A stretch of 64,000 nucleotides of DNA from Streptomyces sp. NBC_01275 (GTDB lineage: Bacteria > Actinomycetota > Actinomycetes > Streptomycetales > Streptomycetaceae): the NCBI RefSeq assembly GCF_026340655.1, contig NZ_JAPEOZ010000001.1, positions 5,022,001 through 5,086,000 of the forward strand. Reading direction: 5' to 3'. This document shows, piece after piece, positions 1-64,000 of this stretch (the first letter of the stretch is position 1; each line of letters begins with the position of its first letter). The notes below the pieces were generated by a model. The model had not been told where the DNA came from and made no database searches. It saw nothing but the letters and a program-made list of their open reading frames with translations. Both the position numbers and the translations under genes were made by a program.

Positions 1-1
1 C

Positions 2-673
2 CGTGCGGAACGCCTCGCCATCGCCGCCGACCTGCACGACTTCGTCGCCCACCATGTCACCGGGATCCTCGTGCAGACACAGATGGCCCGCATGATGGAG
101 ACCTCGCGGCGGGACCGGCCACCGAGCCAGGTCTCGCAGGACGGCCCGGGTCTCGACCCGGTCCTCGCGGGCATCGAGCGCGCCGCCACGCAGGCCCTCG
201 CGTCCATGCGCCGTACGGTCGGCGTCCTGCGCGCCCCCGACGGCGACCCGAACGCGGAGGGCGCCCGCCGTCCCGTCGGCGACCTGGCCGCCGTCGCCGA
301 GCTCGCCGACGACTTCGCGAGCACGGCCCAGCGGGTCGTCCTCGACCGGGACCCGGCCGTCTCCGACGACCTCCCGCACGAGGTGCAGGCCGCCGCCTTC
401 CGTGTCGTACAGGAGGCGCTGACCAACGTACGACGGCATGCCGCCGACGCCGACACGGTCACCGTGGGGCTGCGCCAGGACGGCGTTCGGCTGGAGGTGA
501 CGGTGTGCGACGACGGCCGCGGCGGCACGCAGCTGCCCGCCGAGGCGCACGGCGGCGGCTTCGGCCTCGTCGGTCTCACGGAACGCGTCACCGCCCTCGG
601 CGGCGAACTGCACGCCGGCCCGACGCGGACCGGACACGGCTGGGAGGTCAGGGCACGGTTCCCGACCAGGTGA
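2..673 (+). CDS. Sensor histidine kinase, NarL-family type (5' end cut by window)
   Basis: This is the C-terminal part of a two-component sensor kinase; the reading frame is already open at base 2, so the sensor and most of the membrane region lie outside the window. The HisKA_3 dimerisation/phosphoacceptor motif HDFVAHH appears within the first 20 codons. It is followed by a HATPase domain with the N-box QEALTNVRRH, a DDGRGG G1 box and a GFGLVGLTERV G2 box near the C-terminus. Kinases of this family phosphorylate a LuxR/NarL-type response regulator. No regulator follows here, because the next gene is on the opposite strand, so the partner is probably upstream. Confidence 0.9.
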   Translation, partial: RAERLAIAADLHDFVAHHVTGILVQTQMARMMETSRRDRPPSQVSQDGPGLDPVLAGIERAATQALASMRRTVGVLRAPDGDPNAEGARRPVGDLAAVAELADDFASTAQRVVLDRDPAVSDDLPHEVQAAAFRVVQEALTNVRRHAADADTVTVGLRQDGVRLEVTVCDDGRGGTQLPAEAHGGGFGLVGLTERVTALGGELHAGPTRTGHGWEVRARFPTR

Positions 674-723
674 CCAGGTGCCCGGGTGAGCCCGTGAGCC
701 CGTAAGCCCGTCGCTGTCTCTCG

Positions 724-1197
724 TCACAGCTCCGGGTCGGGTGCCGCGTGTCGGGCCAGCAGGGTCAGTTCCTCCTCGTCGAGGCGGCGGGAGCAGCGGG
801 CGGCGGGGTCGTAGGCGACGAGGGTGCTCACGCAGGTGCAGTACACCCGGGCGCCGCGGGTGATGCGGCTGACCAGGCGGAAGGAGGCGCGGCGGACCAG
901 GCCGGACGTGGTGCTGATGACGACCGGCTCGGGCTGGGGGACGAGGGCCTCGAGGTAGTCGAGTTCGTGGCGGGAGTAGACGGCCCGGGGGCGCACCTCC
1001 TGGTCGGGCCGGCCCTGCTGGAGGTAGAGCAGGTCCATGTGGGCGTCCTGGATCATCTCCAGCAGCCGGACGTTGTTCACATGGTTCAGGGAGTCCAGGT
1101 CGCTCATGCGGACCCGGCGGCTGTAGAGGTGCGGGCGGCCGTCCGGCGGCACGTCGAGGGTGCTGCGGACGTCGGACGCCAGGGCGTGGGGGGTCAA
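724..1197 (-). CDS. Acyl-CoA thioesterase-like hotdog-fold protein
   Basis: A small 4HBT/hotdog-fold protein, expected to hydrolyse acyl thioesters in the cytosol. The segment DLDSLNHVNNVRLLEMIQDA matches the D-xxx-HVNN-xxx-E signature of YbgC/FcoT-like thioesterases. I chose the TTG at 1197 because a GGAG motif lies seven bases upstream. An in-frame GTG at 1266 would add 23 low-complexity residues and would start inside a decamer repeat. The gene lies downstream of, and on the same strand as, the glycosyltransferase (about 140 bases apart). The natural substrate is not predictable from sequence. Confidence 0.75.
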   Translation of the reverse strand: MTPHALASDVRSTLDVPPDGRPHLYSRRVRMSDLDSLNHVNNVRLLEMIQDAHMDLLYLQQGRPDQEVRPRAVYSRHELDYLEALVPQPEPVVISTTSGLVRRASFRLVSRITRGARVYCTCVSTLVAYDPAARCSRRLDEEELTLLARHAAPDPEL

Positions 1198-1260
1198 GGT
1201 GTCACTCCGTGGGCGGGGGCGTGTCCCGGTGGACCGGATCGGCGGCGGGCGGCGAGGCGC

Positions 1261-1320
1261 GTTCACTCGGCTTCACTCGGCTTCTCTCAGCGTTGCTCGG
1301 CTTCACTCGGCTTCACTCGG
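1261..1320. repeat. Decamer tandem repeat (YTTCACTCGG-like), six copies
   Basis: Six consecutive ten-base units of the form [G/C]TTCACTCGG run from 1261 to 1320; the third and fourth are degenerate. The array fills most of the gap between the glycosyltransferase stop and the thioesterase start. A further partial copy (GGCTTCACCC) occurs near 1332. Confidence 0.9.
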
Positions 1321-1335
1321 TTCTGCTGCCCGGCT

Positions 1336-2520
1336 TCACCCGGCCGTGTGGCTCCCGATCGGCCGGAGGGCCTCCTCGACGAGGTCGGCCGCGGTCCCCG
1401 CCCCGCCCGACCGGGCGATCTCCTCGCGCAGGGCGGAGATGCCCGCGCGGATGCCCGGATCGGACGAGACCCGCAGTACGGCGTCCCGCAGGGCCTGCGG
1501 AGTGGCGTGCTCGCGCGGCAGATGGACGCCGAGCCGCAGGTCCTCGATCCGGTCGGCGTTGACGCGCTGTTCGGCCATCTGCGGAACCGCCACCATGGGG
1601 ACGCCGTGCTGCACGGCCTCCATGGCGCCGCCCATCCCGGCGTGCGTGACGAACGCGTCGGCGTGGGCGAGCACGGCCAGCTGCGGCACCTGCGCGTGGA
1701 CCTCGAAGTTGCCCGGCAGCGGGCCCAGATCGGCCGGCGGGACCGAGGGGCCGACGCACAGCACGACATGCCAGGGCAGCCCGCCGAACGCCGCCAGGCA
1801 GGCCCGGTAGAACTCCGGCCGCCGGGTGAACTGGGAGCCCAGCGAGATCAGCAGCACCGGCACGTCCGGGTGGGGCGGCCGCCAGGAGCCCTGGTAGGAG
1901 CGGTCCCCGAGCGCGGGTCCCGCGTAGGCGACGCTGCGGGCGGCGACGGTCTCCGCGCGGCGCTGGAAGGAGCGGGGCAGACAGGCGACGGCGAAGTCCG
2001 GCCGCTCGATCTCGTGGATCCGGGAACTGCTGACACCGCGTTCCGTGAAGGCCGCCGCCAGCTCCGGATAGCCCGGGATGTCGGCGAGGCCGGGCAGGTC
2101 GAAGAGCTCCGGGACGATGCCGTCGTAGAAGAGGTGGGTGGGCGAGCACAGGACGGTGGGGACGTTCCACTGCGCGCCCAGCAGCAGGCCCGCGAAGCCG
2201 TAGACGTCGTACAGCACCAGGTCGGGGCGGTCCCCGGCGTAGGCGCGGGTGAGGGCGGGCAGGGAGCCCAGCGAGGCGTGGACGGCCAGTTCGAAGCCCT
2301 CGGAGAGCAGCTCGGGGGCGTCCCCGCCGTCGGAGGCGACCGGGTAGAGCACGGGCTCGGCGCCGGCCGCCTTCACCTGGTGCACGAAGTCCTCGGTGAT
2401 GGCGTACGTGACCCGGTGCCCCCGCCGTACCAGCTCCTCGACCACCCCCAGGGTCGGGTTGACGTGCCCGTGCATCGGCAGATTGACGACGGCGATGTGA
2501 GCGGGGCTTGTGCCAGACAC
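1336..2520 (-). CDS. MGT-family (macrolide-type) glycosyltransferase
   Basis: A GT1-family glycosyltransferase of 394 residues, the usual length for MGT enzymes that transfer a sugar from a UDP/NDP donor onto macrolides or other small molecules. The N-terminal GT-B domain begins with the phosphate-loop-like HGHVNPTLG. The C-terminal donor-binding signature runs through FVTHAGMGGAMEAVQHGVP and the following MAEQ, including the conserved His and the Gln that contacts the sugar. The start is the GTG at 2520, preceded by AGGACAGGA; the frame is open further upstream, but that part is low-complexity. Self-resistance or detoxification is a likely role, but the acceptor is unknown. It is divergent from the acyltransferase gene. 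Confidence 0.88.
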   Translation of the reverse strand: MSGTSPAHIAVVNLPMHGHVNPTLGVVEELVRRGHRVTYAITEDFVHQVKAAGAEPVLYPVASDGGDAPELLSEGFELAVHASLGSLPALTRAYAGDRPDLVLYDVYGFAGLLLGAQWNVPTVLCSPTHLFYDGIVPELFDLPGLADIPGYPELAAAFTERGVSSSRIHEIERPDFAVACLPRSFQRRAETVAARSVAYAGPALGDRSYQGSWRPPHPDVPVLLISLGSQFTRRPEFYRACLAAFGGLPWHVVLCVGPSVPPADLGPLPGNFEVHAQVPQLAVLAHADAFVTHAGMGGAMEAVQHGVPMVAVPQMAEQRVNADRIEDLRLGVHLPREHATPQALRDAVLRVSSDPGIRAGISALREEIARSGGAGTAADLVEEALRPIGSHTAG

Positions 2521-2779
2521 GTTGCGTGATTCCTGTCCTGTTACGGGGTGTGGGGGGCGTGGGGGGTACGGAGTGGGGATTTCGGGGCGGGGGCATGGGG
2601 CGTCGGAGGCGGGGCGTCTGATTAAAGACGCACCGCCCGTCCTCGCTACCGGCATCTGCGGAAAGGTCACTCCATCAGGGAGCCCGGCACGGCGGCGCGT
2701 TGACAGCGGGGCCGTGACCCGCGGTCGCGATGGGCCGTTGGGGTACAGGACAGCGGGAGCCCAGCACAGGAGCAGCCTC

Positions 2780-4144
2780 ATGGCCGGATCGCATCTGCCC
2801 TTCATGGAGGAGGGGATGGCCCGCTGGCCGTTCGGTCCGCCCCACGCCGGACTCGCCCTGGAGTGCGCGGGCACCCCGCCCCCGCTGGAGGAACTGCGGG
2901 CGCTGGCGGCCGAACGCTGGGCCGCGCTGCCCCGCCTCGCCCACCTCCTGGTCCCGCCCGCCCGCGGCCCCGGCCGCCGCCATCGCTGGGCGACCGACGA
3001 GGGCTCCTACGACCTGACGCACCAGGTCGTCCGCACCGACAGCACCCTCCAGGAGGGGCTGCGGGAGTGGTTCCAGCGCCCCTTCCCGGCCGACCGGCCG
3101 CCCTGGAACCTCCACCTGCTGCGGGGAGCCGCGGACGGGCACGTGGGCGGTGATACGGACGGGGGGTTCGCCCTTCTCTTCCGTATGCACCACAGCCTGC
3201 TCGACGGCCGTTCCGTGACCACCCTGCTGCGCGCCCTCCTCGACGGCGGCCGCCCGGTGGACGCCCCCGCGTCCCTCGCCGCGCCCGGCGCGCGCCGACG
3301 CACGGTCGAACCCGCGATCGGCGGCCCGCCCGGAATGCTGACCACGGGACTGCCGGTGCCCCTGCCGGGCAAGGGCGAGCGCCGCCCGGCCCACACCGCC
3401 GTACGCCTCCCCGCCGACCTGCTGCGGGCGGCCCGCGAGGCGGCGCGCGGGCGGACGGCGACCACCAACGACGTGTTCCTGGCGGCGGCCTCGGGGGTGC
3501 TGCGGTCGTGTCTGCTGACGTCCGCCGACGGCCTGGAAGGGGGGTCGGGCCTGGGGTCGGGCCTGGGTTCGACCGCGGGGGCGCGGCAGGTCTGGCTGTC
3601 GGTCCCGGTGGACCAACGGCCCTCAGAGTGCGGTGACTTCCTCGGCAACGCGTTCACCAACGTGCGCGTCCCCGCGCCGGTGACGCTGCCCGACCCCGCG
3701 GCCCGGCTGATCGCGTGCGGCGGTCTGCTGACCGCCGTCACCCGGCCCCGCCGCACGGCGGAGAGACTCATCGAGGGCGCACTCGGAGCCTTCCCCGGGA
3801 CGACCCAGGCGCTGGCCCGCGGAAAGTTCTTCGCCGCCGCCTATGCACCGGCCGCGTGCTCCTACGTCCATCTCCGCGAAGGCGTCCGTGCGGGCGTCCG
3901 CGAAGGCTTCCGTGAGACCGGAGTGGACGGAGCGGCCGGACGGACTCTCGCCGGGCGGCCTCTGCGGTACATCACCGCGGTGCCCATGGTGCCCCCGGAC
4001 GACACGGTCACCTTCGCGCTCGGCGGCTGCGCCCAGGGACACACCCTGAGCGTCGCCACCAACTCCGGCGACGAGGACGCGGACCTCCTCGCGGACGCGT
4101 TCCTCCACGAACTGGGGCTGCTGGCCGGCGACGGCGCACGCTGA
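2780..4144 (+). CDS. WS/DGAT-like wax ester synthase/acyl-CoA:diacylglycerol acyltransferase family protein
   Basis: This 454-residue protein belongs to the bifunctional wax ester synthase/diacylglycerol acyltransferase family, which uses acyl-CoA to make storage lipids at the membrane. The catalytic HHxxxDG motif is present as MHHSLLDGRS near residue 136. Later family features include the PVDQRP-type segment and a VPMVPPDDTVTFALGG-like C-terminal stretch. The ATG at 2780 has AGGAG seven bases upstream. A repeated segment (EGVRAGVREGFRE, near 3880-3915) comes from a short DNA duplication. The 259-base divergent region before it holds the promoters of this gene and the glycosyltransferase, but I see no clear consensus there. 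Confidence 0.8.
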   Translation: MAGSHLPFMEEGMARWPFGPPHAGLALECAGTPPPLEELRALAAERWAALPRLAHLLVPPARGPGRRHRWATDEGSYDLTHQVVRTDSTLQEGLREWFQRPFPADRPPWNLHLLRGAADGHVGGDTDGGFALLFRMHHSLLDGRSVTTLLRALLDGGRPVDAPASLAAPGARRRTVEPAIGGPPGMLTTGLPVPLPGKGERRPAHTAVRLPADLLRAAREAARGRTATTNDVFLAAASGVLRSCLLTSADGLEGGSGLGSGLGSTAGARQVWLSVPVDQRPSECGDFLGNAFTNVRVPAPVTLPDPAARLIACGGLLTAVTRPRRTAERLIEGALGAFPGTTQALARGKFFAAAYAPAACSYVHLREGVRAGVREGFRETGVDGAAGRTLAGRPLRYITAVPMVPPDDTVTFALGGCAQGHTLSVATNSGDEDADLLADAFLHELGLLAGDGAR

Positions 4145-4165
4145 GCGCGGCGCCGACGCGGGGGC

Positions 4166-4531
4166 TCACTGATCCGAGTAGGCGATGTCCCCCACCGTCC
4201 AGGCGCTGACGTCCGCGAGGGCGACGCGGTACATGCCGCCGGTGTCGGGGATGCCCATCGTGCCCTGGAGGATGCGGGCGAGGTGGAAGTGCAGGTGGGT
4301 GGGGCGCGGAGGCTTCTGGCCGGTGTCCGGGGCGGTGAAGACGGCGGCGAAGGGCCGCAGCTCCTCGGAGGCCCGGAGCACCTCGGCCACCCGTTCCTTC
4401 CACAGGGCCTCGGGGGCCAGCCGTCCCGTGATGACGGCTCCGGGGAGCACCACCGTGAGAGACATCTGACTCTGTTGCTCCGCCTCCACCATCGCGGCGA
4501 TACGGACGAGCAGGTCATCAGGGGGCGCCAT
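4166..4531 (-). CDS. Hypothetical protein, possibly GvpU-like
   Basis: A 121-residue soluble protein with no motif I can place firmly. The layout is an acidic N-terminal helix, a beta segment MSLTVVLPGAVITGRL, a helical ELWK-type region and a C-terminal beta-rich part ending VSAWTVGDIAYSD. The pattern of hydrophobic strands followed by ITG resembles GvpU-type gas-vesicle accessory proteins, but no other gvp gene is nearby, so this is only a suggestion. It converges with the acyltransferase and stands about 45 bases upstream of nothing else on its strand except the helicase, which lies after it at 4576-6111 in the opposite transcription order. Confidence 0.6.
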   Translation of the reverse strand: MAPPDDLLVRIAAMVEAEQQSQMSLTVVLPGAVITGRLAPEALWKERVAEVLRASEELRPFAAVFTAPDTGQKPPRPTHLHFHLARILQGTMGIPDTGGMYRVALADVSAWTVGDIAYSDQ

Positions 4532-4575
4532 GGGTGTGGAGCCTACTCCTGATGCCCCCTGCCGCGACGTGCCCC

Positions 4576-6111
4576 TTACTGCGACTTGCGTCCCGCGTCG
4601 GCCGGTCGGCCGTTGCCCTTGGCGGGGGCGCGGCGGCGGCCCTGGGCGGGACGGCTGCGGCGGTTGCGGGCAGCCGGTCCGCCTGCGGGGCGGGCTTCGG
4701 CGGGCGGGGGAGTGAGGACTACGGGCACGCCCGAGGGGGCCTGCGCGCCGGTGATGCGGCTCAGCTCGGCCGCGCCGGGGCGGACCCGGGTGGTCTGCGG
4801 GCTGATGCCGGCGTCCGCCATCAGGCGGGTCATCTCGCGGCGCTGGTGGGGCAGGACCAGCGTGACGACCGTGCCGGACTCGCCCGCGCGGGCGGTACGG
4901 CCGCCCCGGTGCAGGTAGTCCTTGTGGTCGGCGGGCGGGTCCACGTTGACGACGAGGTCGAGGTCGTCGACGTGGATGCCGCGGGCGGCGACGTTGGTCG
5001 CCACCAGCACGGTGACGTGGCCGTCCTTGAACTGGGCCAGGGTGCGGGTGCGCTGGGACTGGGACTTGCCGCCGTGCAGGGACGCGGCGCGCACGCCTAC
5101 GGCCAGCAGCTTCTTGACCAGCCGGTCCGTCGCGTGCTTGGTGTCCAGGAACATGATCACGCGTCCGTCGCGGGCGGCGATCTCCGTCGTCGTGGCGTGC
5201 TTGTCGTCGTCGTCCACGTGCAGCAGGTGGTGCTCCATCGTGGTGACCGCGCCGGCGGACGGGTCGACGGAGTGCACGACCGGGTCGTGGAGGTACGTAC
5301 GGACCAGGCGGTCGACGTTGCGGTCCAGGGTGGCGGAGAACAGCATCCGCTGTCCGTCCGGGCGGACCTGGTCGAGCAGCGCGGTGACCTGGGGCAGGAA
5401 GCCCATGTCGGCCATCTGGTCGGCCTCGTCGAGGACGGTGATGGAGACCCGGTCGAGGCGGCAGTCGTCCCGGTCGATGAGGTCCTTGAGCCGGCCGGGG
5501 GTGGCGACGACGACCTCGGCACCGCCCCGCAGGGCGCTGGCCTGGCGGCCGATCGACAGTCCGCCCACGACGGTGGCCAGGCGCAGGCGCAGCGCGCGGG
5601 CGTGGGGGGTGAGGGCGGCGGTGACCTGCTGGGCGAGCTCTCGGGTGGGCACGAGGACCAGGGCCAGCGGGTGGCGGGGCTCCGCGCGCTGGCCGTCGAG
5701 GCGGGCCAGCAGGGCGAGGCCGAAGGCGAGGGTCTTGCCGGAGCCGGTGCGGCCACGGCCCAGGACGTCCCGGCCGGCCAGCGAGTTCGGCAGGGTCGCG
5801 GCCTGGATCGGGAACGGGGCGGTGACGCCCTCGGCGCCGAGCGTGGTCAGCATCTGCGCGGGCAGGTTCAGCTCGGCGAAGGACTCGACCGGGGGCAGGG
5901 CCGGGGTGACGGTGACGGGCAGGGCGAACTCGCCGCGGGGCCCGGCGGCGGCGGCCCCGTTGCCTCGGCCGCCGCCACGACCGTTGCGCACGCCCTTGGG
6001 CGCGGCCTTGGCCGCCGGGGCGGAAGCGTTCTTGCGGTGCGCGCCCGTGCGGGAGCGGGTGGAGCCGTTGCTCGTGCGATCAGTACGATCCGTGCGATCC
6101 GTGCGGTTCAT
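4576..6111 (-). CDS. DEAD-box ATP-dependent RNA helicase (copy 1)
   Basis: A cytosolic RNA helicase of 511 residues that unwinds structured RNA, typically during cold stress or ribosome assembly. All core motifs are visible: the Q-like FPIQ, Walker A GRTGSGKT, PTRELAQQV, TPGRLKDLI, the DEAD box in VLDEADQMADMGF, SAT, ARGIHVDDLD and HRGGRTARAGE. The last is a variant of the usual HRIGRTGR. Basic, low-complexity tails flank the core, and the N-terminus contains a DRT repeat. It lies 204 bases downstream of a cold-shock gene on the same strand. Hairpins at 6263-6295 and 6121-6153 probably control its transcription and translation. It is closely similar to copy 2 at 8604-10136. Confidence 0.95.
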   Translation of the reverse strand: MNRTDRTDRTDRTSNGSTRSRTGAHRKNASAPAAKAAPKGVRNGRGGGRGNGAAAAGPRGEFALPVTVTPALPPVESFAELNLPAQMLTTLGAEGVTAPFPIQAATLPNSLAGRDVLGRGRTGSGKTLAFGLALLARLDGQRAEPRHPLALVLVPTRELAQQVTAALTPHARALRLRLATVVGGLSIGRQASALRGGAEVVVATPGRLKDLIDRDDCRLDRVSITVLDEADQMADMGFLPQVTALLDQVRPDGQRMLFSATLDRNVDRLVRTYLHDPVVHSVDPSAGAVTTMEHHLLHVDDDDKHATTTEIAARDGRVIMFLDTKHATDRLVKKLLAVGVRAASLHGGKSQSQRTRTLAQFKDGHVTVLVATNVAARGIHVDDLDLVVNVDPPADHKDYLHRGGRTARAGESGTVVTLVLPHQRREMTRLMADAGISPQTTRVRPGAAELSRITGAQAPSGVPVVLTPPPAEARPAGGPAARNRRSRPAQGRRRAPAKGNGRPADAGRKSQ

Positions 6112-6120
6112 TGGGGAACC

Positions 6121-6153
6121 TTCCTCGATGCGTGGCCGGCACGTATCGAGGAA
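6121..6153 (-). promoter_or_regulatory. Hairpin sequestering the helicase-1 Shine-Dalgarno
   Basis: Arms TTCCTCGAT (6121-6129) and ATCGAGGAA (6145-6153) are perfect 9-bp complements. After one mismatch, CGTG (6131-6134) pairs with CACG (6140-6143) around a five-base loop. In the mRNA (minus strand) the 3' arm contains GAGGAA of the GAGGAAGG ribosome-binding site, nine bases before the ATG, so folding should block initiation. The same architecture occurs before helicase 2 with a compensatory base-pair change. Confidence 0.8.
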
Positions 6154-6262
6154 TTCCTGCCAGCCGGGTCGGGCCGAGTGGGCCGGGCCGTATGGGGATT
6201 CGCAAGACTGAGCCGAAGAAAAGCAGGAACAAGCAGAAAAAAGCAGAACACAAAGAAACGCG

Positions 6263-6295
6263 CTGGGGTCCGCACTTCCAGAGTGCGGACCCCAG
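6263..6295 (-). terminator. Intercistronic hairpin between csp-1 and helicase 1
   Basis: A perfect 14-bp stem, CTGGGGTCCGCACT and its complement, with a five-base loop lies 20 bases after the cold-shock stop codon. On the minus strand it is followed by a T-rich stretch (6231-6260), as in an intrinsic terminator. Because the helicase follows on the same strand, it probably works as a partial terminator or attenuator. Confidence 0.8.
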
Positions 6296-6315
6296 TCACA
6301 TAAAAAGCGTCAGCG

Positions 6316-6519
6316 TCAGGCGGGAACGATGTTCTCGGCCTGCGGGCCCTTCTGGCCCTGCGTGACGTCGAAGGTAACCTTCTGGCCTTCCTGAAGCTCG
6401 CGGAAGCCGGAGGTGGCGATGTTCGAGTAGTGCGCGAACACGTCGGCGCCGCCGCCGTCCTGCTCGATGAAGCCGAAGCCCTTTTCCGCGTTGAACCACT
6501 TCACGGTGCCAGATGCCAT
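6316..6519 (-). CDS. Cold-shock protein, CspA/ScoF family (copy 1)
   Basis: A 67-residue single cold-shock domain, the full usual length. It binds single-stranded nucleic acid and melts mRNA structure, acting as an RNA chaperone in the cytosol. RNP1 (KGFGFI) and RNP2 (DVFAHY) are intact, and the protein begins with the family hallmark [14 protein letters not shown]. The ATG at 6519 has GGGAGA upstream. It is the first gene of a cold-shock/helicase unit. A long leader (about 130-150 bases) carries an element at 6646-6663 that is shared with the second copy, so post-transcriptional control is likely. Confidence 0.97.
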
Positions 6520-6645
6520 ATTGAATCTCCCTTTGGGGCGGTGCCCGGAGTCCGCACTTTGCCGACCCGGAGTCGCAGTGGCGATGTACCCCGATAACAA
6601 AAAGAGTGCTCGTCGACGAAGGTCGGAAGAGCACTCGAAGCCTCT

Positions 6646-6663
6646 GGTAACCAAAACTGCAAC
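6646..6663 (-). promoter_or_regulatory. Conserved cold-shock leader element (copy 1)
   Basis: This 18-base element, GGTAACCAAAACTGCAAC on the plus strand, recurs at 10620-10637 with only two differences, although the surrounding leader has diverged. On the coding strand a TGCTA sequence, a possible -10 region, lies about 20 bases upstream in both copies. This would place the element at or near the mRNA 5' end. Confidence 0.6.
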
Positions 6664-6775
6664 GACTATCACGGTAGCACAGGGCGCCTTCTGGCTGCTT
6701 CTGGCGGCTTCTAGTCGTATTTCTACAGTAGCCGCGACAGATATTCGGTCGCCCGGGTGTCGGCGTCGGCCTTCC

Positions 6776-7132
6776 TCAGCCTTCGTGGACGCTCGACTCG
6801 GCTCTGGTCGGCTCGGTGTGCCGTCGGCGCATCTCCTCGTTCAGACGGAGGGCCTCCTCGAGCTGGTCCTCGAGGATGATGATGCGGCAGGCGGCCTCGA
6901 TCGGGGTGCCCTGGTCGACGAGCTCGCGGGCGCGGGAGGCGATGCGCAACTGGTAGCGGGAGTAGCGGCGGTGGCCGCCCTCGGAACGGAGCGGGGTGAT
7001 GAGCCTGGCCTCGCCGAGGGCCCGCAGGAACGCGGGGGTCGTGCCCAGGATGGCGGCGGCCCGGCCCATGGTGTAGGCGGGGTAGTCGTCGTCATCGAGG
7101 CTCGCGACGGCGGGGGAGTCATCAGCGGGCAT
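6776..7132 (-). CDS. MerR-like transcriptional regulator
   Basis: A 118-residue DNA-binding protein. The winged HTH resembles the MerR/BldC type: [20 protein letters not shown] is the recognition helix region and [11 protein letters not shown] the wing. A C-terminal helix rich in Glu and Leu ([18 protein letters not shown]) could dimerise as a coiled coil. There is no effector domain and no metal-binding Cys. The ATG at 7132 has GAAGGTG upstream. It is on the same strand as, but upstream of, the cold-shock unit, about 256 bases before that gene. A 12-bp hairpin stands in its probable leader (7207-7237). Targets are unknown. Confidence 0.85.
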
Positions 7133-7206
7133 AACACCTTCGTTTCGGGAACTTCGTCTTCGTGTGCAGGATGCGCTTCGAGGATGTGCCCCGAGGACGC
7201 GTCGAG

Positions 7207-7237
7207 GGGGCCCGGGTGCGTTGGTCACCCGGGCCCC
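7207..7237. other. Perfect hairpin in the 333-base divergent gap between MerR-like and DUF952 genes
   Basis: GGGGCCCGGGTG and its exact complement form a 12-bp stem with a seven-base loop. The rest of 7133-7465 contains a weaker TCGGCG/CGCCGA stem near 7258 and presumably both promoters; I see no other gene. The hairpin is about 75 bases upstream of the MerR-like start, so it may be in its 5' leader. Confidence 0.6.
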
Positions 7238-7465
7238 GAAGGGATCAACAACATCTGTCGGCGGGTTATTGCGCCGACGCTCTGTTTCCGCAACGACGCC
7301 CGGGAGGGCGGGGGTGCGGGGATCGTGGCTGCTCGACTGGGGACCACCTTCCCAACCCGGGTCGTTTGCCCGCTCGACTCTTGGCTACAGCAGAAACCCT
7401 AACGCTGTCGTGGGGCAATGTCTATGACGGCCACGGTAGATTTCATGGATACGAAGGAGCAGGAA

Positions 7466-7819
7466 ATGATCTATCACGTCGTGTCGCCCGACGAGTGGAC
7501 CGCCGACCCCGGTCGGCCGTACGCCCCCGCCTCGCTCGCGGAGGACGGGTTCGTGCACTGTTCGCCGGACGAGGAGACCACGCTCGGCGTGGTCAACGCG
7601 TTCTACGGGCCCGGGCCCCGCCCCCTGGTGGCGCTGCTGCTCGACGAGGAGCGGCTCACCGCGCGCTGCGCCTGGGAGGCGGCCGCTCCCACACCCCCGC
7701 CGGGGGTCGCCGCGAGCACCCTCTTCCCCCATGTCTTCGGTCCCCTCGACCGCGACGCCGTCACCCACGTCCTCGAGGTCCGGTGGGACGCGGAGGGACG
7801 GGCGACGGGCCTTGGCTGA
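7466..7819 (+). CDS. DUF952 family protein
   Basis: A 117-residue protein of the DUF952 family, which has no established biochemical role. The family hallmark DGFVHCS is present near residue 29, after the IYHVV opening strand. The protein continues with a VNAFYGPGPRPLVALLLDEERL segment split by turns and the late HVFGPLDRDAV motif. I chose the ATG at 7466 because AAGGAG stands seven bases before it; an ATG at 7445 is possible but has no ribosome-binding site. A strong bidirectional terminator follows at 7895. The fold resembles ADP-ribosyl-transferase-like domains in some profile comparisons, but I cannot test that here. Confidence 0.8.
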   Translation: MIYHVVSPDEWTADPGRPYAPASLAEDGFVHCSPDEETTLGVVNAFYGPGPRPLVALLLDEERLTARCAWEAAAPTPPPGVAASTLFPHVFGPLDRDAVTHVLEVRWDAEGRATGLG

Positions 7820-7894
7820 CCAGCCCGGTTCTGCGATGACCAGACCCACCGGCAGATGCGACTGACGTCGCCTACGGCGTCGTAGAAACAAGGG

Positions 7895-7926
7895 AGGGAC
7901 CTGCCGACGCGCGTCGGCAGGTCCCT
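7895..7926. terminator. Bidirectional intrinsic terminator
   Basis: AGGGACCTGCCGACGC and its exact complement form a 16-bp inverted repeat, which in practice is a 14-bp stem with a GCGC loop. It lies between the end of the DUF952 gene and the end of the minus-strand operon 10136-7958, so it can terminate both. Confidence 0.85.
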
Positions 7927-7957
7927 TCTCTGTGTACTTCTGTCGTGCGTACCTCTG

Positions 7958-8287
7958 TCACGCGTCCTGGGGTTCGGCGCTGCCGAGCAGGGCCGATGCC
8001 GTCTGGAGCGGGGTGAGGCGGTGCGCGGGCGAGGGCGCGGGCGCCGCGGCCTCGGGGGTGGGGTGGCAGGTGAAGCCGAGGCGGGTCATGGCCCGGGTGA
8101 CCTCGCCGCTGGTGAAGTCGCGGCGGTCCTGCCGGGTGACGATCTCGCCGACCTGCTTGACCGGGTAGCGGCGGCGGCCGATGGTCACGGACTCACCCGT
8201 GATCAGCTCGGGCGCGACGCCCGCCATCGAGGCCAGCACCCCACTCTTGGTCAGGTCGAACGGGTACCGGGCGATGACACAGCGCAT
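7958..8287 (-). CDS. SCO5918-like conserved actinobacterial protein
   Basis: A 109-residue protein of unknown function that I recognise as the small protein encoded after a DEAD-box helicase in Streptomyces (SCO5918-like). The conserved N-terminus is MRCVIARYPFDL and the middle carries YPVKQVGEIVTRQDRRDF, which looks like a compact alpha/beta domain. The C-terminus is Ala/Pro-rich. It begins six bases after the CBS-type gene stop and is the last gene of the helicase-2 operon, ending at the bidirectional terminator. The conserved linkage suggests a role related to RNA metabolism in the cold, but nothing in the sequence proves it. Confidence 0.75.
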   Translation of the reverse strand: MRCVIARYPFDLTKSGVLASMAGVAPELITGESVTIGRRRYPVKQVGEIVTRQDRRDFTSGEVTRAMTRLGFTCHPTPEAAAPAPSPAHRLTPLQTASALLGSAEPQDA

Positions 8288-8293
8288 GTTGCC

Positions 8294-8575
8294 TCACAGA
8301 GAGTAGAAGGGCGGGCTGACCGGGACGACGTCCCGCAGTCGGGTTCGGTCCGTGTACGTGGAGCCGGCGCGGTGGGCGACGAGTTCGGCCCGGGTGATCG
8401 AGCCCGTGCACTGGTCGTCGCCGTCGCACAGGAGCAGGTAGTCGACGCGGGCGCCGGCCATGACGGACAGGGCCACTTCGACCGTCATGTCGTCGCTCAC
8501 CCGGGGTCCGGACCCGTCCATGTCGTGCAGGGCGTGGGCCGGCGTCGGGCGGAGCTGCGTCGATACCTGGGGCAA
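8294..8575 (-). CDS. Single CBS-domain-like small protein
   Basis: A 93-residue protein with one CBS-like half-domain: VSDDMTVEVALSVMAGARVD, then YLLLCDGDDQCTGSITRAEL. CBS domains bind adenine nucleotides and usually work in pairs, so this protein would need to dimerise. The start is TTG at 8575, with a perfect AGGAGG five bases upstream; other start codons in frame run into the helicase coding sequence. It lies 28 bases downstream of helicase 2 and six bases upstream of the SCO5918-like gene, so the three form one transcription unit. Regulation of the helicase by nucleotide level is possible but speculative. Confidence 0.75.
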   Translation of the reverse strand: MPQVSTQLRPTPAHALHDMDGSGPRVSDDMTVEVALSVMAGARVDYLLLCDGDDQCTGSITRAELVAHRAGSTYTDRTRLRDVVPVSPPFYSL

Positions 8576-8603
8576 AGCTGCCTCCTGAAGGGGGGGATGG
8601 GGA

Positions 8604-10136
8604 CTAGGCCGCCGGGCGGAAGGCGGAGCGGCGCGGGGTCCTGCGGCGCGCGGCCTCGCCTGCGCCCTGGCCGCCCTCGGCCGTACGCTCCCCGGCGCCG
8701 CGGCCACCACGGCGACCACGGGACGAACGCGACGTCGAGGACCCGCCGGAACCGCCGGACGAGCGGCGGGGGCGTTCCACGACGGGCGCGCGGATGACGA
8801 CGGGCACGCCCGAGGGGGCCTGCGCGCCGGTGATGCGGGTCAGCTCCGCCTCGCCGGAACGCACCGGGGTGATCTGCGGGTTGATGCCGGCGTCCGCCAT
8901 CAGCCGGCTCATGCCGCGCCGCTGACCGGGCGTCACCAGGGTGACCACGCTGCCGGACTCGCCGGCGCGGGCGGTACGGCCGCCGCGGTGCAGGTAGTCC
9001 TTGTGGTCGCTGGGCGGGTCGACGTTGACGACGAGGTCGAGGTTGTCGACGTGGATGCCGCGGGCGGCGACGTTGGTCGCCACCAGCACGGTCACGTGCC
9101 CGGTCTTGAACTGGGCGAGGGTGCGGGTGCGCTGCGGCTGGGACTTGCCGCCGTGCAGGGCCGCGGCGCGCACACCGCTGTTCAGCAGGTGCGTGGTCAG
9201 CCGGTCCACCGCGTGCTTGGTGTCCAGGAACATCAGCACGCGTCCGTCGCGCGCCGCGATCTCGGTGGTCGTGCGGTGCTTGTCCGTGTCGTGTACATGG
9301 AGCACGTGGTGCTCCATCGTGGTGACCGCGCCCGCGGACGGGTCGACGGAGTGCACGACCGGGTCGTGGAGGTACGTACGGACCAGACGGTCGACGTTGC
9401 GGTCCAGGGTCGCCGAGAACAGCATCCGCTGTCCGCCGGGACGCACCTGGTCGAGCAGCGCGGTGACCTGGGGCATGAAGCCCATGTCCGCCATCTGGTC
9501 GGCCTCGTCGAGGACGGTGATGTCGACGGCGTCGAGCCGGCAGTCGCCGCGGTCGATGAGGTCCTTCAGCCGTCCCGGCGTCGCCACGACGACCTCGGCT
9601 CCGGCGCGCAGCGCACCGGCCTGCCGGCCGATCGACATCCCGCCGACGACGGTGGCCAGGCGCAGGCTCACGGAGCGGGCGTACGGGGTGAGCGCGTCGG
9701 TGACCTGCTGGGCGAGCTCCCGGGTGGGCACCAGGATCAGGGCCAGCGGCTGGCGGGGCTCCGCGCGCCGGCCGGCCGTACGGGCCAGCAGGGCGAGGCC
9801 GAAGGCGAGGGTCTTGCCGGAGCCGGTGCGGCCACGGCCCAGGACGTCCCGGCCGGCCAGCGAGTTCGGCAGCGTCGCTCCCTGGATCGGGAACGGCACG
9901 CTCACGCCCTCGTGGCCGAGCGAGGCCAGCAGACGCGCCGGCAGCTCGAGATCGGCGAACGACTCGACGGCGGGCAGCGGGGGAGTCATGGTCTTCGGCA
10001 GCGCGAACTCGCCCTGGAGAGCGGCCGGTCGACGGCCCTGACCGGAGGAGCGGCGCGGAGCGCCGGAGCGGCCGGCTGTGGATCCCGAGCGACGGTCGTA
10101 GGTGTTGCGGGTATTTCGGGCACGTTCACGGTTCAT
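8604..10136 (-). CDS. DEAD-box ATP-dependent RNA helicase (copy 2)
   Basis: This 510-residue RNA helicase is a close paralogue of copy 1. It shares the core from EFALP through TGAQAPSGVPVV with mostly conservative changes: GRTGSGKT, PTRELAQQV, VLDEADQMADMGF, SAT, ARGIHVDNLD and HRGGRTARAGE are all intact. The basic, Ser/Gly/Arg-rich C-terminal tail differs from copy 1, as does the N-terminal tail. The ATG at 10136 is preceded by AAGGAAGG, which is folded into a hairpin. It is second in the cold-shock/helicase/CBS/SCO5918-like operon. The two copies probably come from duplication of a cold-shock/helicase unit, followed by divergence in the tails and downstream genes. Confidence 0.95.
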   Translation of the reverse strand: MNRERARNTRNTYDRRSGSTAGRSGAPRRSSGQGRRPAALQGEFALPKTMTPPLPAVESFADLELPARLLASLGHEGVSVPFPIQGATLPNSLAGRDVLGRGRTGSGKTLAFGLALLARTAGRRAEPRQPLALILVPTRELAQQVTDALTPYARSVSLRLATVVGGMSIGRQAGALRAGAEVVVATPGRLKDLIDRGDCRLDAVDITVLDEADQMADMGFMPQVTALLDQVRPGGQRMLFSATLDRNVDRLVRTYLHDPVVHSVDPSAGAVTTMEHHVLHVHDTDKHRTTTEIAARDGRVLMFLDTKHAVDRLTTHLLNSGVRAAALHGGKSQPQRTRTLAQFKTGHVTVLVATNVAARGIHVDNLDLVVNVDPPSDHKDYLHRGGRTARAGESGSVVTLVTPGQRRGMSRLMADAGINPQITPVRSGEAELTRITGAQAPSGVPVVIRAPVVERPRRSSGGSGGSSTSRSSRGRRGGRGAGERTAEGGQGAGEAARRRTPRRSAFRPAA

Positions 10137-10144
10137 GAGAAACC

Positions 10145-10172
10145 TTCCTTGATGCGGGCGCGTATCAAGGAA
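10145..10172 (-). promoter_or_regulatory. Hairpin sequestering the helicase-2 Shine-Dalgarno
   Basis: TTCCTTGAT (10145-10153) pairs perfectly with ATCAAGGAA (10164-10172). The same single mismatch follows as in copy 1, then a 2-bp upper stem and a four-base loop. The 3' arm in mRNA includes AAGGAA of the ribosome-binding site. Compared with copy 1, one C-G pair has become T-A with both sides changed, which supports selection on the structure. Confidence 0.8.
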
Positions 10173-10254
10173 TTCCCGCAGCAAATTGAACGGCGCAAAG
10201 AATCGCGAGAACGAGCCGAAGTCGACAGGGCTGGAATCGCCCTGGAAAGCAGCG

Positions 10255-10290
10255 AGCTGGGGCCCGCACCCCAAGGTGCGGGCCCCAGCT
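10255..10290 (-). terminator. Intercistronic hairpin between csp-2 and helicase 2
   Basis: A perfect 16-bp stem, AGCTGGGGCCCGCACC and its complement, with a CCAA loop sits 41 bases after the cold-shock stop. It matches the stem at 6263-6295 except for two positions where both partners changed together (T-A to C-G). There is little T-rich sequence after it, so read-through into the helicase may be higher than in copy 1. Confidence 0.75.
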
Positions 10291-10331
10291 GCGAAGTACG
10301 CGTCAGCGCCTGATGTCAGGCGGAGACGATG

Positions 10332-10535
10332 TCAGGCGGGAACGATGTTCTCGGCCGTCGGGCCCTTCTGGCCCTGCGCGATGTCGAAGGACACCTTCTG
10401 GCCTTCCTGCAGCTCGCGGAAGCCCTGGGCGGCGATGTTCGAGTAGTGGGCGAAGACGTCGGGGCCGCCGCCGTCCTGCTCGATGAAGCCGAAGCCCTTT
10501 TCCGCGTTGAACCACTTCACGGTGCCAGTAGCCAT
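10332..10535 (-). CDS. Cold-shock protein, CspA/ScoF family (copy 2)
   Basis: A 67-residue cold-shock domain protein, an RNA chaperone. It differs from copy 1 mainly in the middle loops (IAAQGF for IATSGF, SFDIAQ for TFDVTQ). RNP1 KGFGFI and RNP2 DVFAHY are intact. The ATG at 10535 follows AAGGAGA, a strong ribosome-binding site. It heads the operon that continues through helicase 2, the CBS-type gene and the SCO5918-like gene. Its leader contains the shared 18-base element at 10620-10637. The two paralogues are likely to be expressed together or at different temperatures. Confidence 0.97.
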
Positions 10536-10619
10536 TTTGTTTCTCCTTCGGGACGGTGTTCGGAGCCGCCGAATGCGAACTCCGGTCGCCGTGATGATCG
10601 CCCGTCGGAAAAACCTTCT

Positions 10620-10637
10620 GGGAACCACAACTGCAAC
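10620..10637 (-). promoter_or_regulatory. Conserved cold-shock leader element (copy 2)
   Basis: GGGAACCACAACTGCAAC matches the copy-1 element in 16 of 18 positions, 85 bases upstream of the start codon. A TGCTA sequence on the coding strand (plus-strand TAGCA near 10651) lies just upstream, as in copy 1. The remaining gap 10638-10963 contains the upstream promoter region and a G-rich tract but no gene I can support. Confidence 0.6.
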
Positions 10638-10822
10638 TGAGGTCGACACTAGCATGGCGCGATCGCCCCGGTACGGTGCATGATTTCCTCCTGGTCCGCC
10701 CTCGCGGGAATATTCATCGCGCCCCGCGGTAATTTCTCCTGCCGCGGTCACAGATATTGCTCTGCCCGGACGACAGCGTTGCTGCGGGTTTTTCGGGCCT
10801 CGGCTCCATGACCTCGCCCTAC

Positions 10823-10880
10823 GGGGAGCAGGGGCGGGGGTGGGGCAGGGGGACGAGGGTGGGGCGGGGCGGGGCCGGGC
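10823..10880 (+). other. G-rich tract with G-quadruplex potential
   Basis: About ten runs of three to five G separated by one to four bases occur on the plus strand in under 60 bases. This exceeds the four-run minimum for a G-quadruplex several times over. It is non-coding and lies upstream of the cold-shock-2 promoter region and downstream of the gene at 10964. Confidence 0.7.
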
Positions 10881-10963
10881 GGCGGATGTGCGAGGAAGGC
10901 CACAACAGCGGCAACGGCTTCCACGACTGCAACGGCGGCGACATCCGTGACAGCCGTGCCGTC

Positions 10964-11359
10964 TCAGCCGGGCTCGTCGGTGTGCGCACGCCGGGCCTGG
11001 GAACGGCTGCTGTCCAACCAGGGCGAGGGGACCGACGTTCCGTCGGCGGCGTCGGCGTCGGCAGCGCGGCCGGTGTCCACCGTCAGGTGGAGCAGGGTGC
11101 CCCCGCCGTTCGCGCCCGTGGGATAACTGCGGGGTTCGTCGCAGTGGAACACCTGGCGCAGGACGAGCGCGACCTGCTGGGCGACCTCGGGGTCAGCCGC
11201 GATGACGCGCACCTCGGCGAGCCCGTCGCGCAGGGGCGGGACTTCCCAGCTCTCGGGAACGGTCCCGGGGACGGTTTCAGGGACGGTCGCGGGAACGGTC
11301 GCGGGAACAGTCTCAGGGGTGCCGTCGACGTCCCGGGGGCCGCTTGACCTCGTACGCAT
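10964..11359 (-). CDS. Hypothetical protein with Thr-Val-Pro repeats
   Basis: A protein of about 131 residues that I do not recognise. The N-terminal third contains five TVP[A/E/G] repeats encoded by a 12-base tandem DNA repeat (about 11255-11320). A conserved-looking core follows, [23 protein letters not shown], which reads as strand-helix. Then come a Gly-rich turn, the strand [10 protein letters not shown] and an Asp/Ala-rich tail. The ATG at 11359 is my choice; a GTG at 11368 is nine bases upstream in frame. It is divergent from the next gene, with about 220 bases between them. Confidence 0.6.
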
Positions 11360-11581
11360 GGACGCCACCGCTCTCTGCTGCCGCCTGCCCCCGACACGCC
11401 CACCGTACTCTCGCGCGGTCCCGGCCGGACGGGTGCGAGCGAACGGGCAGGGGCCCTACGGGAGGTGGGAGTACCGTGAAGGAGTCGAGGGTTCTTCGCG
11501 CGCCCGCTTCCACGCGGCGCCGTTCTCGGCGTACGACGACGCCGGGCCGGTCCCGTCCTGGCCTGGGGCAGGGTGCGCCTC

Positions 11582-12391
11582 ATGACTGTGAACCTGCCCG
11601 ACCGGCGGCACCGACAGGGCCCCTCCCCCGTGGAGGGGGAGCACATCCGCCCGCTGAGCCGGTGGCAGATCGAGGACCGGCGGCGCGAACTCGGGGACCT
11701 GTACGCGCAGACGTCCGGAGCCGAGCCCCACGCGTGGGACCGGGAGCGCGCCCTCTTCCTGCACCGCCTCGCCCTCGATGTACGACGGCCGGGCTTCGCC
11801 CTGCTGATCGCGGAGAGAAGCATGCGCGTGCAGACGGGCGTACAGACGGGCGTACAGACGGGCGTGGAGACGGACGTGCTGGCGGGGAGGGACGCACTCG
11901 CGGGCAGGGACGTGTTCCACGAGGCCGCCGCCTGGGTCGAGCCGGGTGCCGGGGCCGAGGCGACGGCCGGGGCCGGGGCGGGCGTCGGCCGTGGGGAGGG
12001 CCTTGTGCTGACGGGCTGCGCCTACGGCTTTCCGGTGCGCGACGACGGCCCTTGGTGGCAGGGCCTGGACGGATACCTCCCGCGCGACCTGCTCCGGCTC
12101 GCCGCCTCCGGCAGGCTCTACGCGATCTCCGGCCTCGTCGTCCCCTCCCGGGTGCGCACCCACGACCAGGGCCGTGAGTGGAACCTCGCCCGCCGCCTGC
12201 AGAAGCGGCTCCTCGCCGACCACGCCGCCGGGCTGGCCGACCACTCCGCCGTGCTCGGCGTCACGCTGGTGGACCGCGACGACGCCGTGACCCTCCGGGC
12301 CCTACGGTCCTGGGGCTGGCGCTCCGTCGCGGCCGACCCCCGGGACGCGTCCTGGTCCTCGCCGTGCCGCGCCCTGGTCGTCGGACCCTGA
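11582..12391 (+). CDS. GNAT-like acetyltransferase candidate
   Basis: A protein of about 269 residues with features of a diverged GNAT fold. There is an N-terminal helical region (RWQIEDRRRELGDLYA), a central pair of strands with the aromatic GFPVRDDGPWWQGL, then LYAISGLVVPSRVR. After that come the helix ARRLQKRLLADHAAG and the final GVTLVDRDDAVTLRALRSWGW, which matches the last GNAT strand/helix pair. The usual Q/RxxGxG/A acetyl-CoA loop is not clear, so the assignment is tentative. In-frame tandem repeats (VQTG, 11828-11875) interrupt a surface loop. A GTG at 11573 is an alternative start. Confidence 0.6.
   Translation: MTVNLPDRRHRQGPSPVEGEHIRPLSRWQIEDRRRELGDLYAQTSGAEPHAWDRERALFLHRLALDVRRPGFALLIAERSMRVQTGVQTGVQTGVETDVLAGRDALAGRDVFHEAAAWVEPGAGAEATAGAGAGVGRGEGLVLTGCAYGFPVRDDGPWWQGLDGYLPRDLLRLAASGRLYAISGLVVPSRVRTHDQGREWNLARRLQKRLLADHAAGLADHSAVLGVTLVDRDDAVTLRALRSWGWRSVAADPRDASWSSPCRALVVGP
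11828..11875 (+). repeat. 12-bp in-frame tandem repeat, four copies
   Basis: Four copies of GTRCAGACGGGC-like units encode VQTG-VQTG-VQTG-VETD. Unit length is a multiple of three, so changes in copy number would keep the frame of the surrounding gene. Confidence 0.85.
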
Positions 12392-12470
12392 CAGGGCCTC
12401 CGGGAAGGGCCCTGCGGGGACGGGTCTCCGGGAACGGGCCACCGGGCGCGTTCCTTTACTCTGCTCCTGC

Positions 12471-13670
12471 ATGGAGATCGAAACCCTCATCGCGCAACTG
12501 GCAGACCCCGCCGGGCAGCTGAAAGCCAGTGAACTACAGCCGCTGACGGACGAGTTGAAGCGCATGGGTCCCCCGGCCTTCGACGCGGTCGTGGCGGCCT
12601 GGCGGCGGGAGGAGTTCACGGCCTGGCAGCTGGGCCGGTTCCTGGACGGTTTCGACGAGCGGTCGGCGCACCAGTACGCGGCCGCCGCGGCCGACCCCGA
12701 CCGGTCGCTGGCCGCCGGCGGCTTCGCCGGTCTCCTCCGGCTGCGGGTGGAGTCCGACGCCGGACTCCGGGCCCTGGTGGGAGCCTTCACGCGCCGGGAC
12801 GGCGTCCCCTCCGGGGCCGCGGACTACGCCCGGCTGCTCGCCGACGCCTTCGGACCCCGGCTGCGCCGTCTGCGCCGCGACCCCGCCGAGTCCCCGAAGA
12901 CGCGGCGGGCGGCACTCGCGGCGCTGGCGGCGGGCGGCGGCGCCGACGCCCTCGACCCGCGCGACCGGGCGACGATCGAGCGGCTGATCCGGGTGAAGAT
13001 CCCGCACGAGATCCCGGAGCTTCCGGCGCCGATCCTCAGCGCCTGGTGGCTGGCCGTGCCCGGAGCGTCGTACGAGGGACTGTTCGAGGCGTTGGGGCTG
13101 CACGACCGGCGGCCCATCACGGTCCGGGCCGGCGTCGAGGCGACGGAGGGCAGCCGTGCCCTGCTCGAGCTGACCGGGTCCGACGGCGCCCGTCGCACGG
13201 TGGGACGGGTCTTCGTCACCCCGGAACTGGACGGCTGGCGGCTCGTCTACGGTCCGCTCCGTCTGCTGCTCGGCGAACCGTGGGACCCCTGGATGGAGTC
13301 GGTCGAGCGGCTCAGCGCCCACTGCGGTCAGGCCCAGTTCTTCTTCGTGGACGACCACGGCGGCTCGGACCTGTGGGTGGTGGCCGAGAAGGGCCGGGTG
13401 ATCCGTCGGTACACCGCCGAGGACGACCCCGAATGGGTGGGAGACCCGCTGCCCTGGGAGACCCTCGCGACCGAAGACCGCTACTACGACCCCGAGTTCG
13501 ACGACTGGCCGGCCAACGCGGGCACGGACGGCGCCGAGACCGCCTGCGCCCACCTCTCCGTCGACCCGGGCGAGGTCGGAGCCGACACCCGGATACGCGG
13601 CCACGGCTGGCTGGCGCTCACCGAACCGGACGTGGGGCACGGGGCGTTTCCTGGCACGCTTCCTCTCTGA
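12471..13670 (+). CDS. Conserved hypothetical protein with HEAT-like helical N-terminus
   Basis: A 399-residue protein of unknown function. Residues 1-165 are predominantly amphipathic helices of HEAT-repeat style (DELKRMGPPAFDAVVAAW; RRAALAALAAGGGADAL). Residues 230-360 look beta-rich and aromatic, with WDPWMESVERLSAHCGQAQF, a WVVAEKGRVIRRY strand and DDPEWVGDPLPWE, recalling domains of Streptomyces proteins of unknown role. There is no signal peptide or membrane segment. No ribosome-binding site is obvious before the ATG at 12471, so the start is moderately sure. It stands alone between the GNAT-like gene and the TetR gene. Confidence 0.7.
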   Translation: MEIETLIAQLADPAGQLKASELQPLTDELKRMGPPAFDAVVAAWRREEFTAWQLGRFLDGFDERSAHQYAAAAADPDRSLAAGGFAGLLRLRVESDAGLRALVGAFTRRDGVPSGAADYARLLADAFGPRLRRLRRDPAESPKTRRAALAALAAGGGADALDPRDRATIERLIRVKIPHEIPELPAPILSAWWLAVPGASYEGLFEALGLHDRRPITVRAGVEATEGSRALLELTGSDGARRTVGRVFVTPELDGWRLVYGPLRLLLGEPWDPWMESVERLSAHCGQAQFFFVDDHGGSDLWVVAEKGRVIRRYTAEDDPEWVGDPLPWETLATEDRYYDPEFDDWPANAGTDGAETACAHLSVDPGEVGADTRIRGHGWLALTEPDVGHGAFPGTLPL

Positions 13671-13859
13671 TCCTCTCGGATCCCCTCCGATCTGATCCCC
13701 TCTGACACCTGCCGCCGTGCTCGTGCGACCGCCGAGTCCGTCCACAGCCTGTGGACGAGTTCGTCTGGTGAGCTCGGTGGTCGGCTTCATGACGGCGGTC
13801 ATAGGCTGAGGGCGGCGGGAGTGGGAAGGCGTGTGGAACGGCGGCGGAGGTGGTCGGAG

Positions 13860-14525
13860 ATGGCTGAGGCGGAGTCGGAGGCGGTGACAGCGCCGGTGGA
13901 GGTGGCGGTTGCGGTGCCGGGGGCGTCCGGGCGGGGGCCGCGGGAGCGGATGGTGTTCAGCGCGGCTCAGTTGATCCGGCGGGACGGGGTCGTGGCCACG
14001 GGAATGCGGGAGGTCGCCGCGCACGCCGAGGCGCCGCGCGGTTCGCTCCAGCACTACTTCCCCGGCGGCAAGGAGCAGCTGGTCAACGAGGCGGTGGGCT
14101 GGGCGGGCCGGTACGCGGGCAACCGGGTCGCCCGTTTCCTCGCCGCGCTGCCCGAGCCGACGCCCGGCGGGCTGTTCGCCGAGATGGTGCGTCAGTGGAC
14201 CGACGAGTACGAGGCCGTCGGCTTCGCGTCCGGCTGCCCGGTGGCCGCCGCCACGGTGGACTGCGCGGAGTCCGTCGTATCCACGCGTGAGGCGGCGGCC
14301 GGGGCGTTCGCGGCCTGGACCGGGCCGGTGGCCGGGGCCCTGGTGGACATGGGGGTGCCGCGGGAACGCGCCGACGCGCTGGCCACGCTCATGATCAGCT
14401 CCCTGGAGGGGGCCCTCCTCATCGCCCGGGCGGAACGGGACGTACGCGCCCTGACGACCGTGTCCGGAGAACTCGGCCCCCTCCTGGACGCGGCGGTCAC
14501 CCGCGGCCGTGGGCCCCGCGGGTGA
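13860..14525 (+). CDS. TetR/AcrR family transcriptional repressor
   Basis: A 221-residue TetR regulator. The N-terminal HTH is typical: RERMVFSAAQLIRRDG, then MREVAAHAEAPRGSLQHYF. The C-terminal domain is LmrA/YxaF-like, with FASGCPVAAATVD and LISSLEGALLIARAERD-type segments; in that family the domain senses a small hydrophobic ligand. The ATG at 13860 has GGAGG nine bases upstream. It overlaps the 3' end of the convergent chitinase gene by 29 bases. No adjacent divergent target is apparent, so its regulon is unknown. Confidence 0.88.
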   Translation: MAEAESEAVTAPVEVAVAVPGASGRGPRERMVFSAAQLIRRDGVVATGMREVAAHAEAPRGSLQHYFPGGKEQLVNEAVGWAGRYAGNRVARFLAALPEPTPGGLFAEMVRQWTDEYEAVGFASGCPVAAATVDCAESVVSTREAAAGAFAAWTGPVAGALVDMGVPRERADALATLMISSLEGALLIARAERDVRALTTVSGELGPLLDAAVTRGRGPRG

Positions 14526-15576
14526 ACGGCTCGAAGGTGTGGCTGAAGTCCCACGTGCCCTGGGCGATCCCGGAGCAGGAGTCGGAGCCGCCGGTGCCCA
14601 CGCAGCCGCCGTTGTCGCGCTGCAGGGCCCAGAAGGAGAGCGTGCCGATCCCCTTGGCGACGGCCCACCGCTCCACCGTGACCGCGTTCTGCACGGTGAA
14701 GGTCTCCGCCGGGCCGTAGTCGTCGATGCCGGGCATCTCGGTGACGCCGATCAGGCGCCAGAGCTGGGCCGAGCTCTTCCCCGGGTAGAGGGCGGCGAGT
14801 TGGGCGTGCAGCCCGGTGGCGGCGGTCTCGGTGTCGGTCGCCATGTCGTGGGCGGCGCCGTCGTAGTAGTCGAACGTCATGATGTTGACGACGTCCACGC
14901 GCGCGCCGTTGGCGACGGCGTTCTTCAGCAGGGCCAGGCCGTTGACCTCCAGGCCCTTGGTCGTCGTCGGCAGGGTGTAGGAGAACTGCACGCTGCGGCC
15001 GGTGTGCCGGGCCCAGCGCTGGACCTCGGCGACGGCCTTGTTGCGGCGGTCGATCCCGGCGGCGTTGTCGAGCGAGTCGGCCTCGATGTCGAGGTCGATA
15101 CGGCTGATGCCGTACGTCGTGACGAGGCTCTCGTACACCTTGGCGATGGAGTGGACGTCGGTGCAGCTGTCGGCGAGTTCGGTGCCGGTGGTGTCGGCGC
15201 TGTAGCCGCCGAAGGACGGGATGACGTCGCCGCCGCGCGCCTGGATCGTGGCGATGTCCGCGCCGAAGACGGCCTTGCCGATGGGCTGGGAGGCCTGGCC
15301 GTTCCAGTACGCGGTGCAGGAGCCCGCCGCGTCCGTCTGGAGAAAGGCCATGGTCAGGTACTTGTTGCCGGAGGCGGCGGCGAGGGCGGCCGGGCTGTGG
15401 CCGGTCCACGCCTCGAAGTACGGCGCGGCCACGTGCGCGGGCAGGGGGTGGGCCGGGTGCGAGGGGGCTTGCTGTGCGGCGAGCGCGCCGCCTCCGCCGA
15501 GGGCGACCAGTCCGGCGGACAGGGCGGTGACGGACAGACAGGACAGCAACGCACGAAGAGAACCAGGTCGTCTCAT
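14497..15576 (-). CDS. Secreted family-18 glycoside hydrolase (chitinase)
   Basis: A 359-residue extracellular chitinase. The signal peptide has an MRRPG start, the hydrophobic LLSCLSVTALSAGLVALGG and a cut near ALAAQQA. The GH18 barrel follows, with the SFGGYS strand, the catalytic motif IDLDIE (Glu about residue 186) and MTFDYYDG, which provides the substrate-binding Asp/Tyr. The first Asp-Gly of the classical DGxDxDxE is Ser-Arg here, as in some ChiC/ChiD relatives. There is no carbohydrate-binding domain. Upstream at 15658 is a sequence like the DasR box, suggesting induction by N-acetylglucosamine/chitin. It converges on and overlaps the TetR gene. Confidence 0.9.
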   Translation of the reverse strand: MRRPGSLRALLSCLSVTALSAGLVALGGGGALAAQQAPSHPAHPLPAHVAAPYFEAWTGHSPAALAAASGNKYLTMAFLQTDAAGSCTAYWNGQASQPIGKAVFGADIATIQARGGDVIPSFGGYSADTTGTELADSCTDVHSIAKVYESLVTTYGISRIDLDIEADSLDNAAGIDRRNKAVAEVQRWARHTGRSVQFSYTLPTTTKGLEVNGLALLKNAVANGARVDVVNIMTFDYYDGAAHDMATDTETAATGLHAQLAALYPGKSSAQLWRLIGVTEMPGIDDYGPAETFTVQNAVTVERWAVAKGIGTLSFWALQRDNGGCVGTGGSDSCSGIAQGTWDFSHTFEPFTRGAHGRG

Positions 15577-15657
15577 TGACGCTCCCTTGGAGGGCAGGGG
15601 TGAGTTGCGTGGGGGTGGGTCGGAGGTGCGTTCGCGTGGGGGCGAATGGCGACCAGC

Positions 15658-15702
15658 TTTGGACTAGACCAGTTAACTGTCAAGGTTCTTTACAGTTAAC
15701 TG
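15658..15702. promoter_or_regulatory. DasR-box-like site and twin palindromes upstream of chitinase
   Basis: TTGGACTAGACCAGT (about 15659-15673) resembles the DasR-responsive element of Streptomyces chitin genes (CTGGTCTAGACCAGT-like), with two left-arm mismatches. It runs into two exact copies of the palindrome CAGTTAACTG at 15670-15679 and 15693-15702, centred 23 bases apart. The 304-base region to the MMPL start contains no gene I can support. Confidence 0.6.
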
Positions 15703-15880
15703 ACCAAGCGGTTCGGCCGTAGTCGCCCGCACGCGCCCGTAGTCCTCGCGACGGAGTCGACGACGGTTTCGTACTGCGTGGCGAGTAGGGGAGAGTGTCG
15801 GCAGCCGTACGACGACAGGACGGGGGCGTCCCGGAGACGCTGGGCGGACAGCCTGGCATCAGATGCGGAGACCCCCTGTC

Positions 15881-18109
15881 GTGGCAACTTTCCTGTACCG
15901 AGTAGGCCGTCTGGCCTTCCGGCGACGCTGGTACGTCGCCCTGATCTGGGCGGCGGTCCTGGCCGCCGTCGGACTGGGCGCGGTCAAGGCGCCGGGAGCC
16001 GTCGACGAGGAGTTCTCGATGCCGGGCATCGAGTCCCAGAAGGCGTTCGACCTGCTGGAGCAGCGCTTCCCGGGGACGACGGCGGACGGGGCGAGCGCGC
16101 GGATCGTGTTCGTCGCGCCGAGCGGTGAGAAGGTCACCGCGGCCGAGAACCGCGAGGCCGTCGAGAAGGCCGTGGACGAGCTGGCCGACAGCGCGCAGGT
16201 GGCGGGCGCCGCCGACCCCTTCCAGGCGCAGGCGGTCAGCAAGGACGGCACGACGGCGTACGCGACCGTCACCTACAAGGTCAAGGCCACCGACCTCACC
16301 GACGCCAGCAAGACCCACCTCGAGCAGACCATCGAGGCGGCCCGCGACTCCGGGCTGACCGTCGAGGCCGGCGGCACCGCCATGGCCGAGCAGGGCGGGG
16401 CGGGCGGCCTCGCCGAGGTGATCGGCATATCGGTGGCCGCGGTCGTGCTGCTGATCACCTTCGGCTCGCTGGCCGCGGCCGGACTGCCGCTGCTCACCGC
16501 CGTCATCGGCATCGGCGTGAGCATGGCGACGATCCTGGCGCTGGCCAGCGCCCTCGGCCTGTCCTCGACGACCGGCACCCTGGCGATGATGCTGGGCCTG
16601 GCGGTCGGCATCGACTACGCCCTGTTCGTCGTCTCCCGCTACCGCGAGGAGCGCGGCAAGGGCCGTACGCCGCAGGAGGCCGTCGGTCTGGCGGTCGGCA
16701 CGGCCGGCAGCGCGGTCGTGTTCGCGGGGCTCACCGTCGTCATCGCCCTCGCCGGGCTCGCCGTGGTCGGCATCCCGATGCTCACCAAGATGGGGCTCGC
16801 CGCGGCGGGCGCGGTCGTCGTCGCCGTGCTGATCGCGCTGACCCTGGTCCCGGCGTTCCTCGGCTTCTGGCCCGACGCCGTGCTCTCGCGGCGGGCCCGC
16901 AAGAGCGGTCGTACAGAGGAGAGCGCCGTCGACAACGGGGGCACACGGTGGGCGCGGTTCGTGCTGCGTCGGCCCGTGCCCGTGCTGCTGCTGGGCGTGG
17001 TGGGCCTCGGGGCCCTCGCGGTGCCGATGACCGACCTCCAGCTCGGTATGCCCGGCGACGAGGCCAAGTCGACCGCCACCACCGAGCGCCGCGCCTACGA
17101 CGCCCTCGCCGACGGCTTCGGACCCGGCTTCAACGGACCGCTGACCATCGTCGTGGACGCGAAGGGCGCCGACGACCCGAAGACGGCCGCGGCGGCGATC
17201 TCGAAGGACATCGCGGCCACCGACGGCGTCGTGTCCGTCTCCCCGGCGCGCTTCAACGAGGCCGGCGACACGGCGGTCTTCTCGGCCGTCCCCTCCACCG
17301 CGCCGACCGACGAGAAGACCAAGACGCTCGTGGAGACCATCCGGGACGAGCGTCCCGGGGTCGAGACCGAGACCGGAGCGACCTTCGAGGTCACCGGCAC
17401 CACCGCGCTGAACATCGACATCTCCGACAAGGTGCAGGCGGCGCTGATCCCGTACCTCGTGGTCGTGGTCGGCCTGGCGATCGTGCTGCTCATGCTGGTC
17501 TTCCGTTCCCTCCTCGTCCCGCTCAAGGCGGCCCTCGGCTTCCTGCTCTCCGTCCTGGCCTCCCTCGGCGCGGTCGTCGTGGTCTTCCAGCAGGGCCACG
17601 GCGCGGAACTCCTGGGCGTGGAGCAGACCGGCCCGATCATGAGCCTGATGCCGATCTTCCTGGTGGGCATCGTCTTCGGCCTCGCCATGGACTACGAGGT
17701 CTTCCTCGTCTCCCGCATGCGCGAGGCGTACGTCCACGGCGACTCCCCCGGCCAGGCGGTCACCTCCGGCTTCCGGCACAGCGCCCGGGTGGTCGTCGCC
17801 GCCGCGCTGATCATGATCGCGGTCTTCGCCGGCTTCATCGGCGAGAGCGAGTCGATGATCAAGATGATCGGGTTCGGGCTGGCCTCCGCCGTCCTCCTCG
17901 ACGCCTTCGTCGTCCGGATGGCGATCGTGCCGGCCGTGCTCGCCCTGCTCGGCCACAAGGCCTGGTGGCTGCCGGGCTGGCTGGACCGGGCGCTCCCGCG
18001 CGTCGACGTGGAGGGCGAGGCGCTCAGCCGCCGGGCCGACGCGGACCCGGCGTCCGCGTCCGGCGGTCCTGCGGAGGCGGCGGCGGACCGGGAAGTGGCG
18101 CACACCTGA
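15881..18109 (+). CDS. MMPL/RND-family membrane exporter
   Basis: A protein of about 742 residues with the MmpL-like 12-helix layout: helix 1 (YVALIWAAVLAAVGLGAV), a large extracellular loop, five helices (about residues 185-330), then a second repeat beginning VPVLLLGVVGLGALAVP. The paired GIDYALFVVSRYREE and AMDYEVFLVSRMREA motifs carry the proton-relay DY pairs of the two halves. MMPL proteins export lipids, siderophores or antibiotics. The start is the GTG at 15881, preceded by GGAGA; an ATG at 15863 lacks a ribosome-binding site. A kinase/regulator pair follows on the same strand after a terminator hairpin. Confidence 0.9.
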   Translation: MATFLYRVGRLAFRRRWYVALIWAAVLAAVGLGAVKAPGAVDEEFSMPGIESQKAFDLLEQRFPGTTADGASARIVFVAPSGEKVTAAENREAVEKAVDELADSAQVAGAADPFQAQAVSKDGTTAYATVTYKVKATDLTDASKTHLEQTIEAARDSGLTVEAGGTAMAEQGGAGGLAEVIGISVAAVVLLITFGSLAAAGLPLLTAVIGIGVSMATILALASALGLSSTTGTLAMMLGLAVGIDYALFVVSRYREERGKGRTPQEAVGLAVGTAGSAVVFAGLTVVIALAGLAVVGIPMLTKMGLAAAGAVVVAVLIALTLVPAFLGFWPDAVLSRRARKSGRTEESAVDNGGTRWARFVLRRPVPVLLLGVVGLGALAVPMTDLQLGMPGDEAKSTATTERRAYDALADGFGPGFNGPLTIVVDAKGADDPKTAAAAISKDIAATDGVVSVSPARFNEAGDTAVFSAVPSTAPTDEKTKTLVETIRDERPGVETETGATFEVTGTTALNIDISDKVQAALIPYLVVVVGLAIVLLMLVFRSLLVPLKAALGFLLSVLASLGAVVVVFQQGHGAELLGVEQTGPIMSLMPIFLVGIVFGLAMDYEVFLVSRMREAYVHGDSPGQAVTSGFRHSARVVVAAALIMIAVFAGFIGESESMIKMIGFGLASAVLLDAFVVRMAIVPAVLALLGHKAWWLPGWLDRALPRVDVEGEALSRRADADPASASGGPAEAAADREVAHT

Positions 18110-18135
18110 TCCGACCGCCCCGCCCCACCCCGCCA

Positions 18136-18165
18136 GGGACCGCCCGTGAGGACACGGGCGGTCCC
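18136..18165 (+). terminator. Terminator hairpin after the MMPL gene
   Basis: GGGACCGCCCGTG pairs exactly with its complement through an AGGA loop, giving a 13-bp stem 27 bases past the MMPL stop. No T-run follows, as is common for Streptomyces terminators. Confidence 0.7.
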
Positions 18166-18171
18166 GTCGGC

Positions 18172-18387
18172 GGTTCGTGCGCCCAGTGGTTCGTGCGCCG
18201 GGCGGTTCGTGCGCCCGGAGGTGCACGATGCACGATGGATCGAACCCACCGGCCGGACACCGATCGGGGAACCGGCCGGACACCGATCGGGGAACCGGCC
18301 GGACACCGATCGGAGAACCGATCGGACATCGGCCGGAGAGGCGATCGGACATCGGCCGGAGAACCGACCAGACCCTGACCGGAGAGC
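18172..18387. repeat. Tandem repeats in the leader of the kinase/regulator operon
   Basis: Two arrays occupy this gap. Three copies of GGTTCGTGCGCC are spaced 16 bases apart (18172-18215). Then 23-base units run in register: copies 1-3 (18249-18317) are nearly identical, copies 4-5 (18318-18363) share a second consensus and copy 6 (18364-18386) is degenerate. The kinase ribosome-binding site CGGAGA at 18391 resembles the end of each unit. Confidence 0.9.
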
Positions 18388-18401
18388 ACCCGGAGACCAC
18401 G

Positions 18402-19751
18402 ATGAGCAGCAACCTGGAGCGCTACACCTACCGCTTCGAGCACTACGCGGAGCGGTGGCCCCTGGTCGTGGACGTGGTGGTGGTCCTCGCGCTGATGGGC
18501 TGCGCGACCCTCGGCAGCTCGCTCACCATGCCCGGCGCCGACCCGCCGGACCAGGACGTGACCGCCGTCGTCCTCATGGGCGTGTCCTGTCTCGCCCTGC
18601 TGAAGTACCGCAGCCACCCGCGCATCGCCGTCGCCGTGACCGCCGTCTGCACGGCCATCGCGATCGTGGTCGGGTACCTGCTCACCCCTCTGCTCCTGGC
18701 GCCCGTCATGGCGTCCCTCTACTGGCTGGCCAGCGTCGCCGACCGCAGGACCACCCGCGTCTACGGCATCACCACCATGGCGGCCCTCACGGTCGCGGCG
18801 GCGTTCTCCGACTCGATGGACGACGTCTCCCTGCTGCTCAGGACCATCGGCCCGTTCTTCTGGCTGCTGCTGCCCCTGGCCGCCGGCAACATGACACGGC
18901 TGCGGCGCGCCTATCTGACGTCGGTGCAGGCCCGCGCCGAGCACGCCGAGCGCACCCGCGAGGAGGAGGCACGGCTGCGCGTCACCGAGGAGCGCATGCG
19001 CATCGCCCGCGAGCTGCACGACGTCGTCGCCCACCACCTCGCCCTGGCCAACGCCCAGGCCGGCACCGCCGCGCACCTCGCGCTCACCAGTCCGCAGCAG
19101 TCGAAGAAGATCCTCACCGACCTGACCGGCACCACGTCCTCCGCGCTGCGCGAGCTGAAGGCCACGCTGGGGCTGCTGCGCCAGAACGACGACCCGGCCT
19201 CCGCCCCGCTGGAACCGGCCCCCGGCCTCACCCGCCTGCCCGAACTGGTCTCGTCGTACGCGTCCGCGGGACTCACCGTCACGGTGACCACGCAGGGCGA
19301 GCCGCGGCCGCTCTCTCCGGGGGTGGATCTGACCGCGTTCCGGATCGTGCAGGAGGCGCTCACCAACGTCGCCAAGCACGCGGCGGCGGAGACCGCGCAG
19401 GTACGGCTGGAGTACTCCGGGCTGCGGCTGCTGATCACGGTGAGCGACGACGGGCCGGCCACGGCCGCGGTCACCGCTTCCGACACCGCCGCCGTGCCGG
19501 GCCGGGGCTTCGGCGTCATGGGCATGCAGGAACGCGCCCGCTCCATCGGCGGCGAACTGTGCGCGGGCCCCCGCCCGGAAGGCGGCTTCGAGGTCACCAC
19601 GGCCCTGCCGTTGCAGCCGACGCCGGCGGGGACGGTCGTGGACACCACGGAAACAACCGCAGCAACCGCAGAACCCGCAGCAACCGCAGCAACCGCAGAA
19701 CCCGCAGCAACCGATGTGACCGCAGTAGTGACTGAAGGAGAAACCCCATGA
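18402..19751 (+). CDS. Membrane sensor histidine kinase, NarL-family type
   Basis: A sensor kinase of 449 residues. The N-terminal half has five or six membrane helices (for example LVVDVVVVLALMGCATLG) and no large extracellular sensor, typical of DesK-like Streptomyces kinases. The HisKA_3 box is ARELHDVVAHHLALA, with His near residue 205. The HATPase domain carries QEALTNVAKHA, SDDGPA and GFGVMGMQERA. The last 50 residues are a low-complexity Thr/Ala/Pro/Glu tail encoded by a repeated ACCGCAGCA-like sequence. The ATG at 18402 follows CGGAGA. It overlaps the response-regulator start by four bases (ATGA), so the pair is translationally coupled. It may control the MMPL exporter upstream. Confidence 0.92.
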   Translation: MSSNLERYTYRFEHYAERWPLVVDVVVVLALMGCATLGSSLTMPGADPPDQDVTAVVLMGVSCLALLKYRSHPRIAVAVTAVCTAIAIVVGYLLTPLLLAPVMASLYWLASVADRRTTRVYGITTMAALTVAAAFSDSMDDVSLLLRTIGPFFWLLLPLAAGNMTRLRRAYLTSVQARAEHAERTREEEARLRVTEERMRIARELHDVVAHHLALANAQAGTAAHLALTSPQQSKKILTDLTGTTSSALRELKATLGLLRQNDDPASAPLEPAPGLTRLPELVSSYASAGLTVTVTTQGEPRPLSPGVDLTAFRIVQEALTNVAKHAAAETAQVRLEYSGLRLLITVSDDGPATAAVTASDTAAVPGRGFGVMGMQERARSIGGELCAGPRPEGGFEVTTALPLQPTPAGTVVDTTETTAATAEPAATAATAEPAATDVTAVVTEGETP

Positions 19752-20428
19752 GCATCAGGGTGCTGCTCGCCGACGACCAGGCCCTGTTGCGGGCGACCTT
19801 CCGGATCCTGATCGACTCCTGCGACGACATGGAGGTGGTCGGCGAGGCGTCCGACGGCGCGGAGGCGGTGCAGCTGACCGGCGTCCACCGTCCCGACATC
19901 GTTCTCATGGACATCCGGATGCCGGGCACGGACGGCCTCGCCGCCACCTCCGCCATCTGCGCGGACCCGGACCTGTCGGCGACCCGGGTCCTCATCCTGA
20001 CCACCTTCGAGACCGAGGACTACGTCGCCCAGGCGCTGCGGGCCGGCGCCAGCGGCTTCCTCGGCAAGGACGTCACCGCCGACACCCTGCTGGCCGGACT
20101 GCGCACCGTCTCCGGCGGCGAGGCCCTCCTCTCGCCCGGCGCCACCCGCACCCTCATCACCCGCTTCCTCACGTCCCCCGCCCCCGGCGCCCAGCTGGCG
20201 CCCCCGGAACGCCTGGCCGACCTCACCGTCCGCGAACGCGAGGTCATGGCCCTGGCCGCGGAAGGCAAGTCCAACACCGAGATCGCCGAGGACCTCACCC
20301 TCAGCCCCCTGACCGTACGCACCCACATCCACCGCGCCATGACCAAACTCGGCGCCCGCGACCGCGCCCAACTGGTCGTCATCGCCTACCAGACGGGATT
20401 GGTGCGGGCGGCTCGACCGAGGTCCTGA
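19748..20428 (+). CDS. NarL/FixJ-family response regulator
   Basis: A 226-residue DNA-binding response regulator and the partner of the preceding kinase. The receiver domain has the acidic pair DD at residues 9-10, phosphoacceptor Asp55 in VLMDIRMPGTDG, the Thr in LILTTFE and the Lys in FLGKDV. A LuxR-type HTH lies at residues 155-215 (LTVREREVMALAAEGKSN, then LSPLTVRTHIHRAM). It is the last gene before the unusual biosynthetic region, about 108 bases upstream of its first gene, which has its own promoter-like sequence. Confidence 0.94.
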   Translation: MSIRVLLADDQALLRATFRILIDSCDDMEVVGEASDGAEAVQLTGVHRPDIVLMDIRMPGTDGLAATSAICADPDLSATRVLILTTFETEDYVAQALRAGASGFLGKDVTADTLLAGLRTVSGGEALLSPGATRTLITRFLTSPAPGAQLAPPERLADLTVREREVMALAAEGKSNTEIAEDLTLSPLTVRTHIHRAMTKLGARDRAQLVVIAYQTGLVRAARPRS

Positions 20429-20436
20429 GAAATCTG

Positions 20437-20466
20437 TTGCCTGAAAATGATCTAGGTGGCTAGATT
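20437..20466 (+). promoter_or_regulatory. Promoter with overlapping palindromic operator, aminotransferase operon
   Basis: TTGCCT (20437-20442) and TAGATT (20461-20466), 18 bases apart, resemble a sigma-70-type promoter. The spacer and -10 region contain the palindrome ATCTAG-gtgg-CTAGAT (20450-20465), which would place a bound repressor on the -10 element. A small CCCCA/TGGGG hairpin follows near 20470-20486. The gene start is 71 bases downstream of the -10. Confidence 0.6.
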
Positions 20467-20536
20467 GTGCCCCAACTCACCTGGGGAGTAAGGAGGTTGC
20501 TTCAGCTCGTCTTTTCGATTTCAAGGGGGAACATCT

Positions 20537-21772
20537 GTGGTTGATGTGTCGCGAATGACGGTTTCGAAAACGTCGGGGATCGGCGAGGACACCATCGAGG
20601 AGGTCGCCCGCTATCTGGGCCGGGGAGGCCCGCTGTCCATCGGTGACGGCTCCGGGATCATCGAACGCCTGGAGCGTCGGCTGGAAGATCTGCTGGGCAT
20701 TCGGAACGTACTCACCTGCAGCTCGGGCACCGCGGCGCTGCACTCCGCCTACCTCGCCCTGGACCTGCCGACAGGCGCGGAAGTGGTCGCCCCTGTCACG
20801 ACGTTCCACGCGTCGGTGACACCGGCGTTGCAGTGCGGTCTGACACCGGTGCTGGTGGACGTCGACCCGGACAACGGGAACATGTCGCCTTCCGCGCTGC
20901 GAGAGGCGATCACCGAGCGGACGCGGTGCGTGGTGGTCACGCACAATCTGGGCCACCCGGTCGAGCTGGACGAGATCGCCGACATCTGCCGTGAACACGG
21001 GCTGCGCCTGATCGAGGACTGCTCGCACGCCTATCTCTCCACCTACCGTGGACGTCCGGTGGGCACCGTGGGGGACATCGCGGTGTGGAGCATGCAGGCA
21101 GCGAAGACGCTGGTCGCCGGAGAAGGGGGCTTCCTCGCCACCGAGGACCGCGCCCTGTTCGAGCGAGCCTGCCTGGCCGGCCACTATCGCGGCCGCTCGG
21201 AGAAGCAGATCGCCGATCCGGCGCTGCGCGCGTTCGCCGACACGGGCATGGGTCTGAAGTACCGGTTGCATCCCTTGGCGGCGGTCATCGCCTGGTCCGA
21301 GGCGGCACATCTGGTGGAGCGCGTCGAAAGGCGGCAGCGGCTGCTGACGCGTCTGAGCTCCAGGCTGGAGAAGACTCCCGGTGTGCGTCCCCCCGTCGTG
21401 CACGACGACGTCACGATGGGCGGCTGGTTCAGCTACCGGCCCACGCTGGTCCCCCGCGGCGACGATCCCCGGGCGGCCTTCGAACGATCCGTGGATGCGC
21501 TGCAGAAGGCTGGAGTGCCCGCGCACCGGCCCTCGATCGGCTCGCTCGACTCGATGCCCCTGTTCACCGGACCCCCTCCGCTGCGGCACGCAACGTCGAC
21601 CTGGCGGCCGAGGCTGTGCGGGCCGTTCGACGGTGCGCGGGCCTATGAGCAGGACCGGCTGTCCGTGACGGTGACCGCGGCGGACGACCTGGACCGGATG
21701 GAAGCGTATGCGGACGCGTTCGCCGACGTCATGAACGGATGGAGCGGATCCGCCGCGGTCGGCGCTCGATGA
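20537..21772 (+). CDS. DegT/DnrJ/EryC1/StrS-family PLP aminotransferase
   Basis: An aminotransferase-fold enzyme of 411 residues, the family used to aminate keto-sugars or keto-cyclitols with PLP and Glu/Gln. The PLP-binding Lys190 lies in WSMQAAKTLVAGEGG, the pyridine-contacting Asp161 in LIEDCSHAY and the phosphate-binding Ser/Gly in CSSGTAALHSA. The GTG start at 20537 is preceded by AAGGGGGA. It is the first of seven plus-strand genes joined by 4- to 8-base overlaps (one of 104 bases). A sugar-like or ribulose-derived keto substrate would fit the phosphoribosyl chemistry of its neighbours. Some family members are dehydratases or sensors, so amination is probable, not certain. Confidence 0.9.
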   Translation: MVDVSRMTVSKTSGIGEDTIEEVARYLGRGGPLSIGDGSGIIERLERRLEDLLGIRNVLTCSSGTAALHSAYLALDLPTGAEVVAPVTTFHASVTPALQCGLTPVLVDVDPDNGNMSPSALREAITERTRCVVVTHNLGHPVELDEIADICREHGLRLIEDCSHAYLSTYRGRPVGTVGDIAVWSMQAAKTLVAGEGGFLATEDRALFERACLAGHYRGRSEKQIADPALRAFADTGMGLKYRLHPLAAVIAWSEAAHLVERVERRQRLLTRLSSRLEKTPGVRPPVVHDDVTMGGWFSYRPTLVPRGDDPRAAFERSVDALQKAGVPAHRPSIGSLDSMPLFTGPPPLRHATSTWRPRLCGPFDGARAYEQDRLSVTVTAADDLDRMEAYADAFADVMNGWSGSAAVGAR

Positions 21773-23160
21773 CGGTGAAGCCCGCCCATGACCGGCTGAC
21801 GCGCGACGAGGGCCGGCGCGTTCTGGACCTGGCCCGGGAGATAGCGCTTGACCAGCGGGCCCTGCGCCAGGACTGGAGTGCGCGCCTGCGTGCCGCGCGC
21901 ACGGTGGCGATCCCCGACGGCGAGGACTTCGAGCCGGGTTCCGGCCTGGCGCCGGGCGGCGGGTTTCGCCTGCGGCCCGCGGACTTGGCGCAGCTGGGAG
22001 ACACCGCGAAAGCTTTCTTCGCCGATGCCGTCACTCGAGACGGATGGACCTACCTGCGTGGCTTTCGGTACTACGCGGCTGACGCGGAGATGTACCTCCC
22101 CGGCCGTGTGCCCTCGGCCGTCCGACGGTGGGGGTTGATACAGAGCGGTTGGCCCCGCTATGCCGAACACGCGGCGAAGCTGGCCGAGGAGGCAGCCGTG
22201 ACGCCGGTGCCCTGGGGACGCTGGCTGGCCTGGCTCGCCTTTCTGGAATCCGTGCTGAACGATCTGTGCGCGGCGGCCTGGAGCGCGGAACATCTGCGTG
22301 ACCGGTCGGCGGCCCCGCGCGTCGACGTCGCTGTGCGGGCCGTCTCCCGCCTGCTGGCCGAGGCCGGCTGGCACTTGTGGAACGAACCGCATCGTGCCCG
22401 GCCCGATACCTGGGCCGAGCGGGCGCACGCCGTCGTGGCCGACCCCGATCTGGCCGCCGCTCTTCGCGGAATCGAAGCGGCGATCGGCACAGAGAGCCCT
22501 CCCTCATGGGCCGTACGCGCGATCAGGGAGGGCGACTGTCTCTGGCAGATCGCCGCAGCGTACGAACTGCGCTGGCCCGCCCTCCGGGCGGCACATCCGG
22601 GTCAGCCCGTGCTGCTGCTGAGCGAAGCCTTCGGAGCCATGTCCGTCGGACCGCTGTGGGCGGCCCTGATGTCCGAAGAAGACGTGAAGAGCGTGGAGTC
22701 GGCCGCCTGCCGGCTGTCCGTGCACGAGGAGGAGATGGGACGGGTGTCGGGTTCGGGGTGGCGCACCGAACGGGTGGAGGCCATGGGCCGGGTGGTGGTG
22801 CACCTGGACGACTCGGTGTTCACCGGCCGTACCCACGCCGCGCTGCGCGGCGTGCTCGACGGCGGGCCGACAGCGGTCTACCTGGCATCTCTGACGTTCG
22901 ATGTAGGCACTCCCTTCAACCATCCGGAAGAAATCACGGCTTTGGGCCGGAACGTGAACGAGCACTTGGACCTGATCGAAGAACTGGTGCGTGCCCCCGG
23001 CGGGAACCTGCCCTCGGCCATGAGTCTGTGGGCGCGACGAAAGCGGCACGGCGTTCACGACCCGTCGGAACAAGGAGCGTTCGCCCGGGTTCTGGGCGGG
23101 TCGGACCGATTGCTGGCCCTGCTGTGGGATCGCTACGCCATGGAGATACGCCATGCCTGA
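21769..23160 (+). CDS. Unknown protein with C-terminal phosphoribosyltransferase-like motif
   Basis: A 463-residue protein I cannot assign to a named family. The N-terminal 300 residues are mostly helical with conserved-looking Trp/Tyr positions (GWTYLRGFRYYAADAEMYLP; WGRWLAWLAFLESVLNDL). Near residue 342 is VVVHLDDSVFTGRTHAAL, which resembles the PRPP-binding loop of type I phosphoribosyltransferases (hydrophobic strand, acidic pair, then T/S-G-x-T). A HLDLIEELVRAPGG helix follows. The start overlaps the aminotransferase stop as ATGA, and the stop overlaps the next start by eight bases. With two more phosphoribosyltransferases nearby, a PRPP-related step is plausible. Confidence 0.75.
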   Translation: MTVKPAHDRLTRDEGRRVLDLAREIALDQRALRQDWSARLRAARTVAIPDGEDFEPGSGLAPGGGFRLRPADLAQLGDTAKAFFADAVTRDGWTYLRGFRYYAADAEMYLPGRVPSAVRRWGLIQSGWPRYAEHAAKLAEEAAVTPVPWGRWLAWLAFLESVLNDLCAAAWSAEHLRDRSAAPRVDVAVRAVSRLLAEAGWHLWNEPHRARPDTWAERAHAVVADPDLAAALRGIEAAIGTESPPSWAVRAIREGDCLWQIAAAYELRWPALRAAHPGQPVLLLSEAFGAMSVGPLWAALMSEEDVKSVESAACRLSVHEEEMGRVSGSGWRTERVEAMGRVVVHLDDSVFTGRTHAALRGVLDGGPTAVYLASLTFDVGTPFNHPEEITALGRNVNEHLDLIEELVRAPGGNLPSAMSLWARRKRHGVHDPSEQGAFARVLGGSDRLLALLWDRYAMEIRHA

Positions 23161-23860
23161 ACTGAGCGAAGAGGTCAAGGAACGTCTCGTCTTCCGCGCC
23201 GCCCGCGATCGCGCGTCGCGCATGGTGTCCTGGGCCGCCGTGCAACGTGACGTCGATGCCCTGGCCGAGGCCATTCACTCGGCGGGCGTGGTGCCGACCG
23301 CGCTGATCGGCATCTTTCAGGGCGGATGGCTCGTCGCCCAGTGTCTGGCCGACCACTTCCCGGGCGCCCCGGTTCTGGGCTGCCTGGCGAGACAGGGAGA
23401 CGACGAGGCGCGAGTGGTGCTCTTCGGGGCGACCGACGGCCTGCACACCGAGGTGGTGCCCGAGCCCGGCAGCACCGCCCTCCTCGTCGACGAGGTGGTC
23501 GACTCCGGTCGTACCGCGGGTTTCTATCTGGAGCGTCTGCGCGACGACTTCGGGGTCCACGCGCATCTGGTGTGTCTGGCCGCCGACACCGCCGCCCGGC
23601 CCGCTCCGGACTTCGCGGCACAGCGGATGGACTCGCTTCCTGCGTTGGTCCTGCCCTGGCGGGTGCTGCGGGACTTCGAGCAGACGGCGGCGTGTCTGCT
23701 GCGTGCCGAACCCATGACCACTTCTCAGATTGACGAGAGACTACGTGAATTCGGACATGACATCGCCCCTCGGGTCCTCGACGCCCGACTGCGTTCCCTC
23801 GCGGCCCGGGGACTGGTCAGGCTCGGCGACGACGGAACCTGGAGCCGGGGCGGCGCTTGA
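23153..23860 (+). CDS. Phosphoribosyltransferase (type I fold) with C-terminal winged-helix-like tail
   Basis: A 235-residue protein resembling xanthine/hypoxanthine-type phosphoribosyltransferases. The pyrophosphate loop is in LIGIFQGGWLVAQCLADHF and the PRPP-binding motif TALLVDEVVDSGRTAGF starts near residue 109. The last 55 residues (MTTSQIDERLREFGHDI, then RLRSLAARGLVRLGDDGTW) read as a winged-helix DNA- or protein-binding domain. This is unusual for a catalytic PRTase and reminiscent of PurR/PyrR-like regulators built on PRTase folds. It could therefore be enzyme, regulator or both. The last 104 bases overlap the start of the fusion gene in another frame. Confidence 0.85.
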   Translation: MPELSEEVKERLVFRAARDRASRMVSWAAVQRDVDALAEAIHSAGVVPTALIGIFQGGWLVAQCLADHFPGAPVLGCLARQGDDEARVVLFGATDGLHTEVVPEPGSTALLVDEVVDSGRTAGFYLERLRDDFGVHAHLVCLAADTAARPAPDFAAQRMDSLPALVLPWRVLRDFEQTAACLLRAEPMTTSQIDERLREFGHDIAPRVLDARLRSLAARGLVRLGDDGTWSRGGA

Positions 23861-26783
23861 GGAAGTCCGCGCCTTCTACGACAGCGATCCGCAACGCGAA
23901 TGGCGGCGAACCCAGGACGGCGCTTATCACCGCTTGGAGTTCGAGGTCATCCACCGCGACATCCTGCCCGGCGTACTGGAGCCGGGCAGCCGGATTCTGG
24001 ACGTGGGGAGCGGCCCGGGGCGTCATGCCGTGGCGCTGGCCGCGCGGGGGCACCGCCTCGCGCTCGCCGATCTCTCGGCCGCGTGTCTCGCGGAGGCCCG
24101 TCGCCGTTTCGACGAGGCAGGGCTCACCGACCGGCTGCTGGACGTACAGCACACCAGCGCCACGGACCTGTCCGTCCAGCCCGGCGCATTCGACGCGGTT
24201 CTGCTCTTCGGCCCGCTCTACCACCTTGTGGACGACGCGGCGGCCGCCGAGTGCATGCGGCGCGCGGTGGCAGCGCTCCGTCCGGGAGGGCACCTGTTCG
24301 CGACGTTTCTGACCAGGACCTCGATCGTCCGGGATCTGCTCAAGCGGGGCCGGTTCGCGGAGATCCAGGCGCTGATCGACAACGGCTATCTCACTCAAGG
24401 ACGTTACCGGCCTCTGTCGGAGCAGTCCCGTGCCGACTACATGCCGCCGGTGAGGACACATGGCTTGGCGGAGGCGGAGCGCCTGGTGCGCGACGCCGGC
24501 CTGGAGACCGTGGACGTGCACTCCCTCGAAGGCGCCGCGGGATGGATGCGTCCGTACATCGACGAGGTGGGCGCTGACGACGCGTCGTTCCGCGAGCTCA
24601 GCGCGGTGGTGCGGGCCACCGCGCGGCTGCCGGAGCTGATCGAGGCGGGGGATCATTTCGTGATCACCGCACGTCGCCCCGGTGCGGGGACCGGCGACGG
24701 AGCGGCCCGCGTGGCCAGGCCGGCGGCGGAGGGGCGACACGGCGTACGCACCTCTTCCAGCGGTGCGGTGACGGGACGTCACCGCACCCTGGTGGCGGCT
24801 GAGGAAGGCCGAATCTGTTTCGCGCCCTCCGTCGTGACGCACGCGGGTCGCCGGCTGATCGCCATGGCGGTCGGAGCGGCCGACGACCGGGTGTTCACAC
24901 CGATCCAGCACACGGATCGCGCGCCGGAACCCTGGTACACGGGGGGACGCAACAGAATCCGTGTGATGCCTCTGTCGGATCAGGGCTCGGCCTGTCAGGA
25001 CGAGGGCGTCGACATACCCGTGCCGCCGGCCGTCGAGGACATGACCGGCGCGAGTCTGGTGAGCGTCGGCGACGGCCTTCATCTCTGGTTCGGCGCCCGT
25101 GCCGCCGGAGGACCGTGGCGGATCCATCACACCGTGAGCGCCGACGGCGGTCGTACGTGGTCTCCTCCCGAACTCGCTCTGGAGCAGGGGCCCTCGGGGT
25201 CCGGCGACTGCGAGCACGTCCTGCTGCCGGCCGTGGTCCACAGGAGGGACGGCTGGTGGATGTGGTACGCGGGGCGCGACGGTGCTCACCGGCGCATTCA
25301 TCTGGCCCGCTCCGCCGACGGGACGAACTGGCAGCGGCACGGTGTGGCGATCGAACTGGGCACGCCCGGAAGCGCCGACGCCTACGCGACCGACTGCCCG
25401 GCTGTCGTATCCCTGCCGAACGGCGGCTTTCTGGCGCTCTACGGGGCGGGCTCCTCCCGGTCGCTCGCCGGAGCGGTCTCGGAGGACGGCCTCACGTGGC
25501 GCAAGATCGGCCCGGTTCTGCACCGCGGCGAGCATGGCGCCCCGGACTCCCGGTACGCCTTCTACCCGGCGCTGCTGCACGACGGCACAGGCTCCGCCAC
25601 TCTCCTGTACGCGGGTGAGGACCACAGGAGCCGGTGGACGATTCTCAGCGCGGGCGTGGTCGACCTCGCTCTTCTCGCCGCACGCCCGGAGCCGTTGTCA
25701 CTCTCCGGGACAGCCGCCGACAGCGTCGCGTTCATTCGGGAGGACGTGGACGAATCGTTCCTGGACGTACCTGAGGACTGCCACGGCCCGGCCCCCGTCT
25801 ACCGGTCCCGTGACGGGCTGATCCGCCAGTTGCGTCCCAGTTCGACTCCCGTCTTCGCCGTGCGCTCCCCGAGCGGTGAACGCGACAGCGTGGTCGTCAA
25901 GCTCGGCCGCGGCCGAGCCTCGGTGGAGCGGGAGTTCGACGGGCTGCAGGGACTGACGCGGCATCTGCCGCTCCCCACGGCGGCCCTGCACTATCAGGGC
26001 GAGCAGGCCGCTCTGGTCATGGAACACCTGGAAGGGGCACCGCTCTCGGCCCTCGCCGCCACGGACTCCGACCGTTTCGACGGCGTCCTGAGGGCGGTGG
26101 TCACCGGCCTCGCCGACACCGCGTCCGCGACGCTGACACCGGCGGCCGACGTCGAAGGCGGCGCCGACCACACGCTTCAGTCCCCCGAGGTGGTGAGCGA
26201 GTGGCTGGAGGGCATCGGCGACGCGCTGGCGCCCTGGCGGAACCACCGGCTCAGCCTCAACGGCACGCTGCTGGACGAAACGCTGGGCGACACCGTTCGG
26301 AAGTCCCGGGCCCTGATCCGTCGCGATCCCGAGTGGCTCGTCCACAGCAGCGGCGATGTGCACCTGGGCAACGTGCACGTCGCTCCCGACGGCGAGCGCT
26401 GGTGGCTGCTGGACCTGGAGTTCGCCGGACTGCACGATCTCGACCGCACGGTCGCCGGACTCCTCGGCTCATGTCTCAAGCACAGCGGTCTCATCACCGA
26501 CGCACGAGCGGAAGTCGGGCCCGGCGAGTTGTCCCTGACCGTCGGCATCAGAGGCGATCTGGGGCATCGACTGCTGAACACGCCGTACTTGCTCGATCTC
26601 TTCGCGGAGCTGCCGCTGGACTCGGGGCGAGTGTTCGCGTTTCTGCTGCCCGACCTGTACTTCCGGCTGACCGCGACAGCCGACGGAGATGCCGTGCCGG
26701 CCTTCGGGCTGGCCGCCCTCGCCCTGGGCGCTCGGATGACACGCCAAGGACAAGGACGAGGACGAGGACGAGGACAGCGATGA
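23757..26783 (+). CDS. Three-domain fusion: SAM methyltransferase / beta-propeller / APH-like kinase
   Basis: A 1008-residue cytosolic fusion with three domains. Residues 25-305 are a class I SAM methyltransferase (motif I ILDVGSGPGRHAVALA near 80, then FGPLYHLVD). Residues 345-640 form a five-bladed-propeller-like GH43/GH32-type region with repeated strand motifs (LWFGARAAGGPWRIHHT, WMWYAGRDGAHRRIHLARS, LLYAGEDHRSRW). Residues 690-990 are an aminoglycoside-phosphotransferase-like kinase with Lys in VVVKLG, the Brenner loop HSSGDVHLGNV near 864 and the metal Asp in LLDLEFAG. The ATG at 23757 is my choice; another is at 23730. No later start exists before the methyltransferase. The 3' end is a GACGAG hexamer repeat (26753-26777). 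Confidence 0.88.
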   Translation: MTSPLGSSTPDCVPSRPGDWSGSATTEPGAGAALEEVRAFYDSDPQREWRRTQDGAYHRLEFEVIHRDILPGVLEPGSRILDVGSGPGRHAVALAARGHRLALADLSAACLAEARRRFDEAGLTDRLLDVQHTSATDLSVQPGAFDAVLLFGPLYHLVDDAAAAECMRRAVAALRPGGHLFATFLTRTSIVRDLLKRGRFAEIQALIDNGYLTQGRYRPLSEQSRADYMPPVRTHGLAEAERLVRDAGLETVDVHSLEGAAGWMRPYIDEVGADDASFRELSAVVRATARLPELIEAGDHFVITARRPGAGTGDGAARVARPAAEGRHGVRTSSSGAVTGRHRTLVAAEEGRICFAPSVVTHAGRRLIAMAVGAADDRVFTPIQHTDRAPEPWYTGGRNRIRVMPLSDQGSACQDEGVDIPVPPAVEDMTGASLVSVGDGLHLWFGARAAGGPWRIHHTVSADGGRTWSPPELALEQGPSGSGDCEHVLLPAVVHRRDGWWMWYAGRDGAHRRIHLARSADGTNWQRHGVAIELGTPGSADAYATDCPAVVSLPNGGFLALYGAGSSRSLAGAVSEDGLTWRKIGPVLHRGEHGAPDSRYAFYPALLHDGTGSATLLYAGEDHRSRWTILSAGVVDLALLAARPEPLSLSGTAADSVAFIREDVDESFLDVPEDCHGPAPVYRSRDGLIRQLRPSSTPVFAVRSPSGERDSVVVKLGRGRASVEREFDGLQGLTRHLPLPTAALHYQGEQAALVMEHLEGAPLSALAATDSDRFDGVLRAVVTGLADTASATLTPAADVEGGADHTLQSPEVVSEWLEGIGDALAPWRNHRLSLNGTLLDETLGDTVRKSRALIRRDPEWLVHSSGDVHLGNVHVAPDGERWWLLDLEFAGLHDLDRTVAGLLGSCLKHSGLITDARAEVGPGELSLTVGIRGDLGHRLLNTPYLLDLFAELPLDSGRVFAFLLPDLYFRLTATADGDAVPAFGLAALALGARMTRQGQGRGRGRGQR

Positions 26784-27577
26784 CAGTCGCGCCTGCCGGG
26801 ATCGAGGCGGTGCTGTTCGATGTGGACGACACCCTCGTGGACACACGCGGTGTGTGGGAGCGGGCCCTCGACACCCTGTGCCGGAACATCGTGGCGTCGG
26901 TGCCCGGATCCGACGCAGAGGCGTTGGCGGACGCCTACCGCGTGACCTCCGACGCCCTGTGGGGCGACTACGCCCGTGCGCTCGCTCCGCTCGGTTCCGT
27001 CCCCGCCATCCGTCGCCATGTGTGGCAACGAACCCTGCGAGCCCGCGGGGTCGAGGTCTCGTCCGACCGGCTGGGGTGGATCGTGGCGGAGTTCGATGCC
27101 CTGCAGCGCGCTGAGATCCGGCCCGACCCGCAGCTCCCAGGGCTGCTGAGCCTCCTTGCCGAGCGATACCGGTTGGCGGTGTGCTCCAACGGCGAGGGCG
27201 AACAGACGCGCATGAAACTGGAGCGGGCCGGTGTGCTCCAGTACTTCGAGTCGGTCGTGTGCGGCATCGACGAGCAGGTGCGCAAACCGGATCCGGAGCT
27301 CTTCGCCCGCTGCTGCCGCTCCCTGGGCGTCCAGGCGGAACGTTGCCTCTACATCGGTGACGACTGGAGCAACGACGTCGACGCGGCCCGCCGGGCCGGA
27401 CTTCGCCCGCTGTGGATCCCCACCGATCCTGCCGCACTCGTGCCTGACGGCCAGCGGCCGCCGCCGCGCTACCGCACGGTCCAGGCCTGTCTGCGCGACC
27501 TCCTGCGAGCCACCGACGAACGGTCCACGCCCGACCGCCTCCGTGCGGATCGACTCCTTCAGAAAGAGATCCTGTGA
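26780..27577 (+). CDS. HAD-superfamily phosphatase
   Basis: A 265-residue haloacid-dehalogenase-type hydrolase, probably a sugar- or nucleotide-phosphate phosphatase. Motif I is FDVDDTLVDT with the nucleophile Asp14, motif II is VCSNGEG near residue 134, the motif III Lys is in EQVRKPDPELF and motif IV is YIGDDWSNDVDAA near 191. The cap domain between motifs I and II is helical (C1 type, beta-phosphoglucomutase-like). The start overlaps the fusion-gene stop as ATGA, and its stop overlaps the next start as GTGA. It would fit a late dephosphorylation step in a phosphoribosylated pathway. Confidence 0.92.
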   Translation: MTVAPAGIEAVLFDVDDTLVDTRGVWERALDTLCRNIVASVPGSDAEALADAYRVTSDALWGDYARALAPLGSVPAIRRHVWQRTLRARGVEVSSDRLGWIVAEFDALQRAEIRPDPQLPGLLSLLAERYRLAVCSNGEGEQTRMKLERAGVLQYFESVVCGIDEQVRKPDPELFARCCRSLGVQAERCLYIGDDWSNDVDAARRAGLRPLWIPTDPAALVPDGQRPPPRYRTVQACLRDLLRATDERSTPDRLRADRLLQKEIL

Positions 27578-28863
27578 ACCGATGGATCGCGTCGTCGCTC
27601 GCGGCGGCCGAACCCCGTGTGCCGGATTCCGAACCGGTCCCGTCACACGATGTGCTGGGCGTGTTCCGCATACCGGCGGCGGAACGATCCGCCGCGACCC
27701 GCATGGGCATTCCGCAGGCGCTCCTCGACCAGTTCCCGGCGACGACCGAAGGAACCGCGCTGAGCCGGTCCTCCGGCTACTACGCACCCCGGATCGGCCT
27801 GCGCGCCGCACCGGAGCTGTACGACGCCCTGCGTGTCATCGACCGGCGGTCCGACCGACCCGCCCCCGCGCTTCGCCGTGCCCTCGTGGAGAACCTGCAC
27901 AACGTCTACGCCGCCGTCGCCTACACCGTGTGGGAGCACCTGACCGACCAGGTGCGCACCTCCGGCGTGGACGAGAAGGTGCTGGACTCCCTCCTGGAAG
28001 CCGGCACGCGCCTGAGCGCCGACCTTGCCGGGACAGCGCCTCGCGGCTGGACCGAGGAGCCGCTGCCCGACCTCGCGCCCTTCTCGTCCCTCGCCTCCCT
28101 GCGGGTCTTCCGTGAACTGGACAGCCAGGCCAAGCTCCACGACGAGCTCGACTTCCTGCTCACCCATGTCATAGACGAGTACCCGGAGATCACCTCCGTG
28201 GTCGTTCCGCTGTACGGCTCGTTCTCCCTGGGGCTCGCGGCCCGCGCGATACTGCCGGTCGCGCGACCCCACCGGAAGCTTTCGGTCCACCTCATCCGCC
28301 TCGGTTTCCACGACCTGTCCACGGTGGACTACAAGAGGACCGACGGGACCATCCGCTCGGAACTCGTCGGTCCGCCGGAGCAGCGTGAGCGCCTCGCGGC
28401 CGACGTCCATGGCGCCCATGTGCTCGTCGTCGACGACAACGTGGGCTACGGAACGACGTTGCGGGCGGCCAGGACCCTGATCGGTCAGCTCGGCGGCAGG
28501 GCCCTCACGCGGAGCGTGGAAACCGCGTGGCACCTGTACAGCCGCGACGGCCGGCATGACGTCGCCGACGCCGCCGACCTGCCCAGTCTGCGTCCCAACC
28601 TGCACCACCGGATCCAGGACCGGCTCATCGGCCATCTGCTTCGAGGAGACGCCGACGCCTATGCCGACGACTCCGCCCACGCAGTGCGCTCCACTCTCCA
28701 TCAGCAGATGAGGACTTCGTACGACATGGCGCTGGGCCTGGGCACGTTGGCGCCACGGCAGCTGCGGGCGATGCGCGCGGAACTCGCACACGCCGTACTG
28801 AACTGGCGCGAGCCCCCTGTTCCTCCCGCGCCCGTCACCTTGTCCGGCAGGAGAGCCGCATGA
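27574..28863 (+). CDS. Large phosphoribosyltransferase-domain protein
   Basis: A 429-residue protein in which residues 195-360 contain a type I phosphoribosyltransferase fold. The PRPP motif VLVVDDNVGYGTTLRAA starts near residue 282, preceded by TSVVVPLYGSFSLGLAARAI, which fits the pyrophosphate loop. The remainder is helical and unfamiliar. The GTG start overlaps the HAD stop (GTGA) and the stop overlaps the HisA-like start (ATGA). Together with the proteins at 21769 and 23153 this gives three PRPP-motif proteins in one operon. The substrate cannot be read from sequence; neighbouring HisA/HisF/HisH homologues suggest a phosphoribosylated amine. Confidence 0.85.
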   Translation: MNRWIASSLAAAEPRVPDSEPVPSHDVLGVFRIPAAERSAATRMGIPQALLDQFPATTEGTALSRSSGYYAPRIGLRAAPELYDALRVIDRRSDRPAPALRRALVENLHNVYAAVAYTVWEHLTDQVRTSGVDEKVLDSLLEAGTRLSADLAGTAPRGWTEEPLPDLAPFSSLASLRVFRELDSQAKLHDELDFLLTHVIDEYPEITSVVVPLYGSFSLGLAARAILPVARPHRKLSVHLIRLGFHDLSTVDYKRTDGTIRSELVGPPEQRERLAADVHGAHVLVVDDNVGYGTTLRAARTLIGQLGGRALTRSVETAWHLYSRDGRHDVADAADLPSLRPNLHHRIQDRLIGHLLRGDADAYADDSAHAVRSTLHQQMRTSYDMALGLGTLAPRQLRAMRAELAHAVLNWREPPVPPAPVTLSGRRAA

Positions 28864-29576
28864 TCGGGCTGCTTCCCGACGACCGTCCGACAGGGCTTTG
28901 GCGGGTCAACGTGGACATACGCCGAGGCGATGTGACCGCACGTCCCGGTGAACCGTCGGACGATCTCCTCGGCCTGCTCCTGGAACAGGGCGTCCCCCTG
29001 GCCCTCATCGACCTGGACCGGAGCATCGACGCGGTCCCCGAGACCACGCTGCTGGAACGGGCGGCCAGGCGGTACCCCGGCCGACTCTGGCTCGGGGGAC
29101 GGCTCACCGCGTCGGATCCGCTGGCGCGCCGCCTTCTCGACGAAGGTGCGCAAGGCCTGTTGATGGGGTCTTCCGGGCTGTTCCGCGAGGGTCGCGTCAA
29201 TCGCACCGAACTCGAAGCCCTGGCCCGTTTCCCCGCGCCCGAGCGCCTCATGGTGAGCATCGACGCCATCGACGACCGGGTGGCCATCAACGGGTTCACC
29301 ACACCCACCACCCTGTCCGTGGCCCATGCCCTGGACGCCGTGCTCCAGGCCACCGGTGGGCGCTGCCCCGTGCTCTACACGGACACCGCTGCCGCCTTGC
29401 GGCGCCGGCCGCCCACCTGGCGCCACGTCGAGGCCATCGCCGCGTCCAACCCGGGGTGCCAGTTCTGGTACGCGGGCGGCCTGACGCAGTGGGCGGAACT
29501 GCGTCAGGCCTGGAGCCTGGGCCTGGGAGCCGTGGTGGGACGTGCGTATCTGACGCCGCCGCTCGGCCTGCCGTGA
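28860..29576 (+). CDS. HisA-like (beta/alpha)8 barrel, divergent paralogue
   Basis: A 238-residue barrel that follows the HisA pattern strand by strand: VNVDIRRGDV, LIDLDRSID, WLGGRLTASDPLARRLL, GLLMGSSGLF, MVSIDAIDDRVAINGF, VLYTDTAA, FWYAGGLTQW and GAVVGRAYL. HisA isomerises ProFAR to PRFAR in histidine synthesis. The catalytic Asp in strand 1, the Asp in VSIDA and the Thr in YTD are kept. The R/K-DGT loop after strand 6 is replaced by AALRRRPPTW and the second Gly-Gly of GGGI is altered, so the substrate probably differs. It is the last gene of the plus-strand operon and converges on HisF with a 16-base gap. Confidence 0.8.
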   Translation: MIGLLPDDRPTGLWRVNVDIRRGDVTARPGEPSDDLLGLLLEQGVPLALIDLDRSIDAVPETTLLERAARRYPGRLWLGGRLTASDPLARRLLDEGAQGLLMGSSGLFREGRVNRTELEALARFPAPERLMVSIDAIDDRVAINGFTTPTTLSVAHALDAVLQATGGRCPVLYTDTAAALRRRPPTWRHVEAIAASNPGCQFWYAGGLTQWAELRQAWSLGLGAVVGRAYLTPPLGLP

Positions 29577-29592
29577 CGCTGTGGCGGGAGCC

Positions 29593-30387
29593 CTACGGGC
29601 AGGGCCTGACCGTCAGGTCGTGAGCCTTGGTCAGATCCGCCTTGACCTCGCGCACGGACACCGTGCGCTCCATGCGGGGGGAGTAGAGCAGCGAACTGAT
29701 GATCGCCGCCGAGGCGGACGCCTCCTTGAAGGCCGCCGCCACGTGCCCCGAGGAGCCGGCTCCGCCCGACGCGATCACCGGCAGGTTCACCGCTCGCGCG
29801 ATGGTGCCCGTGATGTTCAGCTCGTAGCCCTCGTGCGTGCCGTCCTGGTCGATGGAGTTGACCACGATCTCGCCGGCGCCGAGTTCCTCGCCGCGCTTCG
29901 CCCACTGCACCGCGTCCAGCCCCGTCGCCACGCGGGCGCCGTCGATGAACACCTCGTAGCCACTGGGGATCTCCGGTGTCACGGGAACCCGCTTGACCTG
30001 CATGGACTGAACCATGCACTGGCGGCCGAACTCCTTGGACCCCTGGGCGATGATCTCCGGATCGCGTACGGCCATGGAGTCGAGGGAGATCTTCTCGGCG
30101 CCGGCGTCGAGCACGGCGTGCATGTCCTCGAGGGAGCGGATGCCGCCACCGACCGTGAGGGGCACGAAGACCTTCCGGGCCACCGCCTCGATGGTGCGCA
30201 GATCGGCCTGCCTACGGTGCGCGCTGGCCAGAATGTCGTAGAAGATCACCTCGTCGACGCCGTCGGCGTACACCGATTCGGCGATCGTGGCGGCGTCTCC
30301 CACGTCGATGTTGTCCTGGAACCTCCGGGCCTTGGTGACCCGGCCTTCGACGATGTCGAAGCAGGCGATCAGCCTCGCAGTCAGCAC
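29593..30387 (-). CDS. hisF: HisF paralogue (imidazole glycerol phosphate synthase cyclase-like)
   Basis: A 264-residue cyclase-subunit homologue. Asp11 (ACFDIVEGRV) is present, as are the ammonia-gate residues Arg5, Glu (VDEVIF), Lys (GAEKIS) and Glu (GAGEIV), and the phosphate loops VGGGIR and IASGGAG. The second catalytic Asp, in the canonical AIDAKR (Asp130 in the Thermotoga enzyme), is replaced: the aligned segment reads QSMQVKR, so Asp is Gln. It probably receives ammonia from the HisH partner but catalyses a different or modified reaction. The GTG start at 30387 has AGGAGG upstream and overlaps the HisH stop by seven bases. No hisB/hisD/hisC genes are nearby. Confidence 0.9.
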   Translation of the reverse strand: MLTARLIACFDIVEGRVTKARRFQDNIDVGDAATIAESVYADGVDEVIFYDILASAHRRQADLRTIEAVARKVFVPLTVGGGIRSLEDMHAVLDAGAEKISLDSMAVRDPEIIAQGSKEFGRQCMVQSMQVKRVPVTPEIPSGYEVFIDGARVATGLDAVQWAKRGEELGAGEIVVNSIDQDGTHEGYELNITGTIARAVNLPVIASGGAGSSGHVAAAFKEASASAAIISSLLYSPRMERTVSVREVKADLTKAHDLTVRPCP

Positions 30388-31022
30388 AGTTCCTCCTGCG
30401 GAAGCTTCGCGAAACGCTCGAGCAGGTCCAGGCCGAGCGGACCGGACTTCTCCGTGTGGAACTGAGTGGCCATGATGTTCCCCTTGGCCACGGCGGAGAC
30501 GAAGTCCACTCCGTATTCGGTCGTCGCGGCGATGTCCGAGGCGTCCGCCGGCTCCGCGTAATACGAGTTGACGAAGTAGAAGTGCCCGTCCTGGGGAAGT
30601 TCGGCCACAAAGGCGTGGTCAGACGCGCGGCGCACCTGGTTCCATCCCATTTGAGGCACACGTACAGTCTCGGGGTCAAATGGGCGTACCGTTCCCGGAA
30701 GCCAGCCCAGGCATTTTGCGTCCTGCTCCGCGCTCGAATCGAAAAGGACCTGCAGGCCCACGCAGATGCCCAGGAAGGGCATGTCTCCCTCGACTACCTT
30801 CGGGTGCAACGCGGAAGGCCATCCGGCGGCGTTCAGGTAGTCCATCGTGGTTCCTGCCGAGCCCACTCCGGGCAGGATGACGCGGTCGATCTCGGTGAGT
30901 TCGTCGGGTGTCTTCATCAAACGATTCGGCACACCGAGGAAATTGAGCGCGTACTGCACGCTCTGCGAGTTCCCAGTCTGATAGTCGATCACGCCGACAA
31001 CCGGCCGGTCGCGATAACTCAT
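30381..31022 (-). CDS. hisH: HisH paralogue (glutamine amidotransferase subunit)
   Basis: A 213-residue class I glutamine amidotransferase that releases ammonia for its HisF partner. The nucleophile Cys is in LGICVGLQVLF (near residue 88), and the catalytic His-Glu pair is in QFHTEKSG near residue 193. The oxyanion-strand motif ILPGVGSAGTTM is intact. The YVNS-type segment (FYFVNSYYAEP) matches HisH, not PurQ or GuaA. The ATG at 31022 has GAGGCG upstream. It is followed by the HisF paralogue with an overlap and forms a two-gene operon that converges on the seven-gene operon. In several bacteria, extra HisH/HisF pairs serve sugar amidination or nucleoside pathways. Confidence 0.92.
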   Translation of the reverse strand: MSYRDRPVVGVIDYQTGNSQSVQYALNFLGVPNRLMKTPDELTEIDRVILPGVGSAGTTMDYLNAAGWPSALHPKVVEGDMPFLGICVGLQVLFDSSAEQDAKCLGWLPGTVRPFDPETVRVPQMGWNQVRRASDHAFVAELPQDGHFYFVNSYYAEPADASDIAATTEYGVDFVSAVAKGNIMATQFHTEKSGPLGLDLLERFAKLPQEELC

Positions 31023-31330
31023 GAGCGCCTCAATCTATGGTCGATACAGGAACGGCCAGGTTGGGATGATCTGCGGCATCGCCGCACCAGTCCGGCGGCG
31101 ACAGGGCCATGGTAGCCGTTCCGACCTTGGAGGGACGGGCCGTCTCACGGGCGACGGGAAGGCCCTGGATCGCCTCCACATCGACATGCGGGGGACCCGG
31201 TCACGGTGCCTCTGTGCGGGCCATTCCGCGGACCCTGTGGATGCCGTGAAGCGGGCCGGAGGAGAGGCCCGGTCCTCATCCTCGGTCAACTCCCTGTAGT
31301 AGTAACGGACTTGTGTGAATCGGCACTAGC
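31023..31330. other. Divergent intergenic region, HisH / APH-like gene
   Basis: A 308-base non-coding stretch between divergent genes. It presumably holds the promoters of both. On the minus strand TAGATT lies about 15 bases before the HisH start and equals the -10 hexamer of the aminotransferase operon, but I cannot find a matching -35. On the plus strand, TTGTGT near 31310 is a weak -35 candidate for the kinase gene. No RNA gene or repeat is evident. Confidence 0.4.
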
Positions 31331-32338
31331 ATGCGCCGGATGAGGAGCCTGATCAAGCGCGTACTGAGCCCGGCCGCCGTAGAGAAGCGACTGCTGGAGT
31401 CGACGGGAGTCGGCTGGCGAGTGGAGCGTGAGCTGACCGACGGCTGGTTCAACGCCGCCTATCTTGTCGTCGCGAGCGACGGGAGCTCGGCGGTCGTGAA
31501 GATATCCCCGGCCGCTGACGCTTCCGTTCTGCGGTACGAGCGCGGAATTCTGGACACCGAGGCGATGTTCTACCGCCGGGTAACAGAATGGGGTGGTGTT
31601 CCGACCCCCGAGTTGCTGCATGTGGAGCCCGACTTTCTGCTGGTATCGACGCTGGAAGGGGACCCGTGGAGCAGAGTGGCGGAGCGGCTTCCGGATGGCG
31701 CGCGAGGAATGCTTCTACGTGAAATCGGAGGCGTTGTCGCCAGGCTGCACGCCCTGACGTCGGACGAGGGCCGGTTCGGGTGTCCCGCTCCCCAGGCCGG
31801 CTTGTCCTCGAGGGATTGGCGCACGGCCTTCACCGCCATGGTGGAGGCGATCCTGGAGGACGCCGAGAGATGGGAGTCCCCGCTCGGCGTCACCCGAGCG
31901 GAAGTGCTGGGTTTCCTGGAGGCGGGAGCGAACGCACTCGACGAGGTCAGACGCCCCAGCCTTGTGCACTTCGATCTGTGGCCGGGAAACATATTCATAG
32001 CCACTGGATCCCCATCCGGCGGGGATGCGCCACGACTCGTCGGCATCATCGACCATGAAAGGGCCTTCTGGGGGGATCCGGTGGCAGAGCTGGTATCGCT
32101 GGAGATATGCGGAGACATCGGTCCGGGCAGCGATTTCCTTTCCGGATATATCGACGGCGGTGGCAGGCTGGAGTTCACGCCTGCCACCCTCGGTCGGTTG
32201 GCCCTGTATCGCCTGTATTTCTGTCTCATCCTGGTCGTCGAATGCGGGCCGCGTGGATACACCGCGGAACATCTGGCGTGGTGTCGCGCCAAGCTCGATG
32301 CGGCCGTCGGAGAGCTGCGCGAGCTCACTCGTCTCTGA
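31331..32338 (+). CDS. Aminoglycoside-phosphotransferase-like kinase
   Basis: A 335-residue APH/choline-kinase-family protein that would transfer phosphate from ATP to a small alcohol or amino alcohol. The ATP-binding Lys is in AVVKISPAAD. The catalytic loop is LVHFDLWPGNIFI and the metal-binding motif GIIDHERAFWGDP, both complete. Lower third-position GC in parts of the gene than in neighbouring housekeeping genes hints at transfer. The ATG at 31331 may be replaced by an ATG nine bases later. It could confer self-resistance or tailor the product of the preceding cluster. It is similar in kind to, but not a copy of, the kinase domain in the fusion protein. Confidence 0.85.
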   Translation: MRRMRSLIKRVLSPAAVEKRLLESTGVGWRVERELTDGWFNAAYLVVASDGSSAVVKISPAADASVLRYERGILDTEAMFYRRVTEWGGVPTPELLHVEPDFLLVSTLEGDPWSRVAERLPDGARGMLLREIGGVVARLHALTSDEGRFGCPAPQAGLSSRDWRTAFTAMVEAILEDAERWESPLGVTRAEVLGFLEAGANALDEVRRPSLVHFDLWPGNIFIATGSPSGGDAPRLVGIIDHERAFWGDPVAELVSLEICGDIGPGSDFLSGYIDGGGRLEFTPATLGRLALYRLYFCLILVVECGPRGYTAEHLAWCRAKLDAAVGELRELTRL

Positions 32339-32403
32339 TCCGGATCGGTCGAGGGTGCCGCGCCGGCATGCAGGTCACCGGCGGCCGTTGACGATCGGGT
32401 CGG

Positions 32404-34086
32404 TCAGAAGATGCGGCCGAGGTCCTCGCGGACGATGGTGCGCATGCTGTGTTCGGCGAGGGCGGCGATGGTCATGGACGGGTTGCAGGCGCCGGTGGAG
32501 CCGGGGATCCGGGCGCCGTCCAGGACGTAGAGGCCCTGGTGGCCGAGGACGCGGCCGGAGAGGTCGACCGCGTCTCCCATGGGGACGCCGCCCAGCGCGT
32601 GCCAGGTCGAGGGGCCCTGGGCGTCGGTGTCGAGCATGATGCCTCCGCCGGCCGCGGCGATGGCCTGCATGCGGGCCGCGATCAGCTGTTGCAGCGCGGC
32701 GTCGCCGGAGGACGGCCAGGTCAGTACGGCGTCGTCGCGGTCCGCGTCGTATGCCCAGGTGCCCGCCGCGTCGACGATGCCGAAGCCGACGACGGTCATC
32801 GCCTTGAGGCCCTCGACCTGGACGGGCGACCCCGCGTGGACGAGGGTGAGGGGGATGGGGCTGTCCGGGGCGTGTCCGCCGACGCAGGCCGGGCCGCCCT
32901 GCTGGGTCCCGATGTCGCCGTCCATGCCGATCCAGGCGTAGATACGGTCGCCGTTGTTGCCCCACCGTGTGCCGATCGCGTCGGGCAGGTCGGGGACGAG
33001 GCCCTTGGCGCGCGCCTTGACCAGGAGGCGGGTCGTGCCGGGGGAGCCGGCGTTGAGGAACACGGCGTCCGCGGTGATCCGGATCCGTTCCAGGACCGTG
33101 CCGGCGGTGTCGATGCGGTCGACGGACAGGATCCAGCGCTGGTTCGAGCCGTTCGAGCTGTTCGCGTCCAGGGCGAGGTCGCGCAGCACGTGCAGCGGAG
33201 CGACCCGGACCAGACCGGTGGTCTCCGCCTGGGCGAGGTAGGTGACGTCGACGGAGTGCTTCCCGCCGTTGTTCACGCCGAAGGCGATGTCGCTGGTGGT
33301 GTACGTCGGCTCGTACCGGCCCTGCAACTCGCCCCGGACGTAGCTCCAGTCGACGGGCAGCGGCACCTTGAACGGGGTCAGGCCCGCCTGGGGGACGACG
33401 TCCTGGAACAGCCGGGAGGACTTGTAGGCGTCCGTGGCCAGGATGTCGTAGGGGATGGTGGAGATGCCCAGCATCCGGGCGACGGTGGGGTAGGCCCACT
33501 GGTTCAACTCGTCGTAGAGGTCCGCCGCGAGCGGCAGGGACATGGCGAAGTTGGCCTTGGTCGGCTGGAGGGTCATGCCGTGGTACATGATCGAGCCGCC
33601 GCCGACCGCGGCCCCGCACATGGCGGTCATGCCGTTGCCCTCGACCGCTTCGAGCACCCCGGTGAAGGGCGTCCACGTCTTCTCGACGTTGCCGACGATG
33701 CTGTGGTCGGTCAGCCAGGCGGAACGGTTGTCCATGTTTCCGAAACGGCAGAACGTGGTCGCGTTCGGGCCGGTACGCCAGCGCAGTCCGCGCTCCAGGA
33801 CGAGGGTGGACACCCCGGCCTGGGCCAGCCGTAACGCGGTGACTCCACCGCCGAAACCGGTTCCTACGACGACGGCCCGCTCGCGCTGCTCGGTCACGGC
33901 GACGGGGGCCGAGGACGCGGAAGGCGTCGTAGACGCCGATGAGGTCGCTGCTCGCGCCTGGTCGGCGCCGGTCAGGGAACCGCCCAGGGCGGCCGTGGCG
34001 ACCGCGGTCGCGCCCAACAGTCTGCGGCGGCTGATGCCGGGAGCGGGAGCGGGAGCGGAGTGGGGGGAGGAAGCATGCTCGGACAT
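32404..34086 (-). CDS. Secreted cholesterol oxidase (GMC oxidoreductase)
   Basis: A 560-residue FAD enzyme that oxidises and isomerises cholesterol to cholest-4-en-3-one outside the cell. The Tat signal SRRRLLGATAVATAA occupies residues 18-32. The mature protein has the FAD-binding GTGFGGGVTALRLA near residue 75. The class-specific active-site residues of Streptomyces ChoA-type enzymes are visible: His in TWHALGGVPMG and Asn in GACNPSMTI. The ATG at 34086 starts the Tat peptide; the frame is open further upstream. A TTGACA at 34186-34191 on the minus strand is a likely -35 element. Confidence 0.95.
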   Translation of the reverse strand: MSEHASSPHSAPAPAPGISRRRLLGATAVATAALGGSLTGADQARAATSSASTTPSASSAPVAVTEQRERAVVVGTGFGGGVTALRLAQAGVSTLVLERGLRWRTGPNATTFCRFGNMDNRSAWLTDHSIVGNVEKTWTPFTGVLEAVEGNGMTAMCGAAVGGGSIMYHGMTLQPTKANFAMSLPLAADLYDELNQWAYPTVARMLGISTIPYDILATDAYKSSRLFQDVVPQAGLTPFKVPLPVDWSYVRGELQGRYEPTYTTSDIAFGVNNGGKHSVDVTYLAQAETTGLVRVAPLHVLRDLALDANSSNGSNQRWILSVDRIDTAGTVLERIRITADAVFLNAGSPGTTRLLVKARAKGLVPDLPDAIGTRWGNNGDRIYAWIGMDGDIGTQQGGPACVGGHAPDSPIPLTLVHAGSPVQVEGLKAMTVVGFGIVDAAGTWAYDADRDDAVLTWPSSGDAALQQLIAARMQAIAAAGGGIMLDTDAQGPSTWHALGGVPMGDAVDLSGRVLGHQGLYVLDGARIPGSTGACNPSMTIAALAEHSMRTIVREDLGRIF

Positions 34087-34185
34087 GAGACTCCAGCCAT
34101 GATCTGTCGACCCTGGGCGGGGCGGTTCTGCACGGCCACGGCCACGGCCCGGACGCCGGGAGCGTAGCGCGGTTGAACATGTCCT

Positions 34186-34191
34186 TGTCAA
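34186..34191 (-). promoter_or_regulatory. Possible -35 element of the cholesterol oxidase promoter
   Basis: An exact TTGACA on the minus strand, in a locally AT-rich patch (34180-34215), lies about 100 bases upstream of the start. The nearest TAnnnT-like -10 (TACGCT) is 19 bases away, so the match is only partial. Confidence 0.4.
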
Positions 34192-34227
34192 TATAGGGAA
34201 ATAGAATTCTCGGAGTGGAGAGGGCTC

Positions 34228-34749
34228 TTACCCAAGCGTGCGCTCGGCGGGCCACGGCTCGGCGGTCCACGTGATGTGCGGGGGCTCGACGCGTGCGCAC
34301 AGGGGGCCGCCCGTCGCGTCGGTCAGGCCGAGGCGTCCGACCAGGAGACCGTCGTGTGCGGCGGCGGCGAGTACGTCGGCGGGGACGGCGTCGATCATCA
34401 GCTTGGCGCGGCGGAACATCGTGAAGACGCCTGCCTCGTCGACCGTGCCCCACGACAGATAGACGAACCGTCGGCCCAGCCGGTCCTGCACATAGGGGCC
34501 CTTGACGTCGACGCCGGTCGGCGAGGCGCTCGTGGTGCACTCCAGGGTCCAGGTCGCGGACGGGGCGTCGCCGGGCTGTGGTGCGAGGAGTTCGGCCGGA
34601 CGGTCGCGACGCTGCACGGCGACGTGGACGTTGCCGTACGTGGGGAGGGCGCCGTCCGAGGAGAGGCCGCCGTCCGAGGGGACCCTGGCGTCGGCAGGGG
34701 CCGGGCAGGTGCGGCCGGGCAGGTCGACGGCGTCGATACGGATGCGCAT
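34228..34749 (-). CDS. DUF5990 family protein
   Basis: A protein of about 173 residues belonging to the actinobacterial DUF5990 family, whose role is unknown. Recognisable family segments are MRIRIDAVDLPGRTC, VHVAVQRRDRPAELL, SATWTLECT, RFVYLSWGTVD, FRRAKLMIDAVP and GRLGLTDATGGPLCARV. It is predicted to be soluble and beta-rich. The start at 34749 is chosen for homology; an upstream ATG at 34761 is possible. A short GCGTTCATCC-like repeat lies upstream (34757-34800). Nothing nearby points to a function. Confidence 0.8.
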   Translation of the reverse strand: MRIRIDAVDLPGRTCPAPADARVPSDGGLSSDGALPTYGNVHVAVQRRDRPAELLAPQPGDAPSATWTLECTTSASPTGVDVKGPYVQDRLGRRFVYLSWGTVDEAGVFTMFRRAKLMIDAVPADVLAAAAHDGLLVGRLGLTDATGGPLCARVEPPHITWTAEPWPAERTLG

Positions 34750-34756
34750 GCCGGTC

Positions 34757-34800
34757 ATCATCCGGCATTCATCCTTCGGCGTTCATCCTCCAGCGTTCAT
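34757..34800. repeat. Short imperfect repeat CATTCATCC/CGTTCATCC
   Basis: Three to four copies of a ten- to thirteen-base [C/G]G[C/T][A/G]TTCATCC unit stand between the DUF5990 start and the end of the TetR gene. They are imperfect and non-coding. Confidence 0.6.
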
Positions 34801-34822
34801 GTCCGGCATCCACGTCCGGCGC

Positions 34823-35482
34823 TCACTCCAGCTCGGCGGCGAAGAGGAGGGCGGGGTCGAAGCCCATCCCGGTGAAGTGGCCCGCGAGTTCCAGGGACAG
34901 GACGCCGTGCAGCCGGGTCCAGAAGGTCAGGGCCCGGTGCAGAACGGCGGGCGGGGCGGGGTGGCCGGCCGCCCACTCCCGGTGGTCCTCGAGGTGCGCG
35001 TCGAAAGGCGTTTCGAGGCCGTCCGGGGTCGGATCCGGGGCCGGGGGCTGTGCGGCGCAGGCGTCGAGCAGCATCGCCATGATCTCGGCGGCGATCGCGG
35101 TGATGTCGTCGGGCGCGTGATAGCCGGGGACGGGTGTGCCGTAGACGAGGAAGTACCGCTGGGGGTCCGCCAGCGCCCATCCGCGCAGGGCGTGCCCCAG
35201 CCTGACCGGGTCGGCGTCGGCGGAAGCGGCGGCGGTCGCGCGGAAGGTGTCGGCGAGACTGCGGTACGCGTCCCTGATGAGCTCGGTGATCAGCTCGTCG
35301 CGGCTCGCGAAGTACCGGTAGAGCGCGGGGCCGCTCAGGCCCATCTGCTTGGCGATCGCGTTGAGGGAGAGCGCGGACGCGCCCGCCGTGGCGAGCTGCT
35401 CCCAGGCGTGTTCCTTGATCTCCGCACGGACCTGGGCGCGGTAGCGCTCGCGCGGGGTCTCCGTGCCTGCCGTCTCCACCAT
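34823..35482 (-). CDS. TetR family regulator with WHG-type C-terminal domain
   Basis: A 219-residue repressor. The HTH lies at residues 20-65: AWEQLATAGASALSLNAIA, then GLSGPALYRYFASRDELI. The C-terminal domain has the WHG-domain pattern (GWALADPQRYFLVYGTPVPGY; RALTFWTRLHGVLSLELAG), in which a Trp-His/Leu-Gly region forms the ligand pocket. It is divergent from an MDR oxidoreductase with about 100 bases between them. An inverted repeat there (35484-35543) is a likely operator, so the regulator probably controls itself and the oxidoreductase. The inducer is unknown. Confidence 0.9.
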   Translation of the reverse strand: MVETAGTETPRERYRAQVRAEIKEHAWEQLATAGASALSLNAIAKQMGLSGPALYRYFASRDELITELIRDAYRSLADTFRATAAASADADPVRLGHALRGWALADPQRYFLVYGTPVPGYHAPDDITAIAAEIMAMLLDACAAQPPAPDPTPDGLETPFDAHLEDHREWAAGHPAPPAVLHRALTFWTRLHGVLSLELAGHFTGMGFDPALLFAAELE

Positions 35483-35483
35483 G

Positions 35484-35543
35484 GTTAGAGGTTATCACTG
35501 GAGTTATTGACAGTCGCAGAGTCGGTGAGTTACAACTTCTAAC
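35484..35543. promoter_or_regulatory. TetR operator/promoter region
   Basis: GTTAGAGGTTAT (35484-35495) and the inverted copy ACAACTTCTAAC (35532-35543) form a dyad that matches at 10 of 12 positions. Between them, TTGACA (35507-35512) and TACAAC (35531-35536), 18 bases apart, look like the promoter of the oxidoreductase, so the right arm overlaps its -10. The left arm starts two bases from the TetR start codon. Confidence 0.7.
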
Positions 35544-35582
35544 GAACGCGATAGTCGGAAACTCGCCGCTGTGGAGGTCGTC

Positions 35583-36638
35583 ATGAACGCCGAAGGACGC
35601 ACCGAGGGACTCGTCGAAGAACTCGTCGAGGTCGTCCTGCCGGGCAAGGTCGAGCCGGAGGGGCTGCGGATCCGGCACGGAGTCGTCCCCGCCCCGGGCC
35701 CGGGACAGGTCGTGATCCGGATGGAGGCGACCGGCGTCTCCTTCGCCGAGCAGCAGATGCGCCGCGGCCGCTACTACGACCAGCCGGCCTTCCCCTTCGT
35801 GCCCGGCTACGACCTGGTCGGCGCCGTGGTGGCGACCGGCGAGGGAGTCGAGCCCGGCCTGTCCGGCGCCCGGGTGGCCGCACTGGTCAAGGTCGGCGGC
35901 TGGGCCAGCCATGTGCTCGTCGAGGCGGCGGACGTGGTGCCGGTGCCGGACGGGGTCGACGCGGCGGAGGCGGAGGCCCTGGTCGTCAACGGCGTCACCG
36001 CCTGGCAGATGCTGCACCGCAAGGCGCGGGTGCGGGCGGGGCAGACGATCCTGGTGCACGGCGCCAACGGCGGGGTCGGCTCGGTCCTCGTCCAGCTCGC
36101 GCACGCCGCCGGCGTCAAGGTGATCGGCACGGCGTCCGCCCGCCATCACGACGCCCTGCGGGAACAGGGTGTGACCCCTGTCGACTACCGCACCGAGGAC
36201 GTCGCCGCCCGGGTCCGTGAACTCGCCCCCGGCGGGGTGGACGCGGTCTTCGACCACGTCGGCGGGCGCAGCGTGACCGACTCCTGGCGTCTGCTCGCGC
36301 CCGGCGGCACGCTCGTCTCCTACGGCAGCGCCTCCACCCGGGACGACGAGGGCTCCAAGCAGTGGCCCGTGCTCAAGCTGCTCGGCCGGGTGTGGTGGTG
36401 GAACGCGGCGCCCAACCGTCGCCGCGCCTACTTCTTCAACGTCTGGGCCGGGCGCGCCCTGTCCAGGACCCGCTTCCGGGCCCGGCTGCGCGCCGACCTC
36501 ACCCAGGTCTTCGCCGCTCTCCAGCGCGGTGACGTGACTCCGCAGATCGCCGCCCGACTCCCGCTCGCCCGCGTCGCGGACGCCCTGCGGCTGGCCGAGT
36601 CCGGCACCGTCGCCGGAAAGATCGTGCTGAACCCATAG
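35583..36638 (+). CDS. Zinc-independent MDR (quinone-oxidoreductase-like) NAD(P)H-dependent oxidoreductase
   Basis: A 351-residue medium-chain dehydrogenase/reductase. The GroES-like N-terminal half has VPGYDLVGAVVATG and the Rossmann half has LVHGANGGVGSVLVQLA near residue 160, the NADPH-binding AxxGGVG. There are no zinc-ligand Cys, so it is of the quinone reductase/enoyl reductase type. The start is the ATG at 35583, after GGAGGT. The C-terminal segment (ALQRGDVTPQIAARLPL, then GTVAGKIVLNP) is typical. It is divergently transcribed from, and probably repressed by, the WHG-type TetR protein. Confidence 0.92.
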   Translation: MNAEGRTEGLVEELVEVVLPGKVEPEGLRIRHGVVPAPGPGQVVIRMEATGVSFAEQQMRRGRYYDQPAFPFVPGYDLVGAVVATGEGVEPGLSGARVAALVKVGGWASHVLVEAADVVPVPDGVDAAEAEALVVNGVTAWQMLHRKARVRAGQTILVHGANGGVGSVLVQLAHAAGVKVIGTASARHHDALREQGVTPVDYRTEDVAARVRELAPGGVDAVFDHVGGRSVTDSWRLLAPGGTLVSYGSASTRDDEGSKQWPVLKLLGRVWWWNAAPNRRRAYFFNVWAGRALSRTRFRARLRADLTQVFAALQRGDVTPQIAARLPLARVADALRLAESGTVAGKIVLNP

Positions 36639-36735
36639 AAACCCGTGAGAAACCCCGCTGCGGGATGTTCCAGGCAGGGTGCTTCAGGCAGGATGCTCCC
36701 GGTGCCGGGAGGCCGGCGGAGAGAACGGAACGTTC

Positions 36736-37206
36736 ATGAGCGGCCTGATCAGGCAGTTGCGGGTCTCGCTCCTCGTCGTCCTCGTCCTCATGGTCCCCGA
36801 CCTGCTGCTGCGGGAGATACCGCGCGGACTGTGGTCGGGGAACGTGCTGGCGGACCTGGGCGGCTGGGCCCTGTCGGCGGTCGTCGTCTGCGCCCTCGTG
36901 GCCGCGGTGCACGCCGCGATCTACGGCGCGGCGCACACCGGGCGACCCGGGGCGGGCGAGGCGCGCGCGGTCCGGGCCGGCCTGCTGATCCTGCACGTCT
37001 TCGACCTGCTGCTCGGCTGGCCGCTGTGGACCAAGGGGACGTGGCACGTCGTCGTGGCCCTCGTGCCGCTCCTGGTGACCGTCGTGACCTGGGTCTGGTC
37101 GCGGTCGCGGGGAGAGACGGCGGAGATCGCGCGGAACAGGGCCCTGCTCTTCGGGATCCTGGCCGTGCCGCTTCAGCTGGTGGGAGTGGCGGTTCTCGTC
37201 GCGTAG
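36736..37206 (+). CDS. Small integral membrane protein of unknown function
   Basis: A 156-residue protein with about four membrane helices (VSLLVVLVLMVPDLLL; ALSAVVVCALVAAVHAAI; a helix around VVVALVPLLVTVVTWVW; LLFGILAVPLQLVGVAVL). Short charged loops separate them. No known transporter motif is visible. The ATG at 36736 follows a weak GGAACG. It is downstream of the oxidoreductase after 97 bases containing a small CAGGCAGG repeat, so it may share its message. It converges on the rutA pseudogene. Confidence 0.75.
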   Translation: MSGLIRQLRVSLLVVLVLMVPDLLLREIPRGLWSGNVLADLGGWALSAVVVCALVAAVHAAIYGAAHTGRPGAGEARAVRAGLLILHVFDLLLGWPLWTKGTWHVVVALVPLLVTVVTWVWSRSRGETAEIARNRALLFGILAVPLQLVGVAVLVA

Positions 37207-37213
37207 CCGACCG

Positions 37214-37719
37214 CTAGTGAGAAGCTCCCGACCGGTCCGACCGGGACTTCATCAGTGGTTGGACACGCGTGCCGAAGGCCTCGATGCCGTCGAGGAAGTC
37301 GTCGAAGACCAGCATGACCCCTTGGTGCCGGTGACCTCGGCGACCTCGGCGAGCATCCTCGCGACGGTCTCGTACGAGCCCACGAGCGTGCCCATGTTGA
37401 AGTTCACCGCGCCCTCGGGCAGCACGTTGGTCCGGGCGGTGGAGGAGTCGTCGTCGGTGGTGTCGGTGGCCGATTCCCCCGCCATGTACGCCAGCGCCGC
37501 GAGGTCGGCGTTGTCGTGGTAGTCCCGCCACTTCGCCTGGGCGGCCTCGTCGGTCTCGTCGGCGATGAACTCGGTCTCGCCGCCGAACCCCCTGAGCTTG
37601 ATCATCGACAGGGCGAAGTCGAGCCCGTGCTCCTCGGCCTTGCGCACGATGGCCTTGTTCAGCTCGAAGGTCGGCAGGTACTGGGGAGAGCTCTTCGAGA
37701 TGAGCCAGCCGTTGTTGCC
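37214..37719 (-). pseudogene. rutA: rutA remnant (pyrimidine monooxygenase) with internal deletion and frameshift
   Basis: RutA is a flavin-dependent enzyme that opens the uracil ring. Here only its ends survive. The 5' part has [20 protein letters not shown] through [14 protein letters not shown]. It then jumps directly to the late segment beginning [13 protein letters not shown] and continues to [17 protein letters not shown], so about 200 residues of the barrel are missing. After VTGTKG the correct C-terminus ([20 protein letters not shown]) is found only after a shift to another frame, ending at the TAG at 37214. The N-terminal start is also missing. Neither part could be active. Confidence 0.88.
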
Positions 37720-37765
37720 GGCGACGGAGTGCCTTGGTTGAGCGGAGAACGTTAGAGTCGATCGT

Positions 37766-40700
37766 ATGAACGCACGGCTGGCCTTGCTCAGCACGGTGGA
37801 TCCCGGGGTTGCGGAGAGCGAGGTCTTCCGGCTGGCGCTCCAGCACGCGGTGGGAGAGCTGGGTGCGCTGGGGGGAACGATTCACCTGCGTGGCCCCATG
37901 TCAGCGTTGCGTCTGGTGTCGGTGACCGGTCTTCCGCCCGCCCTCACCCGGTCCTGGGAGATCGTCGACCAGGAGGGCCCGCTGGCCCCGGCCCGCGCCC
38001 TGCACCAGGGCAGCGGCGTATGGGTTCCGCTGCACTCCACCGAGCCCGCCGCCTCCGTACAACCGGCTGCCCTCGCCGGCCTCGCGGATCCCGCCGGTCG
38101 CGTCGATCCCTTCGTTCCCGCGGCGCAGACGGCGGCCGCGGACATCGCCGTCTGGCCCGGCACCGGTCTGGCCGCCCTCCCCATGTTCAGCGGGGACCGC
38201 AGCATCGGCGCGCTCACGGTGCTGACGGGCGACCGGGGCGAGCCCACCCCGCAGCAGTGGGACTTCCTGCGGGCCGTCATCGCCTGGACCGAGGAGCGGA
38301 TGGCGCAGGCGCCGCCGCCGTCCGGCCCCGCCCAGCCGGAGCTGAGCAGCGAGCGGCTGCGGCAGGCGCTGAAGGAGGTCAGCGTCGGCTCCTGGGACTG
38401 GGACATCCGCACCGGCGACCTGATCTGGGACGAGGCGGCCCTGGAGCTCTACGGCACCCGGCCGGCCGACTTCACCGGCAAGATCGAGAACTGGATGCGG
38501 ATCGTCCACCCCGACGACCTCGCGCCGACGCTCGGCGCGGCGCAGCAGGCCATCCGCGACCACACGGTGTACGAGGCGGAGTACCGCGTACGCCGGCTGG
38601 ACGGCACGTACGGCTGGACGCAGGCCCGCGGCCGGGCGACCTACGACGGACAGGGCGAGCCCCTGCGGATGATCGGCGTGGGGTGGGAGAGCAACGAGTC
38701 CCGTTCCGCACGGGACGCGCTCAGCCGGGCCCTGCGCCATATGAGCGACGGCTTCCTGGCGGTGGACGACGAGTGGCGGATCACCTTCGCCAACCTGGAA
38801 GCGGAACGCACCCTGGGCCTGTCCGAGGAGGAGCTGTTCGGGCGGGTGCTGTGGGACCTGCCCTCCGCACGGGAGCTGGCGGGCCTGGAAATCGGGTGCC
38901 GCAAGGCCGCGGCCGACGAGCAGTCCACCAGCTTCGACGTCTATATGCCGGGCGTGGGGCCGGGGCGGCGCTACCACGTGCGGCTGGTCCCGGGCCCCGA
39001 CGGCCGCACCCTCTACTTCACCGACGTCACCGACAAACGCCGTCTGGAGGAGGAGCGCCGGGCGGCCGAGCGCGCCGCGTCCGACCGGGCGGCCCGGATG
39101 GCGGAGCTGACCGCGGCGCTCGCCAAGGCGACGACCTCACGGGACGTGGTGGACGCGTTCGCCCGACGGGTGCTGCCGCCGTTCGCCGCCGCCGGACTCC
39201 TGGTGCAGGTCATCGAGGACGACCGGCTCCACTACGTCGGCGCGACCGGCTACCCGGACGATTTCCTCCAGCGCATCAACTACCGGCCCCAGACGCCCGG
39301 CGACCCGGCCTGGGACGCGATCGAGGCGGGCACGCCGCTGTTCCTGTCCTCGGTGCGGGAGTTCACCGCGCACTCGCCCGACCTGGCCGACCTGGCCGAA
39401 CTGGTGCGGCTCAGCGGCAAGGAGGCGTGGGCGTTCCTGCCGCTGACCGCCTCCGGCCAGACCTTCGGGGTGTGCGTCGTCGCCTTCGACCGCCCGCGCC
39501 GCCTCACCGACGAGGAGCGCACCCTCCTCGCGACGATCAGCGCCCTCCTCGCCCAGGCCCTGGAACGCGCCAGGCTCTACGACGCCGAGCACATCCGCTC
39601 CCGCGAACTCCAGCGCAGTCTCCTCCCCCGGGGCCTGCCCACCGTCCCCGCCTGCGAGGCGGCCGCCCGCTACCTCCCGGCCGGCCAGGGCATGGACGTG
39701 GGCGGCGACTGGTACGACATCATCCCGCTCTCCAGCGGCCAGGTCGCCCTCGTCGTGGGCGACGTCATGGGCCACGGCCTGCCCGAGGCGGCCACCATGG
39801 GCCGGCTGCGCACCGCCGTCCACACCCTGGCCGACCTCGAACTGCCCCCCGACGAGATCATGAGCCACCTCAACGACATCGTCGGCGGCATGGGCGAGGA
39901 GTCGTACGTGACCTGTCTGTACGCGCTCTACGACTCCACCACCCAGGTCTGCTCCATCGCCCGCGCCGGGCATCCGCCGCCGGCGCTGGTGCACCCCGAC
40001 GGCACCGTGCACTTCCCGGAGCCGGCCGCCGACCCGCCGCTGGGCGCGGCGGAGCCGCCGTTCGAGACGGTCGAGCTGGCGGTGCCCGAGGGCAGCCTGC
40101 TCGTGCTCTACACCGACGGCCTCGTCGAGTCGTCGAAACGCGAGATCGACGAGGGCATGGCGGAGCTGTCCCGGCTGTTGCGCGCCGCCCACGAGGAGGG
40201 CGCCGACGCGGATCTGGACGGTCTCTGCGACATCCTGACGGCCGGTCTGCTGCCCGCCGAGCACCAGGCGGCCGACGACGCGGCGGTCCTCGTCGCCCGG
40301 CTGCACGCCCTGACCGGCGACCGGATGGCCTCCTGGCAGCTCGCCGAGGACCCCAAGGCGGCCGGCCAGGCCCGCCGGCACGTCCGTGAGCAGCTCTCCG
40401 TCTGGGGCCTGGACGACCTCGCGCCCACCACGGAGCTCCTGGCCAGCGAGCTGGTCGGCAACGTCGTACGCCACGCCAAGGGCCCGGTCGCCCTGCGCCT
40501 TCTGCACGGCGCCGAGCTGACCTGCGAGGTCTTCGACGGCAGCCTCACGATGCCCCGCATCCGCCGCGCCACCGACACCGACGAGGGAGGCCGCGGCCTA
40601 CAACTGATCACGGCGCTCTCGCAACGCTGGGGAACGCGTTACACGGCGACGGGAAAGTGCATCTGGACCGAACAGCCCCTCCTCGACCCGGACGGCCCGC

Positions 40701-40804
40701 AGGACGTGCCGCCCGACCCCCTGGACCTGATGTTCCTCGACACCCCGGATTTCGACGGCGACTTGGACTCGCTGCCCTTCGACCTCGACGACGAGGACCG
40801 CTAG
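37766..40804 (+). CDS. Multidomain SpoIIE-family PP2C phosphatase with PAS, GAF and anti-sigma-type ATPase domains
   Basis: A 1012-residue signalling protein of the type that controls anti-sigma/anti-anti-sigma switches in Streptomyces. Domains in order: a GAF-like region (about 10-170), a PAS domain (195-310, [12 protein letters not shown]), a second PAS domain (315-430), a GAF domain (450-605) and a SpoIIE phosphatase (615-850). The phosphatase has metal-binding Asp in [27 protein letters not shown] and ADDAAVLV. Last is an RsbW-like HATPase domain (860-960; [28 protein letters not shown]). The tail is acidic. It can probably both dephosphorylate and phosphorylate an STAS partner. The stop overlaps the convergent NTF2-like gene by four bases. 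Confidence 0.94.
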
Positions 40805-41202
40805 GGCTCGATGACGAGGCTTTCGACGAGGTCGCCGTGCAGGGTGAATTGGTAGCGCAGGTCGACGGCGCCGCCGGGGAAGTCGCCTTCGAGGTGCTGC
40901 ACGGCGACGAAGCGGGTCGCGTCGGTCTGCTGGGCGTCGATGAGTTCCACGGTGTACGTGAACTCGCTCGCCGCACGGTCCAGCCAGCCCTCGATCGCCG
41001 CGATGCCCTGATACGTGTGTCCGTCGTCGACCACGGTGGCGTCATCGGCGAACGAGGCGACCGCGGCGGCGGTGTCATGGGCGCGGTGCGCCTTCAGACA
41101 GCGGGTGATCACCTCGGGCAGCGCGTCGGGGGCGATGGCCCGGGGCTGACTCCGGGGCTGACTCGGGGACTGACTCGGGGACTGATTCCGGGGCTGGGGC
41201 AT
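40801..41202 (-). CDS. NTF2/SnoaL-like small protein
   Basis: A 133-residue cone-shaped alpha+beta-fold protein. After a low-complexity N-terminus (repeats of QSPSQ/QPRSQ from a 12-base DNA repeat, 41143-41195), the NTF2 pattern follows. A helix LPEVITRCLKAHRAHD leads to SFADDATVVDDG, then HTYQGIAAIEGWL, and antiparallel strands end YQFTLHGDLVESLVIE. Members serve as small-molecule isomerases, cyclases or ligand binders, so the activity is not predictable. It is divergent from an HxlR regulator across a 12-bp palindrome and is the probable target of that regulator. The ATG at 41202 has GAAGGGAC upstream. Confidence 0.82.
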   Translation of the reverse strand: MPQPRNQSPSQSPSQPRSQPRAIAPDALPEVITRCLKAHRAHDTAAAVASFADDATVVDDGHTYQGIAAIEGWLDRAASEFTYTVELIDAQQTDATRFVAVQHLEGDFPGGAVDLRYQFTLHGDLVESLVIEP

Positions 41203-41224
41203 GGCGGTCCCTTCGCTTGTGACG

Positions 41225-41269
41225 GTTGCTGCTAAAATAGAAGCAACTGACTTCGACTTTAGCAGCAAC
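41225..41269. promoter_or_regulatory. HxlR operator: long inverted repeat between divergent genes
   Basis: GTTGCTGCTAAA (41225-41236) and its exact complement TTTAGCAGCAAC (41258-41269) are 21 bases apart. A smaller GAAG-caactga-CTTC dyad sits in the centre. This lies 23 bases before the NTF2-like start and 16 before the HxlR start, so it is well placed for dual control. Confidence 0.8.
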
Positions 41270-41285
41270 TGAGGAGATGGTGGCG

Positions 41286-41801
41286 ATGGCGAGTCGCGTC
41301 AGGCTGGAGGACCGGGAGTGCCCGCTGTCCACCACGGTGCAGCACGTCGGCGAGTGGTGGACGCTGCTGATCCTCCACGACGCCTTCGACGGCTACACCC
41401 GCTTCGACCAGTTCCAGGAGAGCCTGGGCATCTCCTCCAGCATGCTCACCACCCGCCTGAAGACCCTCGTGGCGGACGGCCTGCTGGAGCGCAGGCCGTA
41501 CCAGACGAACCCCGTACGCCACGAGTACGTGCTGACCGACCTGGGACGCTCGCTGCGCCCGGTCGTCGTGGCCCTGGCCGCGTGGGGCAACTCCCGCCTC
41601 GCACCGGAGGAACGCAGCATGATCCTCGTGGACGCGCGCAGCGGCGAGGAGGTCGAACCCGCGGTCGTCGACGCCGGAACCGGCCGCCGCCTCGACGACA
41701 GCGACGCGTACGTCTTCACGGCGGGCCCGGCCGCGAGCCCGGCCATGCGCGACCGCTACGCGGACCGGCCGCCCGCTCAGCCGAAGCGGCCCGCCACGTA
41801 G
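41286..41801 (+). CDS. HxlR-family transcriptional regulator
   Basis: A 171-residue winged-helix regulator. The HxlR hallmark is [19 protein letters not shown], with the conserved Cys near residue 12 after the Arg-Val-Arg start. The wing follows in [20 protein letters not shown] and [19 protein letters not shown]. HxlR proteins sense aldehydes, quinones or oxidants, often through that Cys. I chose the ATG at 41286 because GAGGAG is nine bases upstream; the ATG at 41277 follows it with no gap. It overlaps the 3' end of pstB by 25 bases. The target is the NTF2-like gene across the palindromic operator. Confidence 0.9.
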
Positions 41802-42802
41802 TCCGCCGTCCGCTGGTCCTTCGGGGCGCCGAAGAGCCGCTCAGTGGCGCCGGACTCGACGATGCCGCCGGGAGTGCCCTGTTCGGCCAGGAAGAAGGCG
41901 CACCGCTGGGAGACGCGGGCGGCCTGCTGCATGTTGTGGGTGACGATCACGACGGTCACCTGGCCGGCCAGTTCCTGGATGGTCTCCTCCACGCGGCGGG
42001 TGGAGGTGGGGTCCAGGGCCGAGCACGGTTCGTCCATCAGCAGGACCCGGGGCCGGACCGCCAACGCCCTCGCGATGCACAGCCGTTGCTGCTGGCCTCC
42101 GGAGAGCGCGCCGCCCGGCTGCCGGAGGCGGTCCCTGACCTCCTTCCACAGGCCGGCGCGGGTCAGCGACTCCTCGACGAGTTCGTCCTTCGTACGGCGG
42201 TTCGCGCGCGCCCCGGTCAGGCGCAGGCCCGCGACCACGTTGTCGTAGATCGACATGGCGGGGAACGGGTTCGGCTTCTGGAAGACCATGCCGATACGGC
42301 GGCGGGCGTCCGTCAGCCGCCACGACGGGTCGTAGACGTCCTCGCCCTCGAAGAGGACCTCGCCGCCGAACCGCGCGGCCGGGATCAGCTCGTGCATCCG
42401 GTTGAGGGTGCGCAGGAACGTCGACTTGCCGCAGCCGGAGGGGCCGATGAGGGCGGTGACCTGGCCCGCGGGCATCGTCAACGACACCCGGCTGAGCACC
42501 TGGTGACCGCCGAACCAGGCGGAGACCGACCGGGCTTCAAGGGTGGCGGGGGAGACGCCGACGGGGGCCGCCGCCGGGGGCAGGACCACTGTGTCGGTCA
42601 CCGTGTCCGTCTGCGGGCCGGTCGCCGCGTCGGTCACCGCGTCGGCCCCAGCAGCCCCATAGGCCCCATCCGCCTTTTTGATCACATCAGTCACTTCGGT
42701 CACGTCAGTCGCGTCAGTCGCGTCAGTCGCGTCAGTCGCGTCAGTCACTTCGGTCACTTCGGTCACGGCGGACACCTCACGGTCCTTCTCGAGCGCGGTC
42801 AC
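41777..42802 (-). CDS. pstB: Phosphate ABC transporter ATP-binding protein
   Basis: A 341-residue ABC ATPase that powers phosphate uptake. Walker A is GPSGCGKST, the Q-loop lies in [11 protein letters not shown] (typical for PstB), the signature is [15 protein letters not shown], Walker B is [13 protein letters not shown] and the switch His is in VTHNMQQA. About 85 residues are added before the usual start. They include seven or more Thr-Asp/Thr-Glu repeats ([12 protein letters not shown]) from a tandem DNA repeat, so the true start could be later. The GTG at 42802 overlaps the sortase-like stop (GTGA). It is the last gene of a rearranged pst-type operon. Confidence 0.92.
42685..42768 (-). 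repeat. Nine-base tandem repeat coding the Thr-Asp tail of PstB
   Basis: At least eight units of TCAGTCGCG/TCGGTCACT-like nonamers in frame encode TD and TE steps. The array lies in the N-terminal extension, outside the conserved ATPase. Confidence 0.85.
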
Positions 42803-43689
42803 AGCAGGTTGGGCAGGAGCTCGGTGGTGCGGGTGGCGACCTGGAGGCCGAGGACCGCGACGACCGGGGCGAAGACGATCCACGTCTGGTGCCGGCCCCA
42901 GCGGTGCCAGGTCCATACGGCGGCCACCGAGGCCAGGAGCAGCGCCTGGAGCCACATCACCAGCGGCCACGGCACTCCGGAGGGGCGGGCGAGGGGCTCC
43001 TCGGAGTCGGGCAGCGTGCCGGAACGGATGACCGCGGCCGGGGTCCGGAACGGCGCGGAGACCAGGTCGGCGTCGACGCGCAGGACACCGGACGGGACGA
43101 AACGGGTGCCGGTGGCGGTGACCAGGACCAGCCGGCCCTTGCCGGAGGCGAGCGGCGCGGGCGCCGGGTCACCGGCCCGTCGTACGCTGCTGACCTGGTA
43201 CGTCGCCTTGCCCTGGCCGGTCGTCACGGTGAACCGGTCGCCCTGCGCTAGGGAGGCGAGGCGTCCGAAGGGGCCGCCGTAGGCGGCGGCGCGGCCCAGC
43301 AGCACGCTGGTGCCGGTCTGGCCGGGCATCGGGGTGTCCCGGCGGTGGCCGGGGCCGTCGGTCAGCACGGTGGAGTCGGTGCCCTCGAGGACCACCTGCG
43401 TCATCCCCAGCCTGGGGACGGCGATCAGCGCGACCGGCGTGCCCGGCGCGAGCAGCCGGCCGTCCTGGTCGGTCTGGGCCACCGGGGCGGTGCCCAGCGC
43501 GAGTCGGCCCCGCAGCTCGTCGAACGCGGCGTGCTGTGCGGCCCGTTCCTGCGCGCCGCTGACCAACAGCAGCTGTGCGGTGATGCCGAGCAGCAGGGCG
43601 GCGAGGGCGAGCAGGCCGCCGCGGGCGAGGTGGCGGACGGCGGTGACGCTGGGGACGCGGGGGAGCGTCAGGGTTACGGCGACCGTCAC
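42799..43689 (-). CDS. Sortase-fold membrane protein lacking catalytic Cys and His
   Basis: A 296-residue membrane protein with a class E/F-like sortase domain (about residues 60-210). Family landmarks can be aligned: [10 protein letters not shown], then [16 protein letters not shown] where active enzymes have GHR(x)4G, and [13 protein letters not shown] where they have TLVTC. Thus the catalytic His is Arg and the Cys is Ala, so it should be inactive as a transpeptidase. It has an N-terminal helix ([20 protein letters not shown]) and two C-terminal helices. It sits between a secreted PBP-Ig protein and pstB in the operon, so a structural or assembly role on the cell surface seems likely. Confidence 0.82.
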
Positions 43690-43772
43690 GGCGGCCCGCC
43701 TCCTTCACAGTCAGGGGCCGGGGCCGGGGAGACGCTCCCTCACGGGTCTCCCCGGCCGCCGGACTCGGGTGC

Positions 43773-43817
43773 ATCACATGGAGCAGGTGGATCACATGGA
43801 GCAGGTGGATCAGGTGG
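43773..43817. repeat. 18-bp direct repeat at the 3' end of the PBP-Ig gene
   Basis: ATCACATGGAGCAGGTGG occurs twice in tandem (43773-43790 and 43791-43808), followed by a third, shortened copy (ATCAGGTGG) that runs into the stop region of the PBP-Ig gene. No terminator is evident here. Confidence 0.85.
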
Positions 43818-45792
43818 ACTTGATGACGAAGTTGGCGCCGTTCTTGGCGCTCACCGTCGTCGAGCCCGCGTAGGAGGCGTGCAGGGTGTGCCGGGCCTTG
43901 CTGAGCTTGGGCAGGGTGACGGTGACCTTGCCGCCGCTCAGGGTGCCGGTGGCGATCACGCGGGAGCCCTCGTAGATGCGGACCGTGCCGGTGGGGGTGG
44001 TGCCGGTCGCGGTGACCTTGACGGTGACCTTGGCGCGGGCGGTGTGCTTCACCGAGGTGGGCGCACTGGTGGAGACCGCCGGGGACGCCTTGGCGACCTT
44101 CAGGGAGACGGTCGTCGAGGAGGAGTTGAGCTGGGCGCTGCCGCCGTAGGAGACGGTCAGGCTGTGCGTGGCGACCTTGAGGTGGTTGGACAGGCTGACG
44201 GTGACCTTGCCCGCGGAGCTCAGGGTGCCGGTGCCGAGGGTGGTGGAGCCCTCCTTCACGGTGACCTTGCCGCCGGGGACGACGGAGTGCGAGCCGGTGA
44301 CGGTGACGGCGACCTTCGGGGCCTTGCCGTACGCGGTCGTCGCGGTCGTCGCCTTGACGGTGCTGGCGTACTTGACCGCACCGGTCCAGGTGGCGGCCGT
44401 ACCGGTGCCGACGAGGTTGTTCGCGGTGACCGTGGCGGTGTAGGCGCCGGTGGCCAGACCGGTGAAGGAGTACGACCTGGCGGTGGCCGGCAGGTCCTTG
44501 GCGGCGACGACGGCGCCGTCCGAGCCGGTGAGCGTGACGCGGTAGTCGGTGACGGGCAGGGCCGTGCCGGTGCCGCTCGGGGTCCAGTCGAGCTTGACGC
44601 TCGCGTCGCCGACCGTGGTCTTCAGCGTGGGCTGGGCGGGCGCGCTGGAGGTGTTGGACGGCTCCAGGCCGCCGACCCTGGCGTGCTTGGCCAGGTTCAC
44701 CGAGCCGTTGTACGACTCGTTCAGGAAGCCGAAGTCCGCGATGACCTCCTCGGCGGCGTCGGAGGCCGTGGCGGCCTCGTGGTCGCCGCTGGTGACGAAG
44801 ACGTCGTAGAGGTCCTTGTCGAAGAAGATGCTGGTCGGGTCGATCGCCCGGCTCGGCACGACGTTGTAGACGTCGCGGCCGAAGGTGGCGTTCTCGTAGT
44901 AGTGGGTGACCGGGGCGAGTTCGCCGTTCACCGTGCTGACCGGGTTGGTGACGCCACCGGTGTCGCCGGGCAGCTGGACGCTCGCCAGGTGCGCGCCCGC
45001 GGCGACCGCGACGGAGCTGAAGTCGGGGGCGATGTGGTTGTTCTGCGCGATCCAGCTGCCCACCGAGAACGGAACGAGTGCGCCGTCCTGGGTGAGGGCC
45101 GCGTTGGCCTGGTTCTCCTGCGCGGTCGGCAGGGTGGTGTCGACCTTGTCCTCCGTCAGGCCGATCGCGGCGAGGAAGAACTTGCGGGTGCCGGAGTTGG
45201 CCTGCGGCAGGACCGGGTGCAGGGTCTGGCCGTTCAGGGTGCGCACGCCGCCGGACTTGTAGATGTCGAACAGCTGCTGGGCCGTCAGCGTGTCCAGGCC
45301 GGAGCCGCGGACCGCGATGCCGACCGCGTCCCGCGCGAACGGGATGTAGGTCAGGGTGTTGCCGGAGGCGCTCGGGCCGCTGGAGGAGCGGGCGAAGTCG
45401 ACCTGGCCGGTGAGGACGGGGTCGCTCGCGGTGGGGAAGTTGACACCGGTCAGCGCCGCGCTGAGCGTCTTGAGACCCGCGCCCGAGCCGTTGGGGCGGA
45501 CGAAGGACGGGCCGCCCGAGCGGGTCTGGACGGTGGCGGAGCCGATCGCGTCGTACGAGGCGACGCGCGCGCCGGATGCCGACTTCACGGCCGTGTCGCC
45601 GTAGTTCTTGCCGTTGACGGTCTCGCCGGCCAGGGCGTTGAGCACGTCCTGGGTGGTGTCGGAGCCCACGCCGACCAGCTGGCGGAAGGTCCCGGCGGGG
45701 GTGGGGTCGGCGTACGCCGGGCTCGCGAGAGCCATGCCGCCGGCCACCACTGCGGCGGCGACCAGGGCCGCCGTGGAGCGCGTTCTGCGCAT
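43810..45792 (-). CDS. Secreted PstS-like binding protein with FN3 and Ig-like domains
   Basis: A 660-residue extracellular protein. The signal peptide is AALVAAAVVAGGMALASPAYA. The first 380 residues have PstS-like binding-protein features (VGVGSDTTQDVLNALAG in place of the GSGST loop, SFVRPNGSGAG, then DFARSSSGPS and IPFARDAVGIAV). They are followed by one fibronectin-III-like domain (about 400-495) and two Ig-like repeats (about 500-655), each ending with a VSYGGSAQL- or ASYAGSTTV-type strand. No membrane anchor is seen, so it should be released or bound to the wall. The presence in a pst operon suggests phosphate or phosphorylated-ligand binding at the surface. Confidence 0.85.
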   Translation of the reverse strand: MRRTRSTAALVAAAVVAGGMALASPAYADPTPAGTFRQLVGVGSDTTQDVLNALAGETVNGKNYGDTAVKSASGARVASYDAIGSATVQTRSGGPSFVRPNGSGAGLKTLSAALTGVNFPTASDPVLTGQVDFARSSSGPSASGNTLTYIPFARDAVGIAVRGSGLDTLTAQQLFDIYKSGGVRTLNGQTLHPVLPQANSGTRKFFLAAIGLTEDKVDTTLPTAQENQANAALTQDGALVPFSVGSWIAQNNHIAPDFSSVAVAAGAHLASVQLPGDTGGVTNPVSTVNGELAPVTHYYENATFGRDVYNVVPSRAIDPTSIFFDKDLYDVFVTSGDHEAATASDAAEEVIADFGFLNESYNGSVNLAKHARVGGLEPSNTSSAPAQPTLKTTVGDASVKLDWTPSGTGTALPVTDYRVTLTGSDGAVVAAKDLPATARSYSFTGLATGAYTATVTANNLVGTGTAATWTGAVKYASTVKATTATTAYGKAPKVAVTVTGSHSVVPGGKVTVKEGSTTLGTGTLSSAGKVTVSLSNHLKVATHSLTVSYGGSAQLNSSSTTVSLKVAKASPAVSTSAPTSVKHTARAKVTVKVTATGTTPTGTVRIYEGSRVIATGTLSGGKVTVTLPKLSKARHTLHASYAGSTTVSAKNGANFVIKST

Positions 45793-45921
45793 CGAGAGTC
45801 TCCGTGACTGTGCGAAGGGGTGCTTCGGGGGTGGATCTGGCAGGGTGGTGCGGGCCGTCCGCCCCGACTGTCCTTCGGGGCGGGCGGCCGTCTGGGGGAG
45901 GGCCGCCGCAGGGGGCGGCGC

Positions 45922-48552
45922 TCAGGGCCGCAGCAGCTTCCGCAGCCGCTCCGGCAGGGTGAACTCCGGTACGACGGTCACCGTGCGGCCGCCCGGGAGC
46001 GGCACCCGCAGCGGCAGCCGCAGCCGTCGGCCGCCCGCGAAGGGCGCGCCCACCGCGGCCGCCGCGCCGAGGGCGGCGCCCACGGGGACGGCGTAGCGCA
46101 GGGCGTTCGCGGGGTCGGCGGGCGTCTCGCCCAGCGCGGTGGTGCGCACCGCGTCGCCTCCGTCGTACGACGGTGAGGCGGCGGGCGAGGCGCTGGCGCC
46201 GCCCGCTGCCGTGCCGGTACCGCCGTCGGTCGTGGCGCCGGTCGAGCCGCCGCCTGCGCCGGTGTCGCCGGCCGAGCCGCTTCCGCCGGTGGACGAGCCG
46301 CCGGAGTCGCCGCTTCCGTCGCCGGAGTCGCCGCCCTGGTAGGCGGCGAGGGCGTCGGCGGCGGCGCGGGCGCGGGCGCGCAGCTTCTTCGGCAGCGGGG
46401 CGTATCCGGCGGGCAGTCGGCCCGGGTCGGCGCCGGTGAGCTGGCCGTCGCCCGCCGCGTAGCGCAGCAGGGTCGCGTAGTCCTTGCGGGCGGCGGCGTC
46501 GAGGTCGGCGGGGCGGGCGGCCGCGTAGACCAGTTGGGCGAGGGGGTAGGCGGCCTTGGCCGTCGCCCCGGCCGGGGTGATCTCGGCGACGCCCTTGCCG
46601 GCGGCGCTCGCGGCGGCGGAGGTCAGGGCGCCGGCCGTGGGCGCGACGAACGCGCCGGCCGCGTTGCGCAGCCGGGCGGTCTGCAGGCCGTAGCGGGTGG
46701 CGGAGGCCACGTCGGTGACCGTGATCAGGAACCGGGAGCCGACGGTCTGCGGGCCGGGGCTCTTGTACGCGGGCGGGCTGGCCAGCGGGTCCCAGGTCGA
46801 CTTCCACAGGCCGTCGGCGCGGCGGGTGTGCAGCGCGCCGGCGTGCATGTCGTCGACGTACGGATGGAAGTCGATCATGCACTGCGGCTGGGTGGCGCCG
46901 GTGCCGGGCGGGGTCGTGCACCAGGGGTCGCTCTTCGGGTAGTCGTCCGCGCGGGACGGGTCGAAGACGGCGCCGGTCGGGTTGAGGTCCGTGTTCGTGG
47001 AGTAGTACGGGTTGACCCGCATGCCCCAGTCGTCGGAGACGCCGGCGAGGAACCGCCGGGCGTCCTTGTCGGCCAGGATCCACTGCCACAGCGCGCGGGC
47101 CGAGTCGGAGTGGCCGAGCGTGGTGAGCAGGTCGGTGTCGGTCGCGGGGGTCTCGGCGACCGACAGATCCGCGAACTGCGGGTTCAGGCCGATGAACTCC
47201 GGGTCGGAGGCGAGGCCGGCCGGATTGTCCGTCGCCCAGCCGTAGCCCTTGGCGGCGGTGCCGTTGATCACCGCTCCCCAGGGGGAGTTGCGGTACGACT
47301 CGGTGAGCAGCTTGGCGACCAGGCGGGGGGTGAGGTCGATGGACTCGACCTTGGTGCCGGCCAGTCTCTGTGCCGACTCCGGTGCGCCGGCCTTCGGTCT
47401 GCGTTCGATCGTGAAGCCGATGACGGTTCCCGAGAGCGCGACCGGCGCGTACGACGTCGTGCCGGAGGGCGCTGTCGTGCCCTCGTCGGCGCCCAGCGCG
47501 CGGGTGGTGAAGGCGAGGCTGGAGGCGCCGTCGCGGGTGAGGCGGGCGCGGGTGTCGGGCTCGCCCTGTTCGGTGTAGCCGTAGACCTTGCCGGACGGGC
47601 ACAGGGCCGCCTGCCAGCTGGTCATCGCGTCGGCGACCAGCTCGCTGCCGGTGGTGGGGCGTTCGGCGGAGCCCAGGGCGCAGTTGGCGCCGACCGGGTT
47701 GAAGCCGAGCGGGATCGCGACGCGGTTCTTCCAGTTGGTCGAGGAGACCGGGGAGCCGGCGTTGACCTGGCTCTGGTCCGCGTACGGCTTGCCGTCGAGG
47801 TCGAGATGGCCCTGTGGCACGATCACCAGCCAGCAACTGCGGGGCTTGGTCACGCCGTTGGCGGTGACCGGGGTGCCGCAGCCCAGGTGCGGGGCCTCGT
47901 TGGCGGTCTGGACCTCGAAGAACTCCTTCCCGGTGCCGTCGGCGCCGGTGCGGGCGAAGTCGACCTCGTTGGTGGTGTTGCGGTTGAAGTAGGGGTTGTT
48001 CTGGGTGTCGGAGGTGACGGTGGCCCCGCTGACCGGCTTGAAGGGGACCTCGCCGGGCGCGTTGGGGTTGGCGGCCCCGTACCGGTCGTCCTGACCGTAG
48101 TTGGCGGGGTCGGCGCTGTAGAAGACGCGGCGGGTGTCGTCGTAGTCGTTGCCGGGCCAGCTGCCCCGGTCGCTGGTCGGGGAGGCCCCGTACTGGCACT
48201 GGGTGCGCGGCGGTCCCGGGTTGGCCGGGACCGTGCCGTCGTCGTCGCCCCAGCACTGCATGATCTGCACGAAGTCGGTGTTGAACCAGGTGCCCGCGAA
48301 GGTGGTCGGGTCGCCGCCGGTCCAGGAGACGGTGACGGCCTGGCTGGACAGGCGGGTGGTCTGGTCGACCGTGAACCGCATGTCCTTGAACTCGCCGCGC
48401 CCGGAGACCGTGACGGCGGAGCCGGAGCCGGAGCCGGAGCCGCTGCTCGCGGCGGTCGCGGGCGGGGCGGCCTGGGCGACCGCGAGCCCGGCGAGGGCGC
48501 CGACGGCCGCCCCGGCGACCAGGCGGGCGAGCAGACGGCGTACGGCCTTCAT
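45922..48552 (-). CDS. Large secreted, membrane-anchored protein in the pst locus
   Basis: An 876-residue protein I do not recognise beyond its locus. It has a signal peptide (LLARLVAGAAVGALAGLAVAQA, cut near PATAAS), a long extracellular region with several Cys, a Gly/Ser-rich stalk (SSTGGSGSAGDTGAGGGS) and a C-terminal membrane helix (YAVPVGAALGAAAAVGAPF) followed by a basic tail. Parts of the middle (SYRNSPWGAVINGTA; GLNPQFADLS) look like a binding-protein fold, but no phosphate loop is clear. The ATG at 48552 overlaps the pstS stop by four bases and has AAGGGAG upstream. It probably forms a surface complex with PstS. Confidence 0.75.
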   Translation of the reverse strand: MKAVRRLLARLVAGAAVGALAGLAVAQAAPPATAASSGSGSGSGSAVTVSGRGEFKDMRFTVDQTTRLSSQAVTVSWTGGDPTTFAGTWFNTDFVQIMQCWGDDDGTVPANPGPPRTQCQYGASPTSDRGSWPGNDYDDTRRVFYSADPANYGQDDRYGAANPNAPGEVPFKPVSGATVTSDTQNNPYFNRNTTNEVDFARTGADGTGKEFFEVQTANEAPHLGCGTPVTANGVTKPRSCWLVIVPQGHLDLDGKPYADQSQVNAGSPVSSTNWKNRVAIPLGFNPVGANCALGSAERPTTGSELVADAMTSWQAALCPSGKVYGYTEQGEPDTRARLTRDGASSLAFTTRALGADEGTTAPSGTTSYAPVALSGTVIGFTIERRPKAGAPESAQRLAGTKVESIDLTPRLVAKLLTESYRNSPWGAVINGTAAKGYGWATDNPAGLASDPEFIGLNPQFADLSVAETPATDTDLLTTLGHSDSARALWQWILADKDARRFLAGVSDDWGMRVNPYYSTNTDLNPTGAVFDPSRADDYPKSDPWCTTPPGTGATQPQCMIDFHPYVDDMHAGALHTRRADGLWKSTWDPLASPPAYKSPGPQTVGSRFLITVTDVASATRYGLQTARLRNAAGAFVAPTAGALTSAAASAAGKGVAEITPAGATAKAAYPLAQLVYAAARPADLDAAARKDYATLLRYAAGDGQLTGADPGRLPAGYAPLPKKLRARARAAADALAAYQGGDSGDGSGDSGGSSTGGSGSAGDTGAGGGSTGATTDGGTGTAAGGASASPAASPSYDGGDAVRTTALGETPADPANALRYAVPVGAALGAAAAVGAPFAGGRRLRLPLRVPLPGGRTVTVVPEFTLPERLRKLLRP

Positions 48553-50222
48553 CGCGAACTCCCTTCGGAGGAACGCCCGTTGGCGCGCAGCAGGCGGGAC
48601 ACCAGGGACGGCAGCAGGATCATCGCGAGCACCAGGAACGCGGCGAGGACCATCAGGGTCTGGGCGGAGGTCCAGCCGGTGCGCCCGGCGACCGAGACGG
48701 GCTGGGCGAGGGCGATCGTGCCGTCGGCGGCCGTCCCGCCGCCGGAGCCCGAGGCCGCGCTGCCGGCGCCCGGGGACAGGGTCTGGCCGGTGTCGGGGTC
48801 CACGGAGGGCTGCCCGCCGCCGGTCCCGGAGGAGCCGCCGGTCGAGCCGCCGGACGCGCCCGTCGCCGTACCGCCGGTCGCACCCGAACCGCCGGACGAG
48901 CCTCCGGAACTCCCGTTCGTGCTCGTCGACTTGGCTCCTCCACTGCCCGAAGTGCAGGCGGCCGCGCCCTTCTTGTCGCAGGCCTTCGGGTAAGGGGCGG
49001 TCTCGGCGAGCTTGTTGCGGCCGCCCGTGGTGAAGGTCGGGTTGTTGCAGTTGCGGATGTTGATGTTCTGCGCCTGCACGCCCGGGATCCGGCGGATCTG
49101 GTCGAAGCCCGCCTGCACCAGGTTGATCGGCAGCGGCGAGTAGCCGAGGTCGGGCGCCTGTTGCTGGCCCTGGCACATGAAGTAGTAGGAGAACGCGCCG
49201 AGCGTCTTGCCCTTGGCCTTGGTGAAGGTGCCCTGCACCTTCAGCGGCAGGATCATGTACGAGTAGCTGGACAGCGGGTAGTTGCGCCGGTCGCTGTCGT
49301 TGTAGACGCCGTCGAGCTGCTGGGTGAGGTAGTCCGCCGAGCTCCTGTTCGTGTTGATCTTCGCCTTGAGCAGCGAGACCGCCACGTTCTGCGGGGTCGG
49401 CTCGGTGTAGTAGCCGGCGTGGTTGAGGACCTTGGCGACCGGATAGTGCGCGTTGAGGGCGTAGGAGTAGTTGACGTAACCGATCGCGCCCTCGCCGTAG
49501 TTCTGCGCGACGTACCCGGCCACGCCCAGGTCGCCGGACTGGGCGATCATGCCGGTGACGGTCGGGTAGTACGAGGTCTGCCCGCAGGCTCCTGAGCGGC
49601 CGACGCGCCCGCAGTACGCCTGCCACAGCGCCTTGTGCTGGGCCGCCATCCACATCGTGAACTGGGCGGTGGAGCCGGAGCCGTCGGAGCGGACGACGGG
49701 CACGATGGTGCGGTGGGGAAGCTGGAGCCCGGGGTTGTCGGCCTTGATGACGGGGTCGTCCCAGGTCTTCACCGCCCCCGTGAAGATCTTGGTGACGACG
49801 TCGCCGGAGAGCCGCAGGTTGGTGACCCGCTTGCCGTTGACGGTCAGGTGGTACATGAACACGGTGCCGCCCGCCACGATCGGCATGTAGGCGTACGACC
49901 CGGCGCCCGGCCGCTCGGCGGCGCTGCCGTCCGTGGGGTGGGTCTGGAACGGGATGTCCGACACCGCGAAGTCGACCGTCCCGCTGAGGAACTGCCGCCG
50001 CCCGTCGGAGGATCCGGTGCCGGCGTACGAGATCCGCATGCCGTACTGGTTGACGGCCCGCCGCCACTCGTCGACGGCGTTCTCCGCCCAGGTGGAGCCG
50101 GCCCCGGCGATCGGCGTGTAGCTGTCGGCGGCGGCGGGGGCGGCCGCCGTCCCGGCGAGGACGCCGAGCAGCGCGGCCAGGATGCCCAGCCGGCGCAGGC
50201 TGGTCTTGAGGTGGCTGAGCAT
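48549..50222 (-). CDS. pstS: Phosphate-binding protein with C-terminal membrane anchor
   Basis: A 557-residue PstS-family protein. A signal peptide (LGILAALLGVLAGTAAAPAAA) precedes the binding domain, whose N-terminal loop is IAGAGSTWAENAVDEW and whose second phosphate loop is VVRSDGSGSTAQF. After about residue 400 there is a long Gly/Ser/Thr linker and a C-terminal helix (AQTLMVLAAFLVLAMILLPSLV) with a basic cytoplasmic end. Ordinary Streptomyces PstS proteins are lipoproteins of about 370 residues, so anchoring by a C-terminal helix is unusual. The ATG at 50222 overlaps the pstA stop by one base (TGATG). Confidence 0.9.
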   Translation of the reverse strand: MLSHLKTSLRRLGILAALLGVLAGTAAAPAAADSYTPIAGAGSTWAENAVDEWRRAVNQYGMRISYAGTGSSDGRRQFLSGTVDFAVSDIPFQTHPTDGSAAERPGAGSYAYMPIVAGGTVFMYHLTVNGKRVTNLRLSGDVVTKIFTGAVKTWDDPVIKADNPGLQLPHRTIVPVVRSDGSGSTAQFTMWMAAQHKALWQAYCGRVGRSGACGQTSYYPTVTGMIAQSGDLGVAGYVAQNYGEGAIGYVNYSYALNAHYPVAKVLNHAGYYTEPTPQNVAVSLLKAKINTNRSSADYLTQQLDGVYNDSDRRNYPLSSYSYMILPLKVQGTFTKAKGKTLGAFSYYFMCQGQQQAPDLGYSPLPINLVQAGFDQIRRIPGVQAQNINIRNCNNPTFTTGGRNKLAETAPYPKACDKKGAAACTSGSGGAKSTSTNGSSGGSSGGSGATGGTATGASGGSTGGSSGTGGGQPSVDPDTGQTLSPGAGSAASGSGGGTAADGTIALAQPVSVAGRTGWTSAQTLMVLAAFLVLAMILLPSLVSRLLRANGRSSEGSSR

Positions 50223-51649
50223 CAGTCGTTCTCTCCGGTCTCTCCGGTGACGGCTTGGTGGGCGGGGGGCGACGGCTCGGGCGGGTGCAGTGCGGCGAAC
50301 CGTGCCGCGTCGCTCCGCGAGGCGCGCGCCGTGCGGCGGGACTGGCGGCGGCTCTGGTGGCCCGGGCCGCGGCCGCCGATCACCCGGGCGATCACGAACA
50401 GCACGAGCACCAGCGCCATCAGCACGGTGGCCGCCCCGAAACCGCGGGCGATCATCGTGGGCTCCGGCGACTTGACGAAGTTGAAGACGGCGAGCGGGAG
50501 GGAGACCATCGGGCCGCTCGTCGGGTCGGCGTTGAGGGCCGCCGTGAACCCCGCGGTGAGCAGCACCGGCGAGGTCTCGCCGATACCGCGCGCGGTGCCG
50601 AGGATGACGGCGGTGGCGAGCCCGGAGCGGGCGGTCGGCAGGACGACGTGCCAGACGGTCCGCCACCGCGGGGCCCCCAGCGCCTCCGCCGCCTCCGTCA
50701 GCGTGCCGGGCACGAGCCGCAGGACGACGTCCGCCGCCCGGATCACGATCGGCAGCATCATCACGCTGATCGCGAAGCCCGCCGCCAGCCCCGACTTCTG
50801 CAGGCCGAGGCCGAGGATCCAGGTGGCGTACACCATGAGTCCCGCGACGATCGACGGCAGCGCGGTCATCGCCTCGACGATGGTCCGTACGAACCGGGAG
50901 AGGCGGCCCGGGATCTGGTTGAGGTAGACCGCGCAGGCCAGCCCCAGCGGAACGGTGATGGTGAGCGCGATGGCGATCATCATCACCGTGCCGAGCATCG
51001 CGTGGGCGATGCCGCCGTGGGACAGCGGGTCCAGCGGGCCCGCCGCCTGCATGTCCTGGGTGAAGAAGTTGCCGTGCGGCAGCGCCTCGCGCCCCCGCCA
51101 GGCCGTGAACCCGATGACGAGCGCGAGCGCGCCGAACAGCAGCCCGGCCGCCGTCCACAGCACCACCGTCATCACCCGGTCGCGTACCGCCTGGCCGTCC
51201 TCCTCCAGACCGGTGAGGACGGCGTACGCCGCGAGGAAGGCGAGATACGCGGTGACGACGAAGCCCAGACCGCCGGAGAACGGCGCGATCTGCCCGAAGA
51301 GCAGGACGGCCACACACAGCCCGGAGGCGGCCGCGCCCCACAGAGCCAACACCCCCGAACGGGTGGGCCCGCCGATACGACGCGGCTCGTCGGGGAGGTC
51401 GGCGGCGGGGGTGAGGGCGGGGTCAGCGGCGGGGGCGGGGGCGGGGGCGAGGCCTGGGGCGGAGGCAGAGGCGAGGCCGGGGGCGCTCGCCGCGGCCGCC
51501 GATGCGCGCTCCTCCGCAGCTTCCTCCGCCGCTACTTCCGCAGCAGCTTCCGCCGTTTCCCCTGCGGCTTCCGCGACCTCCGCGACCTCCGCGGCTTCTC
51601 CCGCGGCCTCTTCTCTGGCTTCTTCTGCGACGTTTTCCACGACCGTCAT
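50222..51649 (-). CDS. pstA: Phosphate ABC transporter permease PstA
   Basis: A 475-residue permease, longer than the usual 300. The core (about 150-430) has the PstA pattern: GNFFTQDMQAAGP, then GIAHAMLGTVMMIAIALTIT, ALPSIVAGLMVYATWIL and the EAA loop EALGAPRWRTVWHVVLPTA. An N-terminal extension of about 95 residues is rich in Glu/Ala/Pro and comes from short DNA repeats; it may be cytosolic and disordered. Two extra membrane helices precede the core. The start is one base after the pstC stop. It should form the channel with PstC and use ATP through PstB. Confidence 0.92.
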   Translation of the reverse strand: MTVVENVAEEAREEAAGEAAEVAEVAEAAGETAEAAAEVAAEEAAEERASAAAASAPGLASASAPGLAPAPAPAADPALTPAADLPDEPRRIGGPTRSGVLALWGAAASGLCVAVLLFGQIAPFSGGLGFVVTAYLAFLAAYAVLTGLEEDGQAVRDRVMTVVLWTAAGLLFGALALVIGFTAWRGREALPHGNFFTQDMQAAGPLDPLSHGGIAHAMLGTVMMIAIALTITVPLGLACAVYLNQIPGRLSRFVRTIVEAMTALPSIVAGLMVYATWILGLGLQKSGLAAGFAISVMMLPIVIRAADVVLRLVPGTLTEAAEALGAPRWRTVWHVVLPTARSGLATAVILGTARGIGETSPVLLTAGFTAALNADPTSGPMVSLPLAVFNFVKSPEPTMIARGFGAATVLMALVLVLFVIARVIGGRGPGHQSRRQSRRTARASRSDAARFAALHPPEPSPPAHQAVTGETGEND

Positions 51650-51650
51650 C

Positions 51651-52688
51651 TCATGCCTCGCTCTGCGCGCCGGAACGGGAGCGGGCCACGATGGAGGAGG
51701 CGGTGAAGTTGACCGCCAGGGTGAGCAGGAACAGCGCCAGGCCCGCCGCCATCAGCGCCGACATGCCGAAGGTGGACGCGTCGCCGTAGTGCAGGGCGAT
51801 GAGGGAGGAGACGGAGTTCGAGCCGGTCTGCAGGATGTGCGGCTGGATGACGAAGACCGGCGAGATGATCAGATAGACGGCGATCGTCTCGCCGAGCGCC
51901 CGGCCGAGCCCGAGCATCGTCCCGCCGATGATGCCGCCCTTGCCGTACGGCAGGACGACCGCCCGGATCATGCCCCAGCGGGTGGCGCCCAGCGCGTACG
52001 CGCCCTCGCGTTCGCCGGCCGGGGCCTGCGTGAACACCTCCCGCATCACCGAGCACTGGATCGGCGCGACCATCAGCGCGACGACGATCCCCGCGACGAA
52101 GGCGGAGGCGGTGTAGACGCTGTCGGAGGCCAGGGGCTCGCCGGGCTGGGTTCCGTCGACGGTGAACAGGGGGATCCAGCCGAGCCAGTCGGACAGCCAC
52201 CGCGACAGCCCGATCACATGCTGCTGGAGGAAGAACAGTCCCCACAGCCCGTACACCACCGACGGGACGGCCGCCATCAGGTCGACCAGGGTGACCAGGG
52301 TGCGGCGCAGTCTGCGCGGGGCAACGTCGGAGATGAACAGCGCGGTCCCCACGGCCAGCGGCACGGAGATCGTCACCGCGACGGCGGCGATCAGCAGGGT
52401 GCCGGTGAGCACGGCCGCGATGCCGAAGCGGTGGACGTCCGGCTGCCACTGCGCCGTGGTCAGGAACGACAGCCCCGTGGCGCGCAGCGCCTGACCGGCC
52501 CTCAGCAGCAGGAACAGCCCGACGGCCGCCATGATGCCGAGGACGACGACTCCGGTGGCCGTCAACTGATACCGGAAGATCCGGTCACCGAGCCCGTGGG
52601 CCGCGTGCGGCCGTCGAGGGACGGGTCTGTCAGGCTCCGGTTCGCCGGAAGCCTCCTGTACGGACACCACTGCGCCCCCCAAGGACAC
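51651..52688 (-). CDS. pstC: Phosphate ABC transporter permease PstC
   Basis: A 345-residue permease with the PstC layout: a cytosolic N-terminus, first helix VVVLGIMAAVGLFLLL, the AVPSVVYGLWGLFFLQ helix and the EAA motif GALGATRWGMIRAVVLP-like segment (read as YALGATRWGMIRAVVLPYG). It ends with LALFLLTLAVNFTASSIV. It is the first gene of the rearranged operon. GTG at 52688 is the first start; a GTG seven codons later is possible. The upstream 341 bases carry no convincing PHO box that I can read: only one GTTCACC heptamer at 52690. Confidence 0.93.
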   Translation of the reverse strand: MSLGGAVVSVQEASGEPEPDRPVPRRPHAAHGLGDRIFRYQLTATGVVVLGIMAAVGLFLLLRAGQALRATGLSFLTTAQWQPDVHRFGIAAVLTGTLLIAAVAVTISVPLAVGTALFISDVAPRRLRRTLVTLVDLMAAVPSVVYGLWGLFFLQQHVIGLSRWLSDWLGWIPLFTVDGTQPGEPLASDSVYTASAFVAGIVVALMVAPIQCSVMREVFTQAPAGEREGAYALGATRWGMIRAVVLPYGKGGIIGGTMLGLGRALGETIAVYLIISPVFVIQPHILQTGSNSVSSLIALHYGDASTFGMSALMAAGLALFLLTLAVNFTASSIVARSRSGAQSEA

Positions 52689-52844
52689 GGTTCACCCCAT
52701 GCGGCTTCGTGATCGAGCCGCGCGGGGGAGAGTCAATGGCGGGATCCTGTCCCCCCAACGCGCCGGATGTGGACGAGATGTGAATTGCTCATGTCGCTTT
52801 CGTGGGGTGGCTGTGAGGGGCAGGCCCTAGGGGGTTTCCCTTGC

Positions 52845-52910
52845 GGCGCGGCGCGGCGCGGCGCGGCGCGACGTGGCGTGGCATGGCGTGGCATGGCGTG
52901 GCATGGCAGG
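52845..52910. repeat. GCGCG and TGGCATGGCG tandem repeats upstream of the Lrp gene
   Basis: Five-base GGCGC units repeat about five times (52845-52870), immediately followed by a ten-base unit GTGGCATGGC repeated three times (52876-52905). The array lies in the 341-base region 52689-53029 between pstC and the Lrp-family gene. No other gene is apparent in this region. Confidence 0.85.
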
Positions 52911-53029
52911 CCGCGGAGCCGTTGCTTGCGCCCGAACCGACATCGGAGAAGCCCACGCCCATCACCGCCAAAGCGGCCGGAAGCGAGCATCAACCGCTGA
53001 CAGCGCCACCCCGGTGGCACACTTCCTCC

Positions 53030-54040
53030 GTGGCAGACGACATGGACAGGAGAATCCTCCACGCCCTCCAGTGCGCGCCGAGGGCCCCGTTCCGGCGTAT
53101 CGGCGAGGTGATCGGCGTGTCGGAGCAGACCGCGGCCCGCCGTTACCACGCGCTGCGCCGCGACGGGGTGGTGCGGGTGGTGGGCGTGGTCGACCCCGCC
53201 GTGTACGGGCAGGCGCAGTGGGTCGCCCGCGTCCGCTGCCGCCCCGACCGGGTCGCCCCGCTCGCCGACGCACTCGCCCGGCGGCCCGACATCGCCTACG
53301 CCAACATCGCCTCGGGCGGCTCGGAGATCATCTGCGTCATCAGCTCGCCCGTCGACTTCCAGCGCGACGACATGCTGCTGCGGCAACTGCCCAAGTCGGC
53401 CGCCGTCCTCGACGTGAGCATCGACCTGATGATCCATCCGTTCGGCGATCCCGGCAGGGTGGGCTGGGCCGGCGCCGGCGGACGCCTCACCCCCGAGCAG
53501 GTACGCCGACTGACCGGCGACCGGCCCTCCGCCGCCCCGACCGGCCCTCCGCCGCCCCCGGCCGACGAGGACGCCCCGCTCCTGGACGCCCTCGCCCAGG
53601 ACGGCCGGACCACCCACACCCAGCTGGCCGAACTCACCGGCTGGTCCAAGGCCCGCGTCGCCCGCAGACTCGAGGCCCTGGAGGCCTCCGGCACCCTCTC
53701 CTACGACGTCGACTCGATCCCCGAACGCCTCGGCTACCACCTCAACGCCACCCTCTGGCTGCGCGTGGCCCCCGCCCACCTCCAGCACATCGGAGAAGAG
53801 CTGGCCCGCCACGACGAGATCGCCTTCGCCGGAGCCATCAGCGGGCGGCACAACGTGATGGCCATCGTCGTCTGCCACGACGCCGAGGACTTCTACCGCT
53901 ATCTGGTCACCCGGGTCGCCCCGCTCCCCGGCATCGACTCCTACGACGTGAGCATCAGGGTCCGCCGCCTCAAACAGGCCGCCTCCCTCATCTCCCACGG
54001 CCGTCTGGTCCATCCGGCGGTCAGCCGGCTGAGAAGGTGA
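53030..54040 (+). CDS. Lrp/AsnC family regulator with two HTH-ligand modules
   Basis: A 336-residue protein with two Lrp/AsnC modules in tandem. Module 1: HTH around residues 10-45 (APFRRIGEVIGVSEQTAARR), then an RAM-type beta-alpha-beta region to about 145. Module 2: HTH at about 185-225 (RTTHTQLAELTGWSKARVARR), then a second RAM-type region (HLNATLWLRVAP; GRHNVMAIVVC). Standard Lrp proteins have one module of about 150 residues; double forms are known in actinobacteria. The GTG at 53030 has only a weak ribosome-binding site. It overlaps the next, convergent gene by 20 bases. Target and amino-acid ligand are unknown. Confidence 0.9.
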   Translation: MADDMDRRILHALQCAPRAPFRRIGEVIGVSEQTAARRYHALRRDGVVRVVGVVDPAVYGQAQWVARVRCRPDRVAPLADALARRPDIAYANIASGGSEIICVISSPVDFQRDDMLLRQLPKSAAVLDVSIDLMIHPFGDPGRVGWAGAGGRLTPEQVRRLTGDRPSAAPTGPPPPPADEDAPLLDALAQDGRTTHTQLAELTGWSKARVARRLEALEASGTLSYDVDSIPERLGYHLNATLWLRVAPAHLQHIGEELARHDEIAFAGAISGRHNVMAIVVCHDAEDFYRYLVTRVAPLPGIDSYDVSIRVRRLKQAASLISHGRLVHPAVSRLRR

Positions 54041-55040
54041 TCACCTGCGTGTAGTCGGTTCCGGCGTGGAACTCCACCCGTTGCGTGCCGGTCGGCGCGT
54101 GGATCCCGCTCAGCGGGAGCGTCCAGGTGTGCGTGGAGCCGCTGACCGTCGTTCCGGGATCGGCGCCGACCTCGGTCCAGCTCCAGTGGCTCGACAGGCT
54201 CCGGTAGAGGACGCCGTTCTCGATCATGTAGTCCGCGCCGAGGACCGAGGGCGACGGATAGGGGAGCCGATAGCCGGTCGCGGTGTCGCCGTCGGTGTCG
54301 ATGAAGGCGTGGTAGTACTTCTGCGAGGTGTGGAAGGTCGCCCGGAGGGTGACGGTTCCGGCGGACACGCAGGCGGAGTAGCCGGTGATGGGCCCGGAGC
54401 CCGCGATGGGCGTGCAGGGGGCCCCGCCGTCGTCACCGCCCGACCCGGTCTTGGCATGGTCGGCAGCGGCCGTGGTGGCGGAGGGCCGGGCCTTCGCGGA
54501 GGGCTGGGCGTCGCCGGCCGCGGCGGATGCCGTGGCCGATGCCTGTGGCGACGCGCTCTCGCCGTCCGCCGACGGCGAGACGGACGGCAGGGCCGGCCCG
54601 AGCCCGCCCGGCGTGCTCTCGTACGGGCCACCGCCCCCGGTCGCCTGCGGTACGTCGTCCGGCGTCGACGCCGACGGCCGCACGTCGCCGCCGCCGACCA
54701 CGAGGAAGGCGCCGCCGATCAGCGCGGCCCCGACCACGGCGACGCCGGCCAGCAGCACCGCCCGGGGCAACCGCCGCCAGACGGGGGGTCGAAGGGCGGC
54801 GTGGGCGGCATCGGCGGCGTCGGCGGCGTCGGCGGTGTCGGCACCCGCCCGGTCCGGCCGCGCGTCGGCACGCCCCGCCGCGAACGCGGCCGCCGCGGCG
54901 GACAGCGGCGCGACCGTGGCAGCGGACTTCGCCCCGGGCTCGGAGTCTTTCCCGGAGCCGGAATCCGGCCCGTTGAGGGCGGCGGACGCCGCCGCGATCG
55001 CCGACGGTCCTTTCGACCGGCGTGGCAGCGGAGCCTGCAC
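54021..55040 (-). CDS. Single-pass membrane protein with extracellular beta domain, unknown function
   Basis: A 339-residue protein. A cytosolic N-terminus rich in Ala/Asp (DTADAADAADAAHAA, from a GGCGTC repeat) is followed by one membrane helix (AVLLAGVAVVGAALIGGAFLVV, about 93-115). Next comes a Ser/Pro/Ala-rich stalk, then a C-terminal globular domain of about 125 residues with two Cys (PCTPIAGSG; YSACVSAG) and aromatic strands (YYHAFIDTDGDTATGY; SSHWSWTEVGAD). The domain resembles secreted domains that follow family-6-type stalks, but I cannot name it. It converges on the Lrp gene. Confidence 0.78.
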   Translation of the reverse strand: MQAPLPRRSKGPSAIAAASAALNGPDSGSGKDSEPGAKSAATVAPLSAAAAAFAAGRADARPDRAGADTADAADAADAAHAALRPPVWRRLPRAVLLAGVAVVGAALIGGAFLVVGGGDVRPSASTPDDVPQATGGGGPYESTPGGLGPALPSVSPSADGESASPQASATASAAAGDAQPSAKARPSATTAAADHAKTGSGGDDGGAPCTPIAGSGPITGYSACVSAGTVTLRATFHTSQKYYHAFIDTDGDTATGYRLPYPSPSVLGADYMIENGVLYRSLSSHWSWTEVGADPGTTVSGSTHTWTLPLSGIHAPTGTQRVEFHAGTDYTQVITFSAG

Positions 55041-55355
55041 TGTCGTGGCGTCCTTCCAGGAGAGCCGTCCAGGAGAGCCGTGCCGAACCCGTCCGGCAGC
55101 GCTGAGCCGCCGATCGTACCTGGGTTCGACAAGGATCGAGCCACATCTCGGCGGCTCATCTCAGTCAACGTGCCTGTGAAGAGCCCCAGTTGAGTCCCAG
55201 GCCCGGAAAGTCTGCCGGTTCGTACAGGTCTCACGGCCGGTGGCGCCTTCGCTGTCTCGGCCGTACTGCTGGTCGCCTTCCTGTTCCTCCAGGCCCGCAG
55301 CGCGGACCCGCCACCCCCACCGACCCTGACATGACGCGGTCCTGGACCCAGGGAC
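55041..55355. other. Intergenic region with a possible broken membrane-protein fragment
   Basis: This 315-base stretch has no complete gene. Bases 55194-55334 on the plus strand are open in one frame and read a hydrophobic helix (GGAFAVSAVLLVAFLFLQ) and a Pro-rich end, but there is a stop at 55191-55193 and no start codon. It may be the tail of a lost gene. Two copies of CCAGGAGAGCCGT near 55057-55082 form a short direct repeat. Confidence 0.4.
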
Positions 55356-60515
<5,160 letters not shown>

Positions 60516-60517
60516 TA

Positions 60518-63500
60518 TCAGGGGCCCAGGTGCACGACTGCGGCGAAAGCGAGCGCGTGCTCGGCGGAATGGGCGATCCACGTCCGCACGACCTGGTGCA
60601 GGGCGCGGGCCGAGCCCTCCGGACGAAGCCGTCCGTCGGGGCCCAGGAGCAGGACGTACACGGAGTGCGCGAAGTCGTGGACGGCCGCGTCCGCACTCCA
60701 TCCCGGCAGCCCGATCACGTGGTCGAAGCCGGCGGTCTGGAAGGCGGTGGCCAAGGTCCATCCGTCGCTCTCGAAGCCCTGATCGCCGCCGTTCGACTCG
60801 CGGACCGAGAGATAGGCCAGTGCTCCGTCGGCGCCGTCGGTGCCGAATCCCAGCTGGGGGACGCCCTCGTGAAGACGGGCGCGGCCGACGAAGTGGAAGA
60901 ACGGGTGGTCGGCGAGGTGCGCCGCGACGTTCGCACCGGCGGCCTGCGTGCCGCGCAGGACGCGGGCGTGCGGGAGGAGCCGATGGATTGCGTCGATCTC
61001 CCTCGCCCCGTACGGCAGGTCGTCGTCCGCGAGGACCAGCAGCATCGGCTGGACAGGCTGGTGGCCCGAGTGCCTTTCGCGGGTTCGTGCGGTCGTCAGC
61101 GCCTGAAGGCTTGAGGTGTAGGAGTGAACCGCGTAGTCCATGGCGGACCTCGAATGCTGCCCCGCCAGGTGGAGGGGGAGCATGGTGAACGGGCTGGTGG
61201 GACACCACCACATGCGTGGCAGCATGTCGGACCAGACCGCGTCGTTCGCCGCCGCACTCTCTGTGGTGGGGTACGGGATGCCGGTGCTGGTCCCGTAGCC
61301 CAGCCCGAGAGCGGAGAGGACAGGCCCCACCGTGCTTCGATCCAGCCATTCGAGTATCTGCCAGACCACGTGCTGATCCTGTGGCGCAGGGCCGGTGCTC
61401 ATCGCGGCCCGATAACTGTTCGTCTGGTTCTTGAGAGCGGCCGGGCTCAATTCGGGCAGCGGGAGCGACGACACCCCCTGGCGGGTCACGAGCAGTGCGT
61501 CGCAGCGGCGGGCGGCCGTGCTGAGAACGACGACGGGACCTTCGCTCGCAGCCGCCACCAGCCGGTGAGCGGGTACGGGGGCGAGGAAGTCCCCGAAACC
61601 GGGAACGGCACGCATCTCTGTGACGAGCTGGTCCAGCCGGGTTTGAACCGAGGCTTGCAGCCGGTGGATCCGTGATGCGATCGGCCTGGGGGAGAGATGG
61701 AGGAGCGCCCACAGCCGACGGAGCTCCGCGACGAGATCCGGCGCGGCTCCCCGCAGCCGGTGCACCTCCACAGGAGATTCCTGACGCCAGGCCGACAGGA
61801 GAACACTCCGTTGTTCCAGGAACTCGAGTGCGCGTTCCGGCGCCCCCGCCTCGATGGCGCAGGCGGCGGCCTCCCCGCTCAGCTTCTCCCAGGCCCTGAC
61901 GATGTCCGCGTGGTCACGGCCGGACGCCAGCAGCATCAGCGGGAGAAGGTCGGCGACGGTCTCGTAGCTCTGTACGACGTCCTCGGGCAGGTTGAGGCGC
62001 ACCGCCAGACTTCCCCAGAGGAGTCCGGCCCAGAGACGTTGCAGCGGCAGGGCGTACCGGCGGACAGCGACCTCCTGCGCTCTGTCGGCCGCACGGCGGA
62101 GGGAGGCGTACGACGTCTTCGGTCTGCCTGAGATGAACGCGGCGCGGGCCAGGAGCACGGACGACGACTCTGGATCGATGAGCGGACGGTCGATGCCACC
62201 GTCGCCGTACTGCAGGAGTGAGTCCAACTCCGCCAGGGCGCCGGTGAGGTCCGTCCGCGACGAGTCGAGTGTGTGCAGTTCGAGCAGGGCGGAGGCGTAG
62301 GCGGCGGTCCGTGCGAGATGGTCCGCGGGGCCGAGGGCGACGAGATCCTCCCTGGTCGACCTGAAGCTCTCGATGGCCTGGCTCAGCGACTGGCTGTCCC
62401 CGGTCGCCCGGTATCTCAGGACCAGGCATTCGCCTTGCTGGACGAGTGCGGTGTGCCGGTAGGGCAGGTCCGGGTGGTGCCGGAACTGGGAGACGACCTC
62501 CCGGGAGGCGTCGACGGCGAGGTCGAGTGCGGACACGTCTCCGGTCCGGCGGAAGCTGTCGAGCAGGCAGCGGTTCAGGCTGATGAGCGCCGTCATTCTC
62601 CAGACGGACCTCGTCGGCAGGGATCTGGCCGCCTGTTCGGCGAGAGTGACCGCCTCGTCGAGATCCGCCTGCTCCGACAGCACGGCGGAGCCCACCCGCA
62701 GGACGTCGCTCAGAGCGTGTTGCAGCCGGGGACGGAGCCGTATGTCCCTCTCAGGACTGAGCTTGACGGCCGAGCGGCTCTGCCGCAGCGCCGCGTGGAG
62801 AGCGGCCTGCGAACCGTCCCTCCAGAAGCGGGCCAGATGCACCGAGGCGAGTACGGACGCCCGCTCGGCCAGTACGGATCGGGGCTCCTGCGGGGGCGCG
62901 GCTTCCGCTACCAGGATTTCGGCCCGGTCGAGGTCGGCCGGATCTCCCTCCGCCTCGTACCAGGCGACGAGAACCCGGGCGAGTGACAGCGCGTAAGTCT
63001 CCCGGTCGGAAGTCGAGTCGAGCGTCGAGTCCATGAGATCCATGGCCCGACGCAGGGCGTTCTCGCGTGGCCGGACCGTATGGAGGACCACGTAGGTGTC
63101 GAGAAGTTCCGAGATGAGCCGTCCGGTGGCGATCGTGCCGCCCCGCAGTCGGATCTCCCGGGTGGCGAGGGCGTCCACGGCCTGGTGCAGGTAGGAGAGG
63201 TCACCCGTGTAGTGGAAGAGTTCGCGCTGGGCGGCCCCGAGGACGGTGTCGGCTCGCATGCTCTGCTCCAGGGACACCACGCCGGTCATGAGCACTACGA
63301 CGCCGACGGCGCGTTCAAGCGAATTCCGTGAGCCGAAGCGAAGGCCGTGGAGATACAGCGTTTCCGCGATTTCGCAGCCGAGTTCGGGGAATTCTCTCAG
63401 CTCGTATCCGGTCTCGAGGGTATGCGTCGCCAGAGCGAGGGCCGCGAGGAGGTCATCGGGTTTGCCCGCGCGGTGGTGGTACCGCTCGCGCAGGTCCCGG

Positions 63501-64000
63501 ATCGCCTGCGTCAGCCGTGGCGCCAACTCGGGGTCCACGTCGGGCCCGATCAGTTCGCTCAGCGCTTCGTACTCGGACGCGTCCGGCCGTGGCGTGGCCG
63601 GGGCGGGTTCGTCGATGACGTACACCTGCCCCGCGCCGGTGCGCAGGCCGACCGGGCCGGTCCCCACGTCGAGGCGGACGACCTCGGCCGCGTCGACGCG
63701 CACCGTGCGGACGGCTGAGCCCGCGGTGATCTCGACCACCCGCGGGGAGGTGTCGGGGACGAGGACGGCCGCCGCGTCCCTGCCCCGGACCTTTCCCAGC
63801 AGCAGCGTCCTTCCTTCGCGCAGGACGCCGAGCGGGGCTTCTCCGACGGCCGAGGCGATGGACGACACGGTGGTGAGGGTGAGTTCGGGCGCCGTGCCGG
63901 GGTCGAGGGACGGAACGTGCGGGCGGGCCGCGTTGGCGAGGCTCCACGCGGTGGCGGTCGAGAGGGTCTCGGAGGGCAGCCGGCGCTGTGCCTCCGCGAA
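60518..64000 (-). CDS. CHAT-like (degenerate) TPR-rich protein (5' end cut by window)
   Basis: The coding frame is open to the window edge, so the N-terminus lies outside; at least 1160 residues are inside. About 60 residues of beta-rich sequence (GRTLLLGKVRGRDAAAVLV) precede a long TPR-like helical array (about 750 residues) with repeats such as DLDEAVTLAEQAARSLP and ERALEFLEQRSVLLSAW. The C-terminal 380 residues follow the CHAT (caspase-related) pattern, but catalytic positions appear lost. HFxxHG is HFVGRARLH, and where LSACETG is expected the sequence reads LSVRESNGG. It is therefore probably inactive as a protease. It is followed immediately by the caspase/HSP90 gene, so both should be co-expressed. 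Confidence 0.82.
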   Translation of the reverse strand, partial: FAEAQRRLPSETLSTATAWSLANAARPHVPSLDPGTAPELTLTTVSSIASAVGEAPLGVLREGRTLLLGKVRGRDAAAVLVPDTSPRVVEITAGSAVRTVRVDAAEVVRLDVGTGPVGLRTGAGQVYVIDEPAPATPRPDASEYEALSELIGPDVDPELAPRLTQAIRDLRERYHHRAGKPDDLLAALALATHTLETGYELREFPELGCEIAETLYLHGLRFGSRNSLERAVGVVVLMTGVVSLEQSMRADTVLGAAQRELFHYTGDLSYLHQAVDALATREIRLRGGTIATGRLISELLDTYVVLHTVRPRENALRRAMDLMDSTLDSTSDRETYALSLARVLVAWYEAEGDPADLDRAEILVAEAAPPQEPRSVLAERASVLASVHLARFWRDGSQAALHAALRQSRSAVKLSPERDIRLRPRLQHALSDVLRVGSAVLSEQADLDEAVTLAEQAARSLPTRSVWRMTALISLNRCLLDSFRRTGDVSALDLAVDASREVVSQFRHHPDLPYRHTALVQQGECLVLRYRATGDSQSLSQAIESFRSTREDLVALGPADHLARTAAYASALLELHTLDSSRTDLTGALAELDSLLQYGDGGIDRPLIDPESSSVLLARAAFISGRPKTSYASLRRAADRAQEVAVRRYALPLQRLWAGLLWGSLAVRLNLPEDVVQSYETVADLLPLMLLASGRDHADIVRAWEKLSGEAAACAIEAGAPERALEFLEQRSVLLSAWRQESPVEVHRLRGAAPDLVAELRRLWALLHLSPRPIASRIHRLQASVQTRLDQLVTEMRAVPGFGDFLAPVPAHRLVAAASEGPVVVLSTAARRCDALLVTRQGVSSLPLPELSPAALKNQTNSYRAAMSTGPAPQDQHVVWQILEWLDRSTVGPVLSALGLGYGTSTGIPYPTTESAAANDAVWSDMLPRMWWCPTSPFTMLPLHLAGQHSRSAMDYAVHSYTSSLQALTTARTRERHSGHQPVQPMLLVLADDDLPYGAREIDAIHRLLPHARVLRGTQAAGANVAAHLADHPFFHFVGRARLHEGVPQLGFGTDGADGALAYLSVRESNGGDQGFESDGWTLATAFQTAGFDHVIGLPGWSADAAVHDFAHSVYVLLLGPDGRLRPEGSARALHQVVRTWIAHSAEHALAFAAVVHLGP

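Follow-up and report, generated by a model that had tools for sequence, protein, structure and literature searches.

The locus studied here raises the question of what a hisH-hisF pair is doing beside a PLP aminotransferase, several phosphoribosyltransferases (PRTases), and a methyltransferase fusion in a Streptomyces genome. The window, that is, the whole stretch of DNA analyzed, spans 64,000 nucleotides. Gene finding and Pfam profiles confirmed the arrangement given in the preliminary description, seven plus-strand genes converging on hisH-hisF, a nine-gene unit of about 10.5 kb (Table 1). That this is not the histidine operon also holds, because a separate canonical hisH/priA/hisF set is encoded elsewhere in the host genome. 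The kinase gene that the preliminary description placed after the pair is not conserved; tblastn matched it in 0/7 other loci, and it was dropped as a pathway gene.

Table 1. Features of the cassette and its immediate neighbors (window positions)
Feature	Position	Strand	Evidence or remark
Sensor kinase and response regulator	18402..20428	+	Upstream neighbors, not conserved with the cassette
StrS/DegT-type PLP aminotransferase, 411 aa	20537..21772	+	Pfam PF01041, E = 4.9e-66
PRT_a, type I PRTase core and large helical part	21769..23160	+	
PRT_b, HPRT/xanthine-PRT-like PRTase	23153..23860	+	PF00156, E = 4.3e-7
Fusion of SAM methyltransferase, beta-propeller, and APH-like kinase domain	23757..26783	+	Methyltransf_25, E = 9.4e-17
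HAD-type phosphatase, 265 aa	26780..27577	+	PF00702, E = 5e-26
PRT_c, divergent PRTase-like protein	27574..28863	+	VVDDNVGYGTT motif; PF00156, 22.2 bits (cut-off 26.3)
HisA-like barrel (P0007)	28860..29576	+	PF00977, E = 8.9e-8
HisF, D103/Q130 type	29593..30387	-	D11, 30355-30357; D103, 30079-30081; Q130, 29998-30000
HisH glutaminase subunit	30381..31022	-	TIGR01855, 201 bits (cut-off 105.4)
APH/fructosamine-kinase-like gene	31331..32338	+	PF01636, E = 4.5e-21; neighbor outside the conserved unit

The lysine of the SMQxxK motif is invariant in the StrS aminotransferase of 6/6 aligned cassettes. The frame of PRT_a is open from 21739, and a start at ATG 21769 gives a 4-bp overlap; the protein has the PRTase fold and the PRPP-loop motif DDxxxTG, with the two aspartates invariant (34/34) and the threonine and glycine each kept in at least 90%. 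Profile matches to PRTases in the PDB were found for PRT_b (E = 5.8e-8) and, with adenine PRTases, for PRT_c (E = 0.006). The propeller of the fusion protein gave weak profile matches to glycoside hydrolase propellers (best E = 9e-5), and for its kinase part (25728-26783) the matches were to APH/choline kinase folds; at one locus (L005) the fusion occurs as two separate genes. The HAD phosphatase is kept in 5/5 aligned cassettes, and a longer frame from 26201 was rejected as its gene. In the Pfam scan, none of the nine proteins matched an oxidoreductase that would make a ketone for the aminotransferase.

A search for the same neighborhood in other actinobacteria, as the preliminary description had proposed, recovered the nine genes in five other Streptomyces records. 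By tblastn, content and order are identical in the window, four further loci (L006, L008, L009, and L010), and a 510-kb linear plasmid. PRT_a and the cassette type of HisF co-occur in the same 4/392 Streptomyces genomes, the window's own genome counted. In a further search, two of the three matches were partial and marginal (E about 2e-4) and are not taken as PRT_a. At L005, hisF lies ~5.3 kb from hisA and is truncated at the contig end, and a metagenome-assembled contig (L007) has only HisA, HisF, HisH, and part of PRT_c (residues 302-420); its 8.3 kb upstream gave none of the five genes that precede PRT_c in the cassette. The flanks mostly differ among copies. In the other Streptomyces copies, StrS is adjoined by an NsdA-family regulator (5/5) and by a GNAT acetyltransferase (4/4 of those whose sequence reached that far), which is in keeping with a secondary-metabolite cluster; the window and L005 have neither. 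No transporter is kept alongside the nine genes according to flanking gene calls, which were made with a simple script that missed some genes found by tblastn. Membership of a larger NRPS/PKS cluster was rejected, the flanking frames scanned (part of those in the window) giving MMPL, two-component, alcohol dehydrogenase, SpoIIE/PAS, WS_DGAT-like, Ig-like, and ABC-type matches or none. A viral origin was likewise rejected: 10 IMG/VR loci encode HisF-like proteins, with best segments 28-36% identical. The nine genes appear to be a rare, self-contained set in soil actinobacteria.

The pair D11/D130 is regarded as essential in HisF, with D130 as the general base. The window's HisF falls in a clade with D11, D103, and Q130 in 133/133 sequences, gathered by protein searches that scored roughly 8000 candidates sharing most words (one set of matches being the best 120 of 6197). 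Relative to canonical HisF, D130 is replaced by Gln, N103 by Asp, and T104 by Ser. Canonical-type sequences have Asp at 130 in 13/13 cases and N103 in 12/13, the exception (L057) being a partial, 31% alignment in which position 103 was read as Gly. The cassette shares with canonical imidazole glycerol phosphate synthase (IGPS) the pairing of a glutaminase with a (beta-alpha)8 cyclase, and its HisF retains the phosphate-site glycines and D11, described as the general acid in PMC11350729. The cassette HisF scores 265 bits against the HisF model TIGR00735, under the cut-off of 294.55. The catalytic base has probably shifted from position 130 to position 103.

Outside the cassette, HisF of the D103/Q130 type was found in 8/60 genomes of one class, seven of these carriers being drafts and the eighth G777. 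At a threshold of E<=1e-30, none of the eight had a second HisF match, whereas 33/52 non-carriers had a HisF-type match (Fisher p = 0.0009), and hisH adjoins hisF in all eight carriers. The remaining histidine pathway genes were examined in G777, where hisG and hisI are present together with an aminotransferase-IGP dehydratase-hisA run, and no hisH lies between hisB and hisA. The D103/Q130 form thus seems to be the sole HisF of its host outside the cassette. The eight non-cassette proteins are 40-44% identical to the host genome's own canonical HisF. We had considered that HisF lacking D130 might be a dead or freely neofunctionalized paralog, and we dropped this idea because the same type is the only HisF match in those 8/60 genomes. 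The cassette HisH-HisF is best read as a real IGPS with an altered active site. Position 127 is Gln in 9/9 cassette-type HisFs and Leu in 8/8 non-cassette copies, and 18 other sites differ between the two groups; the reaction of the cassette enzyme may therefore differ. A literature search, mostly without subscription papers, found no description of a D103/Q130 HisF.

The HisH of the cassette, aligned to a solved HisH, keeps the GICVG and FHTEKSG motifs. The HisA-like protein retains both catalytic aspartates, in line with the isomerization proposed in the preliminary description: the beta-1 Asp is present in 23/23 readable sequences (2/25 start later) and the beta-5 Asp in 25/25. Its loops are altered, with loop 1 shortened and the DGT motif after strand 6 lost, and it scores 40.4 bits against the HisA model TIGR00007 (cut-off 228.95). 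The loss of DGT, the partly missing loop 1, and the replacement of the Thr after strand 6 by Val in 4/25 sequences suggest that the substrate may not be ProFAR-like. Ring closure by HisHF, also proposed earlier, has become more likely, since other bacteria seem to make histidine with a HisF of this type. The earlier overall reading is thus partly upheld, in the layout, the distinction from the histidine operon, and the conserved neighborhood; the trailing kinase gene did not prove conserved, and the loss of D130 in HisF and the HisA loop changes had been missed.

We infer the individual reactions, their order, and the product as follows. The PRTase-like enzymes would transfer a phosphoribosyl group (or a comparable sugar phosphate) from PRPP onto an acceptor that carries an amine, and the HisA-like barrel would turn the resulting phosphoribosyl amine into its phosphoribulosyl isomer. 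HisH would release ammonia from glutamine, and HisF would add it and close the imidazole ring to give an imidazole-glycerol-phosphate-like product. The HAD protein may then remove the phosphate, the StrS enzyme introduce an amino group, and the methyltransferase domain add a methyl group; the kinase domain could add a phosphate that is either biosynthetic or self-protecting. We put at about even the chance that a mobile cassette makes a small molecule in this way, by isomerization of a phosphoribosyl amine and imidazole ring closure; the product is probably imidazole- or nucleoside-like.

Recruitment of histidine enzymes has precedent. The adechlorin/2'-amino-dA cluster (AdeK, AdeC, AdeA) and the pentostatin cluster (PenA-C) are, like the cassette, actinobacterial and combine histidine-pathway homologs with PRPP chemistry for a nucleoside-type product, as set out in PMC13055916 and PMC12648386. 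The former already describes the recruitment of a histidine isomerase into a nucleoside cluster (AdeK, a PriA homolog), as well as HisG homologs in the adechlorin/pentostatin clusters; hisF and hisH each have 0 occurrences in its main text. The HisG homologs (AdeC/PenA), SAICAR synthetase (AdeA), and short-chain dehydrogenase (PenB) of those clusters are absent from the cassette's Pfam matches (no HisG or SAICAR synthetase match at E<=0.001 in the nine proteins), and P0007, also of the HisA superfamily, has diverged much further than AdeK. In titles and the beginnings of abstracts, mostly without subscription papers, we found no description of hisH/hisF in a specialized-metabolite cluster.

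The pair could instead serve solely to deliver ammonia. WbuY/WbuZ (HisH2/HisF2) are thought to do so for amidation in acetamidino sugar synthesis, and WbuZ/AglZ-HisF2 proteins, members of the HisF superfamily like the cassette HisF, also pair with a HisH-type glutaminase. The StrS aminotransferase in the operon would then point to an amino sugar with no imidazole, and the WbuZ model TIGR03572 does match HisF. The score of 226.6 bits is, however, below both the cut-off of 299.7 and the HisF model score (the AglZ model gives 188.1 against 310), Pfam showed no WbuX-like partner in the nine proteins, and eight genomes seem to have this HisF type as their only one; we consider sugar amidation improbable. 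Still less probable is that the HisA-like protein and HisHF form a spare histidine segment, a second route from ProFAR to IGP. The apparent sole-HisF role elsewhere would suit it, but the three genes are tightly linked to six non-histidine genes, the HisA-like protein falls far under the HisA cut-off and lacks DGT, the genome already has the canonical set, and the marker PRT_a is rare among Streptomyces genomes.

A third alternative, in which the cassette makes an intracellular signal or defense metabolite rather than an exported antibiotic, is about as improbable as sugar amidation. Such a compound would resemble that of the Ter-associated PRTase/HAD module, which, like the cassette, has more than one PRTase and a HAD protein in an operon. 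Anantharaman et al. reportedly proposed in 2012 that this module makes a nucleoside-like compound. Its partners are ATP-grasp and Ter proteins, neither of which the nine cassette proteins matched in Pfam, and we know of no HisA, HisF, or HisH there. The lack of a conserved transporter and the presence of genes for Ku, DNA ligase, dnaE, and lexA close to the plasmid copy favor this alternative, as does the proposal, in PMC5512222, that two PRTases make a nucleotide in the Ter system. Against it, a PADLOC scan of the APH kinase and eight cassette proteins (all but HAD) matched only the methyltransferase region to mads_2 (5.3e-17) and, weakly, the PRTase region to ShosT (0.004), for which reason a defense system was rejected, and the neighboring NsdA regulator and GNAT suit secondary metabolism. 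The best reading of the cassette is a mobile, stand-alone biosynthetic unit branching from histidine/PRPP chemistry.

What is new here, at the level of sequence, is the HisF clade with D103/Q130 and the altered HisA-like loops. A broader proposal, which we offer tentatively and regard as rather unlikely, is that a second natural form of HisF, its base moved from Asp130 to Asp103 by N103D and D130Q, stands in for the canonical enzyme where some bacteria make histidine and has been combined with a re-specialized HisA and three PRTases in a pathway to a new class of imidazole natural product. HisF serves as a textbook example in the study of barrel catalysis, allostery, and ammonia channeling. 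A natural clade that lacks D130, yet apparently suffices to make histidine, offers a direct way to test what D11 and D130 do. The cassette ties this form of HisF to a compact operon for a small molecule, found once on a plasmid, and its nine genes are a tractable target for finding a histidine-type imidazole product.

The genes of the cassette lie where the preliminary description had placed them (see table), and its 4–8-base overlaps with one of 104 bases were recomputed, in gene order along the plus strand, as 4, 8, 104, 4, 4, and 4 bp. The hisH and hisF genes overlap by 7 bp, and 16 bp separate hisA from hisF. The HAD phosphatase gene begins at 26780; the start of the longest frame, 26201, was rejected. 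The contention that this is not the histidine operon holds: the host genome (10.4 Mb, nine contigs) contains four PF00977 matches, two in the window and the others a separate canonical hisF and priA, adjoined by a canonical hisH whose kinship to HisH was confirmed by tblastn. The cassette is therefore not this host's histidine synthesis.

Features of the window, the host genome, and related loci
Feature	Sequence	Position	Strand
StrS-type aminotransferase, PRT_a, PRT_b, methyltransferase-propeller-kinase fusion, HAD phosphatase, PRT_c, HisA-like barrel, in that order	window		+
hisH-hisF pair, convergent on the seven-gene run	window		-
APH kinase gene	window	31331-32338	+
PBP_like_2 gene and two BPD_transp_1 genes; by families an ABC importer without relation to the cassette	window	48549-52532	-
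Canonical hisF and priA	host genome, C1	2298821-2300621	
Prokaryotic E2/ThiF-type protein gene, between HisA-like gene and hisF	L005	11160-12689	-
Metagenome contig	L007	1-12205	
Glycos_transf_3 family gene, following	L007	11174-12205	
Additional SAM methyltransferase gene between hisA and convergent hisF	L008	10735-11400	
Same	L009	10735-11520	
NsdA-family TPR regulator and GNAT acetyltransferase gene, divergent from StrS gene	L015	27510-29443	
Same	L016, L019, L021		

The HisA-like family is small: a search of 5.8 billion proteins, with about 8000 candidates scored, yielded 20 proteins with the query counted in, of which two are short fragments. Scanning a single genome of each species gave six loci. 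The search for the same neighborhood in other actinobacteria, proposed in the preliminary description, recovered all nine genes in identical order and orientation in S. lonarensis (L006), NRRL WC-3626 (L008), S. humidus (L009), and S. zinciresistens (L010), and likewise on the linear 510-kb plasmid NZ_CP109471.1 of Streptomyces sp. NBC_01462, where 9/9 genes match those of the window at 44–81% identity (tblastn). In a Streptosporangiaceae metagenome-assembled genome (L005) all seven plus-strand genes are present, and the methyltransferase forms a gene of its own; its hisF, about 5.3 kb away, is cut by the contig end, past which hisH would lie. The exception is L007, which has HisA, HisF, HisH, and only the C-terminal residues 302–420 of PRT_c and may be either a chimeric contig or a degenerated copy. 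Flanks of the cassette copies mostly differ; a divergent regulator, assigned to the NsdA family through the plasmid protein, is common to L006, L008, L009, L010, and the plasmid, and a GNAT gene is present in 4/4 main Streptomyces copies whose stretch extended far enough. The window and L005 yielded neither gene. The APH kinase, earlier taken as a pathway gene, is also absent from the plasmid stretch and is not retained.

Catalysis by T. maritima HisF uses D11 as general acid and D130 as general base (PMC11350729), and both residues are called essential in PMC5919458. The window HisF keeps D11 and has Gln at position 130, a combination common to its nearest homologs, the best 120 of 6197 matches. 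D11, D103, S104, and Q130 are found in 133/133 HisF sequences (the window, these best 120 of 6197, eight copies from genomes, and another four from cassettes), whereas canonical-type HisFs, from the host genome and the class of G777 (a genome whose apparent only HisF is of the D103/Q130 type), have D130 in 13/13 rows and N103 in 12/13, the thirteenth row being poorly aligned. Judged from these alignments, two residues have been exchanged as a pair, position 103 having gone from Asn to Asp and position 130 from Asp to Gln, and we infer that D103 takes over the general-base role. Ten loci on IMG/VR viral contigs (L026–L035) have HisF-like proteins whose best segments are 28–36% identical to the cassette HisF.

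PRT_a is found in 4/392 Streptomyces genomes, the host included, and the D103/Q130 hisF type in the same four; among 394 genomes of the host's class both occur in the host genome only, with two marginal partial matches left out of the PRT_a count. In a distant PRT_a group of nine proteins (36–40% identical), five are on contigs as long as D103/Q130-hisF contigs, P0064–P0068 being paired in this way with HisFs P0153, P0141, P0159, P0170, and P0151, which suggests, and does not show, that this group is linked to the D103/Q130 hisF type.

Outside the cassette, eight of 60 genomes of the G777 class encode a D103/Q130 HisF (458–473 bits; L025 and L041–L047), the sole HisF match at E ≤ 1e-30 in 8/8, whereas, among the other 52, 33 give a HisF-type match of ≤266 bits and 19 give none (carriage versus other HisF-type match, Fisher p = 0.0009). 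In all eight carriers hisF is adjoined by hisH, with 52–55% identity to the cassette hisH versus 33–39% to the host's canonical hisH. On its single 2.46-Mb contig, G777 encodes only one HisA and the D103/Q130 HisF above the PF00977 cut-off, with one further match under it (19.8 bits). Its hisA is directly 3′ of genes that Pfam assigns to a class I/II aminotransferase, read as hisC, and to IGP dehydratase (hisB); no hisH is located between hisB and hisA, and hisI and hisG are present. The simplest reading is that the D103/Q130 HisF and its HisH would be the imidazole glycerol phosphate synthase of G777, the genome covered by this pathway check; the other seven carriers are drafts. Comparison of nine HisFs of the cassette or cassette type with the eight non-cassette copies shows 19 differing sites, including position 127 (Gln in 9/9 versus Leu in 8/8), so some shift of substrate is possible in the cassette HisF.

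In a 25-row alignment of the HisA-like barrel with the host PriA as reference, the β-1 Asp is kept in 23/23 readable rows (two start after it), and 25/25 rows retain the β-5 Asp and each tested glycine of strands 3, 7, and 8; at the strand-4 glycine, 18 rows keep Gly and 7 have Ser. None of the 25 rows has the PriA DGT motif that follows strand 6, the strand-6 Thr preceding its site is kept in 21/25, the Trp of GW is Phe in 25/25, and in the rows shown loop 1 lacks about 11 residues relative to the host PriA. Retention of both Asp residues, with DGT lost and loop 1 shortened, fits an isomerase that would keep its chemistry and act on a different substrate.

The closest known system is the adechlorin/pentostatin family, which, according to PMC13055916, recruits a PriA homolog (AdeK) and HisG homologs; PenB is described in PMC12648386 as the dehydrogenase of the pentostatin cluster. 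However, the hallmark HisG and SAICAR synthetase are missing from the cassette, as is PenB, and neither hisF nor hisH occurs in the main text of PMC13055916. Amidation of the WbuZ type is unlikely for the cassette, both by scores and by its missing partners. Ring closure by the cassette HisH/HisF is favored by the apparent use of the D103/Q130 HisF type in histidine synthesis elsewhere. Its substrate may be ProFAR/PRFAR of the host or an adduct that the PRTases of the cassette would form; the second fragment of the canonical HisHF reaction is AICAR. The D103/Q130 HisF is the more surprising part of these findings, compared with the cassette itself.
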